In this document: positions 1-50,386 of the stretch, one piece after another
Numbering within the stretch: position 1 is the stretch's first letter
How the letters are laid out: the number at the start of each line of letters is the position of its first letter
IMG/VR virus record: IMGVR_UViG_3300021964_000107
Coordinates: 1 to 50,386 of that record
Strand: one strand, 5' to 3'
DNA: 50,386 nt
Source of the DNA: a virus
Translations under genes and position numbers: made by a program
Notes under the pieces: model-generated
What the model was told of the DNA's origin: nothing
What the model saw: only the letters and a program-made list of their open reading frames with translations
Database searches by the model: none

Positions 1-661
1 ACCTTTTCTTTTTGTCTAACTCACCTTGTATCCAATTCAATCCAGTTTTGTTTTGGACTTTCTTCTTTGCAAGACTCATTACTTGTTTATATACAGGCCC
101 CATGACATCTTCTTCTGAATCATTATTATCTACTACAATAAAGTTCTGTCTGAAGTATTGACTGAACTTACCCATATTAGACTGTACAGTTTTCCATGAC
201 TTAGTTGCAATAGATCGTGGTACAGTTCTATCTCTTTTCGCATTTCTTTCTAGTGCAGTTTCAAGAGAAGTATTTACAAATATCATATGTACATCATATC
301 CAAGTTGTTTTAACTGTGTCGCTTGTTTTGCAATCTTATCATAGTCTTTTCCAGTTCCATCAATAATAAGTCCAAGTCTGCCTTCAAGATAATTTGCTTG
401 TCTGGCTGCAGTTACTCTTTTTGCTCTATCTCGTAACTTATCTCTAGGTTCTTCTTCACTCTTGGGCATTTTCAAAGACAATCCAGCGTCTTTAAGATAC
501 TTCTCAAATACGTCATCTGAATTAACAATCTTTAGACCAAGACCGCCTGTACCTCGTTTTACAACATAGGACTTACCACTCCCTGGGCCACCTGCTAAGA
601 AAAATGCTTTAAGTATGTTGGGGTCGTAAACTCCCTCTTGTAAATCTTGGAATGTTTTCAT
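1..661 (-). CDS. P-loop kinase with capsid-targeting-like N-terminus (partial at left edge)
   Basis: The gene starts at 661 and runs off the left edge, so the C-terminus is missing. The N-terminus MKTFQDLQEG resembles the capsid-targeting leader of T4 internal head proteins, with a possible prohead-protease site L-Q-E|G. A Walker A motif, GGPGSGKS, follows at about residue 24, and IIDGTGKD about 75 residues later. This is the layout of zeta-toxin/polynucleotide-kinase type ATPases that phosphorylate small molecules or nucleic acid ends. The fold is clear; the substrate is not known. The leader is shared with late genes at 31.4-46.2 kb, which suggests the kinase is packaged in the head. That is inference. 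Confidence 0.8.
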   Translation of the reverse strand, partial: MKTFQDLQEGVYDPNILKAFFLAGGPGSGKSYVVKRGTGGLGLKIVNSDDVFEKYLKDAGLSLKMPKSEEEPRDKLRDRAKRVTAARQANYLEGRLGLIIDGTGKDYDKIAKQATQLKQLGYDVHMIFVNTSLETALERNAKRDRTVPRSIATKSWKTVQSNMGKFSQYFRQNFIVVDNNDSEEDVMGPVYKQVMSLAKKKVQNKTGLNWIQGELDKKKR

Positions 662-785
662 TTTTTATTCTCTCTATAGTTTCTAGTATGTATTTATCAG
701 TTTCCGTCATTGGTGCAATTTCCCTATCTCTGTTTATAAAGGTATTCATTTTCCTTAGTTTGAGTTTGGTGTTTTGTTTTGGCAT
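609..785 (-). CDS. small protein overlapping the kinase start
   Basis: A 58-residue ORF begins at 785 behind a good ribosome site (AGGGAGG, 5 nt before ATG) and overlaps the first 53 bases of the kinase gene in another frame. The product is basic (MPKQNTKLKLRKMNTF...) and has no recognised domain. The strong ribosome site and the position directly upstream of the kinase argue for translation and perhaps coupling. The long overlap argues for caution. Confidence 0.45.
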   Translation of the reverse strand: MPKQNTKLKLRKMNTFINRDREIAPMTETDKYILETIERIKNENIPRFTRGSLRPQHT

Positions 786-845
786 CTATGCCTCCCTATG
801 TTAAAATAATGATTGTCATAATGTAAGTCTATAGAGCTCCTTTCG

Positions 846-2216
846 TTAATAAGTTGTATTATAAACAATGCCAGCAGAACCGAGTGGTTCTACAGCTTTG
901 CCATTTTGTGGTAATTCTTTAGGTAAAGAATCTTTTGATGCAGTTAAGATAATTTCATGTTTTTTGTCTGGTTGATAAAAGCTATGTCTTAATTTAGTTA
1001 CCAGATATCTTCCAGAATAGTATTCATCAGTTTCTTTTTCATGTACTCTACCAGTAACAGGCACAGTTAACTGGATAGTTTGACCAGCAGCTATTGTAGT
1101 GTTACCATTTACTTTCATAGTTATATTAACAGAATTGTTTAGTTCCATAACTTTTGCTCTTCTGAAAAGTATTGACTCATTAAGTTTATTAGGTGCATAA
1201 GAATATGATAATTCTGGAGTTGTGTGTTGAGTATCTAAATCTCCATTTGTATTGGTTGGGTGTAGATAGATTTTTGAATCTCCAAAACTACCTACATTAT
1301 TTTTAAAAGTATCAATCTCGTTACTATTATATATAGGATTTTCATCTATTCTAGAACCAGAAAATTTATCAAAATCATCAAAATAATTATATCTTAATTT
1401 TTCAAACGATTTATTGTAGATGTTATATTTTATAGTATTAGAACCTAACATACCACCTAAAGTATTTAATATCATATCATTGTTTGAATTGATTTGAAAC
1501 TCTAATGCTCTCTTAAAATCATTTTCATGGTCAACAGTTTTACCAGCGAGTGGCACTACATCTCCAGTATGAAACTCACCGATACTATTCTCTGATAATA
1601 TTTTATTCAAACTTTTAAATTGTATACCTTTTAGATTCTCAAAAAAGAAAAAGTATGGAGAACCATCTTTTTTTGTTACGGCTTCCATTGTAAGATTTTT
1701 GATAAATTCATATGGGTGTAAATTAGGACAAACAACTTTTCTAATACCAGCAGTTTCCTCTAAATGTATATCTTTGTTTGAGTTTATATACCTTGAATCT
1801 GTTAATATATTTTCAACTATTTTATCTATTGGGTCTGTAAAACTTTTAGAAACTCTAACTCTTTTATCTCTTAATATCTCTGGTGAAACAATAGTCAAAG
1901 CCAAAACTTGTACGTTTGGGTCAAGACCTTCTCTAGCAGCAACTTTAGTTACTGCAAAAATCAAAGACAATTCTTCTTCATCTAAAGATGGAGTTGTTAA
2001 TTTAATTGTTAAATATTCTTGACCAATTATAGGCCCATTTTCTGCAATATTATCAACATCTAAAATAGTGATACTACCAGATAATGCTGTTTTAAACATA
2101 TCTTCATAAATGTCTATACTTTGTGTTGCCTTTGTGAGATTTAGTATACTACCAGAAGAAGTGTGTATTAACAATTCTTTGATTTGATACTCACCAGCGT
2201 ATTGTAAATCAGCCAT
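846..2216 (-). CDS. 27: baseplate hub protein, gp27-like (tentative)
   Basis: A 456-residue protein that is last in a three-gene late operon after gp48 and gp53. Its start overlaps the gp53 stop by one base (TAATG). It has the look of hub proteins of the T4 gp27 / Mu gp44 fold: a beta-rich N-terminal domain (SGSITILDVDN around residue 46), then a middle part with DGSPYFFFFENLKGIQF around residue 185, the typical 'fetz-like' hub strand. These proteins form the trimeric hub below the tail tube. Length is close to T4 gp27 (about 390) with a longer C-terminus. The specific T4 number rests on fold pattern and position, not on a search. Confidence 0.62.
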   Translation of the reverse strand: MADLQYAGEYQIKELLIHTSSGSILNLTKATQSIDIYEDMFKTALSGSITILDVDNIAENGPIIGQEYLTIKLTTPSLDEEELSLIFAVTKVAAREGLDPNVQVLALTIVSPEILRDKRVRVSKSFTDPIDKIVENILTDSRYINSNKDIHLEETAGIRKVVCPNLHPYEFIKNLTMEAVTKKDGSPYFFFFENLKGIQFKSLNKILSENSIGEFHTGDVVPLAGKTVDHENDFKRALEFQINSNNDMILNTLGGMLGSNTIKYNIYNKSFEKLRYNYFDDFDKFSGSRIDENPIYNSNEIDTFKNNVGSFGDSKIYLHPTNTNGDLDTQHTTPELSYSYAPNKLNESILFRRAKVMELNNSVNITMKVNGNTTIAAGQTIQLTVPVTGRVHEKETDEYYSGRYLVTKLRHSFYQPDKKHEIILTASKDSLPKELPQNGKAVEPLGSAGIVYNTTY

Positions 2217-2764
2217 TAGATAATAGACTCTTTCATTAGTGTTTCATACTCTTCCACAAATTGTTCTACATATTGTGGGTCTAACAATCTTATACTTCTT
2301 TTTTTCTCTAATAAATCCTCTTCATATTCTCTGTTTGTTATAGCGGTTGCAGAACCATAAAAGTCTTGGTCACCAGAATATAAAGCAGAACTATTATAGA
2401 CCTCTATTTTTGTAGTTGTATCTCCAGAAGACTGTGCAATTTCATAATGATGTGTGTCATCTACGTTTGTATACTTGTCATTTATATATTGTAAAAATTG
2501 TGCATATGTCATAGGCCATTGATGATATCTGTCTGTAATATCATTTACTAACAACACAATCCAATGTAACTCTGGATTACCATATAATCTATCTGCAATA
2601 GACTCTGGACTTTCTCCCTCTTTTATATCATATGTATCATAAAACAAAGTATTTGCTTTTACCTTTGCACGAATTGATACTCGTCTTAATAAGTTCTTGA
2701 CATCTTTAAATTGACCATCACCTACAGAATCATATACAATTGTTGGAATATTCTTAAAATACAT
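2216..2764 (-). CDS. 53: baseplate wedge protein gp53
   Basis: A 182-residue protein recognised as T4 gp53. The N-terminus MYFKNIPTIVYD is followed by a LysM-like stretch with YDIKEGESPESIADRLYGN and then PELHWIVLLVNDITD, the family signature. gp53 completes each baseplate wedge and lets six wedges join around the hub. The gene lies between gp48 and the hub gene and overlaps the latter by one base. Length is close to T4 gp53 (196). Confidence 0.9.
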   Translation of the reverse strand: MYFKNIPTIVYDSVGDGQFKDVKNLLRRVSIRAKVKANTLFYDTYDIKEGESPESIADRLYGNPELHWIVLLVNDITDRYHQWPMTYAQFLQYINDKYTNVDDTHHYEIAQSSGDTTTKIEVYNSSALYSGDQDFYGSATAITNREYEEDLLEKKRSIRLLDPQYVEQFVEEYETLMKESII

Positions 2765-2766
2765 AA

Positions 2767-3924
2767 TTAAAATCCCTCTGCAGCTTTTTCTCTAGTAATT
2801 AAATCCATCTCTTTAAATGCTAATTGTATTGCAACTTCAATTGGTGGAGCTCCATTACCAGTTGCTTCAAATGTTTTATATCTATCTCCACCATAAGTTA
2901 CATTCATACTTTCTAAAACACAAGTTGAGATTTTGTGTAGATATTGGTTATCTTTATTAGCATACATATATTGTATATCAAATGTGTTAGGAATAGTCAA
3001 TCTAGCTGCACTACCTTGTACCATCTCTGGTAACATATTTAATTTAAATGCTTTTACAATTTTTTGTATTTCTTCTGCTTCGGCTGCACTTTTTGGTATC
3101 ATTTTAAAATCATACTGAAATGACCTTTTTGGAATACCTTTAAATGCAAGTTCCATTCTTGGTGCTTTAATAAATCCTCTTTGCATTTCTACAACTTCCA
3201 TTGCACCCTCAAGGCCTGGTATCATATCTATTGCACCAAGTGCTTTTCTTATCATACCATCACCTATTTCAGGCCCAAGTGCTTTTAGATTTTTATTTAC
3301 TGTATCTGCAAGAGATTTACCACCAACAATATCTTGATATGCTTGTGCTCCTATTGCTGCAGCTGCACCTATTTCTGTATCTGTATAGTTTGCACCATAT
3401 TGAACTTGTACAGATGGAGGCATATAAAGTGCAATAGCAGTATCCAGTTTTACTGTCGGTGGTCTTTTGACATGAACAGTTGATATCTTTTTATATTTTT
3501 CTATTTGTGCATCATCTTCTGCTTTTTTTGCTGGTGCTGAACCACCAGCATTTCCAGTAGGGTCTTCTAATACTTTTCCGTTAACATCTTCTGTATGTCC
3601 ATGTTGTCTATTTGCTTTAGCTAAATTCTTTTTTCCTTCAGCTTTATTAGCTTGTTCTTCAAAAGTCAATTTTGCATTTGTTTGTTGATTAATATAAAAC
3701 ATAATGTAATGACCTTGATTGCCAGTGCCAGGCGGGCCTTGTACATCAAGTGGAAATGAATGGATTTTAGTGTTATACTTAGTTTGAGATAACCCAGCAG
3801 TATCTGATAGGTTTGACCCTTTACCAGCAACACCTAGAAGTCCACCTCTAATATTTCCTGCTACTTTTTTAAGTGCTCTTCCAGCGATACCTTGAGCTGC
3901 GCTTCTTAACGGATTAAATGCCAT
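2767..3924 (-). CDS. 48: baseplate tail-tube cap protein, gp48-like
   Basis: A 385-residue protein, first gene of the leftward late operon. The N-terminus is Gly/Ala rich. The C-terminal half (APRMELAFKGIPKRSFQYDF, then MIPKSAAEAEEIQKIVKAFK) matches the gp48/gp54 class, which has a tail-tube-like fold and caps the baseplate as the platform for tube polymerisation. T4 gp48 has 364 residues. A gp54-like gene is present separately at 4972, so gp48 is the best label. A T4-type late promoter lies 23 bases upstream of the start, on the same strand. Confidence 0.75.
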   Translation of the reverse strand: MAFNPLRSAAQGIAGRALKKVAGNIRGGLLGVAGKGSNLSDTAGLSQTKYNTKIHSFPLDVQGPPGTGNQGHYIMFYINQQTNAKLTFEEQANKAEGKKNLAKANRQHGHTEDVNGKVLEDPTGNAGGSAPAKKAEDDAQIEKYKKISTVHVKRPPTVKLDTAIALYMPPSVQVQYGANYTDTEIGAAAAIGAQAYQDIVGGKSLADTVNKNLKALGPEIGDGMIRKALGAIDMIPGLEGAMEVVEMQRGFIKAPRMELAFKGIPKRSFQYDFKMIPKSAAEAEEIQKIVKAFKLNMLPEMVQGSAARLTIPNTFDIQYMYANKDNQYLHKISTCVLESMNVTYGGDRYKTFEATGNGAPPIEVAIQLAFKEMDLITREKAAEGF

Positions 3925-3925
3925 G

Positions 3926-3933
3926 TATAAATA
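3926..3933 (+). promoter_or_regulatory. T4-type late promoter for the rightward virion operon
   Basis: TATAAATA, the exact T4 late consensus, 30 bases before the gp4 start. It faces away from a second copy on the other strand at 3947-3954. In T4 such sites are read by gp55 with gp33 and the sliding clamp; gp33 is encoded in this window. Confidence 0.75.
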
Positions 3934-3946
3934 CTCCTATAACTTC

Positions 3947-3954
3947 TATTTATA
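3947..3954 (-). promoter_or_regulatory. T4-type late promoter for gp48-gp53-hub
   Basis: TATAAATA on the minus strand, 23 bases upstream of the gp48 start. It forms a divergent pair with 3926-3933; the two elements are 13 bases apart and are oriented so that the two transcripts overlap at their 5' ends. Confidence 0.75.
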
Positions 3955-3963
3955 AAGATAAAC

Positions 3964-4410
3964 ATGGCATATAGTGGTAAATACATTCCTAGTAACCCTA
4001 AAAAATATAGGGGTAATTATTCTCAAATAATATATCGTTCACTTTGGGAACGTAAACTTATGGTATATTGTGATAAGAATGAAAAAGTATTAGAATGGGG
4101 TTCAGAAGAAATCATCATACCTTATGTATCGCCTTGGGATAATAAACTACATAGATACTTTCCAGACTTTTATATGAAAGTCAAACAAGCAAATGGTTCT
4201 ATCAAAAAGTTTATTATAGAAGTTAAACCAAAGTATCAATGTAAACCACCACCAGCAAATCCAAAAAGAAAAACTAAACAATGGTTGAACTCTGTAAAAA
4301 CATGGACAATCAATGAAGCCAAGTGGAAATCTGCAAATGAATTTTGTTTAGACCATAATATGGAATTTAAGATTCTTACTGAAGACCACTTGAATCCAAA
4401 GTATAAATAG
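3964..4410 (+). CDS. 4: head completion protein gp4 (nuclease-like)
   Basis: A 148-residue protein matching T4 gp4 (also called gp50/65), needed to finish the filled head before tail joining. MAYSGKYIPSNPKKYRGN leads into YRSLWERKLMVYCD, then LHRYFPDFYMK and IIEVKPKYQ. These give the E...PD...ExK residue order of a restriction-endonuclease-like fold. Length is essentially that of T4 gp4 (150). It is the first gene of the rightward late operon. Confidence 0.88.
   Translation: MAYSGKYIPSNPKKYRGNYSQIIYRSLWERKLMVYCDKNEKVLEWGSEEIIIPYVSPWDNKLHRYFPDFYMKVKQANGSIKKFIIEVKPKYQCKPPPANPKRKTKQWLNSVKTWTINEAKWKSANEFCLDHNMEFKILTEDHLNPKYK
4402..4409 (+). promoter_or_regulatory. late promoter at leaderless spacing
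   Basis: TATAAATA inside the last codons of gp4, followed by GTAGT and then the ATG of the next gene. With T4 late promoter geometry (element at -13 to -6) transcription would begin at the A of that ATG, giving a leaderless mRNA. The same TATAAATA-N5-ATGG arrangement recurs at 29488-29501. It could be a coincidence of the Lys-Tyr-Lys-stop codons. Confidence 0.45.
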
Positions 4411-4414
4411 TAGT

Positions 4415-4972
4415 ATGGCACAGAGTAAATTTATACAATCAGTTGTTAAAGCTGCAAAAGGTAGACCAAAATCTACAGAATGGTATCGTGATAAAATTGC
4501 AGAGTTTGGTAAGCCTGGTGCAATGGATTTGATACGAGATGGTAAAAGAAACAATAGACCTTTTTATGGTCGTTTAAATATGTTCTTCTATGACCCTAAA
4601 TATAAGAAAACATTACCATATTATGATACCTTTCCTTTAGTATTACCTCTGGAAAAATATGATGATGGATTTCTGGGTATAAATTTACATTACTTACCTA
4701 TGACATTAAGAATAAGGTTATTGGATAGATTAGTGGATTATAGTAACAATACAAAGTTTGATGAAAGTACAAGACTTGCAGTAGATTATAGTAAATTAAA
4801 AAATTTAAATTTAATTAAACCAACACTTAAAAGATATCTTGCTGGTAGAGTTAAGACACAGTTTCGTAGAATAGATGCAGATGAGTTTACAGTTGCAGCT
4901 CTATTACCAGTTCAAAGATTTAAGAAAGCCTCTGCATCAGAGGTTTATTCAGATAGTAGGAAGATGATTTAA
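4415..4972 (+). CDS. conserved T4-like virion-region protein
   Basis: A 185-residue protein between gp4 and the tube-fold gene; its last base overlaps the next start. Conspicuous stretches are FYGRLNMFFYDP, LPYYDTFPLVLPL and FLGINLHYLP, followed by a basic C-terminal half. I recognise it as a type conserved in marine T4-like phages but cannot assign a T4 number with confidence. The position next to gp4 makes a head-completion or DNA-end role (gp2-like) possible. No ribosome site is visible close to the start, which fits the leaderless promoter suggested at 4402. Confidence 0.7.
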   Translation: MAQSKFIQSVVKAAKGRPKSTEWYRDKIAEFGKPGAMDLIRDGKRNNRPFYGRLNMFFYDPKYKKTLPYYDTFPLVLPLEKYDDGFLGINLHYLPMTLRIRLLDRLVDYSNNTKFDESTRLAVDYSKLKNLNLIKPTLKRYLAGRVKTQFRRIDADEFTVAALLPVQRFKKASASEVYSDSRKMI

Positions 4973-5700
4973 TGGCAACTGGTTTTGGTGGATTAGTAGA
5001 TGCAGTAGCATTTGGTGCTTTAAATGAAGTTCTAGGAGAAATTCGTGGTAAAGATGGAATGTCTAGACCACATAGATATGAGGTTACTTTATTTCCACCA
5101 ACTGGAAGTCGTGGTTCTGTAGGATTAGGTAGTAACGTATTCTCTAAGATTATGGGCGAAGCACTAGGAGATGGAACAGTTCGTGCAACTGGACTTAAAT
5201 GTGAATCTATATCATTTCCAGGCAGGAATATGGATACCACAGAAGATACTAATATCTATGGCCCAGTAAGAAGCATTGTTACTGGTTTTAGTTTTGCAGA
5301 TATTAGTGCAGTATTTCAATGTTCTACTGACATGAGAGAAAAGAAATACTTTGAATCATGGCAAAGATTAAGTTTTAATCCACAGACATTTGCTTTGGGT
5401 TATTATAATGATTATGTTGGTTCTGTAGATATTCATGCACTAGACGAACAAGATAACAGAACTTATGGTGTAAAACTTATAGAAGCATTTCCAGTAAGTA
5501 TAAATGAACAATCATTATCATATGCAGAAAATACCACATATCAAACTATAGGTGTTAATTTTAAATATCGTTACTGGCAGAACTTAACAGACGAAGCAAA
5601 CTTACCAAAACCATTATTGACACGAATTGCAGAATCAGCAGTAAATACAGTAACAAGAAGAATTACTGCAAATATACCAAGTGTACTTAGAAGATTATAA
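4972..5700 (+). CDS. 54: tail-tube-fold protein, gp54-like baseplate tube initiator
   Basis: A 242-residue protein with the T4 gp19/gp54 tube fold. Shared landmarks are SRPHRYEVTLFPPTG near residue 31, GLKCESISFPGRN near 77, then a Tyr/Phe-rich region ending TIGVNFKYRYW. T4 gp19 is 163 residues and gp54 is 320. The position between gp4 and gp26 in a baseplate/hub operon, together with the size, favours gp54, the initiator on which the tube assembles. A gp19 paralogue cannot be excluded. Confidence 0.68.
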   Translation: MATGFGGLVDAVAFGALNEVLGEIRGKDGMSRPHRYEVTLFPPTGSRGSVGLGSNVFSKIMGEALGDGTVRATGLKCESISFPGRNMDTTEDTNIYGPVRSIVTGFSFADISAVFQCSTDMREKKYFESWQRLSFNPQTFALGYYNDYVGSVDIHALDEQDNRTYGVKLIEAFPVSINEQSLSYAENTTYQTIGVNFKYRYWQNLTDEANLPKPLLTRIAESAVNTVTRRITANIPSVLRRL

Positions 5701-5713
5701 AGGATGAAACATT

Positions 5714-6421
5714 ATGGCTTTACCAAAACTAAATACTCCAACCTATGAGTTGGAACTACCCTCTACTGGCGAAAAAATTAAATATAGACCATTCCTAGTA
5801 AAAGAACAAAAAATACTGATGATGGCCCAAGAGGGTTCTGATGAGAATGAAATAGCAGAAGCTATGGGTAATTTAGTAAGTGATTGTACTTTTGGGAAAA
5901 TTGATGCAAAAGTATCACCTATGTTTGATATAGAATATATATTTTTAAAAGTCAGAGGAAAATCAGTTGGTGATAAAATAGAATTAAATGTTACTTGTCC
6001 AGATGATGAAAAAACCTCTGCACCAGTTACAATAGATATTGACGATATACAAGTTCATATGTTAGAAGACCATACAAATGAAGTAAACATATCTGGTGAT
6101 ATTAAAGTAGTTTTAAGATATCCAATATTATCTGATATGAAAAATGTAAAAGCATCAAGTAATAGTGTAGACAGAGTTTTTAATGTTTTAAATAGTTGTA
6201 TTACATCTATTCATTTTGGAGATGATGTTTACAATAGAGTTGATTTAACAGAAAAAGATATCAATGAGTTTGTAGACCAATTTACTAGTGAACAATTTGA
6301 TACTATGGTAAAGTTTTTTGACACAATGCCTAAGATGCGACACATAGTAAACGTAACAAATCCAAAAACAAAAGTTACAAGTGAGGTTGTATTGGAGGGC
6401 CTTGAATCTTTTTTAGAATAG
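5714..6421 (+). CDS. 26: baseplate hub subunit gp26 (zero-frame product)
   Basis: A 235-residue protein of the T4 gp26 family (T4_baseplate). The N-terminus is MALPKLNTPTYELELPSTG, followed by IKYRPFLVKEQKILMMA and later LSDMKNVK. In T4 it is a minor hub assembly protein, and in general phage terms it occupies the place of a tail assembly chaperone upstream of the tape measure. The ribosome site is AAGGATG, 9 bases before the ATG. The frame ends one codon after a slippery heptamer (6409-6415); a -1 shift there would extend the product by a gp51-like domain to 297 residues. Confidence 0.85.
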   Translation: MALPKLNTPTYELELPSTGEKIKYRPFLVKEQKILMMAQEGSDENEIAEAMGNLVSDCTFGKIDAKVSPMFDIEYIFLKVRGKSVGDKIELNVTCPDDEKTSAPVTIDIDDIQVHMLEDHTNEVNISGDIKVVLRYPILSDMKNVKASSNSVDRVFNVLNSCITSIHFGDDVYNRVDLTEKDINEFVDQFTSEQFDTMVKFFDTMPKMRHIVNVTNPKTKVTSEVVLEGLESFLE

Positions 6422-6440
6422 GACTATCTCACGATAGTCT
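6409..6440 (+). promoter_or_regulatory. programmed -1 ribosomal frameshift signal
   Basis: The heptamer T-TTT-TTA at 6409-6415 is in the correct phase for gp26 codons and fits X-XXY-YYZ. A 5-base spacer (GAATA) follows, then an 8-bp hairpin: 6421-6428 GGACTATC, loop TCAC, 6433-6440 GATAGTCT, with one G-U pair at the base. The zero-frame stop lies at 6419-6421. The -1 frame is open from before the site to 6606. All elements of a bacterial -1 frameshift site are present at the expected distances. Confidence 0.85.
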
Positions 6441-6606
6441 GTTTAATTATTATAAAACTAACTTTGCAATGATGCAACATCATAAATATAGTTTAACAGA
6501 ACTTGATAATATGATGCCTTGGGAAAGAGAGATTTATATTAATTTATTAATGCAATTTATTGAAGAAGAAAATAAGGAAATAGAAAAACAAAAAAGACAG
6601 AAATAG
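6415..6606 (+). CDS. 51: gp51-like domain, expressed by -1 frameshift from gp26
   Basis: The -1 frame after the slippery site encodes 63 residues (RIGLSHDSLFNYYKTNFAMM..., then YSLTELDNMMPWEREIYINL and a Glu/Lys-rich tail). I read this as the baseplate hub assembly catalyst gp51 of marine T4-like phages. The 'sL-eLd-MpwwE' pattern is like the T part of lambda-type G/GT tail chaperones. Independent starts exist at ATG 6469 or 6472 (45-46 residues), but no ribosome site precedes them. The codons before that ATG (FNYYKTNFA) look like genuine protein, which supports the fusion. Next downstream are a small membrane protein and the tape measure. Confidence 0.75.
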   Translation, partial: RIGLSHDSLFNYYKTNFAMMQHHKYSLTELDNMMPWEREIYINLLMQFIEEENKEIEKQKRQK

Positions 6607-6618
6607 GGAGAGAGAACT

Positions 6619-6954
6619 ATGGCTGAAGTAACAAAAACTGTAGACCCAAAGATTGCAGCCAAAGATACGAATGGAGATGGACATATTTCTTTAGAGGAAT
6701 ATGAAATGGATATGGAATTTAAACGTAAAGAATTAGAAGATGCAGATGCAATGCGAGATGCACAACGTAAGATGGCTTGGTTCGCATTAGGTGGTATGTT
6801 GTTATATCCCTTTGCAGTTGTGCTTGCAATGGCACTAGGTCTAGATCAAGCAAGTAAGATATTAGGTGATATGGCAAGTGTTTACTTTGTATCAGTTGCA
6901 GCTATAGTTGCAGCCTTCTTCGGTACACAGGCAATGGGTAAAGGTAAGAAGTAA
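6619..6954 (+). CDS. EF-hand membrane protein
   Basis: A 111-residue protein. Residues 16-27 (DTNGDGHISLEE) form a canonical EF-hand loop with D16, N18, D20, G21, I23 and E27. A charged helix (30-48) follows, then two hydrophobic segments at about 50-72 and 82-102, and a basic tail GKGKK. It therefore looks like a calcium-binding inner-membrane or virion protein with two transmembrane helices. The ribosome site is GGGAGAGAA. It sits between the gp26/gp51 chaperone and the tape measure and shares its stop/start (ATGG overlap) with the latter. A role in DNA injection or as a holin is possible but unproven. Confidence 0.75.
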   Translation: MAEVTKTVDPKIAAKDTNGDGHISLEEYEMDMEFKRKELEDADAMRDAQRKMAWFALGGMLLYPFAVVLAMALGLDQASKILGDMASVYFVSVAAIVAAFFGTQAMGKGKK

Positions 6955-8606
6955 TGGCAGATTTCAATGATGTAATTAGTGAATTAAAAAGCAGTAATGC
7001 AGAAGAAAATCAAAGAGATAGTCGTAGACTAAATCAAGCTACTTCGCACAATCAAGACCAAGCATTAAGATTTGAGGCATTAAATCAAGCGATATCTGGA
7101 GTATCTAATCCAGTTGATACACCAGAACCAAAAGAACCAGAAATTAACAGAGGTGCTCAAGAAGAAATAGAAAAAGAAAAACTTGCTGGAGAAGAAAAAG
7201 ATAGAAGTTTACTTCAAAAAATTGCTGGTGGTATAGGTGGTATTCTTGGTAATATGAAAGACAAGGCACTTGCCGCTGGTAAGGGTTTGATGTCTATACT
7301 GAAAGGTACTTTATTTGCTGGATTGTTTATTCTACTTGCAAAGTTTTTTCAAAGTCCTATGTTTGGACAAGTGATAGATTTTCTTACTGAAACAATTTTG
7401 CCTGGCTTAATAACTGTTGGTAAATTCTTTATGGCTTTAGGAACAAGATTTATTGAAGCATTTTCAAACATTCAAGTAGAATTTGATAAAGTATTTGGGC
7501 CAAACAAAACACTATCAGAAAGATTTAGTGGATTTTTAGGATTGTTTAAAGAGGGTGGTATTATTGCAGCTGGACTTGCTGGAATTGTTCTTTTACTAAA
7601 ACCATCTTTATTATTTGGTGCATTAAAACTTGGTATCAAAGCGTTTAAAGCTGCACTTGCATTTGCTGGTGTTGGAATATCAAACCAAGCTGCAGACCTT
7701 AAAAAAAGTAAGACACGAGGTGGTAAAAAAGGTGGTTTATTAAGTAAAGCTGCTAACCTTGTACCTAAAAATATAGGTAGTAAAGCAGCTACTTTAGGTA
7801 AAGGTTTACTCAAGGGTGCAAAGTTCTTGCCTGGAGTTGGACTTGCTGTTACTGGAATCATGGGTGTGTTTGATGGTGTTAGTGCTGGATTTAAAGAATA
7901 TAATGCTGGTGGAGATGCTGGAGATGTTGCAAGAGAAGCTGCAGCTGGTGTTGTATCTGGTTTAACTTTTGGTCTTGTTTCACAAGAAACAATATCTGGT
8001 GCATTTACCACTATCGGTGATAAGTTTAAAACTGGTTTTGACAAAATGAAAGAGGACACACTTGCTGGTGTAGATAAATTAAAAGACTTAGGTGTATCTG
8101 CAAAAGAAAAATTAAAAGATGTTGCTGGTGGTTTAAAAGAAAAGTTTGATAATGTATCTGAAAAGGTTGGTGGTTTCTTTGGAGATATAAAAGGTAAATT
8201 TTCTGAACTTACATCAAAACTTCCATCTATTAAAGATGTAGGTAGTAAGATAGGTAACTTCTTTGGTTTTGGTAAGAAAGAAGAAAAAGAAATGGCTGCA
8301 CCACTTGTTCAGTTTCAAAAAGAAAGAACTGCACTTGTAGATAGAATAGCAATGTTAGAAAAGAGAATTGCAGAAGGCCCTAATACGATAAGACGAAATG
8401 TTGATAGAAATAGACTGCGAATGAGAGAAAAACAGTTAGAGGAGTTAGATAAATCAGCAATTGCAAGGTCAATGGGTGGTGATGCAGCTTCTACAAATGT
8501 TGTTGCACCTCAAGCAAAAGTTACTAACAATACTGCAAATACTAATATATCTTCAAGTTCTGCTGTTTCTAATCCAGACCCAACTTTACAGTTTGCATTT
8601 TCATAA
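6954..8606 (+). CDS. 29: tape measure / hub protein, gp29-like
   Basis: A 550-residue protein. The N-terminal 90 residues are charged and coiled-coil-like. A long Ala/Gly/Leu-rich part with several hydrophobic helices (about 115-240 and 295-345) follows, then repeated amphipathic helices (KEKLKDVAGGLKEKFDNVSE), and a Ser/Asn-rich tail. The composition and the place directly after the gp26-gp51 chaperone identify a tape measure protein. T4 gp29 (590 residues) has the same job of setting tail length and forming the hub centre. It is the last gene of the rightward operon, followed by a bidirectional terminator. Confidence 0.75.
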   Translation: MADFNDVISELKSSNAEENQRDSRRLNQATSHNQDQALRFEALNQAISGVSNPVDTPEPKEPEINRGAQEEIEKEKLAGEEKDRSLLQKIAGGIGGILGNMKDKALAAGKGLMSILKGTLFAGLFILLAKFFQSPMFGQVIDFLTETILPGLITVGKFFMALGTRFIEAFSNIQVEFDKVFGPNKTLSERFSGFLGLFKEGGIIAAGLAGIVLLLKPSLLFGALKLGIKAFKAALAFAGVGISNQAADLKKSKTRGGKKGGLLSKAANLVPKNIGSKAATLGKGLLKGAKFLPGVGLAVTGIMGVFDGVSAGFKEYNAGGDAGDVAREAAAGVVSGLTFGLVSQETISGAFTTIGDKFKTGFDKMKEDTLAGVDKLKDLGVSAKEKLKDVAGGLKEKFDNVSEKVGGFFGDIKGKFSELTSKLPSIKDVGSKIGNFFGFGKKEEKEMAAPLVQFQKERTALVDRIAMLEKRIAEGPNTIRRNVDRNRLRMREKQLEELDKSAIARSMGGDAASTNVVAPQAKVTNNTANTNISSSSAVSNPDPTLQFAFS

Positions 8607-8632
8607 AAAAAGGGGGTATAAACCCCCCTCTA
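8605..8632. terminator. bidirectional terminator between converging operons
   Basis: Five G (8612-8616), loop TATAAA, six C (8623-8628), with an A-run on the left that reads as a T-run for leftward transcription. It lies exactly between the tape measure stop and the gp32 stop, so it can end both transcripts. Confidence 0.8.
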
Positions 8633-8633
8633 A

Positions 8634-9515
8634 TTAAGCGTTAGCAAGTTTCTCAAAGTAAGCCATACTATCCTCGTCTTCTTCTTTTGTAGAAGTAGAC
8701 TCTACTGGAGTAGTATCAACTACTGGTTCTGCAATAGGTTCTTCTTGCATCTGTTCTGTAACATTACCTACAGTAACACTACCAGATAGAACTGCATCAA
8801 GTCTTGTCTTTAACTCTTCATAAGACTTAAAGTTTGAAGCTGCACTAAACTCTGCAAGTGGATATGCAGTTTTCCATACTTCCTCAATCTTTGCATCATC
8901 TTCAAATAGTGCAGATGGTGCTTCAAAGTCAGAACTATCGTAGTTCCAGAAACCAGCAACCTTACGAATCTTCAACTTGAAGTTTGCGCCTTCCCAAAAA
9001 TCAAATGGGTTGATTGCCTTCTCATCTTCAAATTCTGGTTGCATTGCAGCCATAATCTTATCAAAGATTTTCTTTCCATAACGGAACAAGAATACTTTAC
9101 CCTCATTCTCTGGGTGTTTAGAATCTGACACCACATAGATATTAGAGAAATACTGTAACTTTCTTTTCTGTTTTCTGGCGATTTCTTTGTCGGACTCAAT
9201 ACCAGTATTCCAATATGCACTATTCATTTCGGAAACTGGGTCTTTTTGACCAAGTGTAGTCAAAGAGTTTTCAATATACCATTGTCCAGTTGGGCCTTGA
9301 AATGCATGATTCCAAACTTTTGCCCAAGGCATATCTTCACCCTCTACCGCTGGTAGAAAACGAATAACTGCATAACCATTACCAGCCTTATCAACCTCTG
9401 GTTTCCACAATCTTTCGTCTTTGTAGGATTTCTTTTCTTGAGGTGCGTTTTCTTTTTCTACTGCACCAAGTAGTTTATCAAGAGAATTGCTTCTCTTCAA
9501 GTTTTCTAACGACAT
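8634..9515 (-). CDS. 32: single-stranded DNA-binding protein gp32
   Basis: A 293-residue protein close to T4 gp32 (301). The N-terminal LKRSNSLDKLLGAV serves cooperative binding. The OB-fold core contains NGYAVIRFLPA, QGPTGQWYIENSLTTLG and KDPVSE, then KRKLQYFSNIYVVSD. The acidic C-terminus (TKEEDEDSMAYFEK) is where replication proteins dock in T4. There is no cysteine anywhere, so the Cys ligands of the T4 zinc site are lost. The ribosome site is AAGGAGAT. It coats ssDNA in replication and recombination. Confidence 0.95.
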   Translation of the reverse strand: MSLENLKRSNSLDKLLGAVEKENAPQEKKSYKDERLWKPEVDKAGNGYAVIRFLPAVEGEDMPWAKVWNHAFQGPTGQWYIENSLTTLGQKDPVSEMNSAYWNTGIESDKEIARKQKRKLQYFSNIYVVSDSKHPENEGKVFLFRYGKKIFDKIMAAMQPEFEDEKAINPFDFWEGANFKLKIRKVAGFWNYDSSDFEAPSALFEDDAKIEEVWKTAYPLAEFSAASNFKSYEELKTRLDAVLSGSVTVGNVTEQMQEEPIAEPVVDTTPVESTSTKEEDEDSMAYFEKLANA

Positions 9516-9530
9516 ATATATCTCCTTATG

Positions 9531-10265
9531 TTATCGTATGTTATCGTATAGTTCTTCGTATGTTAAATCTGTTCCAACCTTGTAAAATTGTACATCAGAA
9601 AATTCTTTCTGTACCAGTTTAAATTGGTTATCCCAGTTAGTCGTGTTAAACCCACGACTATCAGCAGCAAGATAATTCTTACTACCTTTGTATATGTTAT
9701 TTAGTGGTTCTGAATAGTTACTTCCATCAAACCCACACATATACACTTCTTCTGCACCACTCTTGCAAGCAAGATATAATGCAGTATTCCCAGCAGACCA
9801 ACCTCTAGGATAGTCTATATCCTCTACCATATCGTTATCTGCAACCCATGTTATATATAATCCAATATCTTTTTCTAATTTCTTTCTTAAATCGTCTTTA
9901 TCTAATTGTGGATTGAAAGCTAAAATTTCATCCATCACTCTTTGAACTGAATCTATTGTCTTACCTTGAACAACACAGCTGTTTCTATCAAATTGTTTTG
10001 TTTCATATACTGGGTCGGTATTTCCTACTAACATCATTGAAGTATCAAAGTCTGGTAGAACACTCCAATCAGAAAACCAACATTTATTTTTAAGAGCATA
10101 GCCTGATTCATATATTTCTTGTTGTACACCATAGTCTACAGAAACAAGATTGTCAACTATAAAATCACGATAAATCGCATTACAACCCCATGTAGTTACC
10201 CACTCACCCCCTATAATTTTATCTTTGGGTCTTGACTCTCCGTTTCCATAAACTATATGTTTCAT
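9531..10265 (-). CDS. conserved phage protein with GNGESR Rossmann-like start
   Basis: A 244-residue protein. It opens with a short beta-strand and a glycine turn (IVYGNGESR), then TTWGCNAIYRDF, DNLVSVDYGVQQEI and later RGWSAGNTALYLACKSGAEEVYMCGFDG. The pattern resembles the DUF115/glycosyltransferase-like Rossmann proteins found in marine T4-like phages. I do not know a function. The start ATG overlaps the stop of the upstream oxygenase gene (TAAATG), so the two are likely co-translated. Confidence 0.7.
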   Translation of the reverse strand: MKHIVYGNGESRPKDKIIGGEWVTTWGCNAIYRDFIVDNLVSVDYGVQQEIYESGYALKNKCWFSDWSVLPDFDTSMMLVGNTDPVYETKQFDRNSCVVQGKTIDSVQRVMDEILAFNPQLDKDDLRKKLEKDIGLYITWVADNDMVEDIDYPRGWSAGNTALYLACKSGAEEVYMCGFDGSNYSEPLNNIYKGSKNYLAADSRGFNTTNWDNQFKLVQKEFSDVQFYKVGTDLTYEELYDNIR

Positions 10266-11020
10266 TTAGACATTCTTCTTCTTATAGTACCATCTTCAAT
10301 ACTACCACCATTTTTTACTTCAATAGAGTTTTGTCCATCTGTTCCACCAGACTTAACTACATAATCTGCATTATGATTATCAACCCATCTTTCTTTCTTT
10401 ACAAAATCTAGCTTATAAGTATCTCTGTCTGATAGATTTGCAAGAACATTAAATGCAAGACTTACTCTTGGGTCTGTAGTTTTGTTTGGTGCGAAACCAT
10501 GAAACAAATAACTATTAAACATAATCAAAGAACCTTTAGTACAAGGCATTGCAATTCTATTTGTAAAATTAGGATTTGCTTTATGATAATGTTTCCTTAG
10601 TGAGATAAATGGGTCTGCATTATAAGATACCTTTTCAAATATCAAAGGTGGATGTTGTGGTGTAGATTCAATATAGTAAACACCACTAATCAAAGAGTTA
10701 CTATGATTGTGCATACTTTGTGATGAATTAGGTCTTGACTTGTTTATCCAAGATTCATGTATCCAGAACTCTTCATAAGCAAGTGTCATAACATTATCAA
10801 GATAATCTTTAATACATTCTTCAAACCACACTTTTAAATCATCTAAACCTTTATTGTCAACAATGTTTGGATTTTCTGAACTAAACTGTGTTGAGTCTGG
10901 ATTACCACCACCTTGTTTAGAATATGTGAAATCATCTATATCTGGTATAATAGGTGGATTAGGGTTTTGATAAATCTTCAAAACCCCAGCAGGAAAAATA
11001 GGAATACCATTATCCATTTT
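10262..11020 (-). CDS. 2OG-Fe(II) oxygenase family protein
   Basis: A 252-residue protein from the ATG at 11020. An upstream in-frame ATG at 11086 would overlap the neighbour by 77 bases and is less likely. The C-terminal half has the double-stranded beta-helix signature: SMHNHSNSLISGVYYIES (iron His), then LIMFNSYLFHGFAPN (second His) and RVSLAFNV (2OG-binding Arg). It belongs to the putative 2OG-FeII_Oxy_5 type common in marine phages. The substrate is unknown. It is one of six such enzymes in the window. Confidence 0.78.
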   Translation of the reverse strand, partial: KMDNGIPIFPAGVLKIYQNPNPPIIPDIDDFTYSKQGGGNPDSTQFSSENPNIVDNKGLDDLKVWFEECIKDYLDNVMTLAYEEFWIHESWINKSRPNSSQSMHNHSNSLISGVYYIESTPQHPPLIFEKVSYNADPFISLRKHYHKANPNFTNRIAMPCTKGSLIMFNSYLFHGFAPNKTTDPRVSLAFNVLANLSDRDTYKLDFVKKERWVDNHNADYVVKSGGTDGQNSIEVKNGGSIEDGTIRRRMSK

Positions 11021-11222
11021 TACGCTCGTTCCACTTTTTACGAGTTGGTCTATAACCTTTAGGCCACTCTGGTAGTTTAGATGCAAGTTTCTTGCACCTC
11101 TCCAACAACTCTTCGTTAGCCTTAACTAACTCTGCATTATCGTATTCAAGTTGTTTGATACGATTTTTAGTATGAATACCCTCTAGGGCTTCAAATGCTT
11201 TATTTCTTACAGCTTGGTTCAT
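11010..11222 (-). CDS. small coiled-coil protein
   Basis: 70 residues with a clear ribosome site (GGAGATACT before ATG). Residues 20-48 form a heptad-like helix (IKQLEYDNAELVKANEELLE), with a basic end GYRPTRKKWNERKNG. It overlaps the following oxygenase start by 11 bases and follows gp33 by 8 bases. Function unknown. Confidence 0.6.
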   Translation of the reverse strand: MNQAVRNKAFEALEGIHTKNRIKQLEYDNAELVKANEELLERCKKLASKLPEWPKGYRPTRKKWNERKNG

Positions 11223-11230
11223 AGTATCTC

Positions 11231-11443
11231 CTATATTGGTAAAGTTGCTGTTTTTTCTAAAAAGTTCAATTCTCTTGCATTGGCCTCAATCTTTTCTTTA
11301 AGACCTTTTGTAATTAAACGACTTATAGAATCTGGTTCTAGATTATTTTTTTCACAATAATATAACACGGCATCCATATGATTTATCTCTTTATTTTTTG
11401 CAATGTTTTCTATTTCTAACGAAAATGTTTTAGCTGTTTGCAT
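11231..11443 (-). CDS. 33: late-transcription coactivator gp33
   Basis: A 70-residue protein matching the small gp33 of marine T4-like phages: FSLEIENIAKNKEI, then MDAVLYYCEKNNLEPDSISRL, and a hydrophobic C-terminus ending ATLPI. In T4, gp33 binds the RNA polymerase beta flap and connects it, with gp55, to the sliding clamp at TATAAATA promoters. Those promoters are present in this window. The ribosome site is AAAGGGAAACC, and a near-consensus early promoter lies 30 bases upstream. Confidence 0.8.
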   Translation of the reverse strand: MQTAKTFSLEIENIAKNKEINHMDAVLYYCEKNNLEPDSISRLITKGLKEKIEANARELNFLEKTATLPI

Positions 11444-11472
11444 GGTTTCCCTTTTGATATTTTAATATATTC

Positions 11473-11501
11473 ATAGTATCATATTGTAATGTGTTTGTCA
11501 A
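11473..11501 (-). promoter_or_regulatory. sigma70 promoter for gp33
   Basis: TTGACA (11496-11501) and TACTAT (11473-11478) with a 17-base spacer, ending about 30 bases before the gp33 ATG. Confidence 0.75.
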
Positions 11502-11517
11502 CACTTATTTTATTTTT

Positions 11518-11874
11518 TTATTCGTGTTCTCCACCCATATCTTGTGGGTCTTTTTCATATCTTTTACCATTATAGTAAATGTATCTGCTACGACTTGTTG
11601 TATGATAACCATCATTTCTAAGAAAGAAATCTGGTTTTCTTCTTGCAGTTTCAAATGTTGCAACTGTAACTGCGATTGCAGCCAGAATGATAATGTGTGC
11701 GATTGCAGTTACACCAAATATCCACATACTACTAAAATATGAACTAAATGCAATGCACCACATCCATGCTAGCACTTGCATTATCATATGTCTGGTATTT
11801 GTATGTGGAATGTTTTTTAATGGGTTTCTATCATGGTTCATTATAGATTCCCAAGTATCATAAATGTATTTCAT
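11518..11874 (-). CDS. two-helix membrane protein
   Basis: 118 residues from ATG 11874 (AGAGGTGAAT before it); a GTG two codons earlier is the alternative. The N-terminal 30 residues are polar. Hydrophobic segments follow at about 32-52 (MQVLAWMWCIAFSSYF) and 54-76 (WIFGVTAIAHIIILAAIA), then a basic/aromatic tail. It begins just downstream of the tmRNA, probably on the same transcript. Function unknown. Confidence 0.65.
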   Translation of the reverse strand: MKYIYDTWESIMNHDRNPLKNIPHTNTRHMIMQVLAWMWCIAFSSYFSSMWIFGVTAIAHIIILAAIAVTVATFETARRKPDFFLRNDGYHTTSRSRYIYYNGKRYEKDPQDMGGEHE

Positions 11875-11892
11875 ATTCACCTCTTAAATTAA

Positions 11893-12235
11893 GTGGTAGG
11901 TTATTCTGTTACTAGGAAACCTACCGAAACCCTATCCGATTACGCTGCTAGAGCGAAATCTTGAGGTGCAAAGTTATCGTTTGCATTTACTTAAATGAAC
12001 TATTAAGCGTTCAACCTACAATTCTCCTCTTGTCTATCCCTGCCTGTCAATCCTATTTCACCCCCATTAAAATAAGTCTTGCTTGTCGTGGTGATATGTT
12101 GTTGATACACATCCACTTAACTAATGTCTTTCTGTATTCCCAAAGTATTACTTCATCCATTTTAAAACTCATTTTGGTGGAGGTGATGGGTACTGCCCCC
12201 ATGTCCAGCCCAGTATTCAACTCGTATCAACAAAT
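11893..12235 (-). ncRNA. ssrA: circularly permuted two-piece tmRNA (ssrA)
   Basis: On the minus strand the acceptor piece comes first. It ends CACCTCC-A-CCA (12185-12175), and directly 5' of this is a 5-bp/7-nt T-arm-like hairpin (12202-12186, ATGGG/CCCAT). After a 109-base intervening segment the coding piece starts GGGGGTG (12065-12059), which pairs fully with CACCTCC to make the 7-bp acceptor stem, then GAAATAGGATTGACAGG. The tag reading frame (11984-11940) is GCA AAC GAT ... GCA GCG TAA = ANDNFAPQDFALAA, a classic degradation tag. An 8-bp hairpin (GGTAGGTT/AACCTACC) closes the coding piece. Order and tag are of the alphaproteobacterial permuted type. The two RNA ends at 12235 and 11893 are approximate. 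Confidence 0.92.
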
Positions 12236-12242
12236 TGTACTA

Positions 12243-12273
12243 TATTTATAACACATTCTCTTTGTAATGTCAA
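12243..12273 (-). promoter_or_regulatory. combined early/late promoter of the tmRNA
   Basis: TTGACA (12268-12273), 17-base spacer, TATAAA (12245-12250) makes a near-consensus sigma70 promoter. The same -10 region is also a perfect T4 late element TATAAATA (12243-12250). The predicted start near 12237 fits the 5' end of the acceptor piece. Confidence 0.75.
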
Positions 12274-12275
12274 GG

Positions 12276-12530
12276 TTAAATATCAAGTTTTTTTTCTGGT
12301 TCTGGTGGTGGTGTTTTCATGTAGTCTAAGAATCTATCTTGTCTAAAGCAGTATATTTTAGAAGGCCCATTAAACTCTCTAATGGACACTTCTTGGATTA
12401 CTCGCATATTTACTTGTGCTGTTCTTTGACAAGACTGTACAGTATCATACATCATGTTAGTAAATATAAAGTGGTCTGCTGTGCCATCACTATGCAGATT
12501 GAGCGATATCAGTACTAATAACCATTTCAT
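12276..12530 (-). CDS. small protein with hydrophobic N-terminus
   Basis: 84 residues beginning MKWLLVLISLNLHSDG, a short signal-like hydrophobic start, with two cysteines and a Pro/Glu/Lys tail (TPPPEPEKKLDI). The ribosome site is GGAAG. It overlaps the exonuclease end by 41 bases. It might be exported to the periplasm. No family recognised. Confidence 0.5.
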   Translation of the reverse strand: MKWLLVLISLNLHSDGTADHFIFTNMMYDTVQSCQRTAQVNMRVIQEVSIREFNGPSKIYCFRQDRFLDYMKTPPPEPEKKLDI

Positions 12531-13191
12531 TTTTTTCTTCCCATTCCTTGATGGTATCAGTTAACAAGGGTAGATACTCTGTCTTATCTTTGACAAACTC
12601 TTGGACAACACCATCTTCTGTAACAACTAGAATACAAATTTGATTGATTTCAATTCCAGTTCTTTCTTCAAACATCTCTGCATATGCAGACGCCTGAATA
12701 TAGTAACTCTCGTTCCATGCATCACTTCGTTCTTTAGTTGAAGTTTTAAAGTCTATAATAGATAACTTTCCATTATATTCTGCAATACAGTCTACACGAC
12801 CAGCTACCTTATATTTATCAGAATAGAGTCCACACTCTTGTGCATAAATGTTATCCACTTTTTGCAGAACAGATTCTTTAAGTTGATTGAACAGAACGTA
12901 TGGTAAAAATTTCTTTTTGTGTTTTACTTCATCAAAATCATTATTAAGATAATCTTCACACATATGATGAACTAATGTTCCTCTGTTTGCAGCTTTCCTT
13001 GCAACATAGTTTGCAACATCTTCACCAACTCGTTTTCTCCACTCAAAGAGTCCTTTCTTATTTCTTACAGAAAGAACTGTAGTTATTGAGGGATAAAAGT
13101 TACCATCTGGTGTTTCGTATAAACGAACTCCGTCAGTTGTCTTTGCTTTTATCTCTGGGAGATTTATCGTCTTGTGGTTGTATTCTTTCAT
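12490..13191 (-). CDS. PD-(D/E)XK exonuclease (RecB/Cas4/MGME1-like)
   Basis: About 233 residues. The core is FYPSITTVLSV near the start, RGTLVHHMCEDYL, then the catalytic GRVDCIAEYNGKLSIIDFKTS, giving D...D-x-K, and a Q-rich helix SYYIQASAYAEMFEE. This is the fold of RecB-like exonucleases and of the MGME1-like proteins often annotated in cyanophages. It probably trims DNA ends in replication or recombination. The start is ambiguous: ATG 13209 is possible, but ATG 13191 has the better upstream purines. The 5' end overlaps a 48-residue ORF. Confidence 0.85.
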   Translation of the reverse strand: MKEYNHKTINLPEIKAKTTDGVRLYETPDGNFYPSITTVLSVRNKKGLFEWRKRVGEDVANYVARKAANRGTLVHHMCEDYLNNDFDEVKHKKKFLPYVLFNQLKESVLQKVDNIYAQECGLYSDKYKVAGRVDCIAEYNGKLSIIDFKTSTKERSDAWNESYYIQASAYAEMFEERTGIEINQICILVVTEDGVVQEFVKDKTEYLPLLTDTIKEWEEKNEMVISTDIAQSA

Positions 13192-13279
13192 TATTATCAC
13201 TTTCTTCATGTTTATATTCTGGTGGAACTTTCCCCCACCCTACAGTCCTATCCCACTCTCTTTGAGTGTACTTAGACAT
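13133..13279 (-). CDS. small ORF coupled to lysozyme
   Basis: 48 residues, MSKYTQREWDRTVGWGKV... with an acidic/basic polar tail. Its ATG overlaps the lysozyme stop (ATGTCTAA), the usual sign of translational coupling, and its 3' part overlaps the exonuclease start in another frame. No domain recognised. Confidence 0.5.
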   Translation of the reverse strand: MSKYTQREWDRTVGWGKVPPEYKHEESDNNERIQPQDDKSPRDKSKDN

Positions 13280-13712
13280 TCCTCATTCTTTCAACAAGTC
13301 TATCTGCTCTTTTGGTTACTTGACGATACCATTTGCTGTCTACCATCTCATCTGCAGCTGCGTTCCAATCTCTTGCATCTACACCTCGTTTCATGCCCTT
13401 GAACTTGGACAATCTTGGTCGGCCCATATTGAACATCATGTTCGCAATTATTCTTTGCACTTCCTCTGGTAACTCATTAAAGTCTGGATATAGTCTGTCG
13501 CAGTCTGACAAGACAATTTGGATATCGGTGTCAAAGACTTCATTGCATCTATCTTCGCTGACAGGCGTTCCAACTTCCCATCCATATTCCTCATCCCATT
13601 CAGTAACAAGATGGCCAATGCCAAAAGTAGGCAGACCAAGATGGTCAAGGTATATTTCGTTAACACTTCCCTCATCATATTCAATTTCCTCTCTTAATTT
13701 ATCTATGTTCAT
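13272..13712 (-). CDS. T4-type lysozyme (endolysin, GH24)
   Basis: A 146-residue muramidase similar to T4 lysozyme (164). The catalytic triad is visible: E14 in YDEGS, D23 in EIYLDHLG and T29 in LPTFGIGHL. Later FNMGRPRLSKFKGM and SKWYRQVTKRADRLVERM match the C-terminal lobe. It cleaves the MurNAc-GlcNAc bond of peptidoglycan and, lacking a signal peptide, would need a holin. It starts 14 bases inside the upstream oxygenase gene. Confidence 0.9.
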   Translation of the reverse strand: MNIDKLREEIEYDEGSVNEIYLDHLGLPTFGIGHLVTEWDEEYGWEVGTPVSEDRCNEVFDTDIQIVLSDCDRLYPDFNELPEEVQRIIANMMFNMGRPRLSKFKGMKRGVDARDWNAAADEMVDSKWYRQVTKRADRLVERMRNV

Positions 13713-14352
13713 TATCGTTACTCCCTTTTGGTGATGGTGTAAGTTTAAATTCAGTTACAGGCTTTCTAGTTTCTTCCCAATCTATATCTAAATTTCCTAC
13801 TGCCATAATTCTTTCGTGGTCACACTTTTGTTCTGGAACTTCGTGATACAACCATGCAGGCCAAAGTATAAGTTGGCCAGGTGTTGGTTTTACTTCCAAA
13901 CCATCTGCATCTGGAAACACCAGAGGGGCACAATCTTGACAACCCTTTACACAATATGTAAAACTCCATACATGAGGCCAATGATTATGTGCCTTTGTTA
14001 TCTGTCCTTTAGTATATATTAAACTCCAGAAGTCCTCAATTCTTAATGCATATTGTCTTGGAGTTCCATCTTCATTTGTTCCAGTCGCAAGAGGCATTGT
14101 TTTTGCAAGACCAATAATCGCATTACCAAGTATTTTAAATGTTTCGTAATGACTATGCATATCCCATTGTGTCATATAACACTTTGCAGCTGTAGTTTGT
14201 TCTAGTCTATCTCCAGCGTGTTTGATATCTCTTTCTAAATCTTCGTTTAGTTGTTGCATATGTGGATGATTTAATACTTTAACTTTAACTGGATTTTGTT
14301 GTGTAAATTCAGGCCACCCATCTTTTGATGGTTTCATATAGATTTTTGTCAC
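13699..14352 (-). CDS. 2OG-Fe(II) oxygenase family protein
   Basis: 217 residues, starting with GTG at 14352 directly after the phoH stop; ATG 14337 is the alternative. The oxygenase signature is in the second half: KAHNHWPHVWSFTYCVKG (first iron His), then PGQLILWPAWLYHEVPEQ (second His) and HERIMAVGNL (Arg). A Cys pair (CVKGCQDCAP) lies between strands. The substrate is unknown. It is located between phoH and the endolysin. Confidence 0.75.
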   Translation of the reverse strand: MTKIYMKPSKDGWPEFTQQNPVKVKVLNHPHMQQLNEDLERDIKHAGDRLEQTTAAKCYMTQWDMHSHYETFKILGNAIIGLAKTMPLATGTNEDGTPRQYALRIEDFWSLIYTKGQITKAHNHWPHVWSFTYCVKGCQDCAPLVFPDADGLEVKPTPGQLILWPAWLYHEVPEQKCDHERIMAVGNLDIDWEETRKPVTEFKLTPSPKGSNDNEHR

Positions 14353-15057
14353 TTACTCTAATCCCATTCCTAACTTAGTTTTGTTTATTAGATAGTTTCT
14401 TACAAATCCAGAACGAACTATATCACCTATGTCAAATTCTGTACAATTAAATTCTTCCATTTCTTGTAGAATTTGTAAAAAGTTCATCAATCCATTTCTC
14501 TCATTCATTTTAGTTAAATCTGTTTGACCAAAATCACCACAGAACATTATCTTAGAATCTTGTCCTACTCTTGTAATAATTGTATCTAGTTCGTGGAAGT
14601 TTAAATTCTGACACTCATCAACTATGATGATACTATTGTCAAAAGTTAAACCTCTAAGAAATGACGTAGATAAAAAGTAAAAACTTCCTTGTGCTTTTAT
14701 TCTGTCATACAACATAGAAAATGCCTGTTCATTAGGTTGTTCAAACATAAATTGCATCATGTTAGAATATGGTACTTGATACAATGCAGCCTTATCTTCT
14801 TCATCTCCAGGCAGAAAACCAATCTCTCTTGTTGGTATAAGTGAACGAACTACGATAACTTTATCGTATGGAGTTTCATTCTTTAATACATCTTGAAGTG
14901 CAAGATATAATGAAATAAATGTTTTTCCAGTTCCAGCACAACCAAATAGAAATTGATTTAAACCAGATTTATAAGTTTCAAAAACTTTTTTTTGACTTTC
15001 TGTTACTGGTTTTATTTGATTTAATTGATTAAATGTGATATCTTTTTGTTTCGCCAT
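14353..15057 (-). CDS. phoH: PhoH-like P-loop ATPase
   Basis: 234 residues with Walker A GCAGTGKT at 39-46, Walker B IIIVDECQN near 147, and the PhoH signatures QVPYSNMMQF and ITRVGQDSKIMFCGD. PhoH proteins are probably RNA-associated ATPases/helicases and are a hallmark of marine phages. The link to phosphate stress is from host genes and is not shown here. A late-type promoter and a long hairpin lie in the 5' leader. Confidence 0.93.
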   Translation of the reverse strand: MAKQKDITFNQLNQIKPVTESQKKVFETYKSGLNQFLFGCAGTGKTFISLYLALQDVLKNETPYDKVIVVRSLIPTREIGFLPGDEEDKAALYQVPYSNMMQFMFEQPNEQAFSMLYDRIKAQGSFYFLSTSFLRGLTFDNSIIIVDECQNLNFHELDTIITRVGQDSKIMFCGDFGQTDLTKMNERNGLMNFLQILQEMEEFNCTEFDIGDIVRSGFVRNYLINKTKLGMGLE

Positions 15058-15076
15058 GATACATCCTTATTAAAGT

Positions 15077-15106
15077 GGAGTAGGAGTGGAACACACTCCT
15101 TACTCC
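15077..15106 (-). promoter_or_regulatory. long hairpin in the phoH leader
   Basis: GGAGTAGGAGTG (15077-15088) pairs with CACTCC-T-TACTCC (15094-15106): 12 base pairs with one bulged T and a 5-base loop. It sits between a late promoter (15149) and the phoH start. No U-run follows on the minus strand, so a regulatory or RNA-stability role is as likely as termination. Confidence 0.5.
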
Positions 15107-15148
15107 TACATGAAAGCTGATACACTATATATTGTTTCCATGCAGTAT

Positions 15149-15156
15149 TATTTATA
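15149..15156 (-). promoter_or_regulatory. T4-type late promoter upstream of phoH
   Basis: TATAAATA on the minus strand, immediately after the stop of the 15157-15507 gene and 92 bases before the phoH ATG. No other promoter element was seen nearby. Confidence 0.55.
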
Positions 15157-15507
15157 TTAATACAAGCCTGTAGTTTTATTCTTTTCATAATGTTTGGTTA
15201 CATTTTGACCAGCAACATCTACAAGTTTGTGTTTCTTTGCTACATTCTTTACCTTAATGTTTTTGTGTGTTCCCTTATTACCATATCTTTCTGCAAGTGG
15301 TGAGTTAGGGTGTGAGTCTGCAATCTTTGCCATAGTTTCATTAAATCCACCATCAGACTTAGGGCCTCCACCTCTTACAATATTTGGTGCAGTAATGATT
15401 TTTTGACATTGTGGATTTTCATCTAAGAATAATTGAAGTTCACCCCATGTACAAATGGTATCAAAATATTCATCTTTATCGTTATCTTTAATTGTGTATG
15501 TTGGCAT
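15157..15507 (-). CDS. FmdB-like small phage protein lacking the zinc cysteines
   Basis: 116 residues starting MPTYTIKDNDKDEYFDT. This start and the middle part (DGGFNETMAKIADSHPNSPL) are typical of a protein conserved in cyanophages and related to the FmdB start MPxYxxxC. Only one cysteine remains, so the zinc ribbon is absent. The C-terminus is basic. Ribosome site AAAGGAAAAAAG. Function unknown. Confidence 0.65.
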   Translation of the reverse strand: MPTYTIKDNDKDEYFDTICTWGELQLFLDENPQCQKIITAPNIVRGGGPKSDGGFNETMAKIADSHPNSPLAERYGNKGTHKNIKVKNVAKKHKLVDVAGQNVTKHYEKNKTTGLY

Positions 15508-15517
15508 CTTTTTTCCT

Positions 15518-15862
15518 TTAACTATGATATACTTCTACATATGCATTGCAGTTATTACATGATAGATTCGTAACCATAGTATGTTCATTATCAATTTCAG
15601 CATCTTCTTCCAAATTATGGTCACCACCCCAAATAAGTTTTGTTCCACAACTCCAACAATTCATACCCTCTTTTAGTTTTTGATTCTCATCATATAACTC
15701 TTGATTTCTTTTTAGTACATCATAATGACATTTTGTTAATTCTCTTAAATCCATCATTAAACCATTTGAGTGAGAGTGTTCCTCTCTTATGGCAGATTCT
15801 TTTTCTTGTTCTTCTCTCAAGCGCCTACCCATGTAGTCATAATATCTTTCGTCTGAAACCAT
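15518..15862 (-). CDS. zinc-ribbon protein with helical N-terminus
   Basis: 114 residues. The N-terminal 60 are charged and helical (RLREEQEKESAIREEH). The C-terminal part has two Cys pairs, CWSCG at 69-73 and CNNC at 102-105, spaced as in a zinc ribbon. Ribosome site GGGAG. It overlaps the upstream gene by 46 bases. Function unknown. Confidence 0.65.
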   Translation of the reverse strand: MVSDERYYDYMGRRLREEQEKESAIREEHSHSNGLMMDLRELTKCHYDVLKRNQELYDENQKLKEGMNCWSCGTKLIWGGDHNLEEDAEIDNEHTMVTNLSCNNCNAYVEVYHS

Positions 15863-16383
15863 TCTGGAATCTCCCTATTCTTCCAACTCGCAAAAGAGTT
15901 CTTCTCAACTATATAGTAGTTCCTATATGCAAGTATAGGATTGTCTTTGACCTTGCACATTTCTGGCATACATTGAGGTAGTTGTGTTCCTTTGACCATA
16001 GGTATATTACTTGGTGGTCTAATAAGTGCAATAGATGGTTTAGATGAACCATGTATTTTACCATAACGATTTGTAAACTCTGAAAGTACAGCCATATAGA
16101 GTTTATACATTTGAAAATAGTTTTCTATAGATTCACGAACCCAAATTGCTGATGGGTGATTAATGTGAGAAGCTTTGTATAATATATCTTCTCGTTCATC
16201 ATGTAGTTTCCATCTCTTTATGTTACGACCTATTGCAGTTTTACCTAGATACATTTCTCCATCTAGTAATCTATGTGCCGTAGACATAAGTTGTGCATAC
16301 TCAATGGGCATCTTGACTATATGTTTGTCAATATGACACTTTGCATTTTGGATAGGGTCTTCATGTAGATAAAATATATTCAT
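15817..16383 (-). CDS. conserved phage protein (CHIDKH / HPSAIW type)
   Basis: 188 residues, MNIFYLHEDPIQNAKCHIDKHIVKM, then EYAQLMSTAHRL, HPSAIWVRESIENYFQMY. This is a widespread phage protein family that I recognise by pattern but whose function I cannot name. The conserved His/Cys/Asp at the start and the HPSxxW motif suggest an enzyme. Ribosome site AGGATAAAC. Confidence 0.65.
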   Translation of the reverse strand: MNIFYLHEDPIQNAKCHIDKHIVKMPIEYAQLMSTAHRLLDGEMYLGKTAIGRNIKRWKLHDEREDILYKASHINHPSAIWVRESIENYFQMYKLYMAVLSEFTNRYGKIHGSSKPSIALIRPPSNIPMVKGTQLPQCMPEMCKVKDNPILAYRNYYIVEKNSFASWKNREIPEWFQTKDIMTTWVGA

Positions 16384-16386
16384 TGT

Positions 16387-16965
16387 TTATCCTATTGTTA
16401 CATTAAATGCTATGTTGATTCTTTGTCTATCAGATTTGTTTTCTTCAACTTCATGTGGCACCCAACTTGGGAAAAGAACCAAACTATTATCTTTTGGATT
16501 CATTTTAAACTTTTTAGTAAATGGTGATTTTGTATAACAATCATGCATTAAGTTTTGTGTATTATAAAATACTAAATTGCCCGTATCCTCTCCTTGAATA
16601 TAATATATTCCAGAAAAAGAAGAAAAGAATTTATGTGAGTGTAAAACATTACCAGAACCTATTTCATTTACATTTGTCCAATAATCATAATTCAAAATTT
16701 TACTAAGTAAACTTCTAAAGTTTTTATCTTGTTCTGCATAATATATTGTAGCTTCACTTGCTGTATCTAACATACAATTAGTTAACCATTCAATATTTTT
16801 ATATCTCATGGATGAACGCCAACAACCATCATTACTTCCACCTTGAGTTAATACATTTTTTTCTTTTGCATCATTAATTTGGTTTAGTAAATCTGATGAT
16901 TGGTTTTTATTTGCTATATTAGTTTTAGTAAATAAATCACAACCAAATAATAATTGTCTTTCCAT
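16387..16965 (-). CDS. 2OG-Fe(II) oxygenase family protein
   Basis: 192 residues. LHSHKFFSSFSGIYYIQGE gives the first iron His, LVLFPSWVPHEVEENK the second, and RQRINIAFNVTIG the 2OG-binding Arg strand. It is the same family type as the genes at 10262 and 13699 (2OG-FeII_Oxy_5-like). It overlaps the next oxygenase gene by one base, so two different oxygenases are co-translated here. Ribosome site GGAAATATA. Confidence 0.76.
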   Translation of the reverse strand: MERQLLFGCDLFTKTNIANKNQSSDLLNQINDAKEKNVLTQGGSNDGCWRSSMRYKNIEWLTNCMLDTASEATIYYAEQDKNFRSLLSKILNYDYWTNVNEIGSGNVLHSHKFFSSFSGIYYIQGEDTGNLVFYNTQNLMHDCYTKSPFTKKFKMNPKDNSLVLFPSWVPHEVEENKSDRQRINIAFNVTIG

Positions 16966-17471
16966 TATATTTCCACATAATTGATATTAATATTAAGTCT
17001 AATATTACTATCTGTTTGACCAACTGATTGATGTTTGACATCACCATCTACGATTACAGCTCTGTTTGCTTTTGATTGTACAAATTTGTCATTTTCAAAT
17101 TCAGTTCCACCATTATTATTGTTTATATAATACAGTAAAGTTTTGAAATTGTCAAGAGGCTTTTCAACATTATTTTCTTGAACTAAATCATAATGCCAAC
17201 CATATCTAACATGGTCATCTCTTATAGTAAACAAGTTTGCTTTAGCTCTTATTAGTTTCATGTTATCTTTTAGTAAATACTGCAATTCTTTTGCGATTGT
17301 ATTTGTGGGCATTCTTATATCATATAACATATTATTAAATGAAAACATACCTACATAATCAGCACTTGGATTTGCAACATTTACATATTCCCATTTAATT
17401 TTATTAGTTGTATATTTTTTATATATTTCTGTGAATTTGTCAAATTCTAAATAGTCATCAATAATTTCCAT
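16965..17471 (-). CDS. prolyl-4-hydroxylase-like 2OG-Fe(II) oxygenase
   Basis: 168 residues from ATG 17471, which has a perfect ribosome site (AAGGAGATAGTA) just after the thyX stop; the longer reading from 17495 runs into thyX. The H-x-D motif is in YGWHYDLV, then KTLLYYINNNNGGTEFEN, the distal His in DVKHQSVG and the Arg in NIRLNININY. This is the 2OG-FeII_Oxy_3/prolyl hydroxylase pattern. Substrate unknown. Confidence 0.78.
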   Translation of the reverse strand: MEIIDDYLEFDKFTEIYKKYTTNKIKWEYVNVANPSADYVGMFSFNNMLYDIRMPTNTIAKELQYLLKDNMKLIRAKANLFTIRDDHVRYGWHYDLVQENNVEKPLDNFKTLLYYINNNNGGTEFENDKFVQSKANRAVIVDGDVKHQSVGQTDSNIRLNININYVEI

Positions 17472-17473
17472 TA

Positions 17474-18088
17474 CTATCTCCTTAATGCTTTCCAACTTAT
17501 AGGAAAATGTTGTTTTGTTTCACAATCTATTTGATTTGCAATAACTCTAGTTTCCCATTGTGTATCATCTTTACATCTTAAATTACAAACTCTTGCAAAG
17601 GCCATAAGTGTTCCAGACCAATACCACTCTGTATATAGATTCTGTGGTAAAACCATTCTTGCCATCTCTGGTGCAATATTTGCTTTTAACATATTTTGAT
17701 ATGTTGTCTTGACAAACTCTAAAGTAGAACCAAGACTATATTGTATAGTTTCATCAGAAGAACCTTGTTTCTTATTATCTGCTTTTAATCTCCACTCGTC
17801 TGGAATATAAAACTCTGGTTCATCATCTACATATCGTCTTGATACTTCATTCCATACTAAACCGACTTGATGTTTTACAAGTTGCCTCGCAACAAAAATT
17901 GGAGCCTTAATATGGAATTGTATACTACAATGTCCAAAAGGACTCCAATGATTGTGTTCTGCAAGATAGTTAATAAGTCTTACATCTTTAGGTGCATTAA
18001 ATACTTTATGTTCTTTTGCAAAGGAAACACGAGCTGCATTAACTACAGTTAAATCTGTTCCCATTACATCTATGACTTTTGCTTCCAT
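17474..18088 (-). CDS. thyX: flavin-dependent thymidylate synthase ThyX
   Basis: 204 residues from ATG 18088 (ribosome site GGGAGAAGTA, TAATG overlap with the upstream stop). The ThyX signature is at 68-86: RQLVKHQVGLVWNEVSRRY. This is the marine-phage variant with HQ in place of the usual HR and one extra residue before the Ser. ThyX methylates dUMP using CH2-THF, FAD and NADPH and feeds phage DNA synthesis together with the class II RNR at 26138. Confidence 0.93.
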   Translation of the reverse strand: MEAKVIDVMGTDLTVVNAARVSFAKEHKVFNAPKDVRLINYLAEHNHWSPFGHCSIQFHIKAPIFVARQLVKHQVGLVWNEVSRRYVDDEPEFYIPDEWRLKADNKKQGSSDETIQYSLGSTLEFVKTTYQNMLKANIAPEMARMVLPQNLYTEWYWSGTLMAFARVCNLRCKDDTQWETRVIANQIDCETKQHFPISWKALRR

Positions 18089-18621
18089 TACTTCTCCCAT
18101 TTGTAGAATATATGGTCACCTATTTCTACAGTTTTAGTTTTAGATTTTCTCCATGCTGGAAACACATAGTCTGCATGATAATGTGTTGCCCCATCTGTAA
18201 TATCTAAAATAGTTATACCTTTAATTAAAGACACATATGCAAGATTATATATCTCTTTATAGATACGTTTATCTTTTTTGTGTATCTTATCTGCCTTACC
18301 ATCACAATACCACGAAAATTGACATCTGTGTTTAATAGGATAGTAAGTTCCATTCTTCTTCCAAGACTCCCTTGTAGGCCCTTGTTTAACGACCTCACAG
18401 ACAGTATTAGGAAACCTTTTATCTTTTACTCTATTCAAAGTCACAGAGATAACTGCACTCCAACCAGCAGTTCCTTGATTCCTAGATTCAAAGTAAACAT
18501 TATCTGCAAGACAAGTTGCTTGTATAGGACTTACACCAACTAGTTTTGGTTTGTCCATTGGTAATGATGGGTCTGCTGTAACAATACCCATAAGCATCAT
18601 CATTTCTTTTAAACTAAGCAT
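18088..18621 (-). CDS. SleB-type cell wall hydrolase
   Basis: 177 residues matching Hydrolase_2/SleB: CLADNVYFESRNQGTAGWSAV with the catalytic Glu, VTLNRVKDKRFPNTVCEVV, CQFSWYCDGK and a C-terminal THYHADYVFPAW...IGDHIFY. These enzymes cut peptidoglycan glycan strands. The N-terminal 18 residues are mildly hydrophobic (MLSLKEMMMLMGIVTA), but a signal peptide is not certain. With the T4-type lysozyme this gives two murein hydrolases about 4.4 kb apart. Confidence 0.85.
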   Translation of the reverse strand: MLSLKEMMMLMGIVTADPSLPMDKPKLVGVSPIQATCLADNVYFESRNQGTAGWSAVISVTLNRVKDKRFPNTVCEVVKQGPTRESWKKNGTYYPIKHRCQFSWYCDGKADKIHKKDKRIYKEIYNLAYVSLIKGITILDITDGATHYHADYVFPAWRKSKTKTVEIGDHIFYKWEK

Positions 18622-19036
18622 ATATACCTCTTTTTTTATATTCTATTAATAAAGTTTCTTGCATTGCATAAGCTTCTTTTTCCCAAGGCAAGTTCATATA
18701 ATCTATACAAATGTGTACTTCACCTTTCCACATTTTTTCTATACCTTTCATTTCTTTTAGTTCGCCTTTGAATTGTTGTTTCACATGAACCAACTCATGT
18801 AAAACACAAGTAATGAAATCATCTCCTTTAAGTCTTTTATCAATTTCAATATGAGAACAGTTCTTATCAATCTCCATACACCAACCTTGAACTTCACCTT
18901 TTATTTTAGTAAGGTCAAATTCAATATTATAAGACTTGAATCTGTTGAAAAACTTATCACAAAACCAATCAGTAATATTGTGAACTAATTCTCTTTGTTT
19001 TTTAGTTCCACCATATACTAAAACAAACTTATCCAT
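18614..19036 (-). CDS. SprT-like zinc metallopeptidase
   Basis: 140 residues from ATG 19036, which overlaps the upstream stop as TAATG; an in-frame ATG at 19051 is less likely. CVLHELVHVKQQFKGE carries the HExxH zinc motif (H80, E81, H84), and LPWEKEAYAMQE supplies a downstream Glu, as in SprT-type zincins. Some relatives cut DNA-protein crosslinks. A role in this phage is not shown. Confidence 0.72.
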   Translation of the reverse strand: MDKFVLVYGGTKKQRELVHNITDWFCDKFFNRFKSYNIEFDLTKIKGEVQGWCMEIDKNCSHIEIDKRLKGDDFITCVLHELVHVKQQFKGELKEMKGIEKMWKGEVHICIDYMNLPWEKEAYAMQETLLIEYKKRGIYA

Positions 19037-19272
19037 TAACTGATATTCCACTTCACTTCAACTTTACCTTTTTTCAAACAATCTGCAAGGTAACTAATGT
19101 AATTAGCAGCTGCATACTTTTCATCAGATGCACCCTCTGTAATTTGAACAAAGGCAGTTTCAAGATTTTTAATCATTGACTTTTCTGCTTCACCAAAGTT
19201 CATTACGAATTGACCTTCACTATTCTCAACAAACATTTTCTTTTCTTTCCAATCTTGATAAAAATAACCCAT
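19036..19272 (-). CDS. small hypothetical protein
   Basis: 78 residues, MGYFYQDWKEKKMFVE..., with a helical middle and WNIS end. It starts exactly where the upstream gene ends and is translationally coupled to the SprT-like gene. No family recognised. Confidence 0.6.
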   Translation of the reverse strand: MGYFYQDWKEKKMFVENSEGQFVMNFGEAEKSMIKNLETAFVQITEGASDEKYAAANYISYLADCLKKGKVEVKWNIS

Positions 19273-19613
19273 TATATAGCACTCCCATAATTAATATTTT
19301 CTGGTTTCACACCGACTGCTTCAACTTCGTCAAGATATGTATTATAACCATCTTCCCAAAGTTTCATAGCATCTTCATCATTCTTAAATCCATTCTCTGA
19401 AGCAAAGTCCATTGAAGAACTACCCATGATTATTTCATCAGCACCTTTTGTTCTTAGTGCATAACTAATCATGTCTGGAGTTTTGGCCCATGCAACCAAC
19501 TCGCCTGGATTTGAAAACATTTGAATCCCACCTTTATGGGCAGCAACAAATCTAATCGCATTTTCTTTTCCAGAATTATCATACATCTTAAATGTTTTCA
19601 CGATTTTCTCCAT
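19272..19613 (-). CDS. hypothetical protein, first gene of an early operon
   Basis: 113 residues, MEKIVKTFKMYDNSGKENAI..., slightly acidic at the C-terminus. It follows a strong sigma70 promoter and an AAAGAGAGAGAAA leader that recurs at 20545 and 24878. As the promoter-proximal gene of the block that runs through SleB and thyX it may be made in quantity early. Function unknown. Confidence 0.65.
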   Translation of the reverse strand: MEKIVKTFKMYDNSGKENAIRFVAAHKGGIQMFSNPGELVAWAKTPDMISYALRTKGADEIIMGSSSMDFASENGFKNDEDAMKLWEDGYNTYLDEVEAVGVKPENINYGSAI

Positions 19614-19646
19614 AATTATTTCTCTCTCTTTATTGTTTATACTAAT

Positions 19647-19675
19647 AGTATATACGAAAAAGGGGGGTCTGTCAA
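19647..19675 (-). promoter_or_regulatory. sigma70 promoter with its -35 inside a terminator loop
   Basis: TTGACA (19670-19675), 17-base spacer, TATACT (19647-19652). The -35 hexamer forms most of the 8-base loop of the hairpin at 19659-19684. The leader AATAAAGAGAGAGAAA follows. Confidence 0.8.
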
Positions 19676-19684
19676 CCCCCCTTT
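19659..19684 (-). terminator. GC-rich hairpin overlapping a promoter
   Basis: A perfect 9-bp stem: AAAGGGGGG (19659-19667) with CCCCCCTTT (19676-19684), loop of 8. On the minus strand it is followed by TTTTTCG, so it would end transcripts coming from 19.9-20.5 kb while restarting transcription from the embedded promoter. Confidence 0.72.
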
Positions 19685-19713
19685 AAAAACCCTTTGATTT
19701 CAACGACTTATCC

Positions 19714-19811
19714 ATTCGCATTTTTCATCATATATTGTAATCGTTGCGAATCAAGGGAAGTGATTCGCATGGCAAGTTTTTTTGAGAGAGAGAGGAGTGC
19801 CATGCGAATCA
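19714..19811. repeat. GCGAATCA repeat cluster with a 14-bp inverted repeat
   Basis: In this 130-base non-coding stretch, ATTCGCAT occurs at 19714, GCGAATCA at 19746, TGATTCGCATGGCA at 19761-19774 and its exact inverse TGCCATGCGAATCA at 19798-19811, separated by a T-run and a GA-run. Another GCGAATCA lies at 20675-20682. It could be an operator, a replication-protein binding site or an RNA hairpin. No gene was seen here. Confidence 0.6.
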
Positions 19812-19817
19812 AACTCA

Positions 19818-19925
19818 TTATTCCATACAACCTTGCATTAATCCCTCTGTAGTGCAAGGGTCTTCAACATATCCTACAATCATTACACAAACAACAATCA
19901 TAATACAACCTAAAAATACTTTCAT
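19818..19925 (-). CDS. 35-residue membrane peptide
   Basis: ATG 19925 follows the upstream stop directly and has GGAG 6 bases before it. The product is MKVFLGCIMIVVCVMIVGYV and then a short polar tail with three Cys in total besides C7 and C13 region hydrophobics. It is either a single-pass membrane peptide or a small lipoprotein-like product. Function unknown. Confidence 0.5.
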   Translation of the reverse strand: MKVFLGCIMIVVCVMIVGYVEDPCTTEGLMQGCME

Positions 19926-19926
19926 A

Positions 19927-20175
19927 TTAAACTCCATTATCAAAAACATTTACATCAGCATCAGAAATCATACCATCTTTTACATCATTAAAGATTTCAG
20001 TAAAATGTGCATAGTTTTTCCAATACTTAGTTTTTGCACCAAGAGCATCCATGTAAACTGTATCTTTAACATTTTTCCAATCTACATCATTTATGTTCTT
20101 GTTCCAAACTTTTGGTTTTACCCATTCGTAAATGTGTCCATAAACCAACAAATCAATTTCTTTTTGATTAACCAT
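19927..20175 (-). CDS. small hypothetical protein
   Basis: 82 residues from ATG 20175, chosen because AGGAAAGAG lies in front of it and the longer frame overlaps the upstream gene. The sequence is MVNQKEIDLLVYGHIYEWVKP..., Trp/Tyr/Asp rich. No domain recognised. Confidence 0.58.
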   Translation of the reverse strand: MVNQKEIDLLVYGHIYEWVKPKVWNKNINDVDWKNVKDTVYMDALGAKTKYWKNYAHFTEIFNDVKDGMISDADVNVFDNGV

Positions 20176-20185
20176 AATCTCTTTC

Positions 20186-20545
20186 CTACAAATATTCTGG
20201 GCCAGTCCAATTAATATTGAAACCACCCTCTAAAACATTACCTCTTGGTGCATTTCTCGCTGGAGCATTATAACCAGCAGCCTTTAGAACATCACCTCTT
20301 TTGAACTTTTTATCATCATCAGTATTCACAACAAAACCCCAAACAGAACCCATTCTACCAGGCGTATGGTCTGAAACTCTACCAATCTTGATATATTTCT
20401 GTCCAACTTTAACCATAAACTTATCACGAAAATCATCAGAAGTCCTATGTTTAAAACCATTTTTTGAATAGTCATATGCAGCAGCATCTAACATATTATT
20501 GATACCATCATCAATACTAGTGAATTTCTTCTTAATCATTGTCAT
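20186..20545 (-). CDS. hypothetical protein, first gene of an early operon
   Basis: 119 residues, MTMIKKKFTSIDDGINNML... with a C-terminal beta-type stretch (GRVSDHTPGRMGSVWGFVV, then RGDVLKAAGYNAPARNAPR). It lies behind a strong promoter at 20578-20606 with the same purine-rich leader as 19613 and 24878. Function unknown. Confidence 0.65.
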   Translation of the reverse strand: MTMIKKKFTSIDDGINNMLDAAAYDYSKNGFKHRTSDDFRDKFMVKVGQKYIKIGRVSDHTPGRMGSVWGFVVNTDDDKKFKRGDVLKAAGYNAPARNAPRGNVLEGGFNINWTGPEYL

Positions 20546-20577
20546 ATTTTTTCTCTCTCTTTATTAACTATACTATT

Positions 20578-20606
20578 AATATACCAAATAAAAAGAGGTT
20601 TGTCAA
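20578..20606 (-). promoter_or_regulatory. sigma70 early promoter
   Basis: TTGACA (20601-20606), 17-base spacer, TATATT (20578-20583), then AGTATAGTTAATAAAGAGAGAGAAA to the ATG. It is closely similar over about 80 bases to the promoter at 24913-24941. Confidence 0.82.
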
Positions 20607-20609
20607 GTA

Positions 20610-20729
20610 TCATTTTAAGTCTTTGTTTTTGTTAGGTTTTTTAGAGTTGTGTTTTTTCTCTTTTTTGTTTTCTTGCGAATCACTTCTTTTTTGAGAAAAA
20701 ACAATTCTTTGTATAGGAGTGACTCTCAT
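20610..20729 (-). CDS. 39-residue basic peptide
   Basis: The ATG at 20729 overlaps the stop of the upstream gene (TAATG). MRVTPIQRIVFSQKR is followed by a Lys/Asn/Ser-rich tail. The tail codons run into the promoter region, and one GCGAATCA element lies inside the ORF. It is probably translated by coupling. Function unknown. Confidence 0.45.
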   Translation of the reverse strand: MRVTPIQRIVFSQKRSDSQENKKEKKHNSKKPNKNKDLK

Positions 20730-21211
20730 TATCCGTTTGCAAGACCCTCTTGAGCTGGATATTCTTCAACCTTAAAGTTTTCATCCCAACCAAATGCTTC
20801 TCTTACAACATTTGCAGATAATCCTTTATAGATTTGATGTAACTTTTTATCCTTTGCATTGACAAGAAGTTTTGCTTCACTTTCATGTAAACCCTCTAAC
20901 ATCTGAAAGAACATATTTTCTTTCTGTGGTTGTTTAGTTACATTGTCTGCACCCTTAATAAATCTCCAGAGTTTCTTTGATTCTTGTAACAGTAGAGTAT
21001 GTTCTGTTCCAGCTGGTGCTTCATTAGGTGTATAAGGTACATCACCTTTTGGAAACACCCATTCTATTTTAGGGTCAAATGCAGCTTTAAGAAACATCTT
21101 TAATGCATCTGTTTTATACTTTTGTAGTATCTCAACTTTTTTATCTTTAGTTTTTGCTTTATGTACTTTGTCCAATATTTCTGAAAAAAGTGGGTAATAT
21201 GTTTCTTGCAT
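20729..21211 (-). CDS. conserved T4-like phage protein next to RNase H
   Basis: 160 residues, MQETYYPLFSEILDKVHKAKTKDKKVEIL, then KYKTDALKMFLKAAFDPKIEW and a C-terminal ANVVREAFGWDE. I recognise it as a family regularly found beside replication genes in marine T4-like phages, without a known function. Its start directly follows the RNase H stop. Confidence 0.7.
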   Translation of the reverse strand: MQETYYPLFSEILDKVHKAKTKDKKVEILQKYKTDALKMFLKAAFDPKIEWVFPKGDVPYTPNEAPAGTEHTLLLQESKKLWRFIKGADNVTKQPQKENMFFQMLEGLHESEAKLLVNAKDKKLHQIYKGLSANVVREAFGWDENFKVEEYPAQEGLANG

Positions 21212-22054
21212 TTAAAATTCTCCAATTTCATTAGTAAGATTTTTTAATCTTGATTGTATAAAATAATTTAGTAATTTACTTCTATCACCACAAGGAGCTT
21301 CACAAAACTCAACCATAATTTCTTTTTCAAGTTCCTCTGGAACATTGTCCAAGTTGATAAGTGTATTATTTCTTTGGTAATTTCTTTTGACTTCAGAAGG
21401 CAAATCATCTATATGCATATCCAACCAATTCTCAATCTTCTTTCTTCCTAAAGGTCTTTGTCTTATACCATCTACGAAAGTATTATCTTGTGATAGAACA
21501 TTAGGTACTCCATCACTAGTGTCGCCTTTAAGTATGTGTTCTTTTATATAGGTAGTTGGATTATGTCCATTTACCATTTTCTTGAGTATTGGTGAATACT
21601 GTTTTACATTAGGATATTTGTGTAACTGAATAAAATCTTTATCTCCAGACACAATCATAATTTTTTCATCTTGAAAGTTTTTACATAGAGTTGCAATAAT
21701 ATCATCAGCCTCACAACCATAAATTTCTAGATATTTGTATGGTAGATTTTCTTTGAACTCTGCTTTGATTTTATTTAAACAACCAAATATAGCATCCCAA
21801 TCTTTACTATCTTTTTCTCTACCTTTTTTACGACCAGCTTTGTAATTAGGAAAGTAATCTCTTCTCCAATAATGTTTAGAATCATAAGTTAATACAACTT
21901 CTCCAAACTCTTTATGGAAATCACTTCTGTGTAAACGAATAGAGTTAAGTATCATGTGTCTTACCATACCCTCATCTACTTCGTTACTTTTTCGCATATT
22001 CAAATCCATCATTAAACTTGCTAACGAGATTTGATTCATATCAATAATAATCAT
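21212..22054 (-). CDS. rnh: RNase H / 5'-3' flap exonuclease (T4 Rnh, FEN family)
   Basis: 280 residues, near T4 RNase H (305). Metal-binding acidic motifs are D5 in MIIIDMNQ, VVLTYDSKHYWRRDYFPNYK, EADDIIATL, and VSGDKDFIQL; KGDTSDGVPN lies in the helix-hairpin-helix part. It removes RNA primers and flaps on the lagging strand, working with gp32 and the primase encoded in this window. TAATG overlap with the upstream gene. Confidence 0.92.
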   Translation of the reverse strand: MIIIDMNQISLASLMMDLNMRKSNEVDEGMVRHMILNSIRLHRSDFHKEFGEVVLTYDSKHYWRRDYFPNYKAGRKKGREKDSKDWDAIFGCLNKIKAEFKENLPYKYLEIYGCEADDIIATLCKNFQDEKIMIVSGDKDFIQLHKYPNVKQYSPILKKMVNGHNPTTYIKEHILKGDTSDGVPNVLSQDNTFVDGIRQRPLGRKKIENWLDMHIDDLPSEVKRNYQRNNTLINLDNVPEELEKEIMVEFCEAPCGDRSKLLNYFIQSRLKNLTNEIGEF

Positions 22055-22452
22055 TACTTATCTTTTTCTTTGTTATCTTCTATGGACTTAACCATTTGTT
22101 CTAATAATTCAGCATCAAATTTAGAATATACATCTTCTATTGATTCTGTTTTTGTGGACATTACCGAATCAATTAATATGTGCATTGGATGTGGATATTT
22201 CATGTGTCTAAAAATAATAGACCTAACAACTTCATTAATAAAACCAATCTCTGCTACAAACTTATCACTTTTTATATCAAGACCATTTTCACTAAGTCCA
22301 TGTATCATAGGTATCATAACACTTTCTGCAACATCATCAACAAAAACCATATCATCTGCAATCTTATCTGTTTGACTTTTAGTGATAATCTTTGCTTTAG
22401 ACCAAGGCCCTTTGATTACGTTATTTACCCCTTTGGTACTATCGTCTGCCAT
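22054..22452 (-). CDS. conserved hypothetical phage protein
   Basis: 132 residues, MADDSTKGVNNVIKGPWSKAK, then a helical part with RSIIFRHMKYPHPMHILIDS and an acidic Lys/Glu tail. It is of the kind found beside rnh in cyanophages. Ribosome site GAGGATAAA. No function known to me. Confidence 0.65.
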   Translation of the reverse strand: MADDSTKGVNNVIKGPWSKAKIITKSQTDKIADDMVFVDDVAESVMIPMIHGLSENGLDIKSDKFVAEIGFINEVVRSIIFRHMKYPHPMHILIDSVMSTKTESIEDVYSKFDAELLEQMVKSIEDNKEKDK

Positions 22453-22799
22453 TTTATCCTCTTCTCTTGATATGCACCATACCTATCATCACAGTAATCA
22501 CCATGTCGTAAGTAGTATTGTAAGTTTCTAATATAACCCTCACAATCTGCAAGTTTTGCTTTCGCACCTTTTATATCTCTACGAACAGATGCACGATATT
22601 CAGAAAGTTGTTCTTTCTGATTCTTAATCCAACTCTGTACATTTTTTGCAGATAAGAAATGTTCATCTCCTTTTGCAAGTACAGTATGATGAATAGAACT
22701 TTTCTTTGCTGGTGGTTTTGCAGCTCTCGCCTTTGCAAGTCTTTCACACGCAGCTTTCTTTTGTTCCTCTGTCATAGGTTTACGTTTTTTCTTAATCAT
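22425..22799 (-). CDS. basic helical conserved phage protein
   Basis: 124 residues. The N-terminus is very basic (MIKKKRKPMTEEQKKAACERLAKARAAK), then HHTVLAKGDEHFLSAKNV and a helical middle with CEGYIRNLQYYLRHGDYCDD. The Lys/Arg/Ala start looks like a nucleic-acid-binding arm. It lies directly after bS21 and overlaps it by 8 bases. Function unknown. Confidence 0.65.
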   Translation of the reverse strand: MIKKKRKPMTEEQKKAACERLAKARAAKPPAKKSSIHHTVLAKGDEHFLSAKNVQSWIKNQKEQLSEYRASVRRDIKGAKAKLADCEGYIRNLQYYLRHGDYCDDRYGAYQEKRIKWQTIVPKG

Positions 22800-23028
22800 T
22801 CCATAATCCTTGTTCTTTGAGTTTATCTACTTTCTTTAACCATCTTTTACGACCAGCAGCTCTTTGAAGTCTTTTCTTTTCACCTCTAGTCTTATGAGAA
22901 GTTCTTTCTCGTAGTTCATTGAAGATGCCTTCTTCTTGCATACGTTTCTTTAGAACTCGCATTGCACCATTGATGTCATCTCCACGAACCATGACAGTTA
23001 AACCTTGTTTTGGTCTATCTTTTCTCAC
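22792..23028 (-). CDS. rpsU: ribosomal protein bS21 homologue
   Basis: 78 residues with a GTG start (AAGGAT before it). VMVRGDDINGAMRVLKKRMQ, EEGIFNELRERTSHKTRGEK and KRLQRAAGRKRWLKK match bS21 along its whole length. In bacteria bS21 sits near the 3' end of 16S rRNA and helps start translation. A phage copy may be built into host ribosomes and favour phage mRNAs; bS21 genes have been reported in pelagiphages. Confidence 0.87.
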   Translation of the reverse strand: MRKDRPKQGLTVMVRGDDINGAMRVLKKRMQEEGIFNELRERTSHKTRGEKKRLQRAAGRKRWLKKVDKLKEQGLWND

Positions 23029-23684
23029 ATCATATCCTTTGTGATTTTTTTAGTAACTATGTTACTTATAGATTTAGACTCATCTTCTTTCTTAGATTTC
23101 TCTACTTCATTTTTTAGTTCTTTAAATGCAACAGTAGACCTAATCTTAGAATAAACTAACTTATCTTTCATCATACGATTCATGATAATCTTTCTAGCTT
23201 CTGTATCAGAATACTCAAGTAATACAAATGCACGAAACTGTGTTCCACTTGGATATACTTCAATCTCTTTAGGATTGTAACCAGCAACATCTACAGATGC
23301 GATTACGTTCTTGACTACCTTTTCAACCTCTGACATTGTAGTTGCAGATATATCTTCATCTGTTCCTAACCTTGTCATAAATGTTTTCATCATACCATCA
23401 AGTTTACCATTAATCCTATCTGCAAGTGTATACTTTGCATTTAGTGTTGCCATATCCACAGATAGTTGTAAGTCTGGAGAAGATGAAGAACCAACAGAAT
23501 AAATTGCATTATCTTTTTTAGGTAGTTTCTTATACCATTTAGGAATAACTGCAGCTGCAGCTTTTACCTTTTCAGTTTTATATTTAATCATTGGTGTATT
23601 TACAATTTTTGTTGGGTCTGGATTTTTTGCACAAGCACCTAAACCAACCATTAGTGCAATCGCACCTATTCCATAGTATTTCAT
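23025..23684 (-). CDS. LPP20-like lipoprotein
   Basis: 219 residues. The lipoprotein signal is MKYYGIGAIALMVGLGAC, with C18 as the likely lipidation site. PKWYKKLPKKDNAIYSVGSS resembles the LPP20 family start, followed by helices and FRAFVLLEYSD; the tail is charged. It is probably an outer-membrane or envelope lipoprotein of the infected cell. It starts with TAATG overlap after a 46-residue membrane peptide and overlaps the bS21 start. Confidence 0.7.
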   Translation of the reverse strand: MKYYGIGAIALMVGLGACAKNPDPTKIVNTPMIKYKTEKVKAAAAVIPKWYKKLPKKDNAIYSVGSSSSPDLQLSVDMATLNAKYTLADRINGKLDGMMKTFMTRLGTDEDISATTMSEVEKVVKNVIASVDVAGYNPKEIEVYPSGTQFRAFVLLEYSDTEARKIIMNRMMKDKLVYSKIRSTVAFKELKNEVEKSKKEDESKSISNIVTKKITKDMM

Positions 23685-23824
23685 TATTTTACCTCTTTTA
23701 AAGTTTCAACTATTGAGTCACGAGCACCACTATCTATAAAATACTTAGTGGTAGTTTCTGTTATCTGTGGATAGTATGTGACTAATACTATACCAAGAAT
23801 CATACCAAAAATAATCTTAAACAA
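23684..23824 (-). CDS. 46-residue single-pass membrane peptide (TTG start)
   Basis: TTG 23824 has GGAG 8 bases before it. The product is FKIIFGMILGIVLVTYYPQI (one transmembrane helix) followed by a polar helix (RDSIVETLKEVK). It ends in TAATG overlap with the lipoprotein, so the pair may act together at the envelope. No function is known to me. Confidence 0.55.
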   Translation of the reverse strand: MFKIIFGMILGIVLVTYYPQITETTTKYFIDSGARDSIVETLKEVK

Positions 23825-23837
23825 TTATATCTCCATT

Positions 23838-24140
23838 TTAATTATTATTATATACTAATTTAAAAAGAAAGTCAAGTCCTTTATTACTATCTTGATAAAA
23901 ATTTCCATTTACATAATCTTGATAAGATACTACACGAGGCCGTATCTTTTTTACTTCTGTATATGTATTTGGTGGAAGAACAATAATTGGTTTTGATTCT
24001 TTACAGATATATTCTTGTTTGGAAGATAATATAGTTCCATTATCATCTAGTTTTATTACAAGTTTATATTTACAATCTTGTGCAAATGCTGTTGCACTTA
24101 TCAATACAGCAACTGAAGTTGCAATCATTATATTTTTCAC
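23838..24140 (-). CDS. secreted periplasmic protein
   Basis: 100 residues with a GTG start (AGAGGT before it). The signal peptide is KNIMIATSVAVLISATAFAQ, with likely cleavage after AFA, giving a short mature protein with a Cys pair (C23 and C46) and VLPPNTYTEVKKIRPRVVSY. It belongs to a run of three envelope proteins. Function unknown. Confidence 0.62.
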   Translation of the reverse strand: MKNIMIATSVAVLISATAFAQDCKYKLVIKLDDNGTILSSKQEYICKESKPIIVLPPNTYTEVKKIRPRVVSYQDYVNGNFYQDSNKGLDFLFKLVYNNN

Positions 24141-24490
24141 TATATGACCTCTTTTAATATTTCACTTTTTGTAGGGTGTTTCAACTTTCTTAATGCTTTT
24201 GCTTCAATCTGTCTGATTCTATCTCTCGTAACACTAAATTGCTGTCCGACTTGTTCCAAAGTATGGTCAGTAGTCATACCAATACCATATCTCATTCTTA
24301 GGACTCTTTCTTCTCTAGGAGTCAAAGTTGACAAAACTTTTGTAATAGCCTCTCTTATTTCAAAATCTAAAACTTCAGGCATTTCATAAGTTTCTTCTAA
24401 AGTTTCAAAAGACTCAAATGGTTCTTTTTTATACTTTTTGAAATATCCTCTATCTTTCATATGTCTATTTTTAAAAACGCCTGGGGTCAT
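24140..24490 (-). CDS. stand-alone sigma70 region 4 protein
   Basis: 116 residues from ATG 24490 (GGAG before it, TAATG with the upstream stop). Residues from about 40 on are a full RpoD-type region 4: [20 protein letters not shown], then [31 protein letters not shown], which is the -35-binding helix-turn-helix. There is no region 2 or 3. It could occupy the beta flap and -35 elements, alter promoter choice, or compete with host sigma. It differs from T4 gp55 and from gp33 at 11231. Confidence 0.85.
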
Positions 24491-24639
24491 TATCCACTCC
24501 ATACCATTTTGTTGGGGAAGTTTTCATAAACAGCAAACTGAAAACCAGTTTTCTTTCCCATCTTTATAGCTTGTTCCAAAGTTTTATAACAACCACAAAC
24601 ATAACCAAAATTTATTAAAAACACATCAAACTTATACAT
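24490..24639 (-). CDS. small conserved protein (49 residues)
   Basis: [20 protein letters not shown], then [19 protein letters not shown] and a short end. GGAGAGAGT precedes the ATG. The alternation of strand and helix looks like a folded mini-domain. It is coupled to the sigma region 4 gene by TAATG. Function unknown. Confidence 0.6.
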
Positions 24640-24650
24640 ACTCTCTCCTA

Positions 24651-24878
24651 TTAACTAAAGTGGTCGCCAGTTTCAATTGCAAATATTTCTTCCTCTGCAA
24701 TTTGTTTGGCCATCAAACCATGTTCAATTGCAAACATATTAACCATCTGTGTTTTGTTTTGAATAGTTTGCACTTTATTATCAAATGATACTTCTTTGGG
24801 AATAAAATTACCATTTTTATCAAAGAACTCCCAAACTTGTTCTTGGATATTTAATATATAATCTTTTAATTTACTCAT
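24651..24878 (-). CDS. small hypothetical protein, first gene of an early operon
   Basis: 75 residues, MSKLKDYILNIQEQVWEFFDK, Gln/Glu-rich helices, ending ETGDHFS. It lies behind the strong promoter at 24913-24941 and in front of the 49-residue gene and the sigma region 4 gene. Function unknown. Confidence 0.62.
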   Translation of the reverse strand: MSKLKDYILNIQEQVWEFFDKNGNFIPKEVSFDNKVQTIQNKTQMVNMFAIEHGLMAKQIAEEEIFAIETGDHFS

Positions 24879-24912
24879 AATTTTCTCTTTCTCTCTGATT
24901 AACTATACTTAT

Positions 24913-24941
24913 AATGTACCAGAAAAAAATAGGTTTGTCAA
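24913..24941 (-). promoter_or_regulatory. sigma70 early promoter
   Basis: TTGACA (24936-24941), 17-base spacer, TACATT (24913-24918), followed by AGTATAGTTAATCAGAGAGAAAGAGAAAA to the ATG. It is a second copy of the module at 20578-20606. Confidence 0.8.
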
Positions 24942-24947
24942 CCCCCA

Positions 24948-25544
24948 TTATAAGTCCTTGTTTTTATTGACTTTTTTTATCTCTAAATTTTCTAAAAACC
25001 AATCCATGTAAAGTGATTCGTTTATGATAGCATAGTTCTCCATAGAACCATGAAGTTTAACATGAGTGTATACTTGTTTATAAGAGTGTTTGTTTATCAT
25101 CTCTACCCACCAATCCATAGGTTTCAATGTACAATGTGCATTATCTCCATTTGGTAATACTGCAATAGCTGGGTCTGTTGCAATACCAAGAAATACAAAC
25201 TTATTTGCAACTTTAGTTATCTGATGTATTGTTTCTGGAATCTGGTGTTCTGGTATATGTTCTAAAACATCAAATGACATTACACCATCAAATTTTCCTT
25301 TTGGAAAATCCTCATACTCTGGAATTGCTGGGTCATATAAAGATGGCATTATACCCCAATGTTCGTGATGTTTATAATCTAGATAACCCTCAGCTTTACC
25401 ACAACCATAATCTAATAAAGATTCTGATTTAGTATCTAGTACTAAGTCTTTTATATGTTGCAAATAAAACTTTAGTCCACCACCATTACCATATTCATTA
25501 TGTTCTTTATGATACTGTTTGTATTGTTCAATCCACTCGTTCAT
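24948..25544 (-). CDS. class I SAM-dependent methyltransferase
   Basis: 198 residues. Motif I is SLLDYGCGKAEGY at 42-54, and the post-II/IV region is FDGVMSFDVLEHIPEHQIPE. A C-terminal part with HCTLKPMDWWVEMI follows. It is of the Methyltransf_11/25 kind seen in marine phages. Substrate unknown. It overlaps the nuclease gene upstream by 17 bases. Confidence 0.82.
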   Translation of the reverse strand: MNEWIEQYKQYHKEHNEYGNGGGLKFYLQHIKDLVLDTKSESLLDYGCGKAEGYLDYKHHEHWGIMPSLYDPAIPEYEDFPKGKFDGVMSFDVLEHIPEHQIPETIHQITKVANKFVFLGIATDPAIAVLPNGDNAHCTLKPMDWWVEMINKHSYKQVYTHVKLHGSMENYAIINESLYMDWFLENLEIKKVNKNKDL

Positions 25545-25926
25545 TATGTAACCTCACAAAGTATTCTGCATCAACAACCACTAAAGGTTTTTGATTGTTT
25601 CGTTTAATAAAAACCACAGGCTCATAATCACCAGAGTTTGACTCTGCTTGTTCGTATGATTTCCAAACATTTAATGTTTCTTGGTTTTTACACTCTATTG
25701 AATATGGAAACTTTTCTCTTGCAGCTCTTGACATAATCAAATCTTCACCACCAGCACCCATAGAACGACTTTCTACATCTTCTGGATGTACGTTTAGTTT
25801 TTCTATTAGTTGGTCACGAACCCATTGTTGGAATCGTCTACCTTTAGCTTTCGCTGATTGAGTTTTCACTTTCACATCTTTCACATCTACAATTGGTACA
25901 GACTTGTATTTCTTCTCCGTTACCAT
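25528..25926 (-). CDS. PD-(D/E)XK nuclease, Holliday-junction-resolvase-like
   Basis: 132 residues. A basic start is followed by AKGRRFQQWVRDQLIEKLNV, then SRSMGAGGEDLIMSRAAREK and YSIECKNQETLNVWKSYEQA. The E...D...E-x-K order and the QAE helix are those of Hjc/RecU-like or VRR-type nucleases. It may resolve or process branched DNA. It overlaps a small zinc-finger gene by 83 bases. Confidence 0.78.
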   Translation of the reverse strand: MVTEKKYKSVPIVDVKDVKVKTQSAKAKGRRFQQWVRDQLIEKLNVHPEDVESRSMGAGGEDLIMSRAAREKFPYSIECKNQETLNVWKSYEQAESNSGDYEPVVFIKRNNQKPLVVVDAEYFVRLHNERVD

Positions 25927-25990
25927 CTAAATCTTTTTTTAGGATTGCTCCACAATGAGAACCATGTCCACAGTTTCTACAACTAGTCAT
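25844..25990 (-). CDS. small Cys-rich zinc-binding protein
   Basis: 48 residues from ATG 25990 (GAGGAAGAT before it). MTSCRNCGHGSHCGAIL and VCTNCRCERCES give four Cys/His clusters, a likely zinc-binding mini-protein common in cyanophage genomes. The 3' part is read in another frame by the nuclease gene. Function unknown. Confidence 0.62.
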   Translation of the reverse strand: MTSCRNCGHGSHCGAILKKDLDGNGEEIQVCTNCRCERCESENSISES

Positions 25991-26141
25991 AATCTTCCTC
26001 ATAATCATCAACCTCATCTTCAAGGTCTTCGTTAAGTACTTCTCCACAAAATGGACAATGTACTACACTATATAGTCGTTTGTCCATATCGTGTTTTATA
26101 CGAAACTCTGCATCACAAGATTCACAGACAATTAGTTTCAT
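25983..26141 (-). CDS. zinc-ribbon protein with acidic tail
   Basis: 52 residues. MKLIVCESCDAEFRIKHD and VVHCPFCGEVL provide two CxxC knuckles of a zinc ribbon, then an acidic tail (EDLEDEVDDYEEDYD). The ATG overlaps the RNR stop (ATGA). It is a conserved companion gene in marine T4-like phages, possibly a regulator. The acidic tail looks like a protein-interaction arm. Confidence 0.65.
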   Translation of the reverse strand: MKLIVCESCDAEFRIKHDMDKRLYSVVHCPFCGEVLNEDLEDEVDDYEEDYD

Positions 26142-28057
26142 TGGATTTCACAACTACCAGCTACACAAGCAAGTTCTTGTGAACCTATAGTCATATCTTG
26201 ACTTTCATACTCTGAAAGTTTATTCCAATCAACATTTTTAGGCATCTTCTTTAACAAGACTTCATATTCTTTCTTATCACAATCTTGATAAGGTGCTTGT
26301 TGATAAGTGTGTTCACTAAATGGTAAAAATGATACACCAGACATCCAATCAAAATGCTTGTAAACCCATGCACCAACTTCCATCCACTCATCTTCTTTTA
26401 CAGAAATAGTAACAGATGGTTTATGTTCACACCAATGTTTCTGATATGTCAACCATAACTCTAATTGTTCAATCGCTGTCATATCAGTTCTAAATACTGC
26501 ACTTGAACCCACTTTCATAGGAAAAGAAAACACAGCAGTATTTGTTGGATTCATCACATCATCTTCAACTGGAAATCCTACATCTGTCATCATCTTTGTT
26601 AGTGGGTCTTTCTTATCTCCACGAACAGTACGAATATAATAAGGATTATGTCTTGCATGAATACCAGAGGCTGCATCAACTAACTGTGATACAGTACCAG
26701 ATGGTTTAACACAAGTAATTGCAACTGATTGTGGAATACCCATCTTTTCTGCAAACTCTTTGTTTACTGCAACTGCTTCTGCTTTCAATGACTCAAGAAG
26801 ATGGTCTAGATTTCTTTCTTTACCATTTGTCAAACGACTATCCATAATTCCAGTAAGTGAAACACCTAGAAGTCTTTCTTCTGAACAGTTCTTTTTCCAT
26901 GCTGCAGATACATACTTAAAGTTTGTAAGTGTAGATTGAAAAGTTCCAAGTATAGTTGCAAGTCTTACTTTGTTTAGTAAAGACTCTCTAGTATCTGAAG
27001 GTCTTACAACTACTTCTGAAAGATTACAAAATTCTCTATCTCGTAAAATAATTTCTGAACAAGGATTTGTACCAAACTCATGTCCTTCAATAGTTCTACG
27101 ACCATTCTTTGCAGCCATATTGTTAGCAGATGCACGATTGAAGATTCCTCTTTCACCAGACTTTGAATTATAAAGTGCAGTCCACTCATCCATGAAAATA
27201 CCCATATCTGGTTTTTCTGTATAACAAGCAGAATTGTTTGCAAGAGCTCGTTGTCCGTTCTGTTCCCACCATTGTCCAGACTTGGCGTGCCTCATTCTAT
27301 CATCAGAGAGGTTTGAAAGACTTATGAGCGCACTTCGTCTTACACCCCCTACTACAACTACCTCTGCAATCTTACAAACAATATCGTGACATTCCAATGA
27401 TGAAAGTCTACGACCATGTGAACCTTTGAATACATTTACAGTAAAGTTAAATAGATTTTCTAATGGTGCAGGCCCAGATGCACGACCACCAAAAGTCTTT
27501 AGTGGAGCACCTGCTGGTCTTACTTTAGATAAATCCCACTTTGGTATTTGTCCAATGTAAAGTAATCCTACGAGTTCTTTGTATGCTTTTGCCCAACCGA
27601 GTTTACTATCTGCAACTACTATCACAGTATCAGTTTCGTGAAACTCCTCTGCAACTAATGGTAGTTCAGAAACGAATTGTCTTTCAACAGAAAATCCAAC
27701 TCCAGTACCATTCATCAGAATATATAGAATCTCATCAAATGATTGTATTCTATTAACTGCAACGTAACTACAATTATACCCAGCAATATTTTCCCTCTTG
27801 AGTGCCTCTCCAGCAGTCATTAAACATCTCATTGAGGGCATAACTCTTTGTTCTAGAACTGCCATCTCTAAATCGTTTCTTAAATCTTTATCAATTTTAA
27901 ACCCAGTCATTTCTTTCACATGGTCTGTAAAGAAATCAAAATATCTCGTTACAGTTTCATTCCAAGTTTCTCTACGACCTTCTTCAGGCAACCATCTTGA
28001 GTATCTTGATAAGTGAATAAATTCTTGGTATGAGGTGGGTAAAAAATTGTCAGGCAT
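26138..28057 (-). CDS. nrdJ: class II (B12-dependent) ribonucleotide reductase
   Basis: 639 residues. The active site is C333-S-E335 and C344 (GTNPCSEIILRDREFCNL), with C96 in AGYNCSYV and the C-terminal redox pair C631/C636 (CVAGSC). GGVRRSALISLSNLSDD places it with the monomeric adenosylcobalamin-dependent triphosphate reductases (L. leichmannii type, 739 residues); it is shorter. It makes dNTPs without oxygen or a second subunit but needs cobalamin. It overlaps the primase stop by 8 bases. Confidence 0.9.
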   Translation of the reverse strand: MPDNFLPTSYQEFIHLSRYSRWLPEEGRRETWNETVTRYFDFFTDHVKEMTGFKIDKDLRNDLEMAVLEQRVMPSMRCLMTAGEALKRENIAGYNCSYVAVNRIQSFDEILYILMNGTGVGFSVERQFVSELPLVAEEFHETDTVIVVADSKLGWAKAYKELVGLLYIGQIPKWDLSKVRPAGAPLKTFGGRASGPAPLENLFNFTVNVFKGSHGRRLSSLECHDIVCKIAEVVVVGGVRRSALISLSNLSDDRMRHAKSGQWWEQNGQRALANNSACYTEKPDMGIFMDEWTALYNSKSGERGIFNRASANNMAAKNGRRTIEGHEFGTNPCSEIILRDREFCNLSEVVVRPSDTRESLLNKVRLATILGTFQSTLTNFKYVSAAWKKNCSEERLLGVSLTGIMDSRLTNGKERNLDHLLESLKAEAVAVNKEFAEKMGIPQSVAITCVKPSGTVSQLVDAASGIHARHNPYYIRTVRGDKKDPLTKMMTDVGFPVEDDVMNPTNTAVFSFPMKVGSSAVFRTDMTAIEQLELWLTYQKHWCEHKPSVTISVKEDEWMEVGAWVYKHFDWMSGVSFLPFSEHTYQQAPYQDCDKKEYEVLLKKMPKNVDWNKLSEYESQDMTIGSQELACVAGSCEIQ

Positions 28058-29042
28058 TTCGTCTTCTCCATGTTGTGAACCTTATCTTAGCCATATTGCC
28101 TTGATAGGAATTTTTGTTAATTATTGTTTGTATTTCGTCTTTAGTCTTACCAGATATAATCATGTCGTTTATATCTTTTTCTTTTATATCATCAGGCCAT
28201 AATACTACTTTATAACCTAAATCAATCGTCTTTTCAATTTGTTTTAAAACTTCATAATTCCTTCTTTCATTATCAAATATTATAGTTGTATTTTCTTTCT
28301 CTAGTTTTGTAAAATCTGCACCAGCGACAGCAATACAATTATCCAAAAACAATGAGTCAATGGGGCCTTCTACTACTTGTATCGGTTTTGTGGTGTTGAG
28401 TCTATTAAGACCATAGATTTTATCTTTGTCTGGGTCAAGAGTGATGGTAATGTATTTTGGTATTTCATTGCCGAACGCTCTCCCTTGAAACGCAAACATC
28501 TTACTATTCTCATCAAAGAATGGAATTACCAATCTAGGATGATCTCCCTTTAATGAGGGAAATTTGTTAGGCACAACCTTATTCACCCATTCAAAAAACT
28601 TAGGTGCATAAAACAATTCAAAATGAACTTTAGGGGGAATCTGTCGTTTCTCTACAAATCTCTTAACTGGATGGTCATGTCTTAGTGATGATATCTTTTT
28701 AAGTGATTTAAGTGGAGATGGCCCTTTCATAAATTTTGGTTGTGTGAACTTACCAATGTCAACTTCTGGTTCGCTCTTTTTGTATCTTTCCATTATATAG
28801 TCATTACAAATTTTAGGGTCTACATGATTCAAAAGATTTTTGAAACTTGCACCTATACCACAGTTATGACATTTATATATAAGATTTGATTCTTTACGAA
28901 AGACGAATCCACGAGCTTTTGATTTATTTTTTTGAGAGTCACCACAATAAGGACAACGAAAGTTCCAGACAAAATCATTTGTCTTTCTAAACCTTTGCAG
29001 TTGTGATGATATTATATTTAAATACTTTTGTTCTACATACAT
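28050..29042 (-). CDS. 61: DNA primase, T4 gp61-like
   Basis: 330 residues, near T4 gp61 (342). The zinc finger is C30PYC33...C58HNC61. The Toprim region includes VVEGPIDSLFLDN and the later TTIIFDNERRN, with DD in WPDDIKEKD. It makes RNA primers for the phage helicase. The promoter at 29050-29078 is only 7 bases from the ATG and no ribosome site is visible, so the mRNA is probably leaderless or nearly so. Confidence 0.92.
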   Translation of the reverse strand: MYVEQKYLNIISSQLQRFRKTNDFVWNFRCPYCGDSQKNKSKARGFVFRKESNLIYKCHNCGIGASFKNLLNHVDPKICNDYIMERYKKSEPEVDIGKFTQPKFMKGPSPLKSLKKISSLRHDHPVKRFVEKRQIPPKVHFELFYAPKFFEWVNKVVPNKFPSLKGDHPRLVIPFFDENSKMFAFQGRAFGNEIPKYITITLDPDKDKIYGLNRLNTTKPIQVVEGPIDSLFLDNCIAVAGADFTKLEKENTTIIFDNERRNYEVLKQIEKTIDLGYKVVLWPDDIKEKDINDMIISGKTKDEIQTIINKNSYQGNMAKIRFTTWRRRNA

Positions 29043-29049
29043 GAATATG

Positions 29050-29078
29050 ATTATACAATAAAATTAAGGTAATGTCAA
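29050..29078 (-). promoter_or_regulatory. consensus sigma70 promoter of the primase gene
   Basis: TTGACA (29073-29078), 17-base spacer, TATAAT (29050-29055): both hexamers are perfect. Only CATATTC separates the -10 from the primase ATG. Confidence 0.85.
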
Positions 29079-29488
29079 CCCCAAACTGGCATTTTTTGTA
29101 TAATAAATCCCATAACTATAGAACCACCAATAATTAACCATCTCCACTTTTCTAGTATACCTACACGACCATTTAAGTCGTTCTGAAGTTGTTGTATATG
29201 TAGAGCTTGTTCTTTATGTTGTAGTGTAATCATTTCAGTAAGTTCTTTATAGTTTGATGTAACTCTGGAATGTAATTCTTTTATATCATGTGTAAATTCT
29301 GTATTCGCTTTTGATTGTGCTTCCTCTGCATTAGCAATCTTTTCTTCGTGAACTGCTAACATACGATTGACACAACTAGACACATCAGTAATCTTTTCAA
29401 TCGCAACATCAAGTCGTGAAAAGATTACCTTTATATCTGACACCTCTTTTTTAAGGAGTGCAACTTCTGTGTTAATATCAGCTTCCAT
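29075..29488 (-). CDS. coiled-coil protein with C-terminal membrane anchor
   Basis: 137 residues. Residues 1-105 are a long coiled coil (NTEVALLKKEVSDIKVIF, EEAQSKANTEFTHDIKELH). One transmembrane helix is at about 115-132 (WLIIGGSIVMGFII). It is tail-anchored and could be an envelope or lysis-timing protein. A late element TATAAATA lies 5 bases before the ATG. Confidence 0.68.
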   Translation of the reverse strand: MEADINTEVALLKKEVSDIKVIFSRLDVAIEKITDVSSCVNRMLAVHEEKIANAEEAQSKANTEFTHDIKELHSRVTSNYKELTEMITLQHKEQALHIQQLQNDLNGRVGILEKWRWLIIGGSIVMGFIIQKMPVWG

Positions 29489-29493
29489 ACTAG

Positions 29494-29501
29494 TATTTAT
29501 A
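29494..29501 (-). promoter_or_regulatory. late promoter at leaderless spacing
   Basis: TATAAATA-CTAGT-ATGG on the minus strand. The start would fall on the A of the ATG. It is nearly identical to the element at 4402-4409. Confidence 0.5.
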
Positions 29502-29537
29502 CCTTGTCATTTTTTTGGAGGGAATCTTAATTTGACT

Positions 29538-29813
29538 CTATTTGCCGTCACCTTTATGACGTTCTTCTTCTTGTTCCATTTTGTGCAATCTTTGTTCTAA
29601 GTCATCAATTTTCTTTGCAATATTTGGATACTGTGTTCTCCATGCAATATCTTCTTTGTCAAGTATGTCAATACCATATCTATCTTTTGCCCAGTCTGCA
29701 ATATCTTCAAACTTAGAATAACCCCAGACACCAAGTTTAGTATCCTTTATCCAAGCCGCAGATGCAGCTCCTAAAAGACTGCCTGCAATATTACTTACGA
29801 CCCAAATCCACAT
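29538..29813 (-). CDS. small membrane-anchored phage protein
   Basis: 91 residues. A hydrophobic N-terminus (MWIWVVSNIAGSLLGAASAAW) precedes VWGYSKFEDIADWAKDRYGI and a charged C-terminal helix. It is an N-terminally anchored protein seen in marine T4-like phages. Function unknown; it lies between the tail-anchored protein and the lysis-like cassette. Confidence 0.62.
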   Translation of the reverse strand: MWIWVVSNIAGSLLGAASAAWIKDTKLGVWGYSKFEDIADWAKDRYGIDILDKEDIAWRTQYPNIAKKIDDLEQRLHKMEQEEERHKGDGK

Positions 29814-29817
29814 TTGT

Positions 29818-30330
29818 TTAGACTATTCTTTTCGCACTACTATTGATTGCCCATCTACCAAACATTCTTACTGCCCAATATGCAGAATATTTTTTCCAAG
29901 ATGGTACTGCTGGTTCAGAAGCATTCATACCCTCTAGAAAAATATTATCAGCAATCTTACGATATACTTCTCTTTCTTTTTTAGTTGCGGGCCCGTCTTC
30001 TGCAGCTGCAGATTCGTTTACTGTTTTGTATTGTGTGTTAATCTTCTCATATAGAATGTCATGTACGACAGCAGCTCTGGCAACATCAAATGGTGCAATA
30101 AATGCCCAACAACCTCTAGGTACAGATGCCATATCTGTAACGTAGTCTTTAGGTATAGTAATAATATACTGTTTAGTTTTAGTAGAGTTTCTCACTTGAA
30201 CTCCACACCATCTTAACATCTCTGCATCTTTTTCAGTTAGTTTATCTGAATAGAATTTTAAATCTTCTAATAGTGTCCAGTTTCTAGGTGGATTAAATGT
30301 CGCCTTCATTAATGAGTCAAATCTTGCCAT
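29818..30330 (-). CDS. DUF1353 family protein
   Basis: 170 residues from ATG 30330 (GGGAG before it); a longer frame from 30369 would overlap the lipoprotein gene. IPKDYVTDMASVPRGCWAFI and RAAVVHDILYE are the DUF1353 signature (conserved D, S-x-P and H-D). The family is common in phages and often near lysis or tail genes, with no proven function. The His-Asp pair suggests an enzyme. Confidence 0.78.
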   Translation of the reverse strand: MARFDSLMKATFNPPRNWTLLEDLKFYSDKLTEKDAEMLRWCGVQVRNSTKTKQYIITIPKDYVTDMASVPRGCWAFIAPFDVARAAVVHDILYEKINTQYKTVNESAAAEDGPATKKEREVYRKIADNIFLEGMNASEPAVPSWKKYSAYWAVRMFGRWAINSSAKRIV

Positions 30331-30352
30331 TTCGGTTCTCCCACTTAAATAT

Positions 30353-30715
30353 CTAATTCTCTTTTTCATCTGTCACCGCCTTTTCATAATATAATATAAT
30401 TTGTTTTTGTTTCTCTATGTATAGTTTTATCTGTTCCATATTAATTGCAAGAGATTCAAATGATTTTGGGTCTAGTGCATATACTACAAAAGACCCTTGC
30501 ATATCTTTTACTCTTTGTATCACTTCTTCTAAATTTTTCTCTGTTATTACTATAACATCTGCGTTTCGTAATGTCAAGGGTTCTGGTCTAGGTACAACAT
30601 TAATTGTTGGTACATAGACTTCAGCCTTTGTTATAATCTCTTTCTCTGGTTTCCATGAGCAACTACTTACTAGTAGCAGACTCAATAGACTTGAAAAAAC
30701 TATCCACTTTTTCAT
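30353..30715 (-). CDS. o-spanin-like outer membrane lipoprotein (Rz1-type)
   Basis: 120 residues. The lipoprotein signal MKKWIVFSSLLSLLLVSSC is followed by C19 and a Pro-containing stretch (YVPTINVVPRPEPLTL), then a C-terminal helix. The gene overlaps the end of an i-spanin-like gene by 53 bases in another frame, the classic Rz/Rz1 arrangement. The pair would fuse inner and outer membranes in the last step of lysis. Confidence 0.68.
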   Translation of the reverse strand: MKKWIVFSSLLSLLLVSSCSWKPEKEIITKAEVYVPTINVVPRPEPLTLRNADVIVITEKNLEEVIQRVKDMQGSFVVYALDPKSFESLAINMEQIKLYIEKQKQIILYYEKAVTDEKEN

Positions 30716-31040
30716 TTATCCTCGCCTCTGATGCTTTAGGGTCTTGAAGACTGTTCTTTACTAAATCAGTCTGTGCCAATAAGTCTTTAATTACTGTGTT
30801 TGCTTTCTTCGCTTCTTCTAAACTTTTATTTAAATCATTTGTTAACTCTATCTGTTTCTTTATATTATTTTCCATTGCAGTAATTTTTACTTCAAGACTT
30901 TTGTTGCTTGACTCTAATTGTGCATTATTGGTTCGTAATGTTGCAATACGTTGTTGTGTATCATTATAGTAAAAGTATGCACCATAACCGACTCCAGCAA
31001 GGAGGCCGAGGATAATTAATATTACATATATTCTTAACAT
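30663..31040 (-). CDS. i-spanin-like protein (Rz-type)
   Basis: 125 residues. An N-terminal transmembrane helix (MLRIYVILIILGLLAGVGYG) is followed by a periplasmic coiled coil (QRIATLRTNNAQLESSNKSL through LTNDLNKSLEEAKK). This topology and the overlap with the lipoprotein gene point to an inner-membrane spanin. It starts directly after the 55-residue membrane protein. Confidence 0.68.
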   Translation of the reverse strand: MLRIYVILIILGLLAGVGYGAYFYYNDTQQRIATLRTNNAQLESSNKSLEVKITAMENNIKKQIELTNDLNKSLEEAKKANTVIKDLLAQTDLVKNSLQDPKASEARINEKVDSFFKSIESATSK

Positions 31041-31208
31041 TTATTTTTTCCAGATTGTCCATATTCCATATGCAATTGCACCATAAGCTGCTATTTTAGC
31101 AAAAGGCCCTGCGATTAGTACAACTACTCCTACACCAATTAAAACAACCCCATCTAAAGTAGTAAACTTATTTGATTTGTTTAAAATTTGTTTAGAAAAA
31201 TTTATCAT
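31041..31208 (-). CDS. 55-residue membrane protein, holin candidate
   Basis: MINFSKQILNKSNKFTTLDG precedes one or two hydrophobic stretches (VVLIGVGVVVLIAGPF and AYGAIAYGIWTIW), ending KK. The ATG overlaps the upstream stop (TAATG) and the stop abuts the i-spanin ATG. Its size, charge pattern and place in front of spanins make a holin or antiholin possible. No direct proof. Confidence 0.55.
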   Translation of the reverse strand: MINFSKQILNKSNKFTTLDGVVLIGVGVVVLIAGPFAKIAAYGAIAYGIWTIWKK

Positions 31209-31381
31209 TAACTTTTCCTTCTTGTTCTACGTCTTTTAGGTTTTGGTGCTTCTTCATGTGTGTGTTCTATTGAATCAGCACTTACTTCTGGTGTTGCTCC
31301 AACTTTTTGGTAATATTCTTCTACTGATTTAACTTTACCAGCATTCACCCAAGCTTGTGCAGTTTTTTCTCTAGTTTCCAT
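31208..31381 (-). CDS. small basic protein
   Basis: 57 residues from ATG 31381 (AAGGAGAATTAAA before it). METREKTAQAWVNAGKVKSV, an acidic middle, and an Arg/Lys-rich end (KPKRRRTRRKS) that would bind nucleic acid. Function unknown. Confidence 0.6.
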   Translation of the reverse strand: METREKTAQAWVNAGKVKSVEEYYQKVGATPEVSADSIEHTHEEAPKPKRRRTRRKS

Positions 31382-31382
31382 T

Positions 31383-31895
31383 TTAATTCTCCTTGTTAAA
31401 TTGTTCAAAACTCATTTTAGGCCCAGAGGTTTGAAAGTTTTTCTTTCTCATTACTGTCTTTGCAATGAGTTCTAGTTCACCACCTTTTAGATTTAGTACA
31501 AAAGGCATATTGATATCTGTCTTCATGTCATTGATAACTGCTTCTGCATCAGGCCCAAGTTTTGCAATCTTCTTACCATACTTCTTAAATGATTGTTTAA
31601 ATAGTCTAGTAAGTTCTGCTGGTGTGATTTGTTTGACATTTCTTTTATCATTTACTCTGTCTAGGAAATGACGAGTAAATTCTACATCTATACCAAGAGA
31701 TGCAAATATTCTATCTGCATACTTTTCTACTTGGTCTAAATCTGATTTCTTTATTTCTTTTTCTGATTGTGCATTTAAGTCTGCAATAGGTACATACTGA
31801 CCCATACCAGGCCCAGTACTTGCACCACCAGTCGCATAAGTTCCCAACGCATCATAGTTGGCATACTCATCAAGATATGTTAAAAAGGTTTTCAT
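31383..31895 (-). CDS. conserved phage protein with capsid-targeting-like start
   Basis: 170 residues. The N-terminus MKTFLTYLDEY fits the leader MK-T/S-F...(L/I/V)-x-E shared by late genes here. The core (VEFTRHFLDRVNDKRNVKQI, then INDMKTDINMPFVLNLKGGE) is conserved in cyanophages; its function is unknown. If the leader works as in T4 internal proteins, this protein is carried in the head. Confidence 0.65.
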   Translation of the reverse strand: MKTFLTYLDEYANYDALGTYATGGASTGPGMGQYVPIADLNAQSEKEIKKSDLDQVEKYADRIFASLGIDVEFTRHFLDRVNDKRNVKQITPAELTRLFKQSFKKYGKKIAKLGPDAEAVINDMKTDINMPFVLNLKGGELELIAKTVMRKKNFQTSGPKMSFEQFNKEN

Positions 31896-32692
31896 TATGC
31901 GTTATCCACTAGAATAATTGTAAAGTCTGCTGATATTGTTGCATTTGCAGAACCTTGAACTCTCAAGTCAATATCTGTTTTCTCTGTGAATTTTAGGGGA
32001 ACAGGAAAATCAATTGACTGATTAGATTGATTCAATGATAGTGTAGATGTAACTCTAAATGCACCACCGAATGGTCTTTGAAATAGGAACAAGTCCGTTG
32101 ATTGGTTCTTACTTGCTGATGCATTGATGTTTGTCATATATCCAGTTTTACCAGCAGGGATTGTATAGAAACATTGTAGTGTCTGTCCAAATCCAGCACC
32201 AATCTCTGTAACAACTGTTCCACCAATACTTGCTTGAATCTTACCAACATTCGTTGCATCATTCATAAATGCACGATTGACTCTAGTGAATGAAGTTGAA
32301 CCTGTAACTGTACTAGTTCCAGTAAGAGTGAATGACTCTTCTACAAAATCATAGTTTGCATCCAACCCTTGAATAGTCACACCACCAGTATCAGAACCAG
32401 ATGTAGATACTACAGAAAGAGTTCCAGCAGAGTGGGCCCAAGGATATAATGCAGTTCCAGAAGTATCTGCCGCAGTCCATACAGTTGAGAATGTTGATAG
32501 TGCAGTTCCAAAAACTCCACCATATTTGTGAACACCAGAATAACCAGCAAGTCCACCGGCCGCAATAATCACATTAGACGCAGCACCAAAAGTATTGATG
32601 ATGTTACCATCTTGATCAGCAATCATCACCACTTCATGGTTAGTGGTCTGTTGTGGTATGTATGCGTTAGTATACTTACTATATTGTGCCAT
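31895..32692 (-). CDS. virion structural protein (beta-rich)
   Basis: 265 residues, Ser/Thr/Gly rich, low in Lys, with many short strands (SGTLSVVSTSGSDTGGVTIQ, DFVEESFTLTGTSTVTG) and a middle FYTIPAGKTGYMTNIN. This is the composition of head-decoration or tail-associated beta proteins in marine phages. It lies first after the 32694 gene in the late block. The exact place in the virion is unknown. Confidence 0.65.
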   Translation of the reverse strand: MAQYSKYTNAYIPQQTTNHEVVMIADQDGNIINTFGAASNVIIAAGGLAGYSGVHKYGGVFGTALSTFSTVWTAADTSGTALYPWAHSAGTLSVVSTSGSDTGGVTIQGLDANYDFVEESFTLTGTSTVTGSTSFTRVNRAFMNDATNVGKIQASIGGTVVTEIGAGFGQTLQCFYTIPAGKTGYMTNINASASKNQSTDLFLFQRPFGGAFRVTSTLSLNQSNQSIDFPVPLKFTEKTDIDLRVQGSANATISADFTIILVDNA

Positions 32693-32693
32693 G

Positions 32694-33206
32694 TTACTTC
32701 ATTTTTACCGACTTGTAAGCAAAGTCTGCAATCTTCATAAACTGAGCTTTAGTGCCATTAAGCATTCTGTCAAGTTTTTCTCTAGCATCTTTTTTAGAAA
32801 GTGCATCATATACTTTTGTAATTGCACTTGCAGTAAACAAATCAACTTTCATCTGACCATCTGACATTTTTACTGGTTTGTTTTGTTTATTTTTGACAAT
32901 GCTTCTTAAAACTTTTAGATTATCTTCTGCAAGAAGTGACTCACGATTAAAGTCATTAAGTGATTCTTTAACTTTTTCTACGAACTTAGATTTCTTCTGT
33001 TCCATTCTTCTTTTTCTAGATGCTTCTAATTTTGCTTGATGTGCCTTATATTCTTTTGTTCGTGCATCAAGTAATTTTTTCTTTTTCTTTTTCATCATTG
33101 CATCTGGTGGCATTGCAACTGCTCCACTACCAGCGTTATTGGTAGGTGCATCTTCTTCAATTTCTTGACCAGTATATGCATTAATTTCTTTCCATTTAGA
33201 TGTCAT
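32694..33206 (-). CDS. Lys-rich conserved protein
   Basis: 170 residues. Residues 38-75 are very basic (MMKKKKKKLLDARTKEYKAH). A helical C-terminal part includes TASAITKVYDALSKKDAREK. It is probably a virion-associated DNA-interacting or scaffold-like protein, of a type seen in cyanophages. It overlaps the upstream gene by 11 bases. Confidence 0.6.
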   Translation of the reverse strand: MTSKWKEINAYTGQEIEEDAPTNNAGSGAVAMPPDAMMKKKKKKLLDARTKEYKAHQAKLEASRKRRMEQKKSKFVEKVKESLNDFNRESLLAEDNLKVLRSIVKNKQNKPVKMSDGQMKVDLFTASAITKVYDALSKKDAREKLDRMLNGTKAQFMKIADFAYKSVKMK

Positions 33207-33813
33207 CTTTAATATCCTCCAAACTTATATATATTTTTTCTTGGGATTTGATATGAATAACTGGAAAAATCTCAACACCCAAAACTGTATCTACTGGCGC
33301 TTCGTCTTCGTAAGCAATAACTTTATCGCCTTTCTTTGCAGATAACTCTTCTTCTTCTTTATTTAGTATATCGTTAATTAGAACATACTCTCCTTTGGGA
33401 AGTAGTTCTCCAAAACCAATAACTTCCTCTGATATATCATCATCAAACTCTATATTGTTTTCTTTGAGATATTTCATAAATTCTTTTTCAAACATATCTG
33501 GGTCATCTACAGATTCTTTGAATGTATCTTTTAATAGGAATAGTGCAGCTGCATATGTACCAACTTTAGTTCTAAGTCCAGGCACTTTTGAAAATATTTT
33601 TTTGATATTGAATACTAACTTGTGTAAAATTGTATATGCGTTTTTTTGTTCTCCTGTTGCAAGTTCTACTGCTGGTTGAGTGGACTTTGGTTTCTTAATA
33701 CGATTACCTTTTTCATCAATGATACCTAACTTAAACGCATCTGTCTTTTCAAACGGAGTAGTAAGTAACTTTAGAAATCTGTAGGTAACAAATAAATCAA
33801 TCGCCCTGCCCAT
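33196..33813 (-). CDS. conserved T4-like virion-region protein
   Basis: 205 residues, MGRAIDLFVTYRFLKLLTTPF, then AFKLGIIDEKGNRIKKPKST and a hydrophobic helix (YAAALFLLKD). The C-terminal half is beta-rich (FGELLPKGEYVLINDIL). It is well conserved in marine T4-like phages; the role is not known to me. It overlaps the upstream gene by one base. Confidence 0.65.
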   Translation of the reverse strand: MGRAIDLFVTYRFLKLLTTPFEKTDAFKLGIIDEKGNRIKKPKSTQPAVELATGEQKNAYTILHKLVFNIKKIFSKVPGLRTKVGTYAAALFLLKDTFKESVDDPDMFEKEFMKYLKENNIEFDDDISEEVIGFGELLPKGEYVLINDILNKEEEELSAKKGDKVIAYEDEAPVDTVLGVEIFPVIHIKSQEKIYISLEDIKDDI

Positions 33814-34175
33814 TATAGTTCCTTTAATATCTTATCTACATTATCATCTTTAGTAATGTGATTTAATTCATCATCTCTAAGTATATTTAGAAATAATAAA
33901 AATGATTTCAATGCTGACCAATATTCTTCTTGTATTTTATATAACAAAAGTGTTGCACAAGCATCAGCACCAAACACATTATTTAATACAATAATATGAT
34001 TTAAGAGTAACCTTTCTTTTAATACTCCAGTATCATAATATTTTCTTAAAAGACGTTTAATATATTTAAACCTCTTTAAGTCATCTTCAAATTCTTTTTC
34101 ACCCTCACAATGTGGATTTGTATAATTTCTTATAGCAAACATCAACACATTTTCAGGCGTTATTTTTTCATACAT
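33813..34175 (-). CDS. conserved helical phage protein
   Basis: 120 residues, TPENVLMFAIRNYTNPHCEG, then EFEDDLKRFKYIKRLLRKYY and LLNHIIVLNNVFGADACATL. It is all-helical and conserved next to the 33196 gene in T4-like marine phages. Function unknown. Confidence 0.65.
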   Translation of the reverse strand: MYEKITPENVLMFAIRNYTNPHCEGEKEFEDDLKRFKYIKRLLRKYYDTGVLKERLLLNHIIVLNNVFGADACATLLLYKIQEEYWSALKSFLLFLNILRDDELNHITKDDNVDKILKEL

Positions 34176-34627
34176 TATGATATAGTGGCGTAAACTTTAC
34201 ATGAATTATTTCTTACCATTTCATAATTAATATTCAAACTCAAACCACCCTCAATCATATGTGAAATTCCATCATCACTTAAAAATTCGTCAATAGGTGT
34301 ATCTGTGTCTTTACCAAATCTACCACCGAATAATGTTAATGGAATACTAAATGAACCACTTTTTCCTTCCATTGTAGGAATAGGCCCACCTAATGCTAAA
34401 CCAATTTTTCCAAGATTATTTTTTAATCTATTAATAGCGTGTTCTGCAACAATATACTCGTGGTCTGCAATTCCACCAACGATTGCATTTAATCGTCTAA
34501 GAACTGCTGGATTACCAACTTCAGATGGATTTACTTCAAGACTACCAGCAAAGTTGTTTGGATTTTCTCCAACAGGCCCAGTAGGGAATCCACTATCTTC
34601 TTTCACGAAACTTTTGAAACTTTTCAT
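34175..34627 (-). CDS. conserved protein with capsid-targeting-like start
   Basis: 150 residues. The leader MKSFKSFVKED matches the MK(T/S)F...(V/L/I)-x-E pattern. The rest includes HEYIVAEHAINRLKNNLGKI and SGSFSIPLTLFGGRFGK. It is likely a late, possibly packaged protein. It is promoter-distal to a terminator at 34645, so it must have its own start of transcription or depend on read-through. Function unknown. Confidence 0.62.
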   Translation of the reverse strand: MKSFKSFVKEDSGFPTGPVGENPNNFAGSLEVNPSEVGNPAVLRRLNAIVGGIADHEYIVAEHAINRLKNNLGKIGLALGGPIPTMEGKSGSFSIPLTLFGGRFGKDTDTPIDEFLSDDGISHMIEGGLSLNINYEMVRNNSCKVYATIS

Positions 34628-34644
34628 TTTCTTTTCCTTAATCT

Positions 34645-34676
34645 AAAAAGGGGAGAGAGTTAATCCCCTCTCCCCT
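34645..34676 (-). terminator. rho-independent terminator after the fibre-like genes
   Basis: On the minus strand GGGGAGAG, a 10-base loop, CTCTCCCC (34675-34650) and then five T. It lies between the stop of the 34707 gene and the start of the 34627 gene. Confidence 0.78.
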
Positions 34677-34706
34677 ATATTTAGGTAGACTATAGATATT
34701 ACTTAA

Positions 34707-35189
34707 TTAGGAAATATCTATGATGTCAGCGACAATATCTGCACCAACGTCAGCAAAACCAATGATTGCCCATGCAGAACCAGTCCACATTAACATTGCA
34801 CTATCGCCATCATCAACAAAGTTGAGGTCAGCATAGCCCAATCTATTTTGAGGTGTACAGACAGATGCACCTGCATCTGTGTCAGCAATTATCATTTTAA
34901 TTTGACCTTGCACAGTTCCATCAGCAAGTGTTGTTGCACCATTAGTAGCTTCTAGTCCTAATAATGTTACAGCAGTTGTAATTGAAATAGCACCAGAGTT
35001 CTGTACAGCAGTCATATCTTGAAATGAATTTGAAAATCCGATAAAAGACGGCAAGTTATTAATGAAGTTAGTTACTGAAACCTTCTTATTAATTGGTGTT
35101 CCTGTTGGATCATCAATTATATGAAGTAAATCAGCACCAGCTACACCAGTACTTATGTCTGTCAGAGCGGTTACTTTTTTATCAGCCAT
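34707..35189 (-). CDS. fibre-like virion protein, tandem copy 2
   Basis: 160 residues, [40 protein letters not shown]. This N-terminus is typical of phage tail-fibre or head-fibre start domains. The C-terminal half has [20 protein letters not shown]. It is a close paralogue of the next upstream gene, about 80% identical by eye. It is followed by a strong terminator. Confidence 0.7.
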
Positions 35190-35221
35190 GAGGCTTCTCC
35201 TTTACAGTTAAATACTAGTTA

Positions 35222-35704
35222 TTAGTTAGCAATATCAATTAAGTCAGCAGGAATATCGGCACCTACGTCTGCGAAACCAATGATTGCCCAAGCAGCACCA
35301 GTCCACATTAACATTGCAGTATCTCCGTCATCAACAAAGTTTAAGTCTGCATATCCAAGACGAGTCTGTGGAGTACATACTGAAGAACCACCATCTGTGT
35401 CGTGAACAATAATCTTGATTTGACCTTGTACAGTTCCGTTTGCAAGAGTTGTTGCTACGTTATTTGATGTAGTTTCTAGTAAAGAAACAGCAGTTGTAAT
35501 AGATACTGCAGCTGTTTGCTCTGAAGTAAAATCTTGAATTGAATTTGAAAATCCAATAAAAGATGGTAGGTTATTAATAAAGTCTGTTACAGATACTTTC
35601 TTATTAATAGGTGTTCCAGTAGGGTCATCTACAACATGAAGTAAGTCTGCACCAGCTATGCCTGTTGACAAATCTGTCAAAGCGGTAATTTTCTTATCGG
35701 CCAT
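35222..35704 (-). CDS. fibre-like virion protein, tandem copy 1
   Basis: 160 residues, MADKKITALTDLSTGIAGAD and [20 protein letters not shown], same architecture and length as the 34707 gene. The differences are concentrated in the middle (residues 58-90). Each copy has its own identical upstream AGGAGAAGCC ribosome site. The tandem pair indicates a recent duplication with divergence, perhaps two fibre or decoration variants. Confidence 0.7.
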   Translation of the reverse strand: MADKKITALTDLSTGIAGADLLHVVDDPTGTPINKKVSVTDFINNLPSFIGFSNSIQDFTSEQTAAVSITTAVSLLETTSNNVATTLANGTVQGQIKIIVHDTDGGSSVCTPQTRLGYADLNFVDDGDTAMLMWTGAAWAIIGFADVGADIPADLIDIAN

Positions 35705-35726
35705 TTGGCTTCTCCTTTAATCTAAA

Positions 35727-35742
35727 CCCTCTTAATTGAGGG
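35727..35742 (-). terminator. weak hairpin between small coiled-coil gene and fibre-like gene
   Basis: CCCTC, loop TTAATT, GAGGG, then TTTAG on the minus strand: a short stem that might reduce read-through. Confidence 0.35.
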
Positions 35743-35755
35743 AATGTTACTGTGG

Positions 35756-35983
35756 TTATTTATCCACATCACTTGAGTCAGAAACCACTTCTGGCTCAAC
35801 ATTATCAATTTCTTGTAAAAAGTTATCACATTGTTGTTTTGCACCCATAAGTGCATTTAACAATGCAACACTTTCTATTTTTTGTTGTTCTAGTTCTGAC
35901 ATCTTTTGTCTGGCTTTTTGTATATCAGAATCTAAAATAGTTATTCTTTTTTTTATCATATTCTTAGTAATAGTCATTTTCAC
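35756..35983 (-). CDS. small coiled-coil protein
   Basis: 75 residues, helical throughout (TKNMIKKRITILDSDIQKAR, QKMSELEQQKIESVALLNAL), with an acidic Ser/Val/Asp tail. Ribosome site GTGAGGTGAAA. A late promoter lies 22 bases upstream. Possibly a chaperone or trimerisation helper for the adjacent fibre-like proteins; this is inferred from position only. Confidence 0.6.
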   Translation of the reverse strand: MKMTITKNMIKKRITILDSDIQKARQKMSELEQQKIESVALLNALMGAKQQCDNFLQEIDNVEPEVVSDSSDVDK

Positions 35984-36004
35984 CTCACTTAATCATTACA
36001 AAGT

Positions 36005-36012
36005 TATTTATA
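36005..36012 (-). promoter_or_regulatory. T4-type late promoter
   Basis: TATAAATA on the minus strand, 22 bases before the small coiled-coil gene and ahead of both fibre-like copies. Confidence 0.72.
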
Positions 36013-36016
36013 AGAG

Positions 36017-36904
36017 TTAGGATACTGTCATTGTTGCATCTGCATCAGCAGTTAGTGTTAAGTCTGCAGCCATTCCAGTACCATTATCAACAGTCATAAA
36101 TGCACCTAAATCTCTACTTGAACTATCTGTTCCATCTAGTGTGATAAATGATTCTGCGTCATCAGTATCATCTAATGCAGTTGTACCACTCTCCATTTTA
36201 ATTTTATCATCAGCAACAAGTTTCTCTATTGTTCCACTATTTAAAGAGATTGCATCATCAGAATTAATACCTAGTGTATTGTTTGTTACATTTGATGTTC
36301 TGGTGTCTGTACTCGCTGGTAGAGAAAATGCCATAATACCCTCTGATAATACAGATACACTTGAATTAAAATCCATTGTTGTTCCAAAAGTTGAATCTAA
36401 TGCACTTGCTTGTTTTAATTGTAATTGTGGTGTGCCAGTTACATGAATTGGTTCGTTGAAGTAAACATATGCAGTTACATCTCCAAGTGTTGATGATGCA
36501 ACACCAGTAAACGTATCTCCGTCTGGAAAAAATGCTGTCTTATCAGTTGTACTACCTAATGTAATATGTGTAGGTGTAGGAACGTCAATAGACTTCTGTA
36601 AATTTCTACTACAAACCAGAACCTCTGGTTGTGCAGCCTTGTTATCGTTTCCAGAGTTTGCATTGCCAGGTGTAAACACCCACCCAGAATTAGTAGCAAT
36701 TACTTTCTCTTTTGCATACGGACTATCTCCGTTTGCTCGTTCTGTTAAATATGATGGTTTAGCTTCAGAAGCACTTGCATCAACAGCAATTAATCTGTCA
36801 CCTTCATCAGTATTAGCAGCTGTTCTGTCTAGTAATACAAATCCATCATTTTCTGATTCACTTGCATCTTCCAAAACTACATTAAAACTTTTTCCAAAAG
36901 GCAT
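36017..36904 (-). CDS. virion structural protein with Ig/Big-like region
   Basis: 295 residues, rich in Asp/Ser/Thr and nearly without Cys. The N-terminal domain starts MPFGKSFNVVLEDASESEND; a middle beta domain contains YVYFNEPIHVTGTPQLQLKQ, which resembles bacterial Ig-like/Big strands. The end is repetitive (TADADATMTVS). It is likely an exposed decoration or fibre protein. It is expressed from its own late promoter, with ribosome site AAGGAGAGAAAG. Confidence 0.66.
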   Translation of the reverse strand: MPFGKSFNVVLEDASESENDGFVLLDRTAANTDEGDRLIAVDASASEAKPSYLTERANGDSPYAKEKVIATNSGWVFTPGNANSGNDNKAAQPEVLVCSRNLQKSIDVPTPTHITLGSTTDKTAFFPDGDTFTGVASSTLGDVTAYVYFNEPIHVTGTPQLQLKQASALDSTFGTTMDFNSSVSVLSEGIMAFSLPASTDTRTSNVTNNTLGINSDDAISLNSGTIEKLVADDKIKMESGTTALDDTDDAESFITLDGTDSSSRDLGAFMTVDNGTGMAADLTLTADADATMTVS

Positions 36905-36926
36905 CTTTCTCTCCTTATTTTCCTAT

Positions 36927-36934
36927 TATTTATA
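36927..36934 (-). promoter_or_regulatory. T4-type late promoter
   Basis: TATAAATA on the minus strand, 22 bases before the 36904 start, directly after the stop of the HAD-type gene. Confidence 0.74.
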
Positions 36935-36935
36935 A

Positions 36936-37451
36936 TTATTTGAAACCTAATCGTTTCAATTCGTTTAAAGTTTTTGGAACAGCAGTATGGTGTATACCAA
37001 TACCACCTTTAGCCTCCCACTCTTTAATATTTTTAATATAGTCATCAATAAGGACATTTGGTTTTCCATCAGTTTGAGCAAATGCTTGTTTCTGTGAACG
37101 CATTACCAAGTGTATATTACCTCTCTTAAAATTAGTATTTTTAGAGAGCCACTTCATTTTTCCAGACTTTGAGTTTGGGTCTTTACCAGAATATGCAGAG
37201 AGTATATGTGCATCATATCTTAAAATACTTTGTACTATCTTCTTTGCACCTGGCATCCACTCTAAGTTCGCCCAAAAATCTTTCGTATTAGTAATCTTTT
37301 CCCACCTTGTTTGTTTGTTTGCAAGAGGAAAAGGCATACCAATAACCTTTTCTGCACCTTTTAGAAAGTCACAGAGAACCATATCCATATCACAATAGAT
37401 TGATGATAAGTCCTCTTTGCTTACTTCTAATAGGTCTTTTAAACTTTTCAT
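36936..37451 (-). CDS. HAD-type 5'-nucleotidase with capsid-targeting-like leader
   Basis: 171 residues. The leader MKSLKDLLEVSKED (possible site L-L-E|V) is followed by SSIYCDMDMVLCDF, with the catalytic D21 and D23 of the HAD fold, then AHILSAYSGKDPNSKSGKMK and PNVLIDDYIKNIKEWEAKGG. This is the 5'(3')-deoxyribonucleotidase-like pattern. It would dephosphorylate nucleotides. The leader suggests head packaging. Confidence 0.78.
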   Translation of the reverse strand: MKSLKDLLEVSKEDLSSIYCDMDMVLCDFLKGAEKVIGMPFPLANKQTRWEKITNTKDFWANLEWMPGAKKIVQSILRYDAHILSAYSGKDPNSKSGKMKWLSKNTNFKRGNIHLVMRSQKQAFAQTDGKPNVLIDDYIKNIKEWEAKGGIGIHHTAVPKTLNELKRLGFK

Positions 37452-37999
37452 TACTTAACATTCTTCTTTCCAATAGAAGTTTCAGTCTTCACTTTTTCTT
37501 TCATATCTGGGTCAACACTAACTTTGGTCATTGGTTTCCCAGTCATAGTCTTATCTTCCTTTTTAGAAGATTTCTTTTCTTCTTTCTTTTCAAATGGATT
37601 ATGTCCTTCTTCTACACCCCACATATTAGCAAGTACTGAACGCATAGAGTTATTCTTCTCTTGCATCATGTTTACTTGTTTATTCCAATCTTCTGTAGTT
37701 TGGCCAGGAGTAACTTTCTTTGTATGGTCTGCATACTCTTTAGTACCCATCTCATATGCCTCATTATTATCTTTCTTCATTGCTTTAGCAACTGCCTTAC
37801 GTCTTTTTGCAAGATACTTATCAGATGCATCCTTATCTCCATCATTGTCTATATCACCATCTTCTTTACCAACTGGATCAAGTTTTTCTTTTACTTTTTT
37901 TTGTTCTTCTATTTGAGATTTTACTCCACTTACAGCATTAAGAATTGCTTCCTCAAGACTGCCTGGCTTTCTCTCAAAATATTTACTGTTATAACTCAT
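37451..37999 (-). CDS. charged late protein with dockerin-like calcium motif
   Basis: 182 residues, Lys/Glu rich. PGSLEEAILNA near residue 12 contains a possible protease site L-E-E|A. GDIDNDGDKDASDKYL near 48-63 looks like an EF-hand/dockerin loop and is followed by a basic helix (AKRRKAVAKAMK). The motif recurs in cyanophage structural proteins. It is probably part of the packaged protein set. It lies between the polyprotein-like gene and the HAD gene. Confidence 0.66.
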   Translation of the reverse strand: MSYNSKYFERKPGSLEEAILNAVSGVKSQIEEQKKVKEKLDPVGKEDGDIDNDGDKDASDKYLAKRRKAVAKAMKKDNNEAYEMGTKEYADHTKKVTPGQTTEDWNKQVNMMQEKNNSMRSVLANMWGVEEGHNPFEKKEEKKSSKKEDKTMTGKPMTKVSVDPDMKEKVKTETSIGKKNVK

Positions 38000-38000
38000 G

Positions 38001-40277
38001 TTATTTCCCCTTTACAGTATTGAGCAAGTCTTTGTAAGACTTTGCAATTGAATTTTGAAACTTCAATTTATCATCTGAAGTTCTCATTTTCATGTGCATA
38101 TCTATTGCTTTTTGTGCAATTCTCATATCCACTTTCTTTTTACCATCTGCAAATTCTACGTCTTTATTTCCTCTCATGGAAACAGACTTTCTAAGTTGCA
38201 TGATAATATTCTTTCCAGCGTTTTCTATGTCTTTATCAGTTGCAGTATTATCTACATCTGCTGGGTCTACTTTCTCTGTAAGAGTTTGATATCCCATACG
38301 AATATTAGATACTTGTTCAATTAATTCAAGTTCTTCTTTATACATATTTAGTTCAAATGGTTTAGAACCACCCTTATTGTAAACTTGGATTTGTAGATTT
38401 CCACCTTTGCCTTTTAGTTTGTAGGTATTAGTTTTACCCTCTGAAGGTTTCTTAGGCCCAGTTGCAACTTTATTGTCAATTTCTTTTGGGTCTACTGTGA
38501 TACCCATTTTCTTTTTTGCGTAATCATATGCGTGTTGCATTGCACTACTAAAGTCTTTATGATAAAGGTCGTACTTTTCTTCAAGTTCTTCACTTTTCAT
38601 ACTTCTATGTTTAAATGCAGTTCTAGTTAATGGTTCGCCTTCTTTTGCATTTGGATACATTTGTAAAAAAGTATTTGGGTCATTTCTACCAATAACATCT
38701 AAAATTTGCTCAAGTGGGTCTGTATCTAAATTACCAATAAACTTTTTAAGTTTCTCCCTTGAAGCTGGGTCTGATGCTTGAACATATAATGCTCTTGCCT
38801 TTTCAAAATCTTTCTTGTCCATACCACCAGTTTTTGCAAGGTCAGCTAATGCTTTTGCACCTTTTTCTTGTGGTTTAGTATCTTTGAAAGAACCAGGCTT
38901 ATATGCCATTTCATTAACTTCTTCTTTAAGTTGAGATTTGTCAACTGTATCACCAATACTCTGTGCAGTTTTTAGTCTTGCCAGTTTTAGAGGTGCAACA
39001 TCTTTGAATCTCTTCTCTAGAGAACGTCTGTCTAGTTTCAAATCTCTTTCATCACTACCCATTGAATAGATTTTCATATCTTTTCCAACAAGAGCATATT
39101 TCATCTTTGGTGCTTCTTCTAGTGTTTCTTCTTTAACTTGTTTAAATGTAGCACTTCTACCATACGCCATTTTTATAAAATCTTTTATTTTATTTGCATC
39201 ACCTGTAACTTTTATACTATCTTTACCAAATGGTTTTGCATCAAATTTAACACCCTTGAAACTAGGGCTTCTGTGTGCGTTGTTCATTGTTGCGGCAGTA
39301 GATTTAGGATCATCTATGTTGCCAACAATCATGGTTACGTTAGATGCTTCATCAATCTCAACACTTTCTTCATTCATAGCTTTCTTTAATAACTTATCAG
39401 TCATGTCGGTTGTCATGCCAGATGTAGTCGCATCACCAGTTGAACTTCTACCGATAACAGTTCTTAAAAAATCACTTACTTTTTTCTTTGGGCCGATAAC
39501 TCTAACACTTGCACCAACTGATGCAGACCTAAGACCTAACCCTCTAGCATTTTTTGCTACTTGTGCTGCAATCTTTTTTGTATCACCTTTTTTAATAAAG
39601 ATATCTTCTTGTGCTTCATCAAGTATTTCTTCTTTTATATCTCCAACCTTTGCACCAGGCGAGTTAAGAACATAATTAGTATCTGGGCCTTTGCGAACTG
39701 TGGCACCAGTTTTCTTTACTAACTTCATCATATCTGATTTACTACCACTTGCAACAACTTTATTTTTTAACACATGATGATACATTGCTTCATCAAGTTC
39801 AACTTCTTCTGTAGTAGGAACTAAAAAGTAATCTCTAAGTTTATTCATACTGTTAGATGAAATAGCAAGTTTGTTAGTCCACCAACTTGGTAATGAATCT
39901 TCTGGATTCATACTTTGTAGTTTTGATGATATTTGCATTGCATCTTCAATCATAATTTTACATTGACGAATTGCAGAAGCAACATCTGTATGTCCATCTT
40001 CATTTACTTCTTTTTTTTCATTTGTTTCTGCGTGTTTCTTCATCATATCTTGAACAATGTCACTTTCATACTCATCTGGAAATTTCTTCTTAACATCTTT
40101 CATAAGAGCACTTGTATTACCCTTATATTTTCTATCACTAACCATTCTCTCTATGTCTTTTTGTGTCATAGGATTGACTCTGGCAGTCTTTTTTCTAAAG
40201 GCTGTACTTGTGACTCTTTCACTAAGCAACTTTTCTTCTATTTCCTTTACCTCATTTAATAGTGTTGACATTCTCAT
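38001..40277 (-). CDS. 758-residue polyprotein-like internal head protein
   Basis: The leader MRMSTLLNEV is followed by modules separated by acidic sites of the form EE..(L/I/V)-(D/E/N)-E|(A/K/M/Q): E163|A, E221|A, E310|A, E388|A, E456|M, E567|K, E654|Q. T4 prohead protease gp21 cuts after Glu in (L/I)-x-E. Two modules look related: SVRVIGPKKKVSDFLRTVIG and DSIKVTGDANKIKDFIKMAY. It is probably cut into small DNA-associated proteins during head maturation. No enzyme domain recognised. Ribosome site AAAGGAT. Confidence 0.72.
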   Translation of the reverse strand: MRMSTLLNEVKEIEEKLLSERVTSTAFRKKTARVNPMTQKDIERMVSDRKYKGNTSALMKDVKKKFPDEYESDIVQDMMKKHAETNEKKEVNEDGHTDVASAIRQCKIMIEDAMQISSKLQSMNPEDSLPSWWTNKLAISSNSMNKLRDYFLVPTTEEVELDEAMYHHVLKNKVVASGSKSDMMKLVKKTGATVRKGPDTNYVLNSPGAKVGDIKEEILDEAQEDIFIKKGDTKKIAAQVAKNARGLGLRSASVGASVRVIGPKKKVSDFLRTVIGRSSTGDATTSGMTTDMTDKLLKKAMNEESVEIDEASNVTMIVGNIDDPKSTAATMNNAHRSPSFKGVKFDAKPFGKDSIKVTGDANKIKDFIKMAYGRSATFKQVKEETLEEAPKMKYALVGKDMKIYSMGSDERDLKLDRRSLEKRFKDVAPLKLARLKTAQSIGDTVDKSQLKEEVNEMAYKPGSFKDTKPQEKGAKALADLAKTGGMDKKDFEKARALYVQASDPASREKLKKFIGNLDTDPLEQILDVIGRNDPNTFLQMYPNAKEGEPLTRTAFKHRSMKSEELEEKYDLYHKDFSSAMQHAYDYAKKKMGITVDPKEIDNKVATGPKKPSEGKTNTYKLKGKGGNLQIQVYNKGGSKPFELNMYKEELELIEQVSNIRMGYQTLTEKVDPADVDNTATDKDIENAGKNIIMQLRKSVSMRGNKDVEFADGKKKVDMRIAQKAIDMHMKMRTSDDKLKFQNSIAKSYKDLLNTVKGK

Positions 40278-40281
40278 GTTC

Positions 40282-43200
40282 TTATCCTTTCATCAAATCT
40301 GTTACAGACTTGGCACTCCAAAACTTACATGACCAATATCTTGCTTTATACTTAGGGCCAGGATTGTCGCAATTGTGTCTTGCACGAAAACTTTTTCTTC
40401 GTTCTGGGTCATCTCGTTTGATTTCCATATTAGGGTCACCAAACTCAACCTTTACAACATTTCCTTTGTCATTTTTGACATAAACCTTATATTTTTTAAC
40501 ATCACCTCTTGTTGGATTATTTAGTTCTTTTCCACTCTTATCATCTTTTTCTGTCATCTCACCCCATGCATTTCTCATCATCATTCTGTAAGGTGAATCA
40601 GTTGGTGACGTAAGAGTTTTCATTCTTTGAAATTTACTTACACCAGCTTTACCTTTTTTTGGCACTTTTAAATTTTTAAGTTTCTTATCTTTTTTTAAAA
40701 CACCCTCAATATAATTTAACATTTCCTCACCCTTTGCTCTTTTCATCTGTGCAGCTGAGGGAGCTCCTTTTGCACCTTTCTTTCTCATCTTCTCACCAGA
40801 ACCTCTTTTGATTCTTTGTCTTTTCTTGTGTATGTTTGCCCAAAGACTTTCATCAATATCTGTTCTACCAAAGCCTGGTTTTGGGTCACCTTTTTCTATG
40901 GAGTCAATATGTTGTTTCATGTAATCATCTACATCATCTGCAAGTCCAAGTTCTCCAGCAGTTGACATAATTTTATTATACAATTCTTTTGCTTTTACTT
41001 TTTGTTCGTCTGTTGCTTCTCCAGCATCCATAACTTCTTTTTCTAACTTATAGAAATCATCTTGTAATCTTACAAGTGGTTCAATGTTTGGTTTATCTTT
41101 ATTTGCACTCATAACCTTTTGTGCAGAACCACACATATAGAAAAACTTTGTAGTATAATTACCTACTGTGATTTCGTGTTCTGGTTGTTCTTGAATAGTT
41201 TCTTCCTCTAAACAATCATCACAACAAGCACCAATCTTTTCTAACATCTGGTCATGGACTTCGTTTAGTTTCCACCACCAGTCATCTTCATATCTCAACT
41301 GGTAAATTGCTCTTGTTTGATTAGACTCAAACCATTCGTTTACACTTTCTGGCCCTAGAACCTCATGTCCTTTTGTTTTCTTCTTTGGTATCATACCTAA
41401 TTCTTTTTCACTAAAATCTAAGTCAGTAGAAGTATAATTATCAGTTACTTTTTTCTTTATAACATTATAACCAGATTTAGTTAAATCTTTAAAAAACTTT
41501 TGAATATCTTTACCACCAACATCATCTTTAACATTAAACTTACTAAGGTCATCAGCATGATAATCTCTTAATTTATGTTTTTTAACCAGTTTATCAATAG
41601 TCTTTACATGAGGTTCTTTTCCAGTTCTTATAGGTTTCTCGTCTGGAGCATCTATTTGAAACTCTACACCAAAAGTTTTTGTTACTGTTTTCTTTTCTTC
41701 TATTTCAACTTCTTCACTTGCACGAACTTTATCTGCAAGGTCTTTGTCTGCCTTACCCCATGTACCAGATGACTTTGTTGTAAATGAGTTAACTCTTGCA
41801 AGTGCCCATTGTTGTGGAGTTGCCCCTGGCCTATGTCCAGTTTTATATGCAGCCATTCCTCTATCATATACCTTTTTCAATATAGAATAAGGCATACCAG
41901 TTTTCTTTGCTTTGTTAACAAGAGCAGTAATCTTTTCGTCTAAGTGATAAATCTCCATATCTACTTCCTCATTTTTGTCTTTTTTATCTAGATAGGCTGC
42001 AACTGCCATATCTTTAATTTTTTTATCTGATTTACCTTTAAACTGTGGTGCATCTGATTTTCTAAAATCGTCTACATAATCTCCAACATCTGCGTTCTTA
42101 CCAAGTTTTTCTTTGATACCAAGTTTCTTTCTCATATCATCAATCTGTTTCATAATCTCTTTGTGTTTAGGAGAACCAGCAGGAGCTCTCATTCCTTTAT
42201 TATAAAGTTTTAGTAGTTCTAATGGTATTTTAATATCTTTCTCACCATACATCTGTTTAAACTTCTTAGTATGTTTAGATGGTTTAGTTGTTGCAGATTT
42301 ATCTCCAGGCGCAGGCCCTTTCTTTCCTTTTTCAAAGTGTCTTGCACGAGCTTGTTTAGTAGACTTTGACATTGCATCGCCTTCAGTATCTTTTGCATAA
42401 TACTTTGCTGGTTGTGTACCCTCTCTATCTTTAACATCTTTATCTTGTTTTGTATCTCTTTCTCTAAGTCTAGGTTCTCTACGATTATCAGATGGTTCTT
42501 CGTTTTTAAGATTACTTGGGTCATTGTTCATAGGATTATTATCTATGTGTCCAACATCCATACCTTTAACTGCATTATCACCCATGACTCTACGAGCTTT
42601 GTTTCTAGAAGAACGTCTTGCAATTTGTTCTGGAGTTCCTTGATAATTTGCATATTCTTTCTTGTAATCTCTTTCTACAATATCATATAACCAAGTCTTA
42701 TGTACTTTATTGTTTTCATCTACAAATGATAAGTAGTTTGTACCTTTGTTAATTACTTTACCTTTTATACCTTTTGATTCTACTATGTCACCAATATTCC
42801 AGAGTTTTCCAGTCAGATATAAATCTCTTAGAGATTCAAAGTCAGTCATCTCTCCCATATCTTTTTCTTCACGAATGCCCATGTTTTTACGAACATCATT
42901 GTATAGTTTAAGTGCATCTCTAAAACCAGATGGAACACCAGTCTTGAAAGTATCAAAATCTCCAGCAGAAGCTGCAGCTCTCATCTTTGATGCAGACATA
43001 CCAGAAACACCCTCTGCATCTGGGTCACGCTCTCCAGCAGATACAACTTCTATATTATCAAAACCATAATATCCATGTCTACCATTTACACCATTATATT
43101 TGTTGAGTAAACCCTCAAACTCTGTAACTCTATCAGAACCAACAACCATAACAATTGCTCTATGACCTTTGTTATGTAATTCAACTGCAATGTCAAATAC

Positions 43201-43473
43201 CATTTTGATTTTTTTATTTGCCATAATATTCTTTGCATACTTTGGAAACATCTTTCTCATGTATGCAACTTTTAGTGCAAAGGGTAATGGGTCTTTCTTT
43301 GGATTCTGTGATTGTGATGAAAACACATACATCTTAGAACCAGCATTTTTAGACTGTTCTCTTGCAAGTGCATCAATTAATTTTTCGTGTCCAGTTGTAG
43401 GTGGATTGAATCTACCAAAAGTAAAGATTGCAGTATCACCTAACTTTTCAGTTATTTGAGAAAAATTACGCAT
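40282..43473 (-). CDS. 1063-residue multidomain nucleotidyltransferase, polyprotein-like
   Basis: The start at 43473 (AAGGAG, 11 bases upstream) gives leader MRNFSQITEK. Residues 14-34 (TAIFTFGRFNPPTTGHEKLI) carry the T-x-G-H motif of NMN adenylyltransferase-type enzymes. Near residue 310, MDVGHIDNNPMNNDPSNL is HNH-like. The rest is Lys/Glu rich, with further protease-like sites (YHLDE|K, EVEIEE|K, ETIQE|Q, DIDE|S). The C-terminal YKARYWSCKFWS is conserved in marine T4-like phages. It is likely a packaged late polyprotein; longer frames begin at 43494. Confidence 0.75.
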   Translation of the reverse strand: MRNFSQITEKLGDTAIFTFGRFNPPTTGHEKLIDALAREQSKNAGSKMYVFSSQSQNPKKDPLPFALKVAYMRKMFPKYAKNIMANKKIKMVFDIAVELHNKGHRAIVMVVGSDRVTEFEGLLNKYNGVNGRHGYYGFDNIEVVSAGERDPDAEGVSGMSASKMRAAASAGDFDTFKTGVPSGFRDALKLYNDVRKNMGIREEKDMGEMTDFESLRDLYLTGKLWNIGDIVESKGIKGKVINKGTNYLSFVDENNKVHKTWLYDIVERDYKKEYANYQGTPEQIARRSSRNKARRVMGDNAVKGMDVGHIDNNPMNNDPSNLKNEEPSDNRREPRLRERDTKQDKDVKDREGTQPAKYYAKDTEGDAMSKSTKQARARHFEKGKKGPAPGDKSATTKPSKHTKKFKQMYGEKDIKIPLELLKLYNKGMRAPAGSPKHKEIMKQIDDMRKKLGIKEKLGKNADVGDYVDDFRKSDAPQFKGKSDKKIKDMAVAAYLDKKDKNEEVDMEIYHLDEKITALVNKAKKTGMPYSILKKVYDRGMAAYKTGHRPGATPQQWALARVNSFTTKSSGTWGKADKDLADKVRASEEVEIEEKKTVTKTFGVEFQIDAPDEKPIRTGKEPHVKTIDKLVKKHKLRDYHADDLSKFNVKDDVGGKDIQKFFKDLTKSGYNVIKKKVTDNYTSTDLDFSEKELGMIPKKKTKGHEVLGPESVNEWFESNQTRAIYQLRYEDDWWWKLNEVHDQMLEKIGACCDDCLEEETIQEQPEHEITVGNYTTKFFYMCGSAQKVMSANKDKPNIEPLVRLQDDFYKLEKEVMDAGEATDEQKVKAKELYNKIMSTAGELGLADDVDDYMKQHIDSIEKGDPKPGFGRTDIDESLWANIHKKRQRIKRGSGEKMRKKGAKGAPSAAQMKRAKGEEMLNYIEGVLKKDKKLKNLKVPKKGKAGVSKFQRMKTLTSPTDSPYRMMMRNAWGEMTEKDDKSGKELNNPTRGDVKKYKVYVKNDKGNVVKVEFGDPNMEIKRDDPERRKSFRARHNCDNPGPKYKARYWSCKFWSAKSVTDLMKG

Positions 43474-43849
43474 CTGATTTAGAACTCCTTGCATCTTTTA
43501 CTTTTTGTATTTCTTTTTTCTTTACAACTTTTACAGATTTCATTGCAATCTTATTAATCATACCACTATACCTTGCAGATATAATTTGGTCAACCTTTAT
43601 TCTTTGTGCAATAGGCATTTCTTTATATTTTGGAAAAAATTTATCTAAGACTTTTTGTTTTGCTAACTTTGCAGCTTTAACTTTAATCTTTTCTGGAGAT
43701 GCAACTTTTAGTTTTGACTTTTCTACTTTCTTTTTAAAAGCAGAAGTTTTAGTTAATCGTTTCATACGAATAGCTGCTTTTCTTCTTGCAGCTTTATTTA
43801 CAACTTTTAGTTCTGATATATCAGAATATAGTTCTAAGAAAGTTTTCAT
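43466..43849 (-). CDS. highly basic internal head protein
   Basis: 127 residues. The leader MKTFLELYSDISEL (possible site I-S-E|L) is followed by an extremely Lys/Arg-rich body (RRKAAIRMKRLTKTSAFKKK, KLKVASPEKIKVKAAKLAKQ). This is what an internal protein bound to packaged DNA looks like. The ATG overlaps the upstream stop by four bases, and it overlaps the nucleotidyltransferase start by 8 bases. Confidence 0.72.
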   Translation of the reverse strand: MKTFLELYSDISELKVVNKAARRKAAIRMKRLTKTSAFKKKVEKSKLKVASPEKIKVKAAKLAKQKVLDKFFPKYKEMPIAQRIKVDQIISARYSGMINKIAMKSVKVVKKKEIQKVKDARSSKSDA

Positions 43850-45087
43850 TTATCCCATGCCTTGATTGCAGTAAAGTTGTTAAACGAGAACTCCATTCTG
43901 TCCACTAGTTTAACAGCACCACCACTAACTCTATCAATCGCAACATAACCCTCTGGGTTAGTTACTTTAAATCCATTTGAGGTCTTGATGAACGTATCCG
44001 TCAAACCCTTAACACTATTTAGTTTTTTTACAATTTGCATTTTTGCATCAACTAATAGGTTTTGGAACGTAATAATATTAGTTAAGTTGTTAGTGTGTTT
44101 CTTTACTTCTCTTACATACTCTTTCTGTATGTTCGTATATTTATCTTTACCTTTTGTACTTTTTGCTTTATCTATTTGTTTCTGAATAGATTGTTCAACC
44201 CAAGATTCATATCCTTTTGCATGAGCTTTAGGATTACTAATCTTTTGACCTTGACGAACCTTACTATTATTATATGTTGATAGTTTAGCACCAACAATCG
44301 CACCTTGCATACTTTCTTGTAGTTTCATAAACTTAGTTAACATAGGTGCGCTTATTTTTTGGAAAGTCTTACCAGTTTGTGAAAGTAGACCAGTAACAAC
44401 AGCAGTTTCTTTTGCATTAAATGTTGCAGTACCAGATGCATCTTTATAAGTTGCATCATCCATCCATATACTTGGAGTTTTCTTTAGACCAGATATATCA
44501 ACACCAAAAGATGCAGTCATGTCTTCTAGTTTACTTCCAGAATATGTTGTGTGCCATACAATACCAACTTTGGCTTTGTTTATAACCTTACCAAAATCAC
44601 TATCAACAGGCACAGCGTAGACAATAGTATTAGGTTGGAAAGTGTAGTACTTAATACCTTCAATTGTGGTTGACTCCACATCATTTGTGAACATGAGGTC
44701 GCCTTGTATAACGGACTTGATTCCGAGTTTTGAGAACTCTGCGAGTGCGACTTTGAATTTTTCAACAAGTGCTCCTTTGAGGTCATCATCTATCTCCTTA
44801 GCTGTTTTGTACAGTTTGGGATTGACGTTGAATACCGACTTCTTTGCAACAAAGAACTTTCCATCAGAGGGGTCAATACCAGCAAAGATTGCTGGAGCAC
44901 CATCCCATTTGACTGTCATATTAATACTGGAACGAGCATTACCAGCCAACATATCTCTAAGAGATTGTAGGAAGTTAATTGCAGCTCTGCCACCTGGCAC
45001 ACCATTGTTGATAATTTCATCTTCAATGTGTTCTAGATGTAAATTCTTTCCAGCTTTACTTTCTTCTAATTGTTTGAAACTAATCAT
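43846..45087 (-). CDS. ligase-like nucleotidyltransferase with capsid-targeting-like leader
   Basis: 413 residues. The leader MISFKQLEESKAG (possible site L-E-E|S) is followed by NMTVKWDGAPAIFAG with K60-W-D-G, the adenylation motif I of DNA/RNA ligases and capping enzymes, then FFVAKKSVFNVNP and SVIQGDLMFTND (motif IV-like). It is likely a polynucleotide ligase or related AMP-transferring enzyme. The leader suggests packaging with the genome. It overlaps both neighbours by 4 bases. Confidence 0.75.
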   Translation of the reverse strand: MISFKQLEESKAGKNLHLEHIEDEIINNGVPGGRAAINFLQSLRDMLAGNARSSINMTVKWDGAPAIFAGIDPSDGKFFVAKKSVFNVNPKLYKTAKEIDDDLKGALVEKFKVALAEFSKLGIKSVIQGDLMFTNDVESTTIEGIKYYTFQPNTIVYAVPVDSDFGKVINKAKVGIVWHTTYSGSKLEDMTASFGVDISGLKKTPSIWMDDATYKDASGTATFNAKETAVVTGLLSQTGKTFQKISAPMLTKFMKLQESMQGAIVGAKLSTYNNSKVRQGQKISNPKAHAKGYESWVEQSIQKQIDKAKSTKGKDKYTNIQKEYVREVKKHTNNLTNIITFQNLLVDAKMQIVKKLNSVKGLTDTFIKTSNGFKVTNPEGYVAIDRVSGGAVKLVDRMEFSFNNFTAIKAWDK

Positions 45088-46193
45088 TCTTGCACTCCGC
45101 TGTATTGCATTTTCAATTGTAGATACTGTCCTAGTCTACCTTGACCAGAAGTTCCTTTTTCTGGTCTTACACCAGAATCAGAACGAATGGTCATCTTTAA
45201 TGTTTTCTTATCACTAGGTGAGTGTATATCAATTAAATACTCTTGTACAGAATTATTATTTAAATATGCATAATGTTTAGTTACTAATGGTATCATATCA
45301 ACAATATCATCAATCTTTTGTTCAGCAGTCATACCAACAGCTTTAACCATTATAAGGGGAACTTTTTCTTCTTTCCTTTGTAAGTTAAATGTATTTTGAA
45401 CCCAATCTATAAACTGTTCTTTTTTTAAATTATTAAGAATATCACAGAAATTTTCTCTAGCAACAACTAACATCTCTGCATATAATTTATTTGCGCCATC
45501 TTCATCTTCTACAAAATAATCAACATATGCCTTAGTAACTTCCTTATTTTTGATAAAGTTACTTTTACTTGCAACTTGTTTAACACCAGGCACTTTAGAA
45601 TAAACTCTATTCCATAAGTCAGACTCTAGTTTAGAGGTAGAAACTCCCAGAGCTTTATATTGAGTTCCAACATAAGTATTTTTTAGTGGTTCTTTTGATT
45701 TTGCTGTTCCTGCTTTAAGACTTATACCTATTAATTCTTTGTTTTTAAATTCAACAAATATATCTCCAGCATGGTTATTTGGAACACCTTTAGGTTTTGC
45801 TCTATATCCCCATATAACATTTTTAATAGGTTTTGTTCTATCAAGGGTATATAGATAATTAGTAATACCTATTGCGTTTTCTATTTTAGTTTTTAAAAAT
45901 TTATCATCTAATGTTGGTAATTTATCAAGTACCAATTGAGCAGAATTTGCATCTTTAGTAGAAAAAGAACTTTTAGATTTTCCAGCCTTTAAATTTAATG
46001 TATATAAAAACTTTTTGAAATCTTCAACTGAAGATGGTCTATACTTATTGTTAAAAGCGAGTGCTGGAAATAATTCAGTAATTGATGCATTGAGAGTTGT
46101 ATCAACTCTTTCAAAAAGATATTGAACCTTATTTACTGGTGCGACATATTTTTCTTGAATTGGTTTGAGTTGACGAACATACTTTCTTAACAT
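45084..46193 (-). CDS. restriction-nuclease-like late protein (tentative)
   Basis: 369 residues. N-terminus MLRKYVRQLKPIQEKY (possible site I-Q-E|K). HAGDIFVEFKNKELIGISLKAG near residue 148 has the D...(S/E)-x-K layout of PD-(D/E)XK nucleases with an I-S-L-K-A-G strand, followed by a basic middle. The nuclease reading is inference. It is the first gene of the run downstream of the combined promoter at 46224-46256. Confidence 0.6.
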   Translation of the reverse strand: MLRKYVRQLKPIQEKYVAPVNKVQYLFERVDTTLNASITELFPALAFNNKYRPSSVEDFKKFLYTLNLKAGKSKSSFSTKDANSAQLVLDKLPTLDDKFLKTKIENAIGITNYLYTLDRTKPIKNVIWGYRAKPKGVPNNHAGDIFVEFKNKELIGISLKAGTAKSKEPLKNTYVGTQYKALGVSTSKLESDLWNRVYSKVPGVKQVASKSNFIKNKEVTKAYVDYFVEDEDGANKLYAEMLVVARENFCDILNNLKKEQFIDWVQNTFNLQRKEEKVPLIMVKAVGMTAEQKIDDIVDMIPLVTKHYAYLNNNSVQEYLIDIHSPSDKKTLKMTIRSDSGVRPEKGTSGQGRLGQYLQLKMQYSGVQE

Positions 46194-46223
46194 TCAAGTT
46201 CTCCATTTGCATATAGTTTATAG

Positions 46224-46256
46224 TATTTATATAACAGAGAACTTAGTGTTTGTCAA
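46224..46256 (-). promoter_or_regulatory. combined early/late promoter
   Basis: TTGACA (46251-46256), 17-base spacer, TATATA (46228-46233) forms a sigma70 promoter. A late element TATAAATA (46224-46231) overlaps the -10. The downstream ribosome site is GGAGAACTTGA before ATG 46193. Confidence 0.75.
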
Positions 46257-46889
46257 CTACTTTTTCTCTGGTAATGCTCTTAATGTATAATCAATTGCAA
46301 TTCTTTTCTCATCACAGAAGATATCAGAAGCTGCATGAGGTATAAGAGGGTCAAACACATAGAATGACCCAGGCGGTGCATAGTAACCATTACCATTCCA
46401 AGTAAAACCACCACCCCACTCTTCTTTCCAATCAGAGTTAAGACAACCAAGAACCTTTAAGACTTTCCAATCTTTAGGAATATCATCATCATGGTCTGTA
46501 TGAATATTATCTTTTCTGTGTTTATCTTTAATAGATGCACCACACCAAAGAATTTTAGGATACACAAGAGTATTTAGTCCTTGTTCATATAATAATGTAA
46601 ACAATGCCATTGACAATCCAGCAAGTCTTTCAACCCCTGCTGGTTGTGGTGTTCCATCAATGATTGTAAGTTTTGGATGTCTTTTACTAAAGTGAGAGTT
46701 TAGTGGATACTTCCATGACCAATGTTCTGATTCTTGAAAATGATGTCTTATATATTCCAAGAACATAGGTGTTACATTTGTATTAAGTAATTTTATTCTT
46801 TTAGTTGTATCAACACCAGTTCTAGCAATATTGTTTTTTCTACCACCACCAAACTCATCTGCTGGTTTTCCATCAATCATCAATCCCAC
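46257..46889 (-). CDS. prolyl-hydroxylase-like 2OG-Fe(II) oxygenase
   Basis: 210 residues, GTG start with a perfect AAAGGAG 6 bases upstream. NIHTDHDDD supplies H-x-D, GGGFTWNGNGYYAPPGSFYVF is the core strand pair, LIPHAASDI the distal His and RIAIDYTL the Arg. It is a paralogue of the next gene. It may hydroxylate a protein or a base; substrate unknown. Confidence 0.78.
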   Translation of the reverse strand: MGLMIDGKPADEFGGGRKNNIARTGVDTTKRIKLLNTNVTPMFLEYIRHHFQESEHWSWKYPLNSHFSKRHPKLTIIDGTPQPAGVERLAGLSMALFTLLYEQGLNTLVYPKILWCGASIKDKHRKDNIHTDHDDDIPKDWKVLKVLGCLNSDWKEEWGGGFTWNGNGYYAPPGSFYVFDPLIPHAASDIFCDEKRIAIDYTLRALPEKK

Positions 46890-46890
46890 A

Positions 46891-47424
46891 TCAAACTCCT
46901 TTTACTGTATAATCTATTGCGAATCTCTTTTTATTTATTATAATATTATCTGCTCTGTGTGGAACAGATGCATCAAAAATAATAAAATCTGTTGGTTCTA
47001 CTGGATATGTAGAATCTCCATGTGTAAATCCACCACCCATATCTTTTGTATTCCAATCAGAATTTAGTGTTCCTAATACTTTAACAAAACCGCTGTTGGG
47101 TTCATTATCAAAGTGCATATTATCTTCTCTACTAGAATCTTTAATTGATATCCCACACCATGTAATCTCTGGAATGAAAAATGCTCTGTGTGATTTTTCC
47201 CATATCTGAATAAGTAACCCCATTGCAAGTCCAGCCAATACTGCATTTTCTGGTACAACTTCTGATTTTATTAATGACATCTTTGGAAACTTTTCTTCAA
47301 TAGGAATATACTTTTCTTTATTCATAGGAAATCTAAATGTCCAGTTTTCACTTTGTTCTGCTTGTAATCTCATCATATCAAGATAACTTTTAGAACAACA
47401 ATCTTTTACTATCTGTGTATTCAT
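46891..47424 (-). CDS. prolyl-hydroxylase-like 2OG-Fe(II) oxygenase
   Basis: 177 residues. NMHFDNEPN gives H-x-D, then VKVLGTLNSDWNTKDMGGGF, ASVPHRADNI with the distal His, and RFAIDYTV with the Arg. It shares LGxLNSDW...GGGFT with its neighbour, so the two arose by duplication. The ATG overlaps the upstream small gene (ATGA). Confidence 0.78.
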   Translation of the reverse strand: MNTQIVKDCCSKSYLDMMRLQAEQSENWTFRFPMNKEKYIPIEEKFPKMSLIKSEVVPENAVLAGLAMGLLIQIWEKSHRAFFIPEITWCGISIKDSSREDNMHFDNEPNSGFVKVLGTLNSDWNTKDMGGGFTHGDSTYPVEPTDFIIFDASVPHRADNIIINKKRFAIDYTVKGV

Positions 47425-47585
47425 ACTAACGGCTCCGATATATAATGGTCTTGATAATCACCATCTTCACTATAAATTCTAACTGTGGTTTTCTTAATAA
47501 GAATACCATTTTCTTTTTCATAAGAGATAAGTTCTTGTCTTACCAAACCATCTCTTGGCATTTCCATTCTTAAATCTTCCACCAT
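47421..47585 (-). CDS. 54-residue hypothetical protein
   Basis: MVEDLRMEMPRDGLVRQELI, then KENGILIKKTTVRIYSEDGD and a short end. GGAG precedes the ATG, a perfect promoter is 30 bases upstream, and the stop overlaps the oxygenase ATG. It looks like a small beta-type domain. Function unknown. Confidence 0.62.
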   Translation of the reverse strand: MVEDLRMEMPRDGLVRQELISYEKENGILIKKTTVRIYSEDGDYQDHYISEPLV

Positions 47586-47593
47586 ATATACTC

Positions 47594-48631
47594 CTATTGT
47601 AATATATTTCTCTTATTATAGAATATATCTATTGTTTTGTCAAGTGCATTTTTAAAATCATTTTTCCATTTTTCTTGATTATGTTTTTCCCAAGTCATTT
47701 CTTGAATCTCTTTTCTATCTATATTCTCAAAAGACTTAATAGCTTTTATAAGTGCATCTTTATCATCTTTAGGTATTTTTATATAGTGAGATTTATTTGC
47801 TGGTATTATTTCTGATGCATGGTCACCATCTTTATCTGAATTAAGTATTATTGGAATACCACAAGATAAAGCTTCCATTGCAGTAATTCCCCAAGTTTCT
47901 GAAATCCATGTAGAAAAATAAGTTTTGCATTTAGATATATTTTCCATAACCTCTGTATAAGGTTTATCCCAGAGTACATTATTCCAATCTTTGTGTTTAT
48001 TATAATAAGGTATATCTTTATCATATTGTGTTTTTGATGTTATAACTAAACTTGTAAGGTCTGTATCTTTTGTCATAGTTTTAAGTTTAAATGGACTTTT
48101 ACCATTATCACATCTTCCTATTGTTCCACAATCATATTCTGATTCTACTATCTGTGGTTTAACTTTACAGTATGATGGATTTATATAACCAGATATTGGA
48201 AGAACTTTTTGATTAGTTCTTTCTGCCATTTGTATGTATTTCTTTTCTTGCCATTTAGATACAAAGTACATGGAATGGCCTTTATCAATTGCATTATTCC
48301 AACGACCTATACAAGTGAGCATTGGATAAATAATATGAGAAATAATCATAATAGGTATGTGTGATTTAATAAGTTCTTTACCAGAGTATATTGCTTGTGC
48401 AAAGTTTGATACAATAATATCAGCACCAATTTCTTCTGCACGATTTATAATACTTCTTGCAATTTTATCTTTTTCTTTTATTGAAAGGTCTATACTTTCA
48501 ATAGGAACTTGATAAACTTCTGTATCAAAATTATCATATATTGATTTGCAAAACATTTCAGTTCCGCCTGAGCATATTGGATACTCAAGCGGTCTGTTAT
48601 ATGGGTCTTGAAAAGGTAAAAGTATTTTCAC
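47594..48631 (-). CDS. GT-B glycosyltransferase (GT4-like)
   Basis: 345 residues. N-terminal Rossmann part is MKILLPFQDPYNRPLEYPICSG. The nucleotide-sugar binding signature is STWISETWGITAMEALSCGIP followed by IILNSDKDGDHASE, as in GT4-type enzymes. It could glycosylate phage DNA, as T4 enzymes do, or cell-surface glycans. It overlaps the ParB-like gene by one base. Target unknown. Confidence 0.8.
   Translation of the reverse strand: MKILLPFQDPYNRPLEYPICSGGTEMFCKSIYDNFDTEVYQVPIESIDLSIKEKDKIARSIINRAEEIGADIIVSNFAQAIYSGKELIKSHIPIMIISHIIYPMLTCIGRWNNAIDKGHSMYFVSKWQEKKYIQMAERTNQKVLPISGYINPSYCKVKPQIVESEYDCGTIGRCDNGKSPFKLKTMTKDTDLTSLVITSKTQYDKDIPYYNKHKDWNNVLWDKPYTEVMENISKCKTYFSTWISETWGITAMEALSCGIPIILNSDKDGDHASEIIPANKSHYIKIPKDDKDALIKAIKSFENIDRKEIQEMTWEKHNQEKWKNDFKNALDKTIDIFYNKRNILQ
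47615..47643 (-). promoter_or_regulatory. consensus sigma70 promoter inside the glycosyltransferase 3' end
   Basis: TTGACA (47638-47643), 17-base spacer, TATAAT (47615-47620). It serves the 54-residue gene and the two oxygenases. Confidence 0.82.
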
Positions 48632-49725
48632 TATGCAGCCTTTTTTACCTCTTTTTGATATAGTGTGCCATCTTCAGCAAAAAATACTAATTTATCTAAA
48701 TCATGTATTGCTGAAAGTGATGGTAACACTCCATATAATTTTACTCTTGACATGGATGGCAATTTACCATCAAAATATACAATTGAAAAAGATTTTAATT
48801 TACTTTCATAAAATTCTTTAAATCCATTGACCCTATCAAAAAAACATCGCTCTAAATCTAAAGAACCTCTACCCTCTAGTGTTCCAGTATGTAGAATAAT
48901 TCTTATCTCATCATTTGGAAAATTAAAAGCTGTATCTAAAATAGCACATAAAACTTTTGGTTGATTTTCTGTAGTATAAGTTATGTATCTTACACCATTA
49001 CCATTTAAAAATTTATTTCTAGTTAAAAAATCTTTTGATTTTCCTTTGTCGTATGCTACAACTGTTTGGTCTGGATTATGATTATTAAAAATTTCATAAA
49101 CTAATCTAGACCTTGTTCTATCTGTAAAAACACCATTGCCACAAACTTCTTCAACTCTTTTAGTTATATCAGTAAGTGTAGGTTTTATCCAACCTAGTGT
49201 TATAGCACTTTCAGTTTCCCTATAAACGTCTTGTATTTCAGCAGTTGATGCCTCATCATGTATAGTGTTAAATCTAATACCACACCGAGATACAGCATCT
49301 TCAATTTCTTCTTTTGAATAACCATCAACACCCTCATAAATAGATGCAATTACATTTGTAAATCCACAATGACGTTCTAAAATATCTGTTCTTGTGTATC
49401 CAGTAATAATATGTAAATCACCATTCTTTGCTCTAAATACTGCAATCGCTGGATATTTTAACTTAAAACCATTTCTTGAAATACCTCTTTGTATTTCATC
49501 ATACTTTTTATTTTTATCACCAGCACGATACTTTTGAACAAAACCATATGGTGTTTTTTCTAATCTATCAATGTCAATCAAATCAGTATATGTATATCTA
49601 ATTTGTGGTGGCAAATCTGCACCATACAACTCTGGATAAGCTGCTTGTGGCACTAATTCTTTGTAATCTTTTAAATTTTGTGATGTAAATTTATTTTGTT
49701 TTATAACATCAATTATTGGTTGCAT
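48631..49725 (-). CDS. ParB/sulfiredoxin-fold protein
   Basis: 364 residues. A ParB-like N-terminal domain at about 75-130: YDEIQRGISRNGFKLKYPAI, then DLHIITGYTRTDILERHCGF. The rest (helical, then GVRYITYTTENQPKVLCAIL) is not recognised. Phage ParB-like domains include nucleases, NTP-dependent binders and DNA-modification partners. It is co-translated with the glycosyltransferase. Confidence 0.68.
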   Translation of the reverse strand: MQPIIDVIKQNKFTSQNLKDYKELVPQAAYPELYGADLPPQIRYTYTDLIDIDRLEKTPYGFVQKYRAGDKNKKYDEIQRGISRNGFKLKYPAIAVFRAKNGDLHIITGYTRTDILERHCGFTNVIASIYEGVDGYSKEEIEDAVSRCGIRFNTIHDEASTAEIQDVYRETESAITLGWIKPTLTDITKRVEEVCGNGVFTDRTRSRLVYEIFNNHNPDQTVVAYDKGKSKDFLTRNKFLNGNGVRYITYTTENQPKVLCAILDTAFNFPNDEIRIILHTGTLEGRGSLDLERCFFDRVNGFKEFYESKLKSFSIVYFDGKLPSMSRVKLYGVLPSLSAIHDLDKLVFFAEDGTLYQKEVKKAA

Positions 49726-49737
49726 TATTTTCTCCTT

Positions 49738-49802
49738 ATTGCAAATTTTACTTTGTTAAGTGTCAATTCTCATCAACACACGGCTCAATGTTTTACCATT
49801 GA
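49738..49802 (-). other. short intergenic stretch with promoter-like and hairpin sequences
   Basis: TTGACA (49761-49766) with a 17-base gap to TGCAAT (49738-49743, weak -10, overlapping the ribosome site). A 6-bp hairpin TCAATG/CATTGA lies at 49785-49802 behind the stop of the right-edge gene. Weak evidence for either function. Confidence 0.35.
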
Positions 49803-49803
49803 A

Positions 49804-50386
49804 TTATCGTATAATATCAATCTCATTCATAGTTTCAGCATTCCAGACTTCAAGTTTCTTACGAATCCTACCATCTGCAACAATATTGTTATATCTTTTA
49901 GTAGCAAGTTTCTTCCACCACTTAGTTACATTTTCAAGTTCAAATCTATCATAGTTTTCTGCTTTTGTCAAGACATTTGTTTTACCTAATAACACATCTT
50001 TAGTATTAGAATATCCATACTCACTGCTGTAAAAGCGCTTCTGTGTTGTAACTCCAGTTGCATTTTCCATTGCAGATACAAACATATTATATGCCTTAGT
50101 ATCATGTTCTTTAAGTGAGGCCTTAATAATACCTACCATCTTAGTTTGCATCTTGAGTTTTCTACTTGAAACACCTTGTCGTAGAAGTTCTTCTCCACCA
50201 TTCTTTTCTGTAAACCAAGCTTTAAGTTCTGGATATATTTCTTCTCCAAGTGTCAATAAAAACTTAGATTGTGTATCACCTTTGTATCTTAAATATGGTC
50301 GCATACCATCATACATAGATGCACCTTTGAGATTACCATATAAAGATGTAGTTTCAAACAGACAGAACTCTGTATCATACTTCTTG
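49804..50386 (-). CDS. unknown protein, partial at right edge
   Basis: The frame is open to the right edge and continues beyond it; the ATG at 50316 is internal, since the codons before it (TEFCLFETTSLYGNLKGAS) read as normal protein. Visible parts are YDGMRPYLRYKGDTQSKFLL, EIYPELKAWFTEKNGGEELL and a basic C-terminal half. No family recognised. It is upstream of the ParB-like gene in the same direction and may belong to the same unit. Confidence 0.7.
   Translation of the reverse strand, partial: KKYDTEFCLFETTSLYGNLKGASMYDGMRPYLRYKGDTQSKFLLTLGEEIYPELKAWFTEKNGGEELLRQGVSSRKLKMQTKMVGIIKASLKEHDTKAYNMFVSAMENATGVTTQKRFYSSEYGYSNTKDVLLGKTNVLTKAENYDRFELENVTKWWKKLATKRYNNIVADGRIRKKLEVWNAETMNEIDIIR

Follow-up and report, generated by a model that had tools for sequence, protein, structure and literature searches.

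The 3' end of the gp26 gene in the marine T4-like phage of virus record IMGVR_UViG_3300021964_000107 very probably directs a programmed -1 frameshift, by which a single start would yield both gp26 (235 aa, putative TAC-N) and its fusion to gp51 (297 aa, putative TAC-NC). A frameshift of this kind had been predicted from the letters of this stretch of DNA (50,386 bases, analysed as a whole and called here the window), and it now finds strong comparative support. The elements concerned are as follows.

5714-6421, + strand: gp26 homologue, short product, putative TAC-N, 235 aa (Pfam PF12322, PHROG 150)
5714-6606, + strand: predicted fusion, join(5714..6415,6415..6606), 297 aa, putative TAC-NC (sequence; T4-type gp51 architecture)
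6394-6399, + strand: internal Shine-Dalgarno-like GGAGGG, 9 nt 5' of the heptamer (peak of anti-SD pairing energy; GAG bias)
6409-6415, + strand: slippery heptamer T TTT TTA, in phase (in-phase TTTTTTN in 190 of 202 loci)
6412-6606, + strand: -1 frame ORF from the slip codon, gp51-like C domain (PHROG 634, PHROG 150, 598 matching records)
6419-6421, + strand: 0-frame stop TAG of gp26 (sequence)
6421-6440, + strand: putative stimulatory hairpin, 8 bp with a 4-nt loop (fold z -3.6; covariation)

A slippery heptamer at the end of gp26

The gp26 gene ends with TTG GAG GGC CTT GAA TCT TTT TTA GAA TAG. The heptamer had been placed in phase with the gp26 codons, and direct reading bears this out, with TTT at 6410-6412 and TTA at 6413-6415. 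The distance from the heptamer to the stop, previously given as 4 bases, has to be corrected to 3, that is, the single GAA codon which parts the two. In the -1 frame a stop lies 16 nt 5' of the gp26 stop and the first ATG is at 6469; from the slip codon the frame runs open until TAG at 6604-6606. Both an in-phase X XXY YYZ heptamer and an open -1 frame, as expected for programmed -1 frameshifting, are present. A slip after TTA would give 234 + 63 = 297 residues, the length that had been predicted, with a continuation beyond the slip site reading FRIGLSHDSLFNYYKTNFAMMQHHKYSLTELDNMMPWEREIYINLL... up to 6606.

Relatives were drawn from viral contigs (about 180 loci) and from annotated phage records. 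The comparison set comprised 202 loci with a readable gp26 end, or 70 representatives at 80% protein identity; the 202 loci are non-independent, and heptamer types group by branch in the tree. An in-phase TTTTTTN was kept near the gp26 stop in 190 loci and in 61 of the representatives; conservation of the heptamer across phages had been suggested as a check. In 171 of these 190 loci, TTTTTTA or TTTTTTC stood exactly 10 nt ahead of the stop, counted from the heptamer start. Of 14,028 other codon positions in gp26 across the representatives, 19 have an in-phase T TTT TT, and this rules out a chance occurrence at the 3' end. The 0-frame codon preceding the heptamer is AGT, GAT, AAT, TCT, ACT, GCT or GGT; its residue varies (S, D, N, T, A, G), and its third base is T in all 61 representatives bearing the site. 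The base following the six Ts may be any of A, C, T and G. An assembly error can likewise be dismissed, because about 190 loci, isolate genomes among them, share the identical arrangement.

The heptamer was found in Kyanoviridae, pelagiphages, one Methylophilales phage, KVP40-like and other Vibrio phages, as well as in phages of Aeromonas, Stenotrophomonas, Rhizobium/Agrobacterium and Desulfovibrio. The nine representatives without the site are five T4-type (Tevenvirinae-like) phages, Menderavirus IME-SM1, Vibrio phage K474 and two Ackermannviridae-like phages. Outside the subfamily of T4, nearly all relatives carry the site. When the -1 peptide was compared with 50,697 phage records, 598 matched, mostly cyanophages, and the matches listed start at residue 1, which is the slip codon.

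Elements flanking the heptamer

The original prediction overlooked a third part of the signal, the SD-like GGAGGG. Across the family, pairing energy with the 16S rRNA tail forms a sharp peak directly 5' of the heptamer (mean -7.5 kcal/mol), the values at offsets of 12 to 60 nt upstream being about +1.6 to -3.9. Measured against synonymous shuffles, the element gave a mean z of -1.55, and control places gave 0.07. The Glu codon at this position is GAG in 40 of 47 representatives, in comparison with 27% of the gp26 Glu codons elsewhere (p 7e-17, uncorrected for kinship). Thus, GGAGGG is kept beyond coding need. Its spacing to the heptamer is 8-9 nt in nearly all representatives; in a few relatives the element is weak or absent.

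On the downstream side, both the 5-base spacer and the hairpin that had been predicted were seen. The spacer is GAATA (6416-6420), and the stem is formed by 6421-6428 with 6433-6440, eight pairs including a terminal G-U, around the loop TCAC. Folding of 6416-6460 has a minimum free energy of -10.6 kcal/mol; dinucleotide shuffles gave -3.6 +/- 1.95 (z -3.6), and none of 200 reached so low a value. Within the branch of the window, 18 cells had two-sided changes, versus 7.3 +/- 2.0 in shuffles (0 of 500), located at pairs 14-31, 15-30 and 18-27, and sliding the partner by 1-3 columns lowered the proportion of paired cells from 83% to 30-41%. Downstream structure tested against synonymous shuffles had a mean z of -1.60 in TTTTTTA loci (control +0.26) and of -2.80 in TTTTTTC loci (control -0.47). 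Conservation of the hairpin across phages, suggested as a check, was therefore confirmed in part: it covaries in the window's branch and many relatives are structured, but not every branch is. In several TTTTTTA and TTTTTTC relatives and in both TTTTTTG loci, the downstream fold was no better than in synonymous shuffles. The hairpin as a universal part of the signal is ruled out, being shifted or missing in several branches. In P-SSM2-type phages it is different, longer and mostly invariant, so covariation says little in that branch.

Taken together, the SD-like GGAGGG, the heptamer and the hairpin make up a three-part -1 signal resembling that of dnaX. In Escherichia coli dnaX, an internal SD about 10 nt upstream, the heptamer A AAA AAG and a hairpin 5-6 nt downstream cause a shift leading to a shorter product. 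The window shares this order of SD, slippery heptamer and hairpin, whereas its heptamer is T TTT TTA and its predicted shift product is the longer one.

Predicted products of the two frames and their T4 counterparts

The product of gp26 belongs to the Pfam family T4_baseplate (PF12322; 224.8 bits at a cut-off of 24.5, E 1.4e-66) and matches PHROG 150 'baseplate hub' over profile positions 5-233 (E 1.4e-70). The -1 ORF contains the gp51 C domain, as judged by its match to PHROG 634 (E 8.7e-30), and aligns with PHROG 150 at profile positions 232-277, abutting the part taken up by gp26. T4-type gp51 (249 aa) covers positions 13-280 of PHROG 150 in one ORF (E 2e-87), and matches both PHROG 634 (E 1.5e-24) and T4-type gp26 (hhalign E 2e-15, 189 columns). 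T4 gp51 is therefore built of a gp26-like domain and a C domain shared with the -1 ORF of the window, in which the N-terminal gp26-like domain would be part of gp51 in the predicted fusion only. T4 gp26 is homologous to gp26 of the window (hhalign E 1.6e-25).

In T4, genes 26 and 51 are separate and divergently placed, and gp26 has no slippery site, recoding being needless, whereas the window has the frameshift layout. From the architecture of T4-type gp51 it follows that T4 would make the short and long forms from two genes, and the kin of the window by predicted frameshift. Homologues in which gp51 stands apart and the slippery site is missing, which had been expected to speak against frameshifting, do exist in T4 and the Tevenvirinae, but gp51 there carries its own gp26-like N domain; it thus represents an alternative route to the long protein, and no refutation. 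A broader proposal, which we hold to be evenly balanced between right and wrong, is that the three-part signal (internal SD, T TTT TTN and a lineage-specific covarying hairpin) is the usual, and possibly the ancestral, means by which T4-superfamily phages outside Tevenvirinae control the ratio of short to long tail chaperone, for which the T4 branch swapped in two genes. If this is true, the classical T4 genes 26 and 51 would be the halves of a former frameshift pair.

Apparent position in the tail operon and probable chaperone function

The neighbourhood of the pair includes the following genes.

4972-5700, + strand: tail-tube-like gene, directly 5' of gp26 (PHROG 45 'tail tube', E 3.1e-33)
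6619-6954, + strand: 111-aa protein with an EF-hand-like stretch (Pfam EF-hand_5, E 6.5e-4, below cut-off) and apparent hydrophobic segments (judged by eye)
6954-8606, + strand: candidate tape measure, 550 aa (weak match to PHROG 1535, E 0.0022; position in HTVC008M)

The order is therefore tube-like gene, putative chaperone pair, 111-aa gene and candidate tape measure, the last by a weak match. In HTVC008M, the gene at the position matching 6954-8606 is annotated 'putative tail tape measure'. The 111-aa protein had no family match above cut-off; a protein of similar size is encoded in HTVC008M at the matching position.

Given a tube-like gene ahead of the pair and, two genes further on, a candidate tape measure, and given that T4-type gp51 is composed of a gp26-like and a C domain, gp26 and gp26-51 are most likely the tail assembly chaperones TAC-N and TAC-NC, which is the best functional reading on grounds of homology and synteny. 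The parallel with lambda-type tail chaperones, drawn in the original prediction, is supported by the profile matches and by the N+C build of T4-type gp51. In lambda gpG/gpGT and its kin there is likewise a short product and a longer -1 fusion from one start, with slippage close to where the first ORF terminates and with tail tube and tape measure genes alongside; the likeness to the window is one of predicted layout. The window differs in its T TTT TTN heptamer and in a three-part signal with an internal SD-like element.

One may ask whether the frameshift is real while the two products are T4-specific hub assembly factors, outside the tail assembly chaperone class. The T4 literature indeed groups gp26 and gp51 as hub assembly chaperones, gp51 being 'of unknown function' (PMC3004832), and structure gives no significant link to the HK97 TAC: in Foldseek, 2ob9 aligned with the gp26 model at a non-significant E of 3-4.3 (TMt 0.36-0.39). 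The predicted gp26 structure (pLDDT 87) had no significant match in the PDB, sequence searches of the PDB gave no match, and the best matches of the model among viral structures were further baseplate hub proteins of the gp26-like kind. For T4-type gp51, modelling gave a poor result (pLDDT 57). Against this stand the predicted two-form logic and the apparent place in the tail operon, both as in TACs, the N+C composition of T4 gp51, and the title of Vladimirov et al. 2022, which identifies TAC genes of T4-like phages. We thus consider an exclusively hub-related role unlikely, and retain the assignment to TAC-N and TAC-NC.

Proposed entry into the -1 frame

The proposed mechanism would start with a ribosome translating gp26 that pauses at TTT TTA, aided both by the hairpin, 5 nt downstream, and by 16S rRNA pairing with the GGAGGG that lies 9 nt upstream. 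From TTT-TTA the tRNAs in the P and A sites would slip to TTT-TTT, and the gp51 domain would then be read in the -1 frame from AGA (6415) onwards; ribosomes that do not slip would terminate one codon later, at TAG. The short and long forms would most likely pair as a chaperone readying the tape measure for tube polymerisation. The comparative data show that the three parts are conserved, that the -1 frame is coding and that there is homology to T4-type gp51; the slippage, its rate and the chaperone function are inferred.

Coding in the -1 frame was assessed in the stretch between the gp26 stop and the first ATG, with dN/dS obtained from 24 close pairs. The ratio was 0.118 in the -1 frame and 1.34 and 0.59 in the other two frames; for reference, it was 0.105 in the gp51 core and 0.196 in gp26. 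In the -1 frame, the slip codon is precisely where homology to gp51 begins, and all -1 ORFs are open, apart from six cut by contig ends. These results agree with the earlier claim that the gp51-like domain is continuous with the codons between the slip site and the first ATG, and they are strong comparative evidence that the -1 frame would be translated from the slip site, and not from ATG 6469.

The conventional reading, in which gp51 is an ordinary separate gene starting at ATG 6469 or by re-initiation and the T run is incidental, is very improbable in the light of the same data. It is the one implied by the public records examined, which either omit gp51 or list it as a small gene of its own whose start is arbitrary; no joined gp26-gp51 CDS was present in the annotated phage records examined. 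An ATG 15 nt past the heptamer start, adjoining the stop, occurs in 37 of 101 loci, and KVP40-like phages have a TAATG overlap, so in some relatives re-initiation could add unfused gp51. However, the pre-ATG codons are constrained in the -1 frame, the start position is unconserved, and an SD-like sequence precedes the first -1 ATG in just 2 of 101 loci, as against 62 of 96 for the gp26 ATG. A separate gene would also leave the invariant in-phase heptamer, the SD-like element and the hairpin unexplained.

Transcriptional slippage, with one extra U incorporated by RNA polymerase at the T6 run, would result in an equal fused frame and an identical product, and the run is lengthened to T7-T8 in HTVC008M-type phages, but it stays at six Ts in most loci, which is usually too short for efficient polymerase slippage, and codon phase, internal SD and spaced hairpin would all be needless, so that we give this possibility hardly any weight.

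Relation to previous work

The original prediction regarded such a frameshift as undescribed for T4-type gp26/gp51, which is probably wrong. According to later papers (PMC10885494, PMC12846349), the TAC genes of T4-like phages were identified by Vladimirov, Gautam and Davidson in 2022 (Virology 566:9-15). The title of that article suggests a mechanism other than frameshifting, and the paper on phage Adele cites it for poly-T slip sites known in TAC-N genes of T4-like phages (PMC12846349). As far as the title and these citations tell, the genes are apparently the same as those discussed here, with poly-T slip sites in some phages and a separate long gene in others. Hence, it is very likely that the core finding, the TAC link and the poly-T slip sites in T4-like TAC-N, has already been published, and the novelty of our results is modest; the SD-like element, the covarying hairpin and the wide spread across phages may be additions to it. 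In Vandenendeviridae and Andersonviridae, which are other virus families, the TAC genes have a conserved -1 frameshift with a poly-T (GTTTTT) at the TAC-N end, like the window; here the likeness concerns the frameshift arrangement (PMC12846349).

Reading gp51 as the frameshifted end of gp26 would correct the annotation and give a likely role to the 'hub assembly catalyst' gp51. This group's cyanophages and pelagiphages count among the ocean's most abundant viruses, and the short-to-long chaperone ratio is open to direct test in cultured P-SSM2, S-RSM4, KVP40 and HTVC008M.

Variant loci and other observations

A few loci depart from the common arrangement. In Menderavirus (Stenotrophomonas phage IME-SM1, locus L087, 2240-2420), GAT TTT TCG GCT GAT G is followed by the gp51-like domain in the +1 (or -2) frame, past which the 0-frame gp26 continues; this gp26 region is common to 16 Stenotrophomonas records. 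A +1/-2 frameshift in place of the -1 is possible there. The Ackermannviridae-type gp26 genes (Mooltan, L199, 2238-2400; L203, 2301-2465) are followed by an open -1 frame extending 161 nt past the stop, without a TTTTTT heptamer. In Pelagibacter phage Mosig (L194, 1497-1530) the 0-frame stop comes 31 nt past the heptamer start; gp26 therefore extends across the hairpin region into the -1 ORF, and the overlap is coding in two frames. In Vibrio phage K474 (L090, 2200-2410) gp26 ends with ACG CTT TTT GCG TAATGATGG and a small gp51-like ORF begins at the stop, an apparent loss of the slip site with stop-start coupling instead.

A separate observation is a permuted tmRNA gene of alphaproteobacterial type on the minus strand of the window (11849-12277; Rfam RF01849, 106 bits, and RF04321, 102 bits), for which ARAGORN gave the tag ANDNFAPQDFALAA. 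It points to a SAR11-like host and to a ribosome-rescue RNA carried by the phage.

Follow-up and report, generated by a model that had tools for sequence, protein, structure and literature searches.

A phage two-piece tmRNA gene whose spacer probably serves as an exchangeable cargo slot, here holding a gene for a 35-residue protein

Introduction

The closest described relative of the locus reported here is the two-piece tmRNA (ssrA) of the methylophage Melnitz (MZ577095-MZ577098), which has already been published together with permuted tmRNAs in 17 of 47 contigs related to Melnitz, according to the accessible part of PMC9004378. Our locus lies in a 50,386-base virus record with T4-like genes, the whole of which was analysed and is called the window below. 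Melnitz, too, is a T4-like marine phage whose two-piece tmRNA is of the alpha type and lies upstream of a late-transcription coactivator gene, and the 142-nt Melnitz spacer also bears a reading frame led by a ribosome site (54 codons). A protein gene inside the Melnitz tmRNA is neither listed in three Melnitz records nor described in the accessible part of PMC9004378. Melnitz differs from the window in its tag, ANDNYVPVDYALAA, and in having a glutamine riboswitch after the tmRNA; no such riboswitch was detected in the window at the cmscan gathering threshold, or at locus L001 at E values up to 0.5.

The pelagiphage HTVC008M (KC465899) likewise encodes a permuted tmRNA, which scores 83.8 bits against RF01849, but its spacer, read from the sequence as about 50 nt, holds no nested gene. 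This tmRNA (3922-4233, tag ANFNEYALAA) is absent from the annotation of the record. Alphaproteobacterial two-piece tmRNAs (RF01849) share gene order, T-loop, acceptor stem and tag layout with the window. Foreign spacer content has also been reported: the accessible part of PMC11915505 describes permuted tmRNAs whose spacer is occupied by a tRNA-Ala gene or by a repeat, comparable to a phage spacer with a tRNA-Arg(tct) gene described below. These are single cases from a nominally archaeal and another genome, and protein genes are not mentioned in that part of the paper.

In the open-access literature that we searched, as far as its text was accessible, we found no statement of a protein gene inside a tmRNA spacer. 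Variants of the tmRNA gene are the subject of a 2009 paper by Mao and others, which may, reportedly, describe repeats in spacers. Phage tmRNA is already known in kind, and what appears to be new here is the nested, exchangeable cargo of the spacer.

Results and discussion

An intact permuted tmRNA gene on the minus strand

The original prediction, made from the letters alone, was of a phage-encoded, circularly permuted, two-piece tmRNA of the alpha type, and it named the alpha_tmRNA covariance model as the check to be made. A cmscan of the whole window gave a clear match to that model (RF01849) over its full length at 12277-11895 on the minus strand (106.2 bits against a gathering threshold of 50, E 4.3e-28), and the merged model tmRNA_permuted (RF04321) matched at 12236-11940 on the same strand (101.8 bits against 47, E 8.6e-19). 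At the gathering threshold no further Rfam family was found in the window, both matches falling at the tmRNA locus. ARAGORN independently called a single permuted tmRNA at 11849-12267, with the tag ANDNFAPQDFALAA. The permuted gene order that had been proposed is borne out by these calls, and the alpha type by the RF01849 match.

The anatomy of the gene is collected in Table 1. The acceptor piece with its CCA precedes the coding piece, which is the permuted order, and the acceptor stem forms 7 of 7 pairs, G3.U70 included. The encoded CCA, the 7-bp stem and the 109-base spacer had each been predicted and were verified in the sequence, as was the tag frame with its stop, on which ARAGORN agrees; a resume codon, a degradation-type ending and the stop are all present. 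The letters of the T-loop, GGCAGTA, had been read correctly but wrongly taken as unusual, since the loop of the alpha_tmRNA consensus aligned with it is GGCgGUA. The T-loop is uninterrupted by a group I intron, and cmscan found no match to an intron family in the window. The strand and an open reading frame that starts within the spacer are points beyond the original prediction.

The putative promoter lies inside the stretch covered by the Rfam model, and its TTGACA and TATAAA boxes were seen by eye in most of the relatives listed. The coactivator gene lies a little downstream of the tmRNA, with one other open frame between. An SmpB gene was absent from the four phage records searched (the window and L125, which are partial, and Melnitz-1 and HTVC008M, which are complete), so that host SmpB would be needed.

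Table 1. Features of the tmRNA locus in window coordinates
Feature	Position	Strand	Basis and remarks
Late-transcription coactivator gene	11231..11443	-	PF16805, E 1.1e-20; marker for the phage group
Coding piece	11895..12065	-	RF01849 match, whose end is 11895
Tag reading frame ANDNFAPQDFALAA and stop	11940..11984	-	ARAGORN, sequence
Nested ORF MDEVILWEYRKTLVKWMCINNISPRQARLILMGVK, 35 aa	12053..12160	-	Start in spacer, TAG stop inside coding piece
Acceptor stem 5' strand GGGGGTG	12059..12065	-	Opens the coding piece; its partner strand, 12185-12179, lies beyond the spacer
Spacer (intervening segment), 109 nt	12066..12174	-	Sequence; excision presumed from two-piece tmRNAs generally
Closing stem 3' strand AAGACTTATTT	12070..12080	-	Predicted fold
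Closing stem 5' strand AAATGAGTTTT	12164..12174	-	Predicted fold; pairs with 12080-12070
Acceptor piece	12175..12236	-	RF04321 and RF01849 alignments
Acceptor 3' strand CACCTCC	12185-12179	-	Followed by A73 and CCA 12177-12175
T-arm GGACATGGGGGCAGTACCCATC	12206-12185	-	Within the acceptor piece
Sigma-70-like promoter	12245..12273	-	TTGACA 12273-12268, 17 nt, TATAAA 12250-12245; sequence

The gene is conserved among phage relatives

Searches of viral contigs with the coactivator, with a pattern for the T-arm and with one for the tag region supplied the relatives. The sample rests on at least 120 stretches for each of two scans and on the best 80 in the coactivator scan, and the shares given here are therefore not prevalences. 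From the loci so fetched a profile of each half was built, and these profiles identified 261 loci with both tmRNA halves among the matches listed, of which 233 were distinct, with 192 distinct spacers. ARAGORN missed 92 of these 261, and counts of phage two-piece tmRNAs made with that program are therefore probably too low.

A decayed copy with unpaired stems in relatives had been named as grounds for rejecting the prediction. Among the matches listed, the CCA can be read in 232 distinct loci, and 229 of these instead keep all 7 acceptor pairs; both sides of pairs 4-69, 5-68 and 6-67 changed together across the loci. G3.U70, the alanine identity pair according to the accessible part of PMC3985003, was kept in 231 of the 232. 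Within the best-80 coactivator set, the tmRNA was present at 56 of the 59 loci having at least 1,500 bases upstream. From the pairs, their joint changes and this presence, the gene looks to be kept by selection and nearly universal among close relatives, by which we mean those of 69-100% coactivator identity.

Phage tmRNAs form a group of their own

The original prediction had further implicated a SAR11-type host as the source of the gene. In a tree of 99 tmRNAs, with the halves joined and the spacer excluded, a single branch (support 94/76) divided 53 phage rows from the rest, namely 16 bearing the label 'sar11' and 30 others. Fourteen of the 'sar11' rows are SAR11, while L391 and L403 are other alphaproteobacteria; L589, labelled alpha, belongs to the SAR11 genome G001. 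The window was merged in this tree with an identical row, its nearest neighbour being L126. The tags differ as well. Short forms unlike the window tag predominate among the 112 calls of the host set (ANESYALAA in 62, ANDKFALAA in 14, ANQKFALAA in 13), and the phage set contains 86 different tags, 9 of 173 ARAGORN calls sharing that of the window.

Because the phage rows stand apart and the tags differ, these sequences do not support SAR11 as a recent donor; they do support an old lineage of alpha-type tmRNAs carried by phages. The alpha type itself would fit recent capture of ssrA from a SAR11 host, as would the accessible part of PMC9004378, where the Melnitz gene is grouped with SAR11 and alphaproteobacterial genes; set against the separate phage group, the different tags and a different spacer design, we regard such a capture as very improbable.

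The difference between phage and host tags could also mean that the phage tmRNA opposes host trans-translation, as a decoy or through an altered tag, and is not a working copy; a passage mentioning coli in the accessible part of PMC11915505 may be read in the same direction. A decoy, however, would not need the tag frame, its stop and the LAA ending, which is found in 156 of the 173 ARAGORN tag calls of the phage set, nor would it need the nearly invariant alanine identity pair. We therefore think this unlikely. It is quite probable that the window carries an intact, working phage two-piece tmRNA gene and that the spacer excised from it is a slot for exchanged cargo, here the gene for a 35-residue protein. 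The evidence for the cargo is given in the following sections.

Phage spacers are long and varied

Among the matches listed, the 192 distinct phage spacers range from 8 to 410 nt. The longest belongs to L004 (Sinorhizobium phage Phosso), in which a permuted tmRNA above the cut-off (1952-2641) is absent from the annotation of the record; the GC content of this spacer is 50%, and Rfam gave no match within it at E values up to 0.5. We sorted the spacers into 25 of at most 25 nt, 38 of 26-56 nt, 55 that look coding, 1 with a tRNA gene and 73 longer ones (at least 57 nt) with no coding signal. In a strict test, a frame led by a ribosome site had to occupy more than 70% of the spacer and to exceed in length the frames of 95% of shuffles (p<0.05). 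Of the 129 distinct spacers that reach 57 nt, 35 passed, and the 55 'coding' spacers comprise these 35 and 20 added by family membership or frame reading. The 73 long spacers without a coding signal indicate that the cargo is not always a protein gene.

Alphaproteobacterial spacers are short against the 109 nt of the window. Loci retrieved with the T-arm pattern that was also used in the phage fetch, nearly all of them from SAR11, had spacers of at most 28 nt in 114 of 116 cases, most of 11-12 nt. A wider draw from the same bacterial class yielded a match in 178 of 190 genomes, and among the matches listed the spacer, estimated as the matched span minus 188, was at most 56 nt in 134 of 150. 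Closer reading within this draw covered the 30 best and 12 long-span loci, which are not a random sample.

The ends of the phage spacers pair with one another, extending the acceptor stem, in 134 of the 167 spacers of at least 26 nt against about 15 in shuffles, and inside this closing stem the content varies between loci. The interiors of the long non-coding spacers were no more stable than mononucleotide shuffles (mean z -0.27, 71 of 73 spacers). Scans of 16 such loci against Rfam at E values up to 0.3 found no known RNA in the spacers, their only matches being to tmRNA and, outside the spacer, to tRNA. Nine non-coding spacers (L169, L171, L181, L182, L093, L123, L024, L293 and L309) share a motif of the type CTGCA...TGCAG; judged by eye, it might fold into a pseudoknot that shows paired changes.

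The window's nested gene encodes a constrained small protein

The nested gene of the window begins in the spacer, and its stop falls in the first bases of the coding piece. Its product fits a family of about 35 residues with the core CINN.S..xA, for which we coin the name CINNYS. In 10 distinct sequences the frame was open throughout, each of the other two frames containing stops in all 10, and pN/pS was 0.30 in frame (0.31 with 11 sequences) versus 1.26 and 1.35 in the other frames; none of 200 column shuffles reached so low a value. A structure model from 18 sequences predicted two helices (residues 3-19 and 24-32) at a mean pLDDT of 89.6. CINNYS had no solid match in Pfam or PHROG; nested proteins compared with PHROGs gave nothing better than E 0.025, and a tblastn search with two versions of the nested protein against named phages returned only matches at E 0.8 or worse.

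The family also occurs outside tmRNA genes. Of the 74 CINNYS relatives found, 50 have a tmRNA half on either side, 1 adjoins a coding half alone and 23 have no tmRNA in their neighbourhood; one of the two search patterns included letters of the tmRNA edge, which biases this division towards nested copies. The free copies retain the start and the CINNYS core and are packed tightly between genes, their start often overlapping or directly following the previous stop; in L499 the copy directly follows the coactivator gene. The free copies of L443 and L444 (about 1501-1605) end in LMGAV, encoded by GATGGGGGC; the tmRNA edge, with its G tract, seems to have left a scar here, as if the gene had departed from a tmRNA.

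These observations bear on an account in which the window holds a plain phage two-piece tmRNA with neutral filler as its spacer and the open frames arise by chance. The existence of close relatives with spacers of 8-25 nt (the 25 shortest of the 192) means that the content is dispensable, and the ribosome site of the window's nested gene is weak (TGAG); AGGA, GGAG or GAGG occurs in 13 of 30 CINNYS members. Filler would, however, predict neither the constraint seen in one frame against the two others and the column shuffles, nor several unrelated protein families with low pN/pS, nor the free-standing CINNYS genes, and we judge it very improbable.

Nested copies seem fitted to a closing stem

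When the region of T-arm, acceptor stem and spacer was folded, all 30 distinct nested CINNYS copies were predicted to form 7-14 closing pairs in addition to all 7 acceptor pairs, with 5 to 10 bases just 5' of the start codon paired. The 3' strand of the closing stem is part of the nested frame, being formed by its A-R-L codons, and ARL is kept in 29 of the 30 nested copies versus 11 of 23 free ones, so that the nested copies seem fitted to the stem.

Conservation of the frame must then be partly at the level of RNA, and one may ask whether a structured spacer could account for all of it, with no protein made. The closing stem predicted in all 30 copies and the retention of its ARL codons mainly in nested copies would suit this account. 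It does not explain why copies outside any tmRNA keep the start and the core, or why the frame has accumulated far more synonymous than amino-acid-altering change, and we consider it decidedly improbable.

Spacer content moves between tmRNA backbones

The window and L126 are identical at 107 of 110 and 181 of 191 positions in the two flanks, with spacers of 109 versus 8 nt. In a tree of 98 tmRNA backbones (about 230 columns), in which the window is present by name and L080 and L496 sit on long branches, close relatives include L126 and L074 with 8-nt spacers, L144 with a 50-nt hairpin and L142 with a tRNA gene. The 30 distinct CINNYS carriers required 14 changes on this tree, at least 8 of them forced by well supported branches, and a single clade of carriers was rejected (p-AU 1.07e-85). 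As reconstructed from these backbones, spacer content moves between tmRNAs. The L142 spacer holds a complete tRNA-Arg(tct) gene.

A possible order of events

In the working gene that we favour, host RNA polymerase would transcribe the tmRNA gene from its own sigma-70-like promoter, and host enzymes would cut out the spacer to leave two tmRNA pieces. Host AlaRS would charge the molecule through G3.U70, and host SmpB would bring it to stalled ribosomes, where the tag would be added. As originally proposed, the molecule may act on ribosomes halted on cleaved mRNA or redirect degradation. Translation of the nested gene would take place on the precursor, ahead of closure of the tRNA-like part. Since the 3' strand of the closing stem is made after most of the frame has passed, translation could proceed on the growing transcript; once the downstream half is made, the stem would cover the region before the start codon and translation would be shut. 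We infer this order of translation, folding and cutting from the predicted folds.

More tentatively, and with real doubt, the spacer might be a dedicated slot for small genes in which maturation and translation exclude each other, the stem over the ribosome site being complete only after transcription of the downstream half, each transcript giving a burst of microprotein and then one tmRNA, and recombination in the conserved tmRNA arms spreading the cargo between phages. Were the slot real, it would hold many small phage protein families, testable in an isolate (Melnitz on OM43), would offer a natural route to express cargo from the promoter of an RNA gene and would give a fresh angle on why phages carry tmRNA. 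Protein genes nested in stable RNA genes are easily missed, and the three Melnitz records mark the tmRNA alone.

Other nested families

In-frame pN/pS was also obtained for other nested families: 0.25 in a hydrophobic family, WSICAD (11 sequences), 0.33 in FEVG (4), 0.39 in the Melnitz family (4), 0.61 in MFxxL (5), 0.23 in a DUF2061-like family (3), and 0.45 and 0.54 in two families of 2 sequences each. For naming the nested proteins the only suggestive matches were to DUF2061 (E 1.8e-4, just under the Pfam cut-off) and to HNH, described below. WSICAD has 251 relatives, and 73 of the best 80 lie between both tmRNA halves; L089, L102, L198 and their relatives carry it in 159-nt spacers. Free relatives exist for other nested families as well. 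By eye, the TM-family loci L548, L549, L551 and L572 look free-standing, and L554 looks like a divergent tmRNA.

Several single loci deserve mention. The L283 spacer contains a frame of 104 residues whose HNH-like motif falls just short of the Pfam HNH cut-off (E 3.5e-4), and its product is perhaps a homing nuclease able to move cargo. The nested protein of L054, which has six free relatives among the fetched loci, resembles by eye the product of the gene that immediately precedes the Melnitz tmRNA (L002). In L082, L136 and L287 the coding piece starts with GGGGGCGAAACAG, in which CAG replaces the TAG of most relatives; the nested frame consequently extends further into the tmRNA in L082 and L136, and in L287 it continues into the tmRNA in another frame.

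Follow-up and report, generated by a model that had tools for sequence, protein, structure and literature searches.

Several unrelated late proteins encoded in the window, i.e., the whole 50,386-nucleotide stretch of marine phage DNA analyzed here (IMG/VR record IMGVR_UViG_3300021964_000107), share a short N-terminal leader. We consider it likely that these leaders are capsid-targeting sequences of the type known from phage T4, by which the proteins would be bound to the prohead core, cut by the protease gp21, and ejected together with the DNA, so that the enzymes among them are probably shipped into the host. What is new here, and absent from the first-pass annotation of this DNA, is that two long proteins are strings of modules of about 90 residues, split by gp21-type sites and reshuffled between relatives.

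The leader was defined as a T4-style N-terminus, M-x-x-F/L..L/I-x-E, with the Glu at residue 9-10. Its carriers, together with the doubtful cases, are given below; the vertical bar stands after the Glu.

1..661, minus strand: P-loop kinase (Zeta-toxin/AAA_33 type), leader MKTFQDLQE|G at 635-661; the gene extends past the window end, with a full copy on G001/L258
31383..31895, minus strand: 170-aa protein, leader MKTFLTYLDE|Y at 31866-31895, a weak member
34175..34627, minus strand: 150-aa protein, T4-length leader MKSFKSFVKE|D at 34598-34627
36936..37451, minus strand: HAD phosphatase (5'-nucleotidase, NT5C-like), leader MKSLKDLLE|V at 37425-37451
38001..40277, minus strand: 758-aa modular protein, predicted polyprotein, variant leader MRMSTLLNE|V at 40251-40277
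40282..43473, minus strand: 1063-aa protein, predicted polyprotein, leader MRNFSQITE|K at 43447-43473
43466..43849, minus strand: very basic 127-aa protein (38 K/R, 11 D/E), leader MKTFLELYSDISE|L at 43811-43849
43846..45087, minus strand: DUF6267 protein with a KWDG motif, leader MISFKQLEE|S at 45061-45087
45084..46193, minus strand: 369-aa protein (phrog_2496), N-terminus MLRKYVRQLKPIQE|K, without a convincing leader

The first-pass annotation had placed all of these N-termini under one pattern, the last of them as a possible case. The translations bear this out for 661, 31895, 34627, 37451, 43473, and 45087, and for 43849 if the Glu is allowed at position 13, while 40277 is a variant lacking Phe at position 4 and 46193 is too poor a fit to be retained. 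In phage Melnitz, an isolate on Methylophilales sp. H5P1, the counterpart of the 40277 protein begins with MTRYNKTMSE|A and that of the 46193 protein with a perfect leader, MQGFKTFLSE|A. Regarding the NMNAT-containing protein at 43473, an alternative in-frame ATG exists at 43494, but an AGGAG site lies between the two. When the anchored pattern ^M.{1,3}[FYLW]..[FYWH]?[LIVMF].E was scanned over the window genes, 6/77 matched, all six on the earlier list and five of them inside a 16-gene block (Fisher P=0.0012; binomial P=3e-6 for the window count against a background of 1.5% at internal Met), P values that are descriptive because the pattern was composed with the T4 sequences and these sequences known. 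The independent tests of the leader are its relatives and the published proteomes.

In the relatives, conservation was measured as the share of distinct N-termini whose residues 5-16 contain [LIVMF]xE. This share is 100% in the kinase family (43 distinct homologues), 98% in the basic protein family, 88% for DUF6267, 84% for the 34627 family (49 distinct homologues), 83% for NMNAT, and 81% for the HAD phosphatase. The (L/I)-x-Glu processing site, expected at about residue 8-10, thus has a conservation of 81-100% over six families, but it occurs in 0/85 homologues of the neighboring genes 33813 (0/46) and 34175 (0/39). Phe occupies position 4 in 76-100% of the kinase, NMNAT, DUF6267, basic, and 34627 families, and the HAD family has Leu. 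In the DUF6267 alignment, F4, L7, and E9 each show a conservation of 90% or more, residues 2, 3, 5, 6, and 8 are variable, and both leader lengths occur (Glu 9 in 32 and Glu 10 in 22 distinct sequences). The NMNAT of HTVC008M, with the N-terminus MKTLKELLRKK, is without the Glu. The leader is thus a real shared feature of unrelated proteins, confirmed by the translations, the anchored pattern, and its conservation.

An untargeted scan of all ORFs of the fetched loci, for a leader together with a Shine-Dalgarno site, gave 181 distinct ORFs that fall into only eight clusters: five leader families, the 37999-like family, and a RimK-like ATP-grasp, with a spurious ORF as the eighth. A scan of viral contigs with the 34627 protein found two loci only, and a near-identity DNA search for the block among named phages gave no match.

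A common N-terminus could also be a convergent, easily translated or helix-forming M-K-x-F start of late genes, unrelated to the head; the motif is short, and loose versions of it occur by chance in 1.5-3% of N-termini. This explanation is very improbable in our view, as genes of the same block are devoid of the leader, the position of the Glu is held while other residues vary, and the same enzyme families occur elsewhere without it (DUF6267 of S-SZBM1, S-CRM01, and S-RIM8; NMNAT of RaK2).

The known T4 leaders are MKTYQEFIAE|A (IPII/IPIII), MKTFKEFT...ITE|A (IPI), and FLTE|A in gp23, and their genetics have assigned targeting to residues 4 and 7, with residues 8 and 10 required for processing (PMC9026906). 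The window leaders share this residue pattern at 4, 7/8, and 10, most of them being one residue shorter (Glu 9, not 10). In addition, contig G002 of the same virus, which overlaps the window with 99.99-100% identity over 25.8 kb, encodes the prohead protease gp21 (Peptidase_S77), the scaffold protein gp22 (T4_CASP), and gp23 with a matching FLGE|AAP site.

NMNAT-type proteins have been found by mass spectrometry in the virions of the cyanophages S-CREM2, S-SCSM1, S-SZBM1, and S-CBWM1, with the caution of the authors that co-purification is possible. Those of the first three carry the leaders MKNFSSFLTE|A, MKSFLQFLKE|A, and MRFRQFIIE|A. The mass-spectrometry support applies to the longer form, most window leaders being of the shorter one. 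In S-CREM2, the strict T4 motif is found on virion-detected proteins (SAM lyase, kinase, NMNAT, ORF12, 13, and 136, and one baseplate protein) and, among those not detected, on just a single one (P=2e-4; for the non-structural proteins, 3e-5). In S-SCSM1, it occurs on 2/282 proteins, one of which, the NMNAT, is in the virion, and there is no enrichment (P=0.31). The DUF6267 protein of S-SZBM1, which has no leader, is absent from the virion list. The loose anchored motif failed as a predictor of virion proteins in S-CREM2 (P=0.23) and was dropped as such after the S-CREM2 and S-SCSM1 comparisons. Taken together, the T4-like leader residues, the presence of gp21, gp22, and gp23, the S-CREM2 result, and the leader-bearing NMNATs of cyanophage virions support the capsid-targeting reading that had been proposed from the letters of the window. 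A search of the open (non-subscription) literature found no paper linking capsid-targeting sequences to enzymes of cyanophages or pelagiphages.

The leader might instead target the scaffold core while most of the proteins stay uncleaved, or mark assembly factors lost before ejection, in which case no enzyme would be delivered. Targeting and processing are indeed separable in T4, where Asp at position 10 blocks cleavage yet targets; the 31895 family often keeps M-x-x-F with the Glu mostly missing ([LIVMF]xE in 17%), and the P1' residue after the leader Glu varies (V, D, K, G), T4 being more uniform, with Ala. Nevertheless, the Glu with L/I/V two residues before it is, together with Phe 4, the most conserved feature of the six families, and relatives of the NMNAT, SAM lyase, and kinase are found in finished virions, so that we judge this alternative unlikely.

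On the capsid-targeting reading, we infer the following course. Late in infection, the aromatic/hydrophobic N-terminus, through Phe/Leu 4 and Leu/Ile/Phe 7-8, would bind the gp22-type scaffold core and in this way carry the protein into the prohead. After completion of the shell, the gp21 encoded by the phage itself would cut after (L/I)-x-Glu, freeing the enzyme from the core, to be ejected together with the DNA. The payload would comprise the kinase, the HAD phosphatase, the NMNAT, the DUF6267 (KWDG) protein, the basic protein, and others. In the two long proteins, the same protease would probably also cut at further (E)E-V-x-L-D-E|A sites between the modules, yielding many small proteins.

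Regarding the DUF6267 protein, the "ligase-like" label given to it earlier stands as a motif-based reading of its KWDG/EG motifs, and no structural match was added to them: its AlphaFold model is poor (mean pLDDT 57) and gave no match in Foldseek, and no relative turned up when solved structures were searched with a profile. It is speculation that the kinase, the HAD phosphatase, and the KWDG protein form an RNA end-healing kit, or that the NMNAT answers NAD-depleting defenses.

The sites between the modules of the long proteins resemble EEVELDE|A and, within the window, are confined to these two proteins. They are listed below, all as predicted gp21-type sites.

39789..39809, minus strand: separator EEVELDE|A (Glu 163), 758-aa protein
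39615..39632, minus strand: separator EEILDE|A (Glu 221), 758-aa protein
39348..39368, minus strand: separator ESVEIDE|A (Glu 310), 758-aa protein
39114..39131, minus strand: separator EETLEE|A (Glu 388), 758-aa protein
38910..38927, minus strand: looser separator KEEVNE|M (Glu 456), 758-aa protein
38577..38594, minus strand: looser separator SEELEE|K (Glu 567), 758-aa protein
38316..38336, minus strand: looser separator EELELIE|Q (Glu 654), 758-aa protein
41695..41715, minus strand: separator EEVEIEE|K (Glu 593), 1063-aa protein, after the DUF5824 module
41188..41205, minus strand: separator EETIQE|Q (Glu 762), 1063-aa protein

The domains of the 1063-aa protein include NMNAT/cytidylyltransferase, HNH-like, and DUF5824 modules and further families. 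The separators and the reshuffling of modules between relatives suggest polyproteins that would be cut inside the head. The density of plain LxE in the long proteins is not raised, and for this reason the polyprotein claim is based on the longer separator together with the module breakpoints, which concentrate at the separators. Such breakpoints could be explained by recombination alone, and the repeats might be flexible linkers or recombination points in proteins that remain in one piece, comparable to the polyvalent proteins described by Iyer et al. (2017), a possibility that we take seriously while holding it doubtful. Against it, the separators of 58 proteins retain a gp21-type end, with (L/I)-x-E and then A, K, G, M, or S (2.79 separators per protein vs 0.018 in shuffles), and they match the sites that this phage has in gp23 and in its leaders. 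In a weak AlphaFold model of the 758-aa protein (pLDDT 54), moreover, each of the seven separators lies in a low-confidence stretch. Whether one head-entry tag and repeated gp21 sites make these proteins packaged polyproteins, cut in the head, injected with the DNA, and swapping modules at the sites, seems to us evenly balanced.

The capsid-targeting reading supplies a mechanism, together with a rule at the sequence level, for enzymes that recur in cyanophage virions and that their discoverers could not separate from contamination. The rule allows candidates for injection to be picked from the sequences of a very abundant family of marine phages. Immediate counter-defense or repair is suggested by the payload, which covers NAD synthesis, a kinase, a phosphatase, the KWDG protein, SAM lyase, and a RimK-like ligase. 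If the polyprotein step is true, the phage would deliver a protease-processed polyprotein, and the swapping of modules at cleavage sites would make for an evolvable, injected toolkit for the first minutes of infection.

Among the closest known systems are T4 IPI, IPII, and IPIII, capsid-targeted and gp21-processed, which likewise have an N-terminus of about ten residues with an aromatic residue at 4, a hydrophobic one at 7-8, and (L/I)-x-E; however, these are only small basic proteins, whereas here the leaders stand on enzymes and large modular proteins and many are one residue shorter. The virion NMNAT, kinase, and SAM lyase of the cyanophages S-CREM2, S-SCSM1, S-SZBM1, S-CBWM1, and S-CRM01 include an NMNAT that is homologous and bears the same type of leader, in Kyanoviridae as here; the cyanophage papers report detection without a packaging mechanism and allow for contamination, and the host of the present phage, unlike theirs, is probably not a cyanobacterium. 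In the giant phages phiKZ, 201phi2-1, and SPN3US, ejection proteins are packaged in the head and lose their propeptides by Glu-directed action of the prohead protease, but the propeptides and the phage group differ. Finally, the polyvalent proteins (Iyer, Burroughs, Anand, de Souza, and Aravind 2017, PMC5512222) are also large, multidomain, and thought to be packaged and injected, and their trait of several unrelated domains per polypeptide is found in the 1063-aa protein. An embedded peptidase is common in them, though not universal; a search of both long proteins for peptidase families found none, and here the cutting would be done in trans, by the prohead protease.

Six window genes carry an anchored form of the T4-type capsid-targeting sequence (CTS), a leader of about ten N-terminal residues, namely the kinase, 31895, 34627, 37451 (HAD), 43473 (NMNAT), and 45087 (DUF6267), all of them minus-strand genes and, except for the kinase, named by their start, and the pattern occurs in 0/71 of the remaining window genes. 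The T4 record has MKTYQEFIAE|A for IPII and IPIII, MKTFKEFTSTTTPVSTITE|A for IPI, and FLTE|A at the gp23 site, the bar marking the predicted gp21 cut after Glu. The first-pass annotation had proposed that many late proteins, including enzymes, share this leader and are packaged and injected with the DNA. Among the other genes that it listed, 43849 fits, with its Glu at residue 13; 40277 begins with MRMSTLLNE|V, and its counterparts in Melnitz (MTRYNKTMSE|A) and HTVC008M (MTRYTKTMAE|A) retain the aromatic residue 4, hydrophobic residue 8, and Glu 10 of T4; the leader of 46193 is unconvincing in the window, whereas its Melnitz counterpart starts with MQGFKTFLSE|A.

The window, of 50,386 bases, is part of a T4-superfamily phage genome. 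By its DUF6267 protein it is related to Methylophilales phage Melnitz (Kyanoviridae, 141.5 kb; 72% identity) and, at a greater distance, to Pelagibacter phage HTVC008M and many cyanophages. Two IMG/VR contigs, both from sample 3300021958, overlap the window, G002 over 25.8 kb (99.99-100% identity) and G001 over 9.7 kb (99.99%), so that one virus population is spread over several records. Beyond the overlap, G002 encodes gp21 (Peptidase_S77), gp22 (T4_CASP), gp23 with the predicted cleavage site FLGE|AAPTN, and portal, tail, and terminase genes; the prohead protease sought by the first-pass annotation therefore belongs to this virus and lies near gp23.

Regarding conservation, homologues were gathered from IMG/VR and scored as distinct N-termini with [LIVMF]xE inside residues 5-16. 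By this score the leader holds up in six families (kinase 100%, basic protein 98%, DUF6267 88%, 34627 84%, NMNAT 83%, HAD 81%) versus 0/46 and 0/39 for two neighbour families of the same block. In DUF6267 leaders, conservation reaches at least 90% at F4, L7, and E9 and the intervening positions vary, i.e., the pattern rather than the letters is conserved; the Glu alternates between position 9 (32 distinct sequences) and 10 (22), which joins the short leader form to the T4-length form. When every ORF in the loci retrieved via three of the leader families was screened for a leader together with a Shine-Dalgarno sequence, 181 distinct ORFs emerged, falling into eight clusters. Five of these are known leader families, a sixth is the 37999-like family, and the remaining two are a RimK-like ATP-grasp protein and a spurious ORF. 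Owing to the way in which the loci were retrieved, the set is enriched for the three families, but many neighbour genes are included as well. The RimK-like enzymes, judged by their leaders, are a further packaged-enzyme candidate:

L001:82-1131 (Melnitz locus), plus strand, RimK-like ATP-grasp enzyme, perfect leader MTQKFSQFITE|E
L047 (related locus) from base 7768, plus strand, RimK-like ATP-grasp enzyme, perfect leader MGKFKEFITE|G

Published virion proteomes bear on packaging as an independent test. In S-CREM2, 52 of 219 proteins were detected in virions, and its authors were undecided whether the enzymes are packaged or contaminants (Table 3, PMC10665884). The strict T4 motif, [FYLW]xxF[LIVMF]xE within the first 30 residues, occurs there in eight proteins, of which seven were virion-detected and the eighth was not (Fisher P=2e-4; P=3e-5 for non-structural proteins alone). 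The seven are ORF6 SAM lyase, ORF12, ORF13, ORF14 kinase, ORF136, ORF154 NMNAT, and baseplate ORF122, the last probably a chance match; a looser motif was not predictive in this phage (P=0.23). ORF12 (L088:7704-10313), reported in virions and annotated as Cas9, has FASFMAE|A at residues 19-25, and a Pfam search found no domain in it. Among the 282 proteins of S-SCSM1 the strict motif is not enriched in virion proteins; its two carriers are NMNAT, a virion protein (MKSFLQFLKE|A), and a 106-aa protein without virion label. The S-SZBM1 NMNAT (MRFRQFIIE|A) is on the virion list, and the adjoining DUF6267 protein has no leader and is absent from that list. S-CRM01 has leaders on its kinase (MISFDQFLSE|K) and NMNAT (MKLFNQFFKE|A) and none on DUF6267, and the NMNAT of jumbo phage RaK2 has none. 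The leader is thus a detachable element, gained or lost on one and the same enzyme.

Other window features include proteins of the 32694-33206 (minus strand) family, with an EDAPTN(A/S)-type sequence close to the N-terminus that resembles the gp23 post-cleavage N-terminus E|AAPTNATG. Moreover, S-CREM2 ORF160 (virion-detected) and S-SCSM1 gp275 contain copies of the GFTG..A..GP.AG.DP stretch of their own gp23, and such gp23-like stretches may represent a second head-targeting or capsid-mimic signal. There is also a tandem pair:

34707-35189 and 35222-35704, minus strand, two paralogous 160-aa genes, DNA 77% identical

Two long proteins, of 758 aa (38001..40277) and 1063 aa (NMNAT-led, 40282..43473), are the only ones in the window with internal sites, or separators, of the pattern E[EDST][VLITM]x?[LIVM][DENSQT]E|[AKMSGQT], four in the former and two in the latter. 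A search of 2,563 ORFs from related loci yielded 58 proteins with at least two separators, which have a median spacing of 93 residues, number 2.79 per protein versus a mean of 0.018 in shuffled versions, and are followed by A, K, G, M, or S; S-SCSM1 gp280, a virion-detected relative, has the same separators (KEEVELDE|R). The modules in between recur with changing order and neighbours, and modules of the window's 758-aa protein are present in the NMNAT-led protein of four related loci (L178-L181). Of the homology breakpoints, 47% lie no more than 12 residues from a separator versus 26% expected (P=0.006); for the second long protein the values are 18% versus 5% (P=0.027). Separators might be nothing more than linkers where recombination occurs, which would by itself account for the shuffling but not for the constant (L/I)-x-E|A-type ends, and we regard this as possible but somewhat improbable. 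The simplest reading of these sequences is that the long proteins are small proteins chained via prohead-protease sites, with a head-entry tag in front.

By analogy with T4, leader residues 4 and 7 would bind the prohead core, the cut would follow the leader Glu, and the proteins would be ejected along with the DNA; we infer that the long proteins would be processed at their separators. As to the purpose of the payload, reasonable guesses are that it supplies NAD, repairs nucleic-acid ends, or counters restriction; for the last of these, T4 IPI is an anti-restriction protein (PMC9026906), and S-CREM2 has a leader-bearing SAM lyase.

The CTS is an established feature of T4; according to a review, T4-like phages may load various proteins with it (PMC9026906). 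NMNAT in virions is already known from cyanophages; our search of the non-subscription literature found no paper connecting the two. Release from polyvalent proteins is thought to be due to embedded peptidases (PMC5512222), whereas a family search found no peptidase domain in the 758-aa and 1063-aa proteins, and the polyprotein reading goes one step past that concept.

Follow-up and report, generated by a model that had tools for sequence, protein, structure and literature searches.

Shuffled modules and prohead protease-type linkers in a predicted head polyprotein of a marine T4-like phage

Organization of the locus

The window analysed here is a stretch of 50,386 nucleotides (positions 1 to 50,386 of IMG/VR record IMGVR_UViG_3300021964_000107) and represents part of a marine T4-like myophage genome related to the Methylophilales phage Melnitz (Kyanoviridae) as well as to uncultured contigs. 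The gene under study recurs in identical form on a 65-kb IMG/VR contig, the longer contig of the same virus, which also carries an S77 protease gene lying outside the window. The ORF of the 758-residue protein is indeed present at positions 38001..40277, on the minus strand, which the first-pass annotation had not specified. The gene appears to encode a chain of about nine small modules that are interchangeable and joined by a cut site of the head protease.

The modules, all on the minus strand, were named after their first residues or their position. The N-terminal leader (residues 1-20, MRMSTLLNE/VKEIEEKLLSE/, 40218..40277; slashes mark predicted cuts throughout) is a candidate capsid-targeting propeptide. 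It is followed by the NT module (residues 21-93, 39999..40217), ending at E93 (EKKEVNE/), and by the acidic DGH module (residues 94-163, 39789..39998), which ends in EEVELDE/ and elsewhere occurs alone behind a leader. The linker closing the DGH module (residues 157-163, 39789..39809) has the exact 21-base consensus GAAGAAGTTGAACTTGATGAA. Further along are the AMY module (residues 164-221, 39615..39788), ending in KEEILDE/, the AQE module (residues 222-310, 39348..39614), ending in ESVEIDE/, and the ASN module (residues 311-388, 39114..39347), of which AQE is a diverged copy and which ends in KEETLEE/. The APK module (residues 389-456, 38910..39113) ends in LKEEVNE/ and is preceded by [LIVMF]xE in 4/4 contexts. 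The helical MAY module (residues 457-567, 38577..38909) ends in KSEELEE/, whereas the KYD module (residues 568-654, 38316..38576), an alpha/beta domain with 83 ORF matches in relatives, ends in EELELIE/. The CT module (residues 669-758, 38004..38273) follows YQTLTE/ and is either first or last in other proteins.

The neighbouring 1070-aa ORF (40282..43494, minus strand) comprises NadR-like cytidylyltransferase, HNH-like, DUF5824 and further modules with linkers such as EEVEIEE/KKT and EEETIQE/QPE; it seems to represent a known virion-associated cytidylyltransferase fused into a polyprotein. On the other side lies a 182-aa ORF (37451..37999, minus strand), whose EDGDIDNDGDKDASDKYLAKRRKAVAKAM block recurs within polyproteins.

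Other features of the window include a 413-aa DUF6267 protein (43846-45087, minus strand) with a leader-like N-terminus (MISFKQLEE/S) and a homologue in SSZBM1_141 (38% identity). Its VKWDGAPAIF motif recalls the KxDG motif of ligases and nucleotidyltransferases, but PDB searches gave no sequence support for a ligase relationship. Two small genes of the operon, at 31383-31895 and 34175-34627 (both minus strand), start with MKTFLTYLDE/Y and MKSFKSFVKE/D, near the propeptide pattern of T4 internal proteins. Tandem 160-aa paralogues (34707-35189 and 35222-35704, minus strand) are similar over most of their length (MADKKxTALTDxSTGxAGADLLH...). A phage tmRNA with the tag ANDNFAPQDFALAA is encoded at 11849-12267 (minus strand); a tmRNA is found in Melnitz as well.

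Recurrent acidic linkers

The first-pass annotation had listed seven internal sites, each an EE pair followed by an aliphatic residue, D, E or N, and Glu, and had read the protein as a polyprotein cut by the prohead protease. All seven P1 glutamates are present (163, 221, 310, 388, 456, 567 and 654). The [LIV]-x-E form of the sites holds, with small corrections to their make-up: E654 has Ile at P2 (EELELIE/Q), and the pair at E310 reads EES. Two further sites had been overlooked, E93 (EKKEVNE/DGH) and E668 (YQTLTE/KVD), and the leader has two more of the [LIV]-x-E type, E9 (LLNE/V) and E20 (LLSE/R).

The linker motif E[EST]x(0-3)[LIVMF]xE occurs eight times in the 758-aa protein versus 0.78 times in composition shuffles (p<=0.005), corresponding to an approximately tenfold density. 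When the 71 ORFs of the window were compared for those with at least two sites, the 1070-aa neighbour was likewise enriched (4 versus 0.71 in shuffles), and the only other one was a 182-aa ORF at 2219-2764 with weak enrichment (2 versus 0.27). Among the 198 ORFs of Melnitz, the motif singles out, besides two from the same locus, only the gp22 scaffold, whose T4 counterpart is known to be cut by gp21 at multiple sites (PMC9026906). Melnitz also has a 462-aa protein with the candidate sites EEIEIDE/MKM and EEVISE/EEE. Not every [LIVMF]xE tripeptide would be cut, because E111 sits inside a module, in a helix predicted by the full-length single-sequence model (pLDDT 45). The sites predict the exact ends of the putative pieces, which in this virus would be marked by the peptides DYFLVPTTEEVELDE on the C-terminal side and AMYHHVLK, AQEDIFIK, ASNVTMIVGNIDDPK, MAYKPGSFK and QVSNIR on the N-terminal side.

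Modules are reordered among relatives

Single-module scans of viral contigs retrieved more than 200 loci, and about 250 relatives were used for testing. BLASTP comparison of the ORF with its relatives splits into separate blocks with edges at or near the proposed sites. In one related locus (L003), matches to residues 564-650 and 91-158 are fused directly in reversed order, and in another (L014) DGH and AMY are each encoded by a gene of their own. CT precedes KYD in 13 ORFs and follows it in eight; both orders were also found for KYD and DGH, QPE and DGH, and KYD and DUF5824, and KYD occurs in tandem with itself. Thus, modules are reordered elsewhere, with breakpoints at the sites, as expected of a modular polyprotein. 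For the NT module (residues 21-93), the searches found no relatives beyond this virus itself.

The suggestion that some modules are diverged copies is borne out by residues 222-310 and 311-388 (BLASTP E=6e-6, shuffle z=6.5). As for their description as small, basic and DNA-associated, each of the nine pieces predicted has a mass of 6.3-12.5 kDa, and the pI is 9.2-9.6 in seven of them; residues 94-163, in contrast, are acidic (pI 4.5), and residues 457-567 near neutral. Support for DNA association is limited to the basic charge of most pieces.

Alignment-based AlphaFold2 modelling, which covers residues 443-668, gave pLDDT of ~80 for the helical domain and ~55-75 for the alpha/beta domain, with the linker stretches around E456, E567 and E654 below 50. 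The full-length alignment-free model was poor (pLDDT 45). A PDB fold search gave no significant match, and no sequence relative of the 758-aa protein was found in the PDB. The protein likewise matched no PHROG at E<=0.001 and no Pfam family above the cut-off; matches to PI3K_p85B and LYRM2-like Pfam families were dismissed as far under the cut-off.

Conservation of sites at module seams

The first-pass annotation had proposed profiling the linker motif in homologues, with loss of the sites in conserved modules counting against its reading. We observed the opposite: modules move, and [LIV]xE stays at the seam. [LIVMF]xE is found immediately upstream of QPE in 16/16 distinct contexts, of DGH in 54/57 and of DUF5824 in 55/66. 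The KYD module is less strict, with an exact site in 23/59 contexts and a site within three residues in 47/59; in some proteins the linker is missing altogether (SGTG/YELYHK). The sequence upstream of the seam is often wholly different, as in KQMFGE/, DYETFVIE/ and GDIKE/.

In the 192 junction contexts, Glu occupies P1 in 83% of cases and Asp never does, and P3 is Leu in 52%, Ile in 18% and Val in 8% (78% together), in keeping with the L/I-x-E rule for substrates of the protease, although these counts are inflated and not independent because the contexts share descent. In addition, the Glu before DGH and QPE could be the module's own, and therefore the argument is borne by the upstream variety and by P3, the former being stronger than the junction counts. 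At 51-54% of sharp breakpoints, defined as edges of homologous blocks with >=60% identity inside and <25% outside, [LIVMF]xE lies no more than five residues away, versus 19-20% at random. In the same breakpoint set, [LIVMF]xD and [LIVMF]xK show no peak. Given that [LIVMF]xD is unenriched and P1 Asp absent, we dismissed the idea that any acidic linker suffices. Since P1 Asp in T4 IPIII stops processing while still allowing targeting (PMC9026906), the absence of Asp favours cutting over a mere acidic joint.

Leaders and the prohead protease

When the DGH module is the first in a gene, it is preceded by a leader, mostly of 16-24 residues and ending mostly in [VIL]xE. Stand-alone DGH genes open with MKSFKDLQNELVSLKE/DGH or MKYKQTFREALQQVRE/DGH, although in a few stand-alone forms of 84-86 aa the leader ends in LQKE, which is an imperfect fit. 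For comparison, the capsid-targeting propeptides of T4 internal proteins have 10-19 residues and are removed by gp21 after L/I-x-E (PMC9026906). The leader of the 758-aa protein contains such candidate sites in both LLNE/V and LLSE/R. Leader-like N-termini are only mildly enriched in the operon (p=0.007 in the window, p=0.11 in Melnitz), and this enrichment was given no weight in the argument.

An S77 prohead protease (PF03420, E=1.6e-36) is encoded on the 65-kb contig that shares this gene, between the portal, scaffold and capsid genes. On the same contig, the N-terminal region of the capsid protein gp23 contains FLGE/AAPTN and the scaffold protein gp22 contains ELEE/A, which we infer to be cut sites by analogy with T4. 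The S77 protease was also found on 6/15 other module-carrying contigs; all of these are fragments, and the absence of the protease from the remainder thus means little.

The linker as a DNA element

In loci picked by module and not by linker, EEVELDE is encoded as GAAGAAGTTGAACTTGATGAR in 86/118 distinct contexts. CTT accounts for 93% of the Leu codons in EEVELDE linkers, for 76% in the remaining LDE linkers and for 44% in the remaining LxE linkers, versus a background of 22-28%. When viral contigs were scanned with the 21-mer only, the longest open frame gave EEVELDE in 142/142 of the matches listed; they represent at least 116 distinct ORFs with at least 114 different octamers after the linker. 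The ORFs of the matches listed contain 454 linkers versus 86 in shuffles, and subtraction of the ~142 linkers by which they were selected leaves ~312. The linker is thus conserved as DNA beyond codon usage, and seemingly spread as DNA too. These observations suggest that linkers double as recombination seams, which would explain module shuffling; in-frame shuffling between linkers is the simplest reading, and another constraint at the nucleotide level is a possible alternative. A DNA artefact was dismissed as a full explanation of the linker repeat: DNA spread alone cannot account for the rule at the protein level, since P3 and P1 are kept at junctions whose DNA is unrelated.

Virion proteins of relatives

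Homologues of the operon cytidylyltransferase were detected in purified cyanophage virions by mass spectrometry, as S-CREM2 gp154, S-SZBM1 140, S-SCSM1 ORF91 and in S-CBWM1 (PMC10665884, PMC9146016, PMC9602691). The N-termini of S-CREM2 gp154 (MKNFSSFLTE/A) and S-SZBM1_140 (MRFRQFIIE/A) are much like a T4 propeptide. The S-CREM2 data also include gp160, a virion protein with seven peptides that shares shuffled modules and EE-linkers (EENLEE/KKN, EETEISE/GKK) with the polyprotein class, albeit in another order, and gp176, an unnamed virion protein with 20 unique peptides, a homologue of which (39% identity) is encoded in the window at 31895-32692 on the minus strand. Some detected virion proteins may be carry-over from preparation, as the authors warn (PMC10665884, PMC9146016, PMC9602691).

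A proposed mechanism and its alternatives

Conservation at the seams, the S77 gene in the virus and P1 being Glu and never Asp support the original proposal of a polyprotein cut by the prohead protease, with cleavage predicted from sequence. We consider it probable that the 758-aa protein is packaged in the head, where a gp21-type protease would cut it into small modules. The short N-terminal leader would probably target the polyprotein into the prohead core, followed by the approximately nine folded modules, nearly all ending in an acidic [LIV]-x-E linker. During prohead maturation, the S77 protease would cut after each linker Glu, and the freed proteins of 6-12 kDa would stay in the head and probably be ejected with the DNA into the next host, where the modules might act.

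One alternative is that the chain remains uncut and polyvalent, with modules acting jointly and acidic linkers serving as flexible joints spread by recombination between DNA repeats. Many-domain polyvalent proteins are known in phages (PMC5512222), and with linker DNA conserved beyond codon usage, the repeated peptide might have arisen as a side effect of a DNA seam. However, the junctions KQMFGE/QPE, DYETFVIE/QPE and QVRE/DGH, unrelated in both DNA and peptide, keep the aliphatic P3 and the P1 Glu, and an acidic joint should tolerate Asp, which is never seen at P1. Free module order also speaks against a fixed assembly, and we regard an uncut chain as unlikely.

Cleavage in the head might also have another purpose, if the protein is a sacrificial part of the core, cut up like T4 gp22 and gp67, with pieces exiting the head. 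Fragments of these two T4 proteins mostly do leave the head (PMC9026906), and Melnitz gp22 is likewise rich in the linker motif. Yet the pieces here, of 6-12 kDa, differ from scaffold peptides in being conserved, folded modules with independent mobility, and operon homologues persist in mature virions, with S-CREM2 gp160 carrying these very modules. A sacrificial role therefore seems less likely still. The least probable reading, to which we give very little credence, is that the sites are cut by a different protease, or only in the host after ejection: the cut specificity is deduced from sequence, but the motif fits both the gp21 rule and the predicted gp22 and gp23 sites of the same virus, and stand-alone forms bear prohead-type leaders.

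In T4 head maturation, one gene yields one internal protein. The polyprotein version, if true, would show how abundant ocean phages pack many proteins per head. It would make candidate effectors of early infection, or counter-defences, out of modules now annotated as 'hypothetical' by the hundreds, and their ends could be predicted. It would also provide an example from nature of a protease site doubling as a recombination joint. More broadly, marine T4-like phages might keep a large open repertoire of small head-delivered proteins in polyprotein genes, in which the linker would be a protease site at the protein level and, as GAAGAAGTTGAACTTGATGAR, a homology seam at the DNA level for in-frame swap, gain and loss of modules; we hold the chances of this wider scenario to be evenly balanced.

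Comparison with known systems

Our search of the open-access literature found no precedent for a phage polyprotein cut by the prohead protease, but several systems resemble the proposed one in part. T4 IPI-III and Alt have a short N-terminal propeptide that closes with L/I-x-E, for which the leader here is a candidate counterpart, and an S77 protease cuts them to give small basic products that are kept in the head and ejected (PMC9026906), as is proposed here. They differ in that one gene gives one mature product, whereas here there are about nine modules per gene with internal sites. No homology to IPI-III or Alt was detected in the 758-aa protein (PHROG E<=0.001; Pfam cut-off), so that by analogy it would work like the T4 internal proteins without detected sequence kinship. 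T4 gp22 and gp67 also have many L/I-x-E sites per chain, but their pieces are remnants of the scaffold and for the most part leave the head, in contrast to the conserved folded modules found here.

Substrates of the phiKZ gp175 and SPN3US gp245 proteases are similar in having several x-x-E cuts in ejected head proteins. In SPN3US, the cuts removed N-terminal propeptides at an A-x-E motif, except for the C-terminal propeptide of the protease itself (PMC10052503), and the substrates of these phages do not give a set of separate mature modules, unlike what is proposed for the protein described here. Finally, polyvalent proteins of phages and plasmids (Iyer et al. 2017) combine many unrelated domains delivered at infection and were compared with polyproteins by their authors (PMC5512222). 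The 758-aa protein has no significant Pfam domain corresponding to an embedded peptidase or another domain of the polyvalent class. Whereas release of polyvalent proteins is attributed to an embedded peptidase, the sites in the 758-aa protein match a separate head protease.
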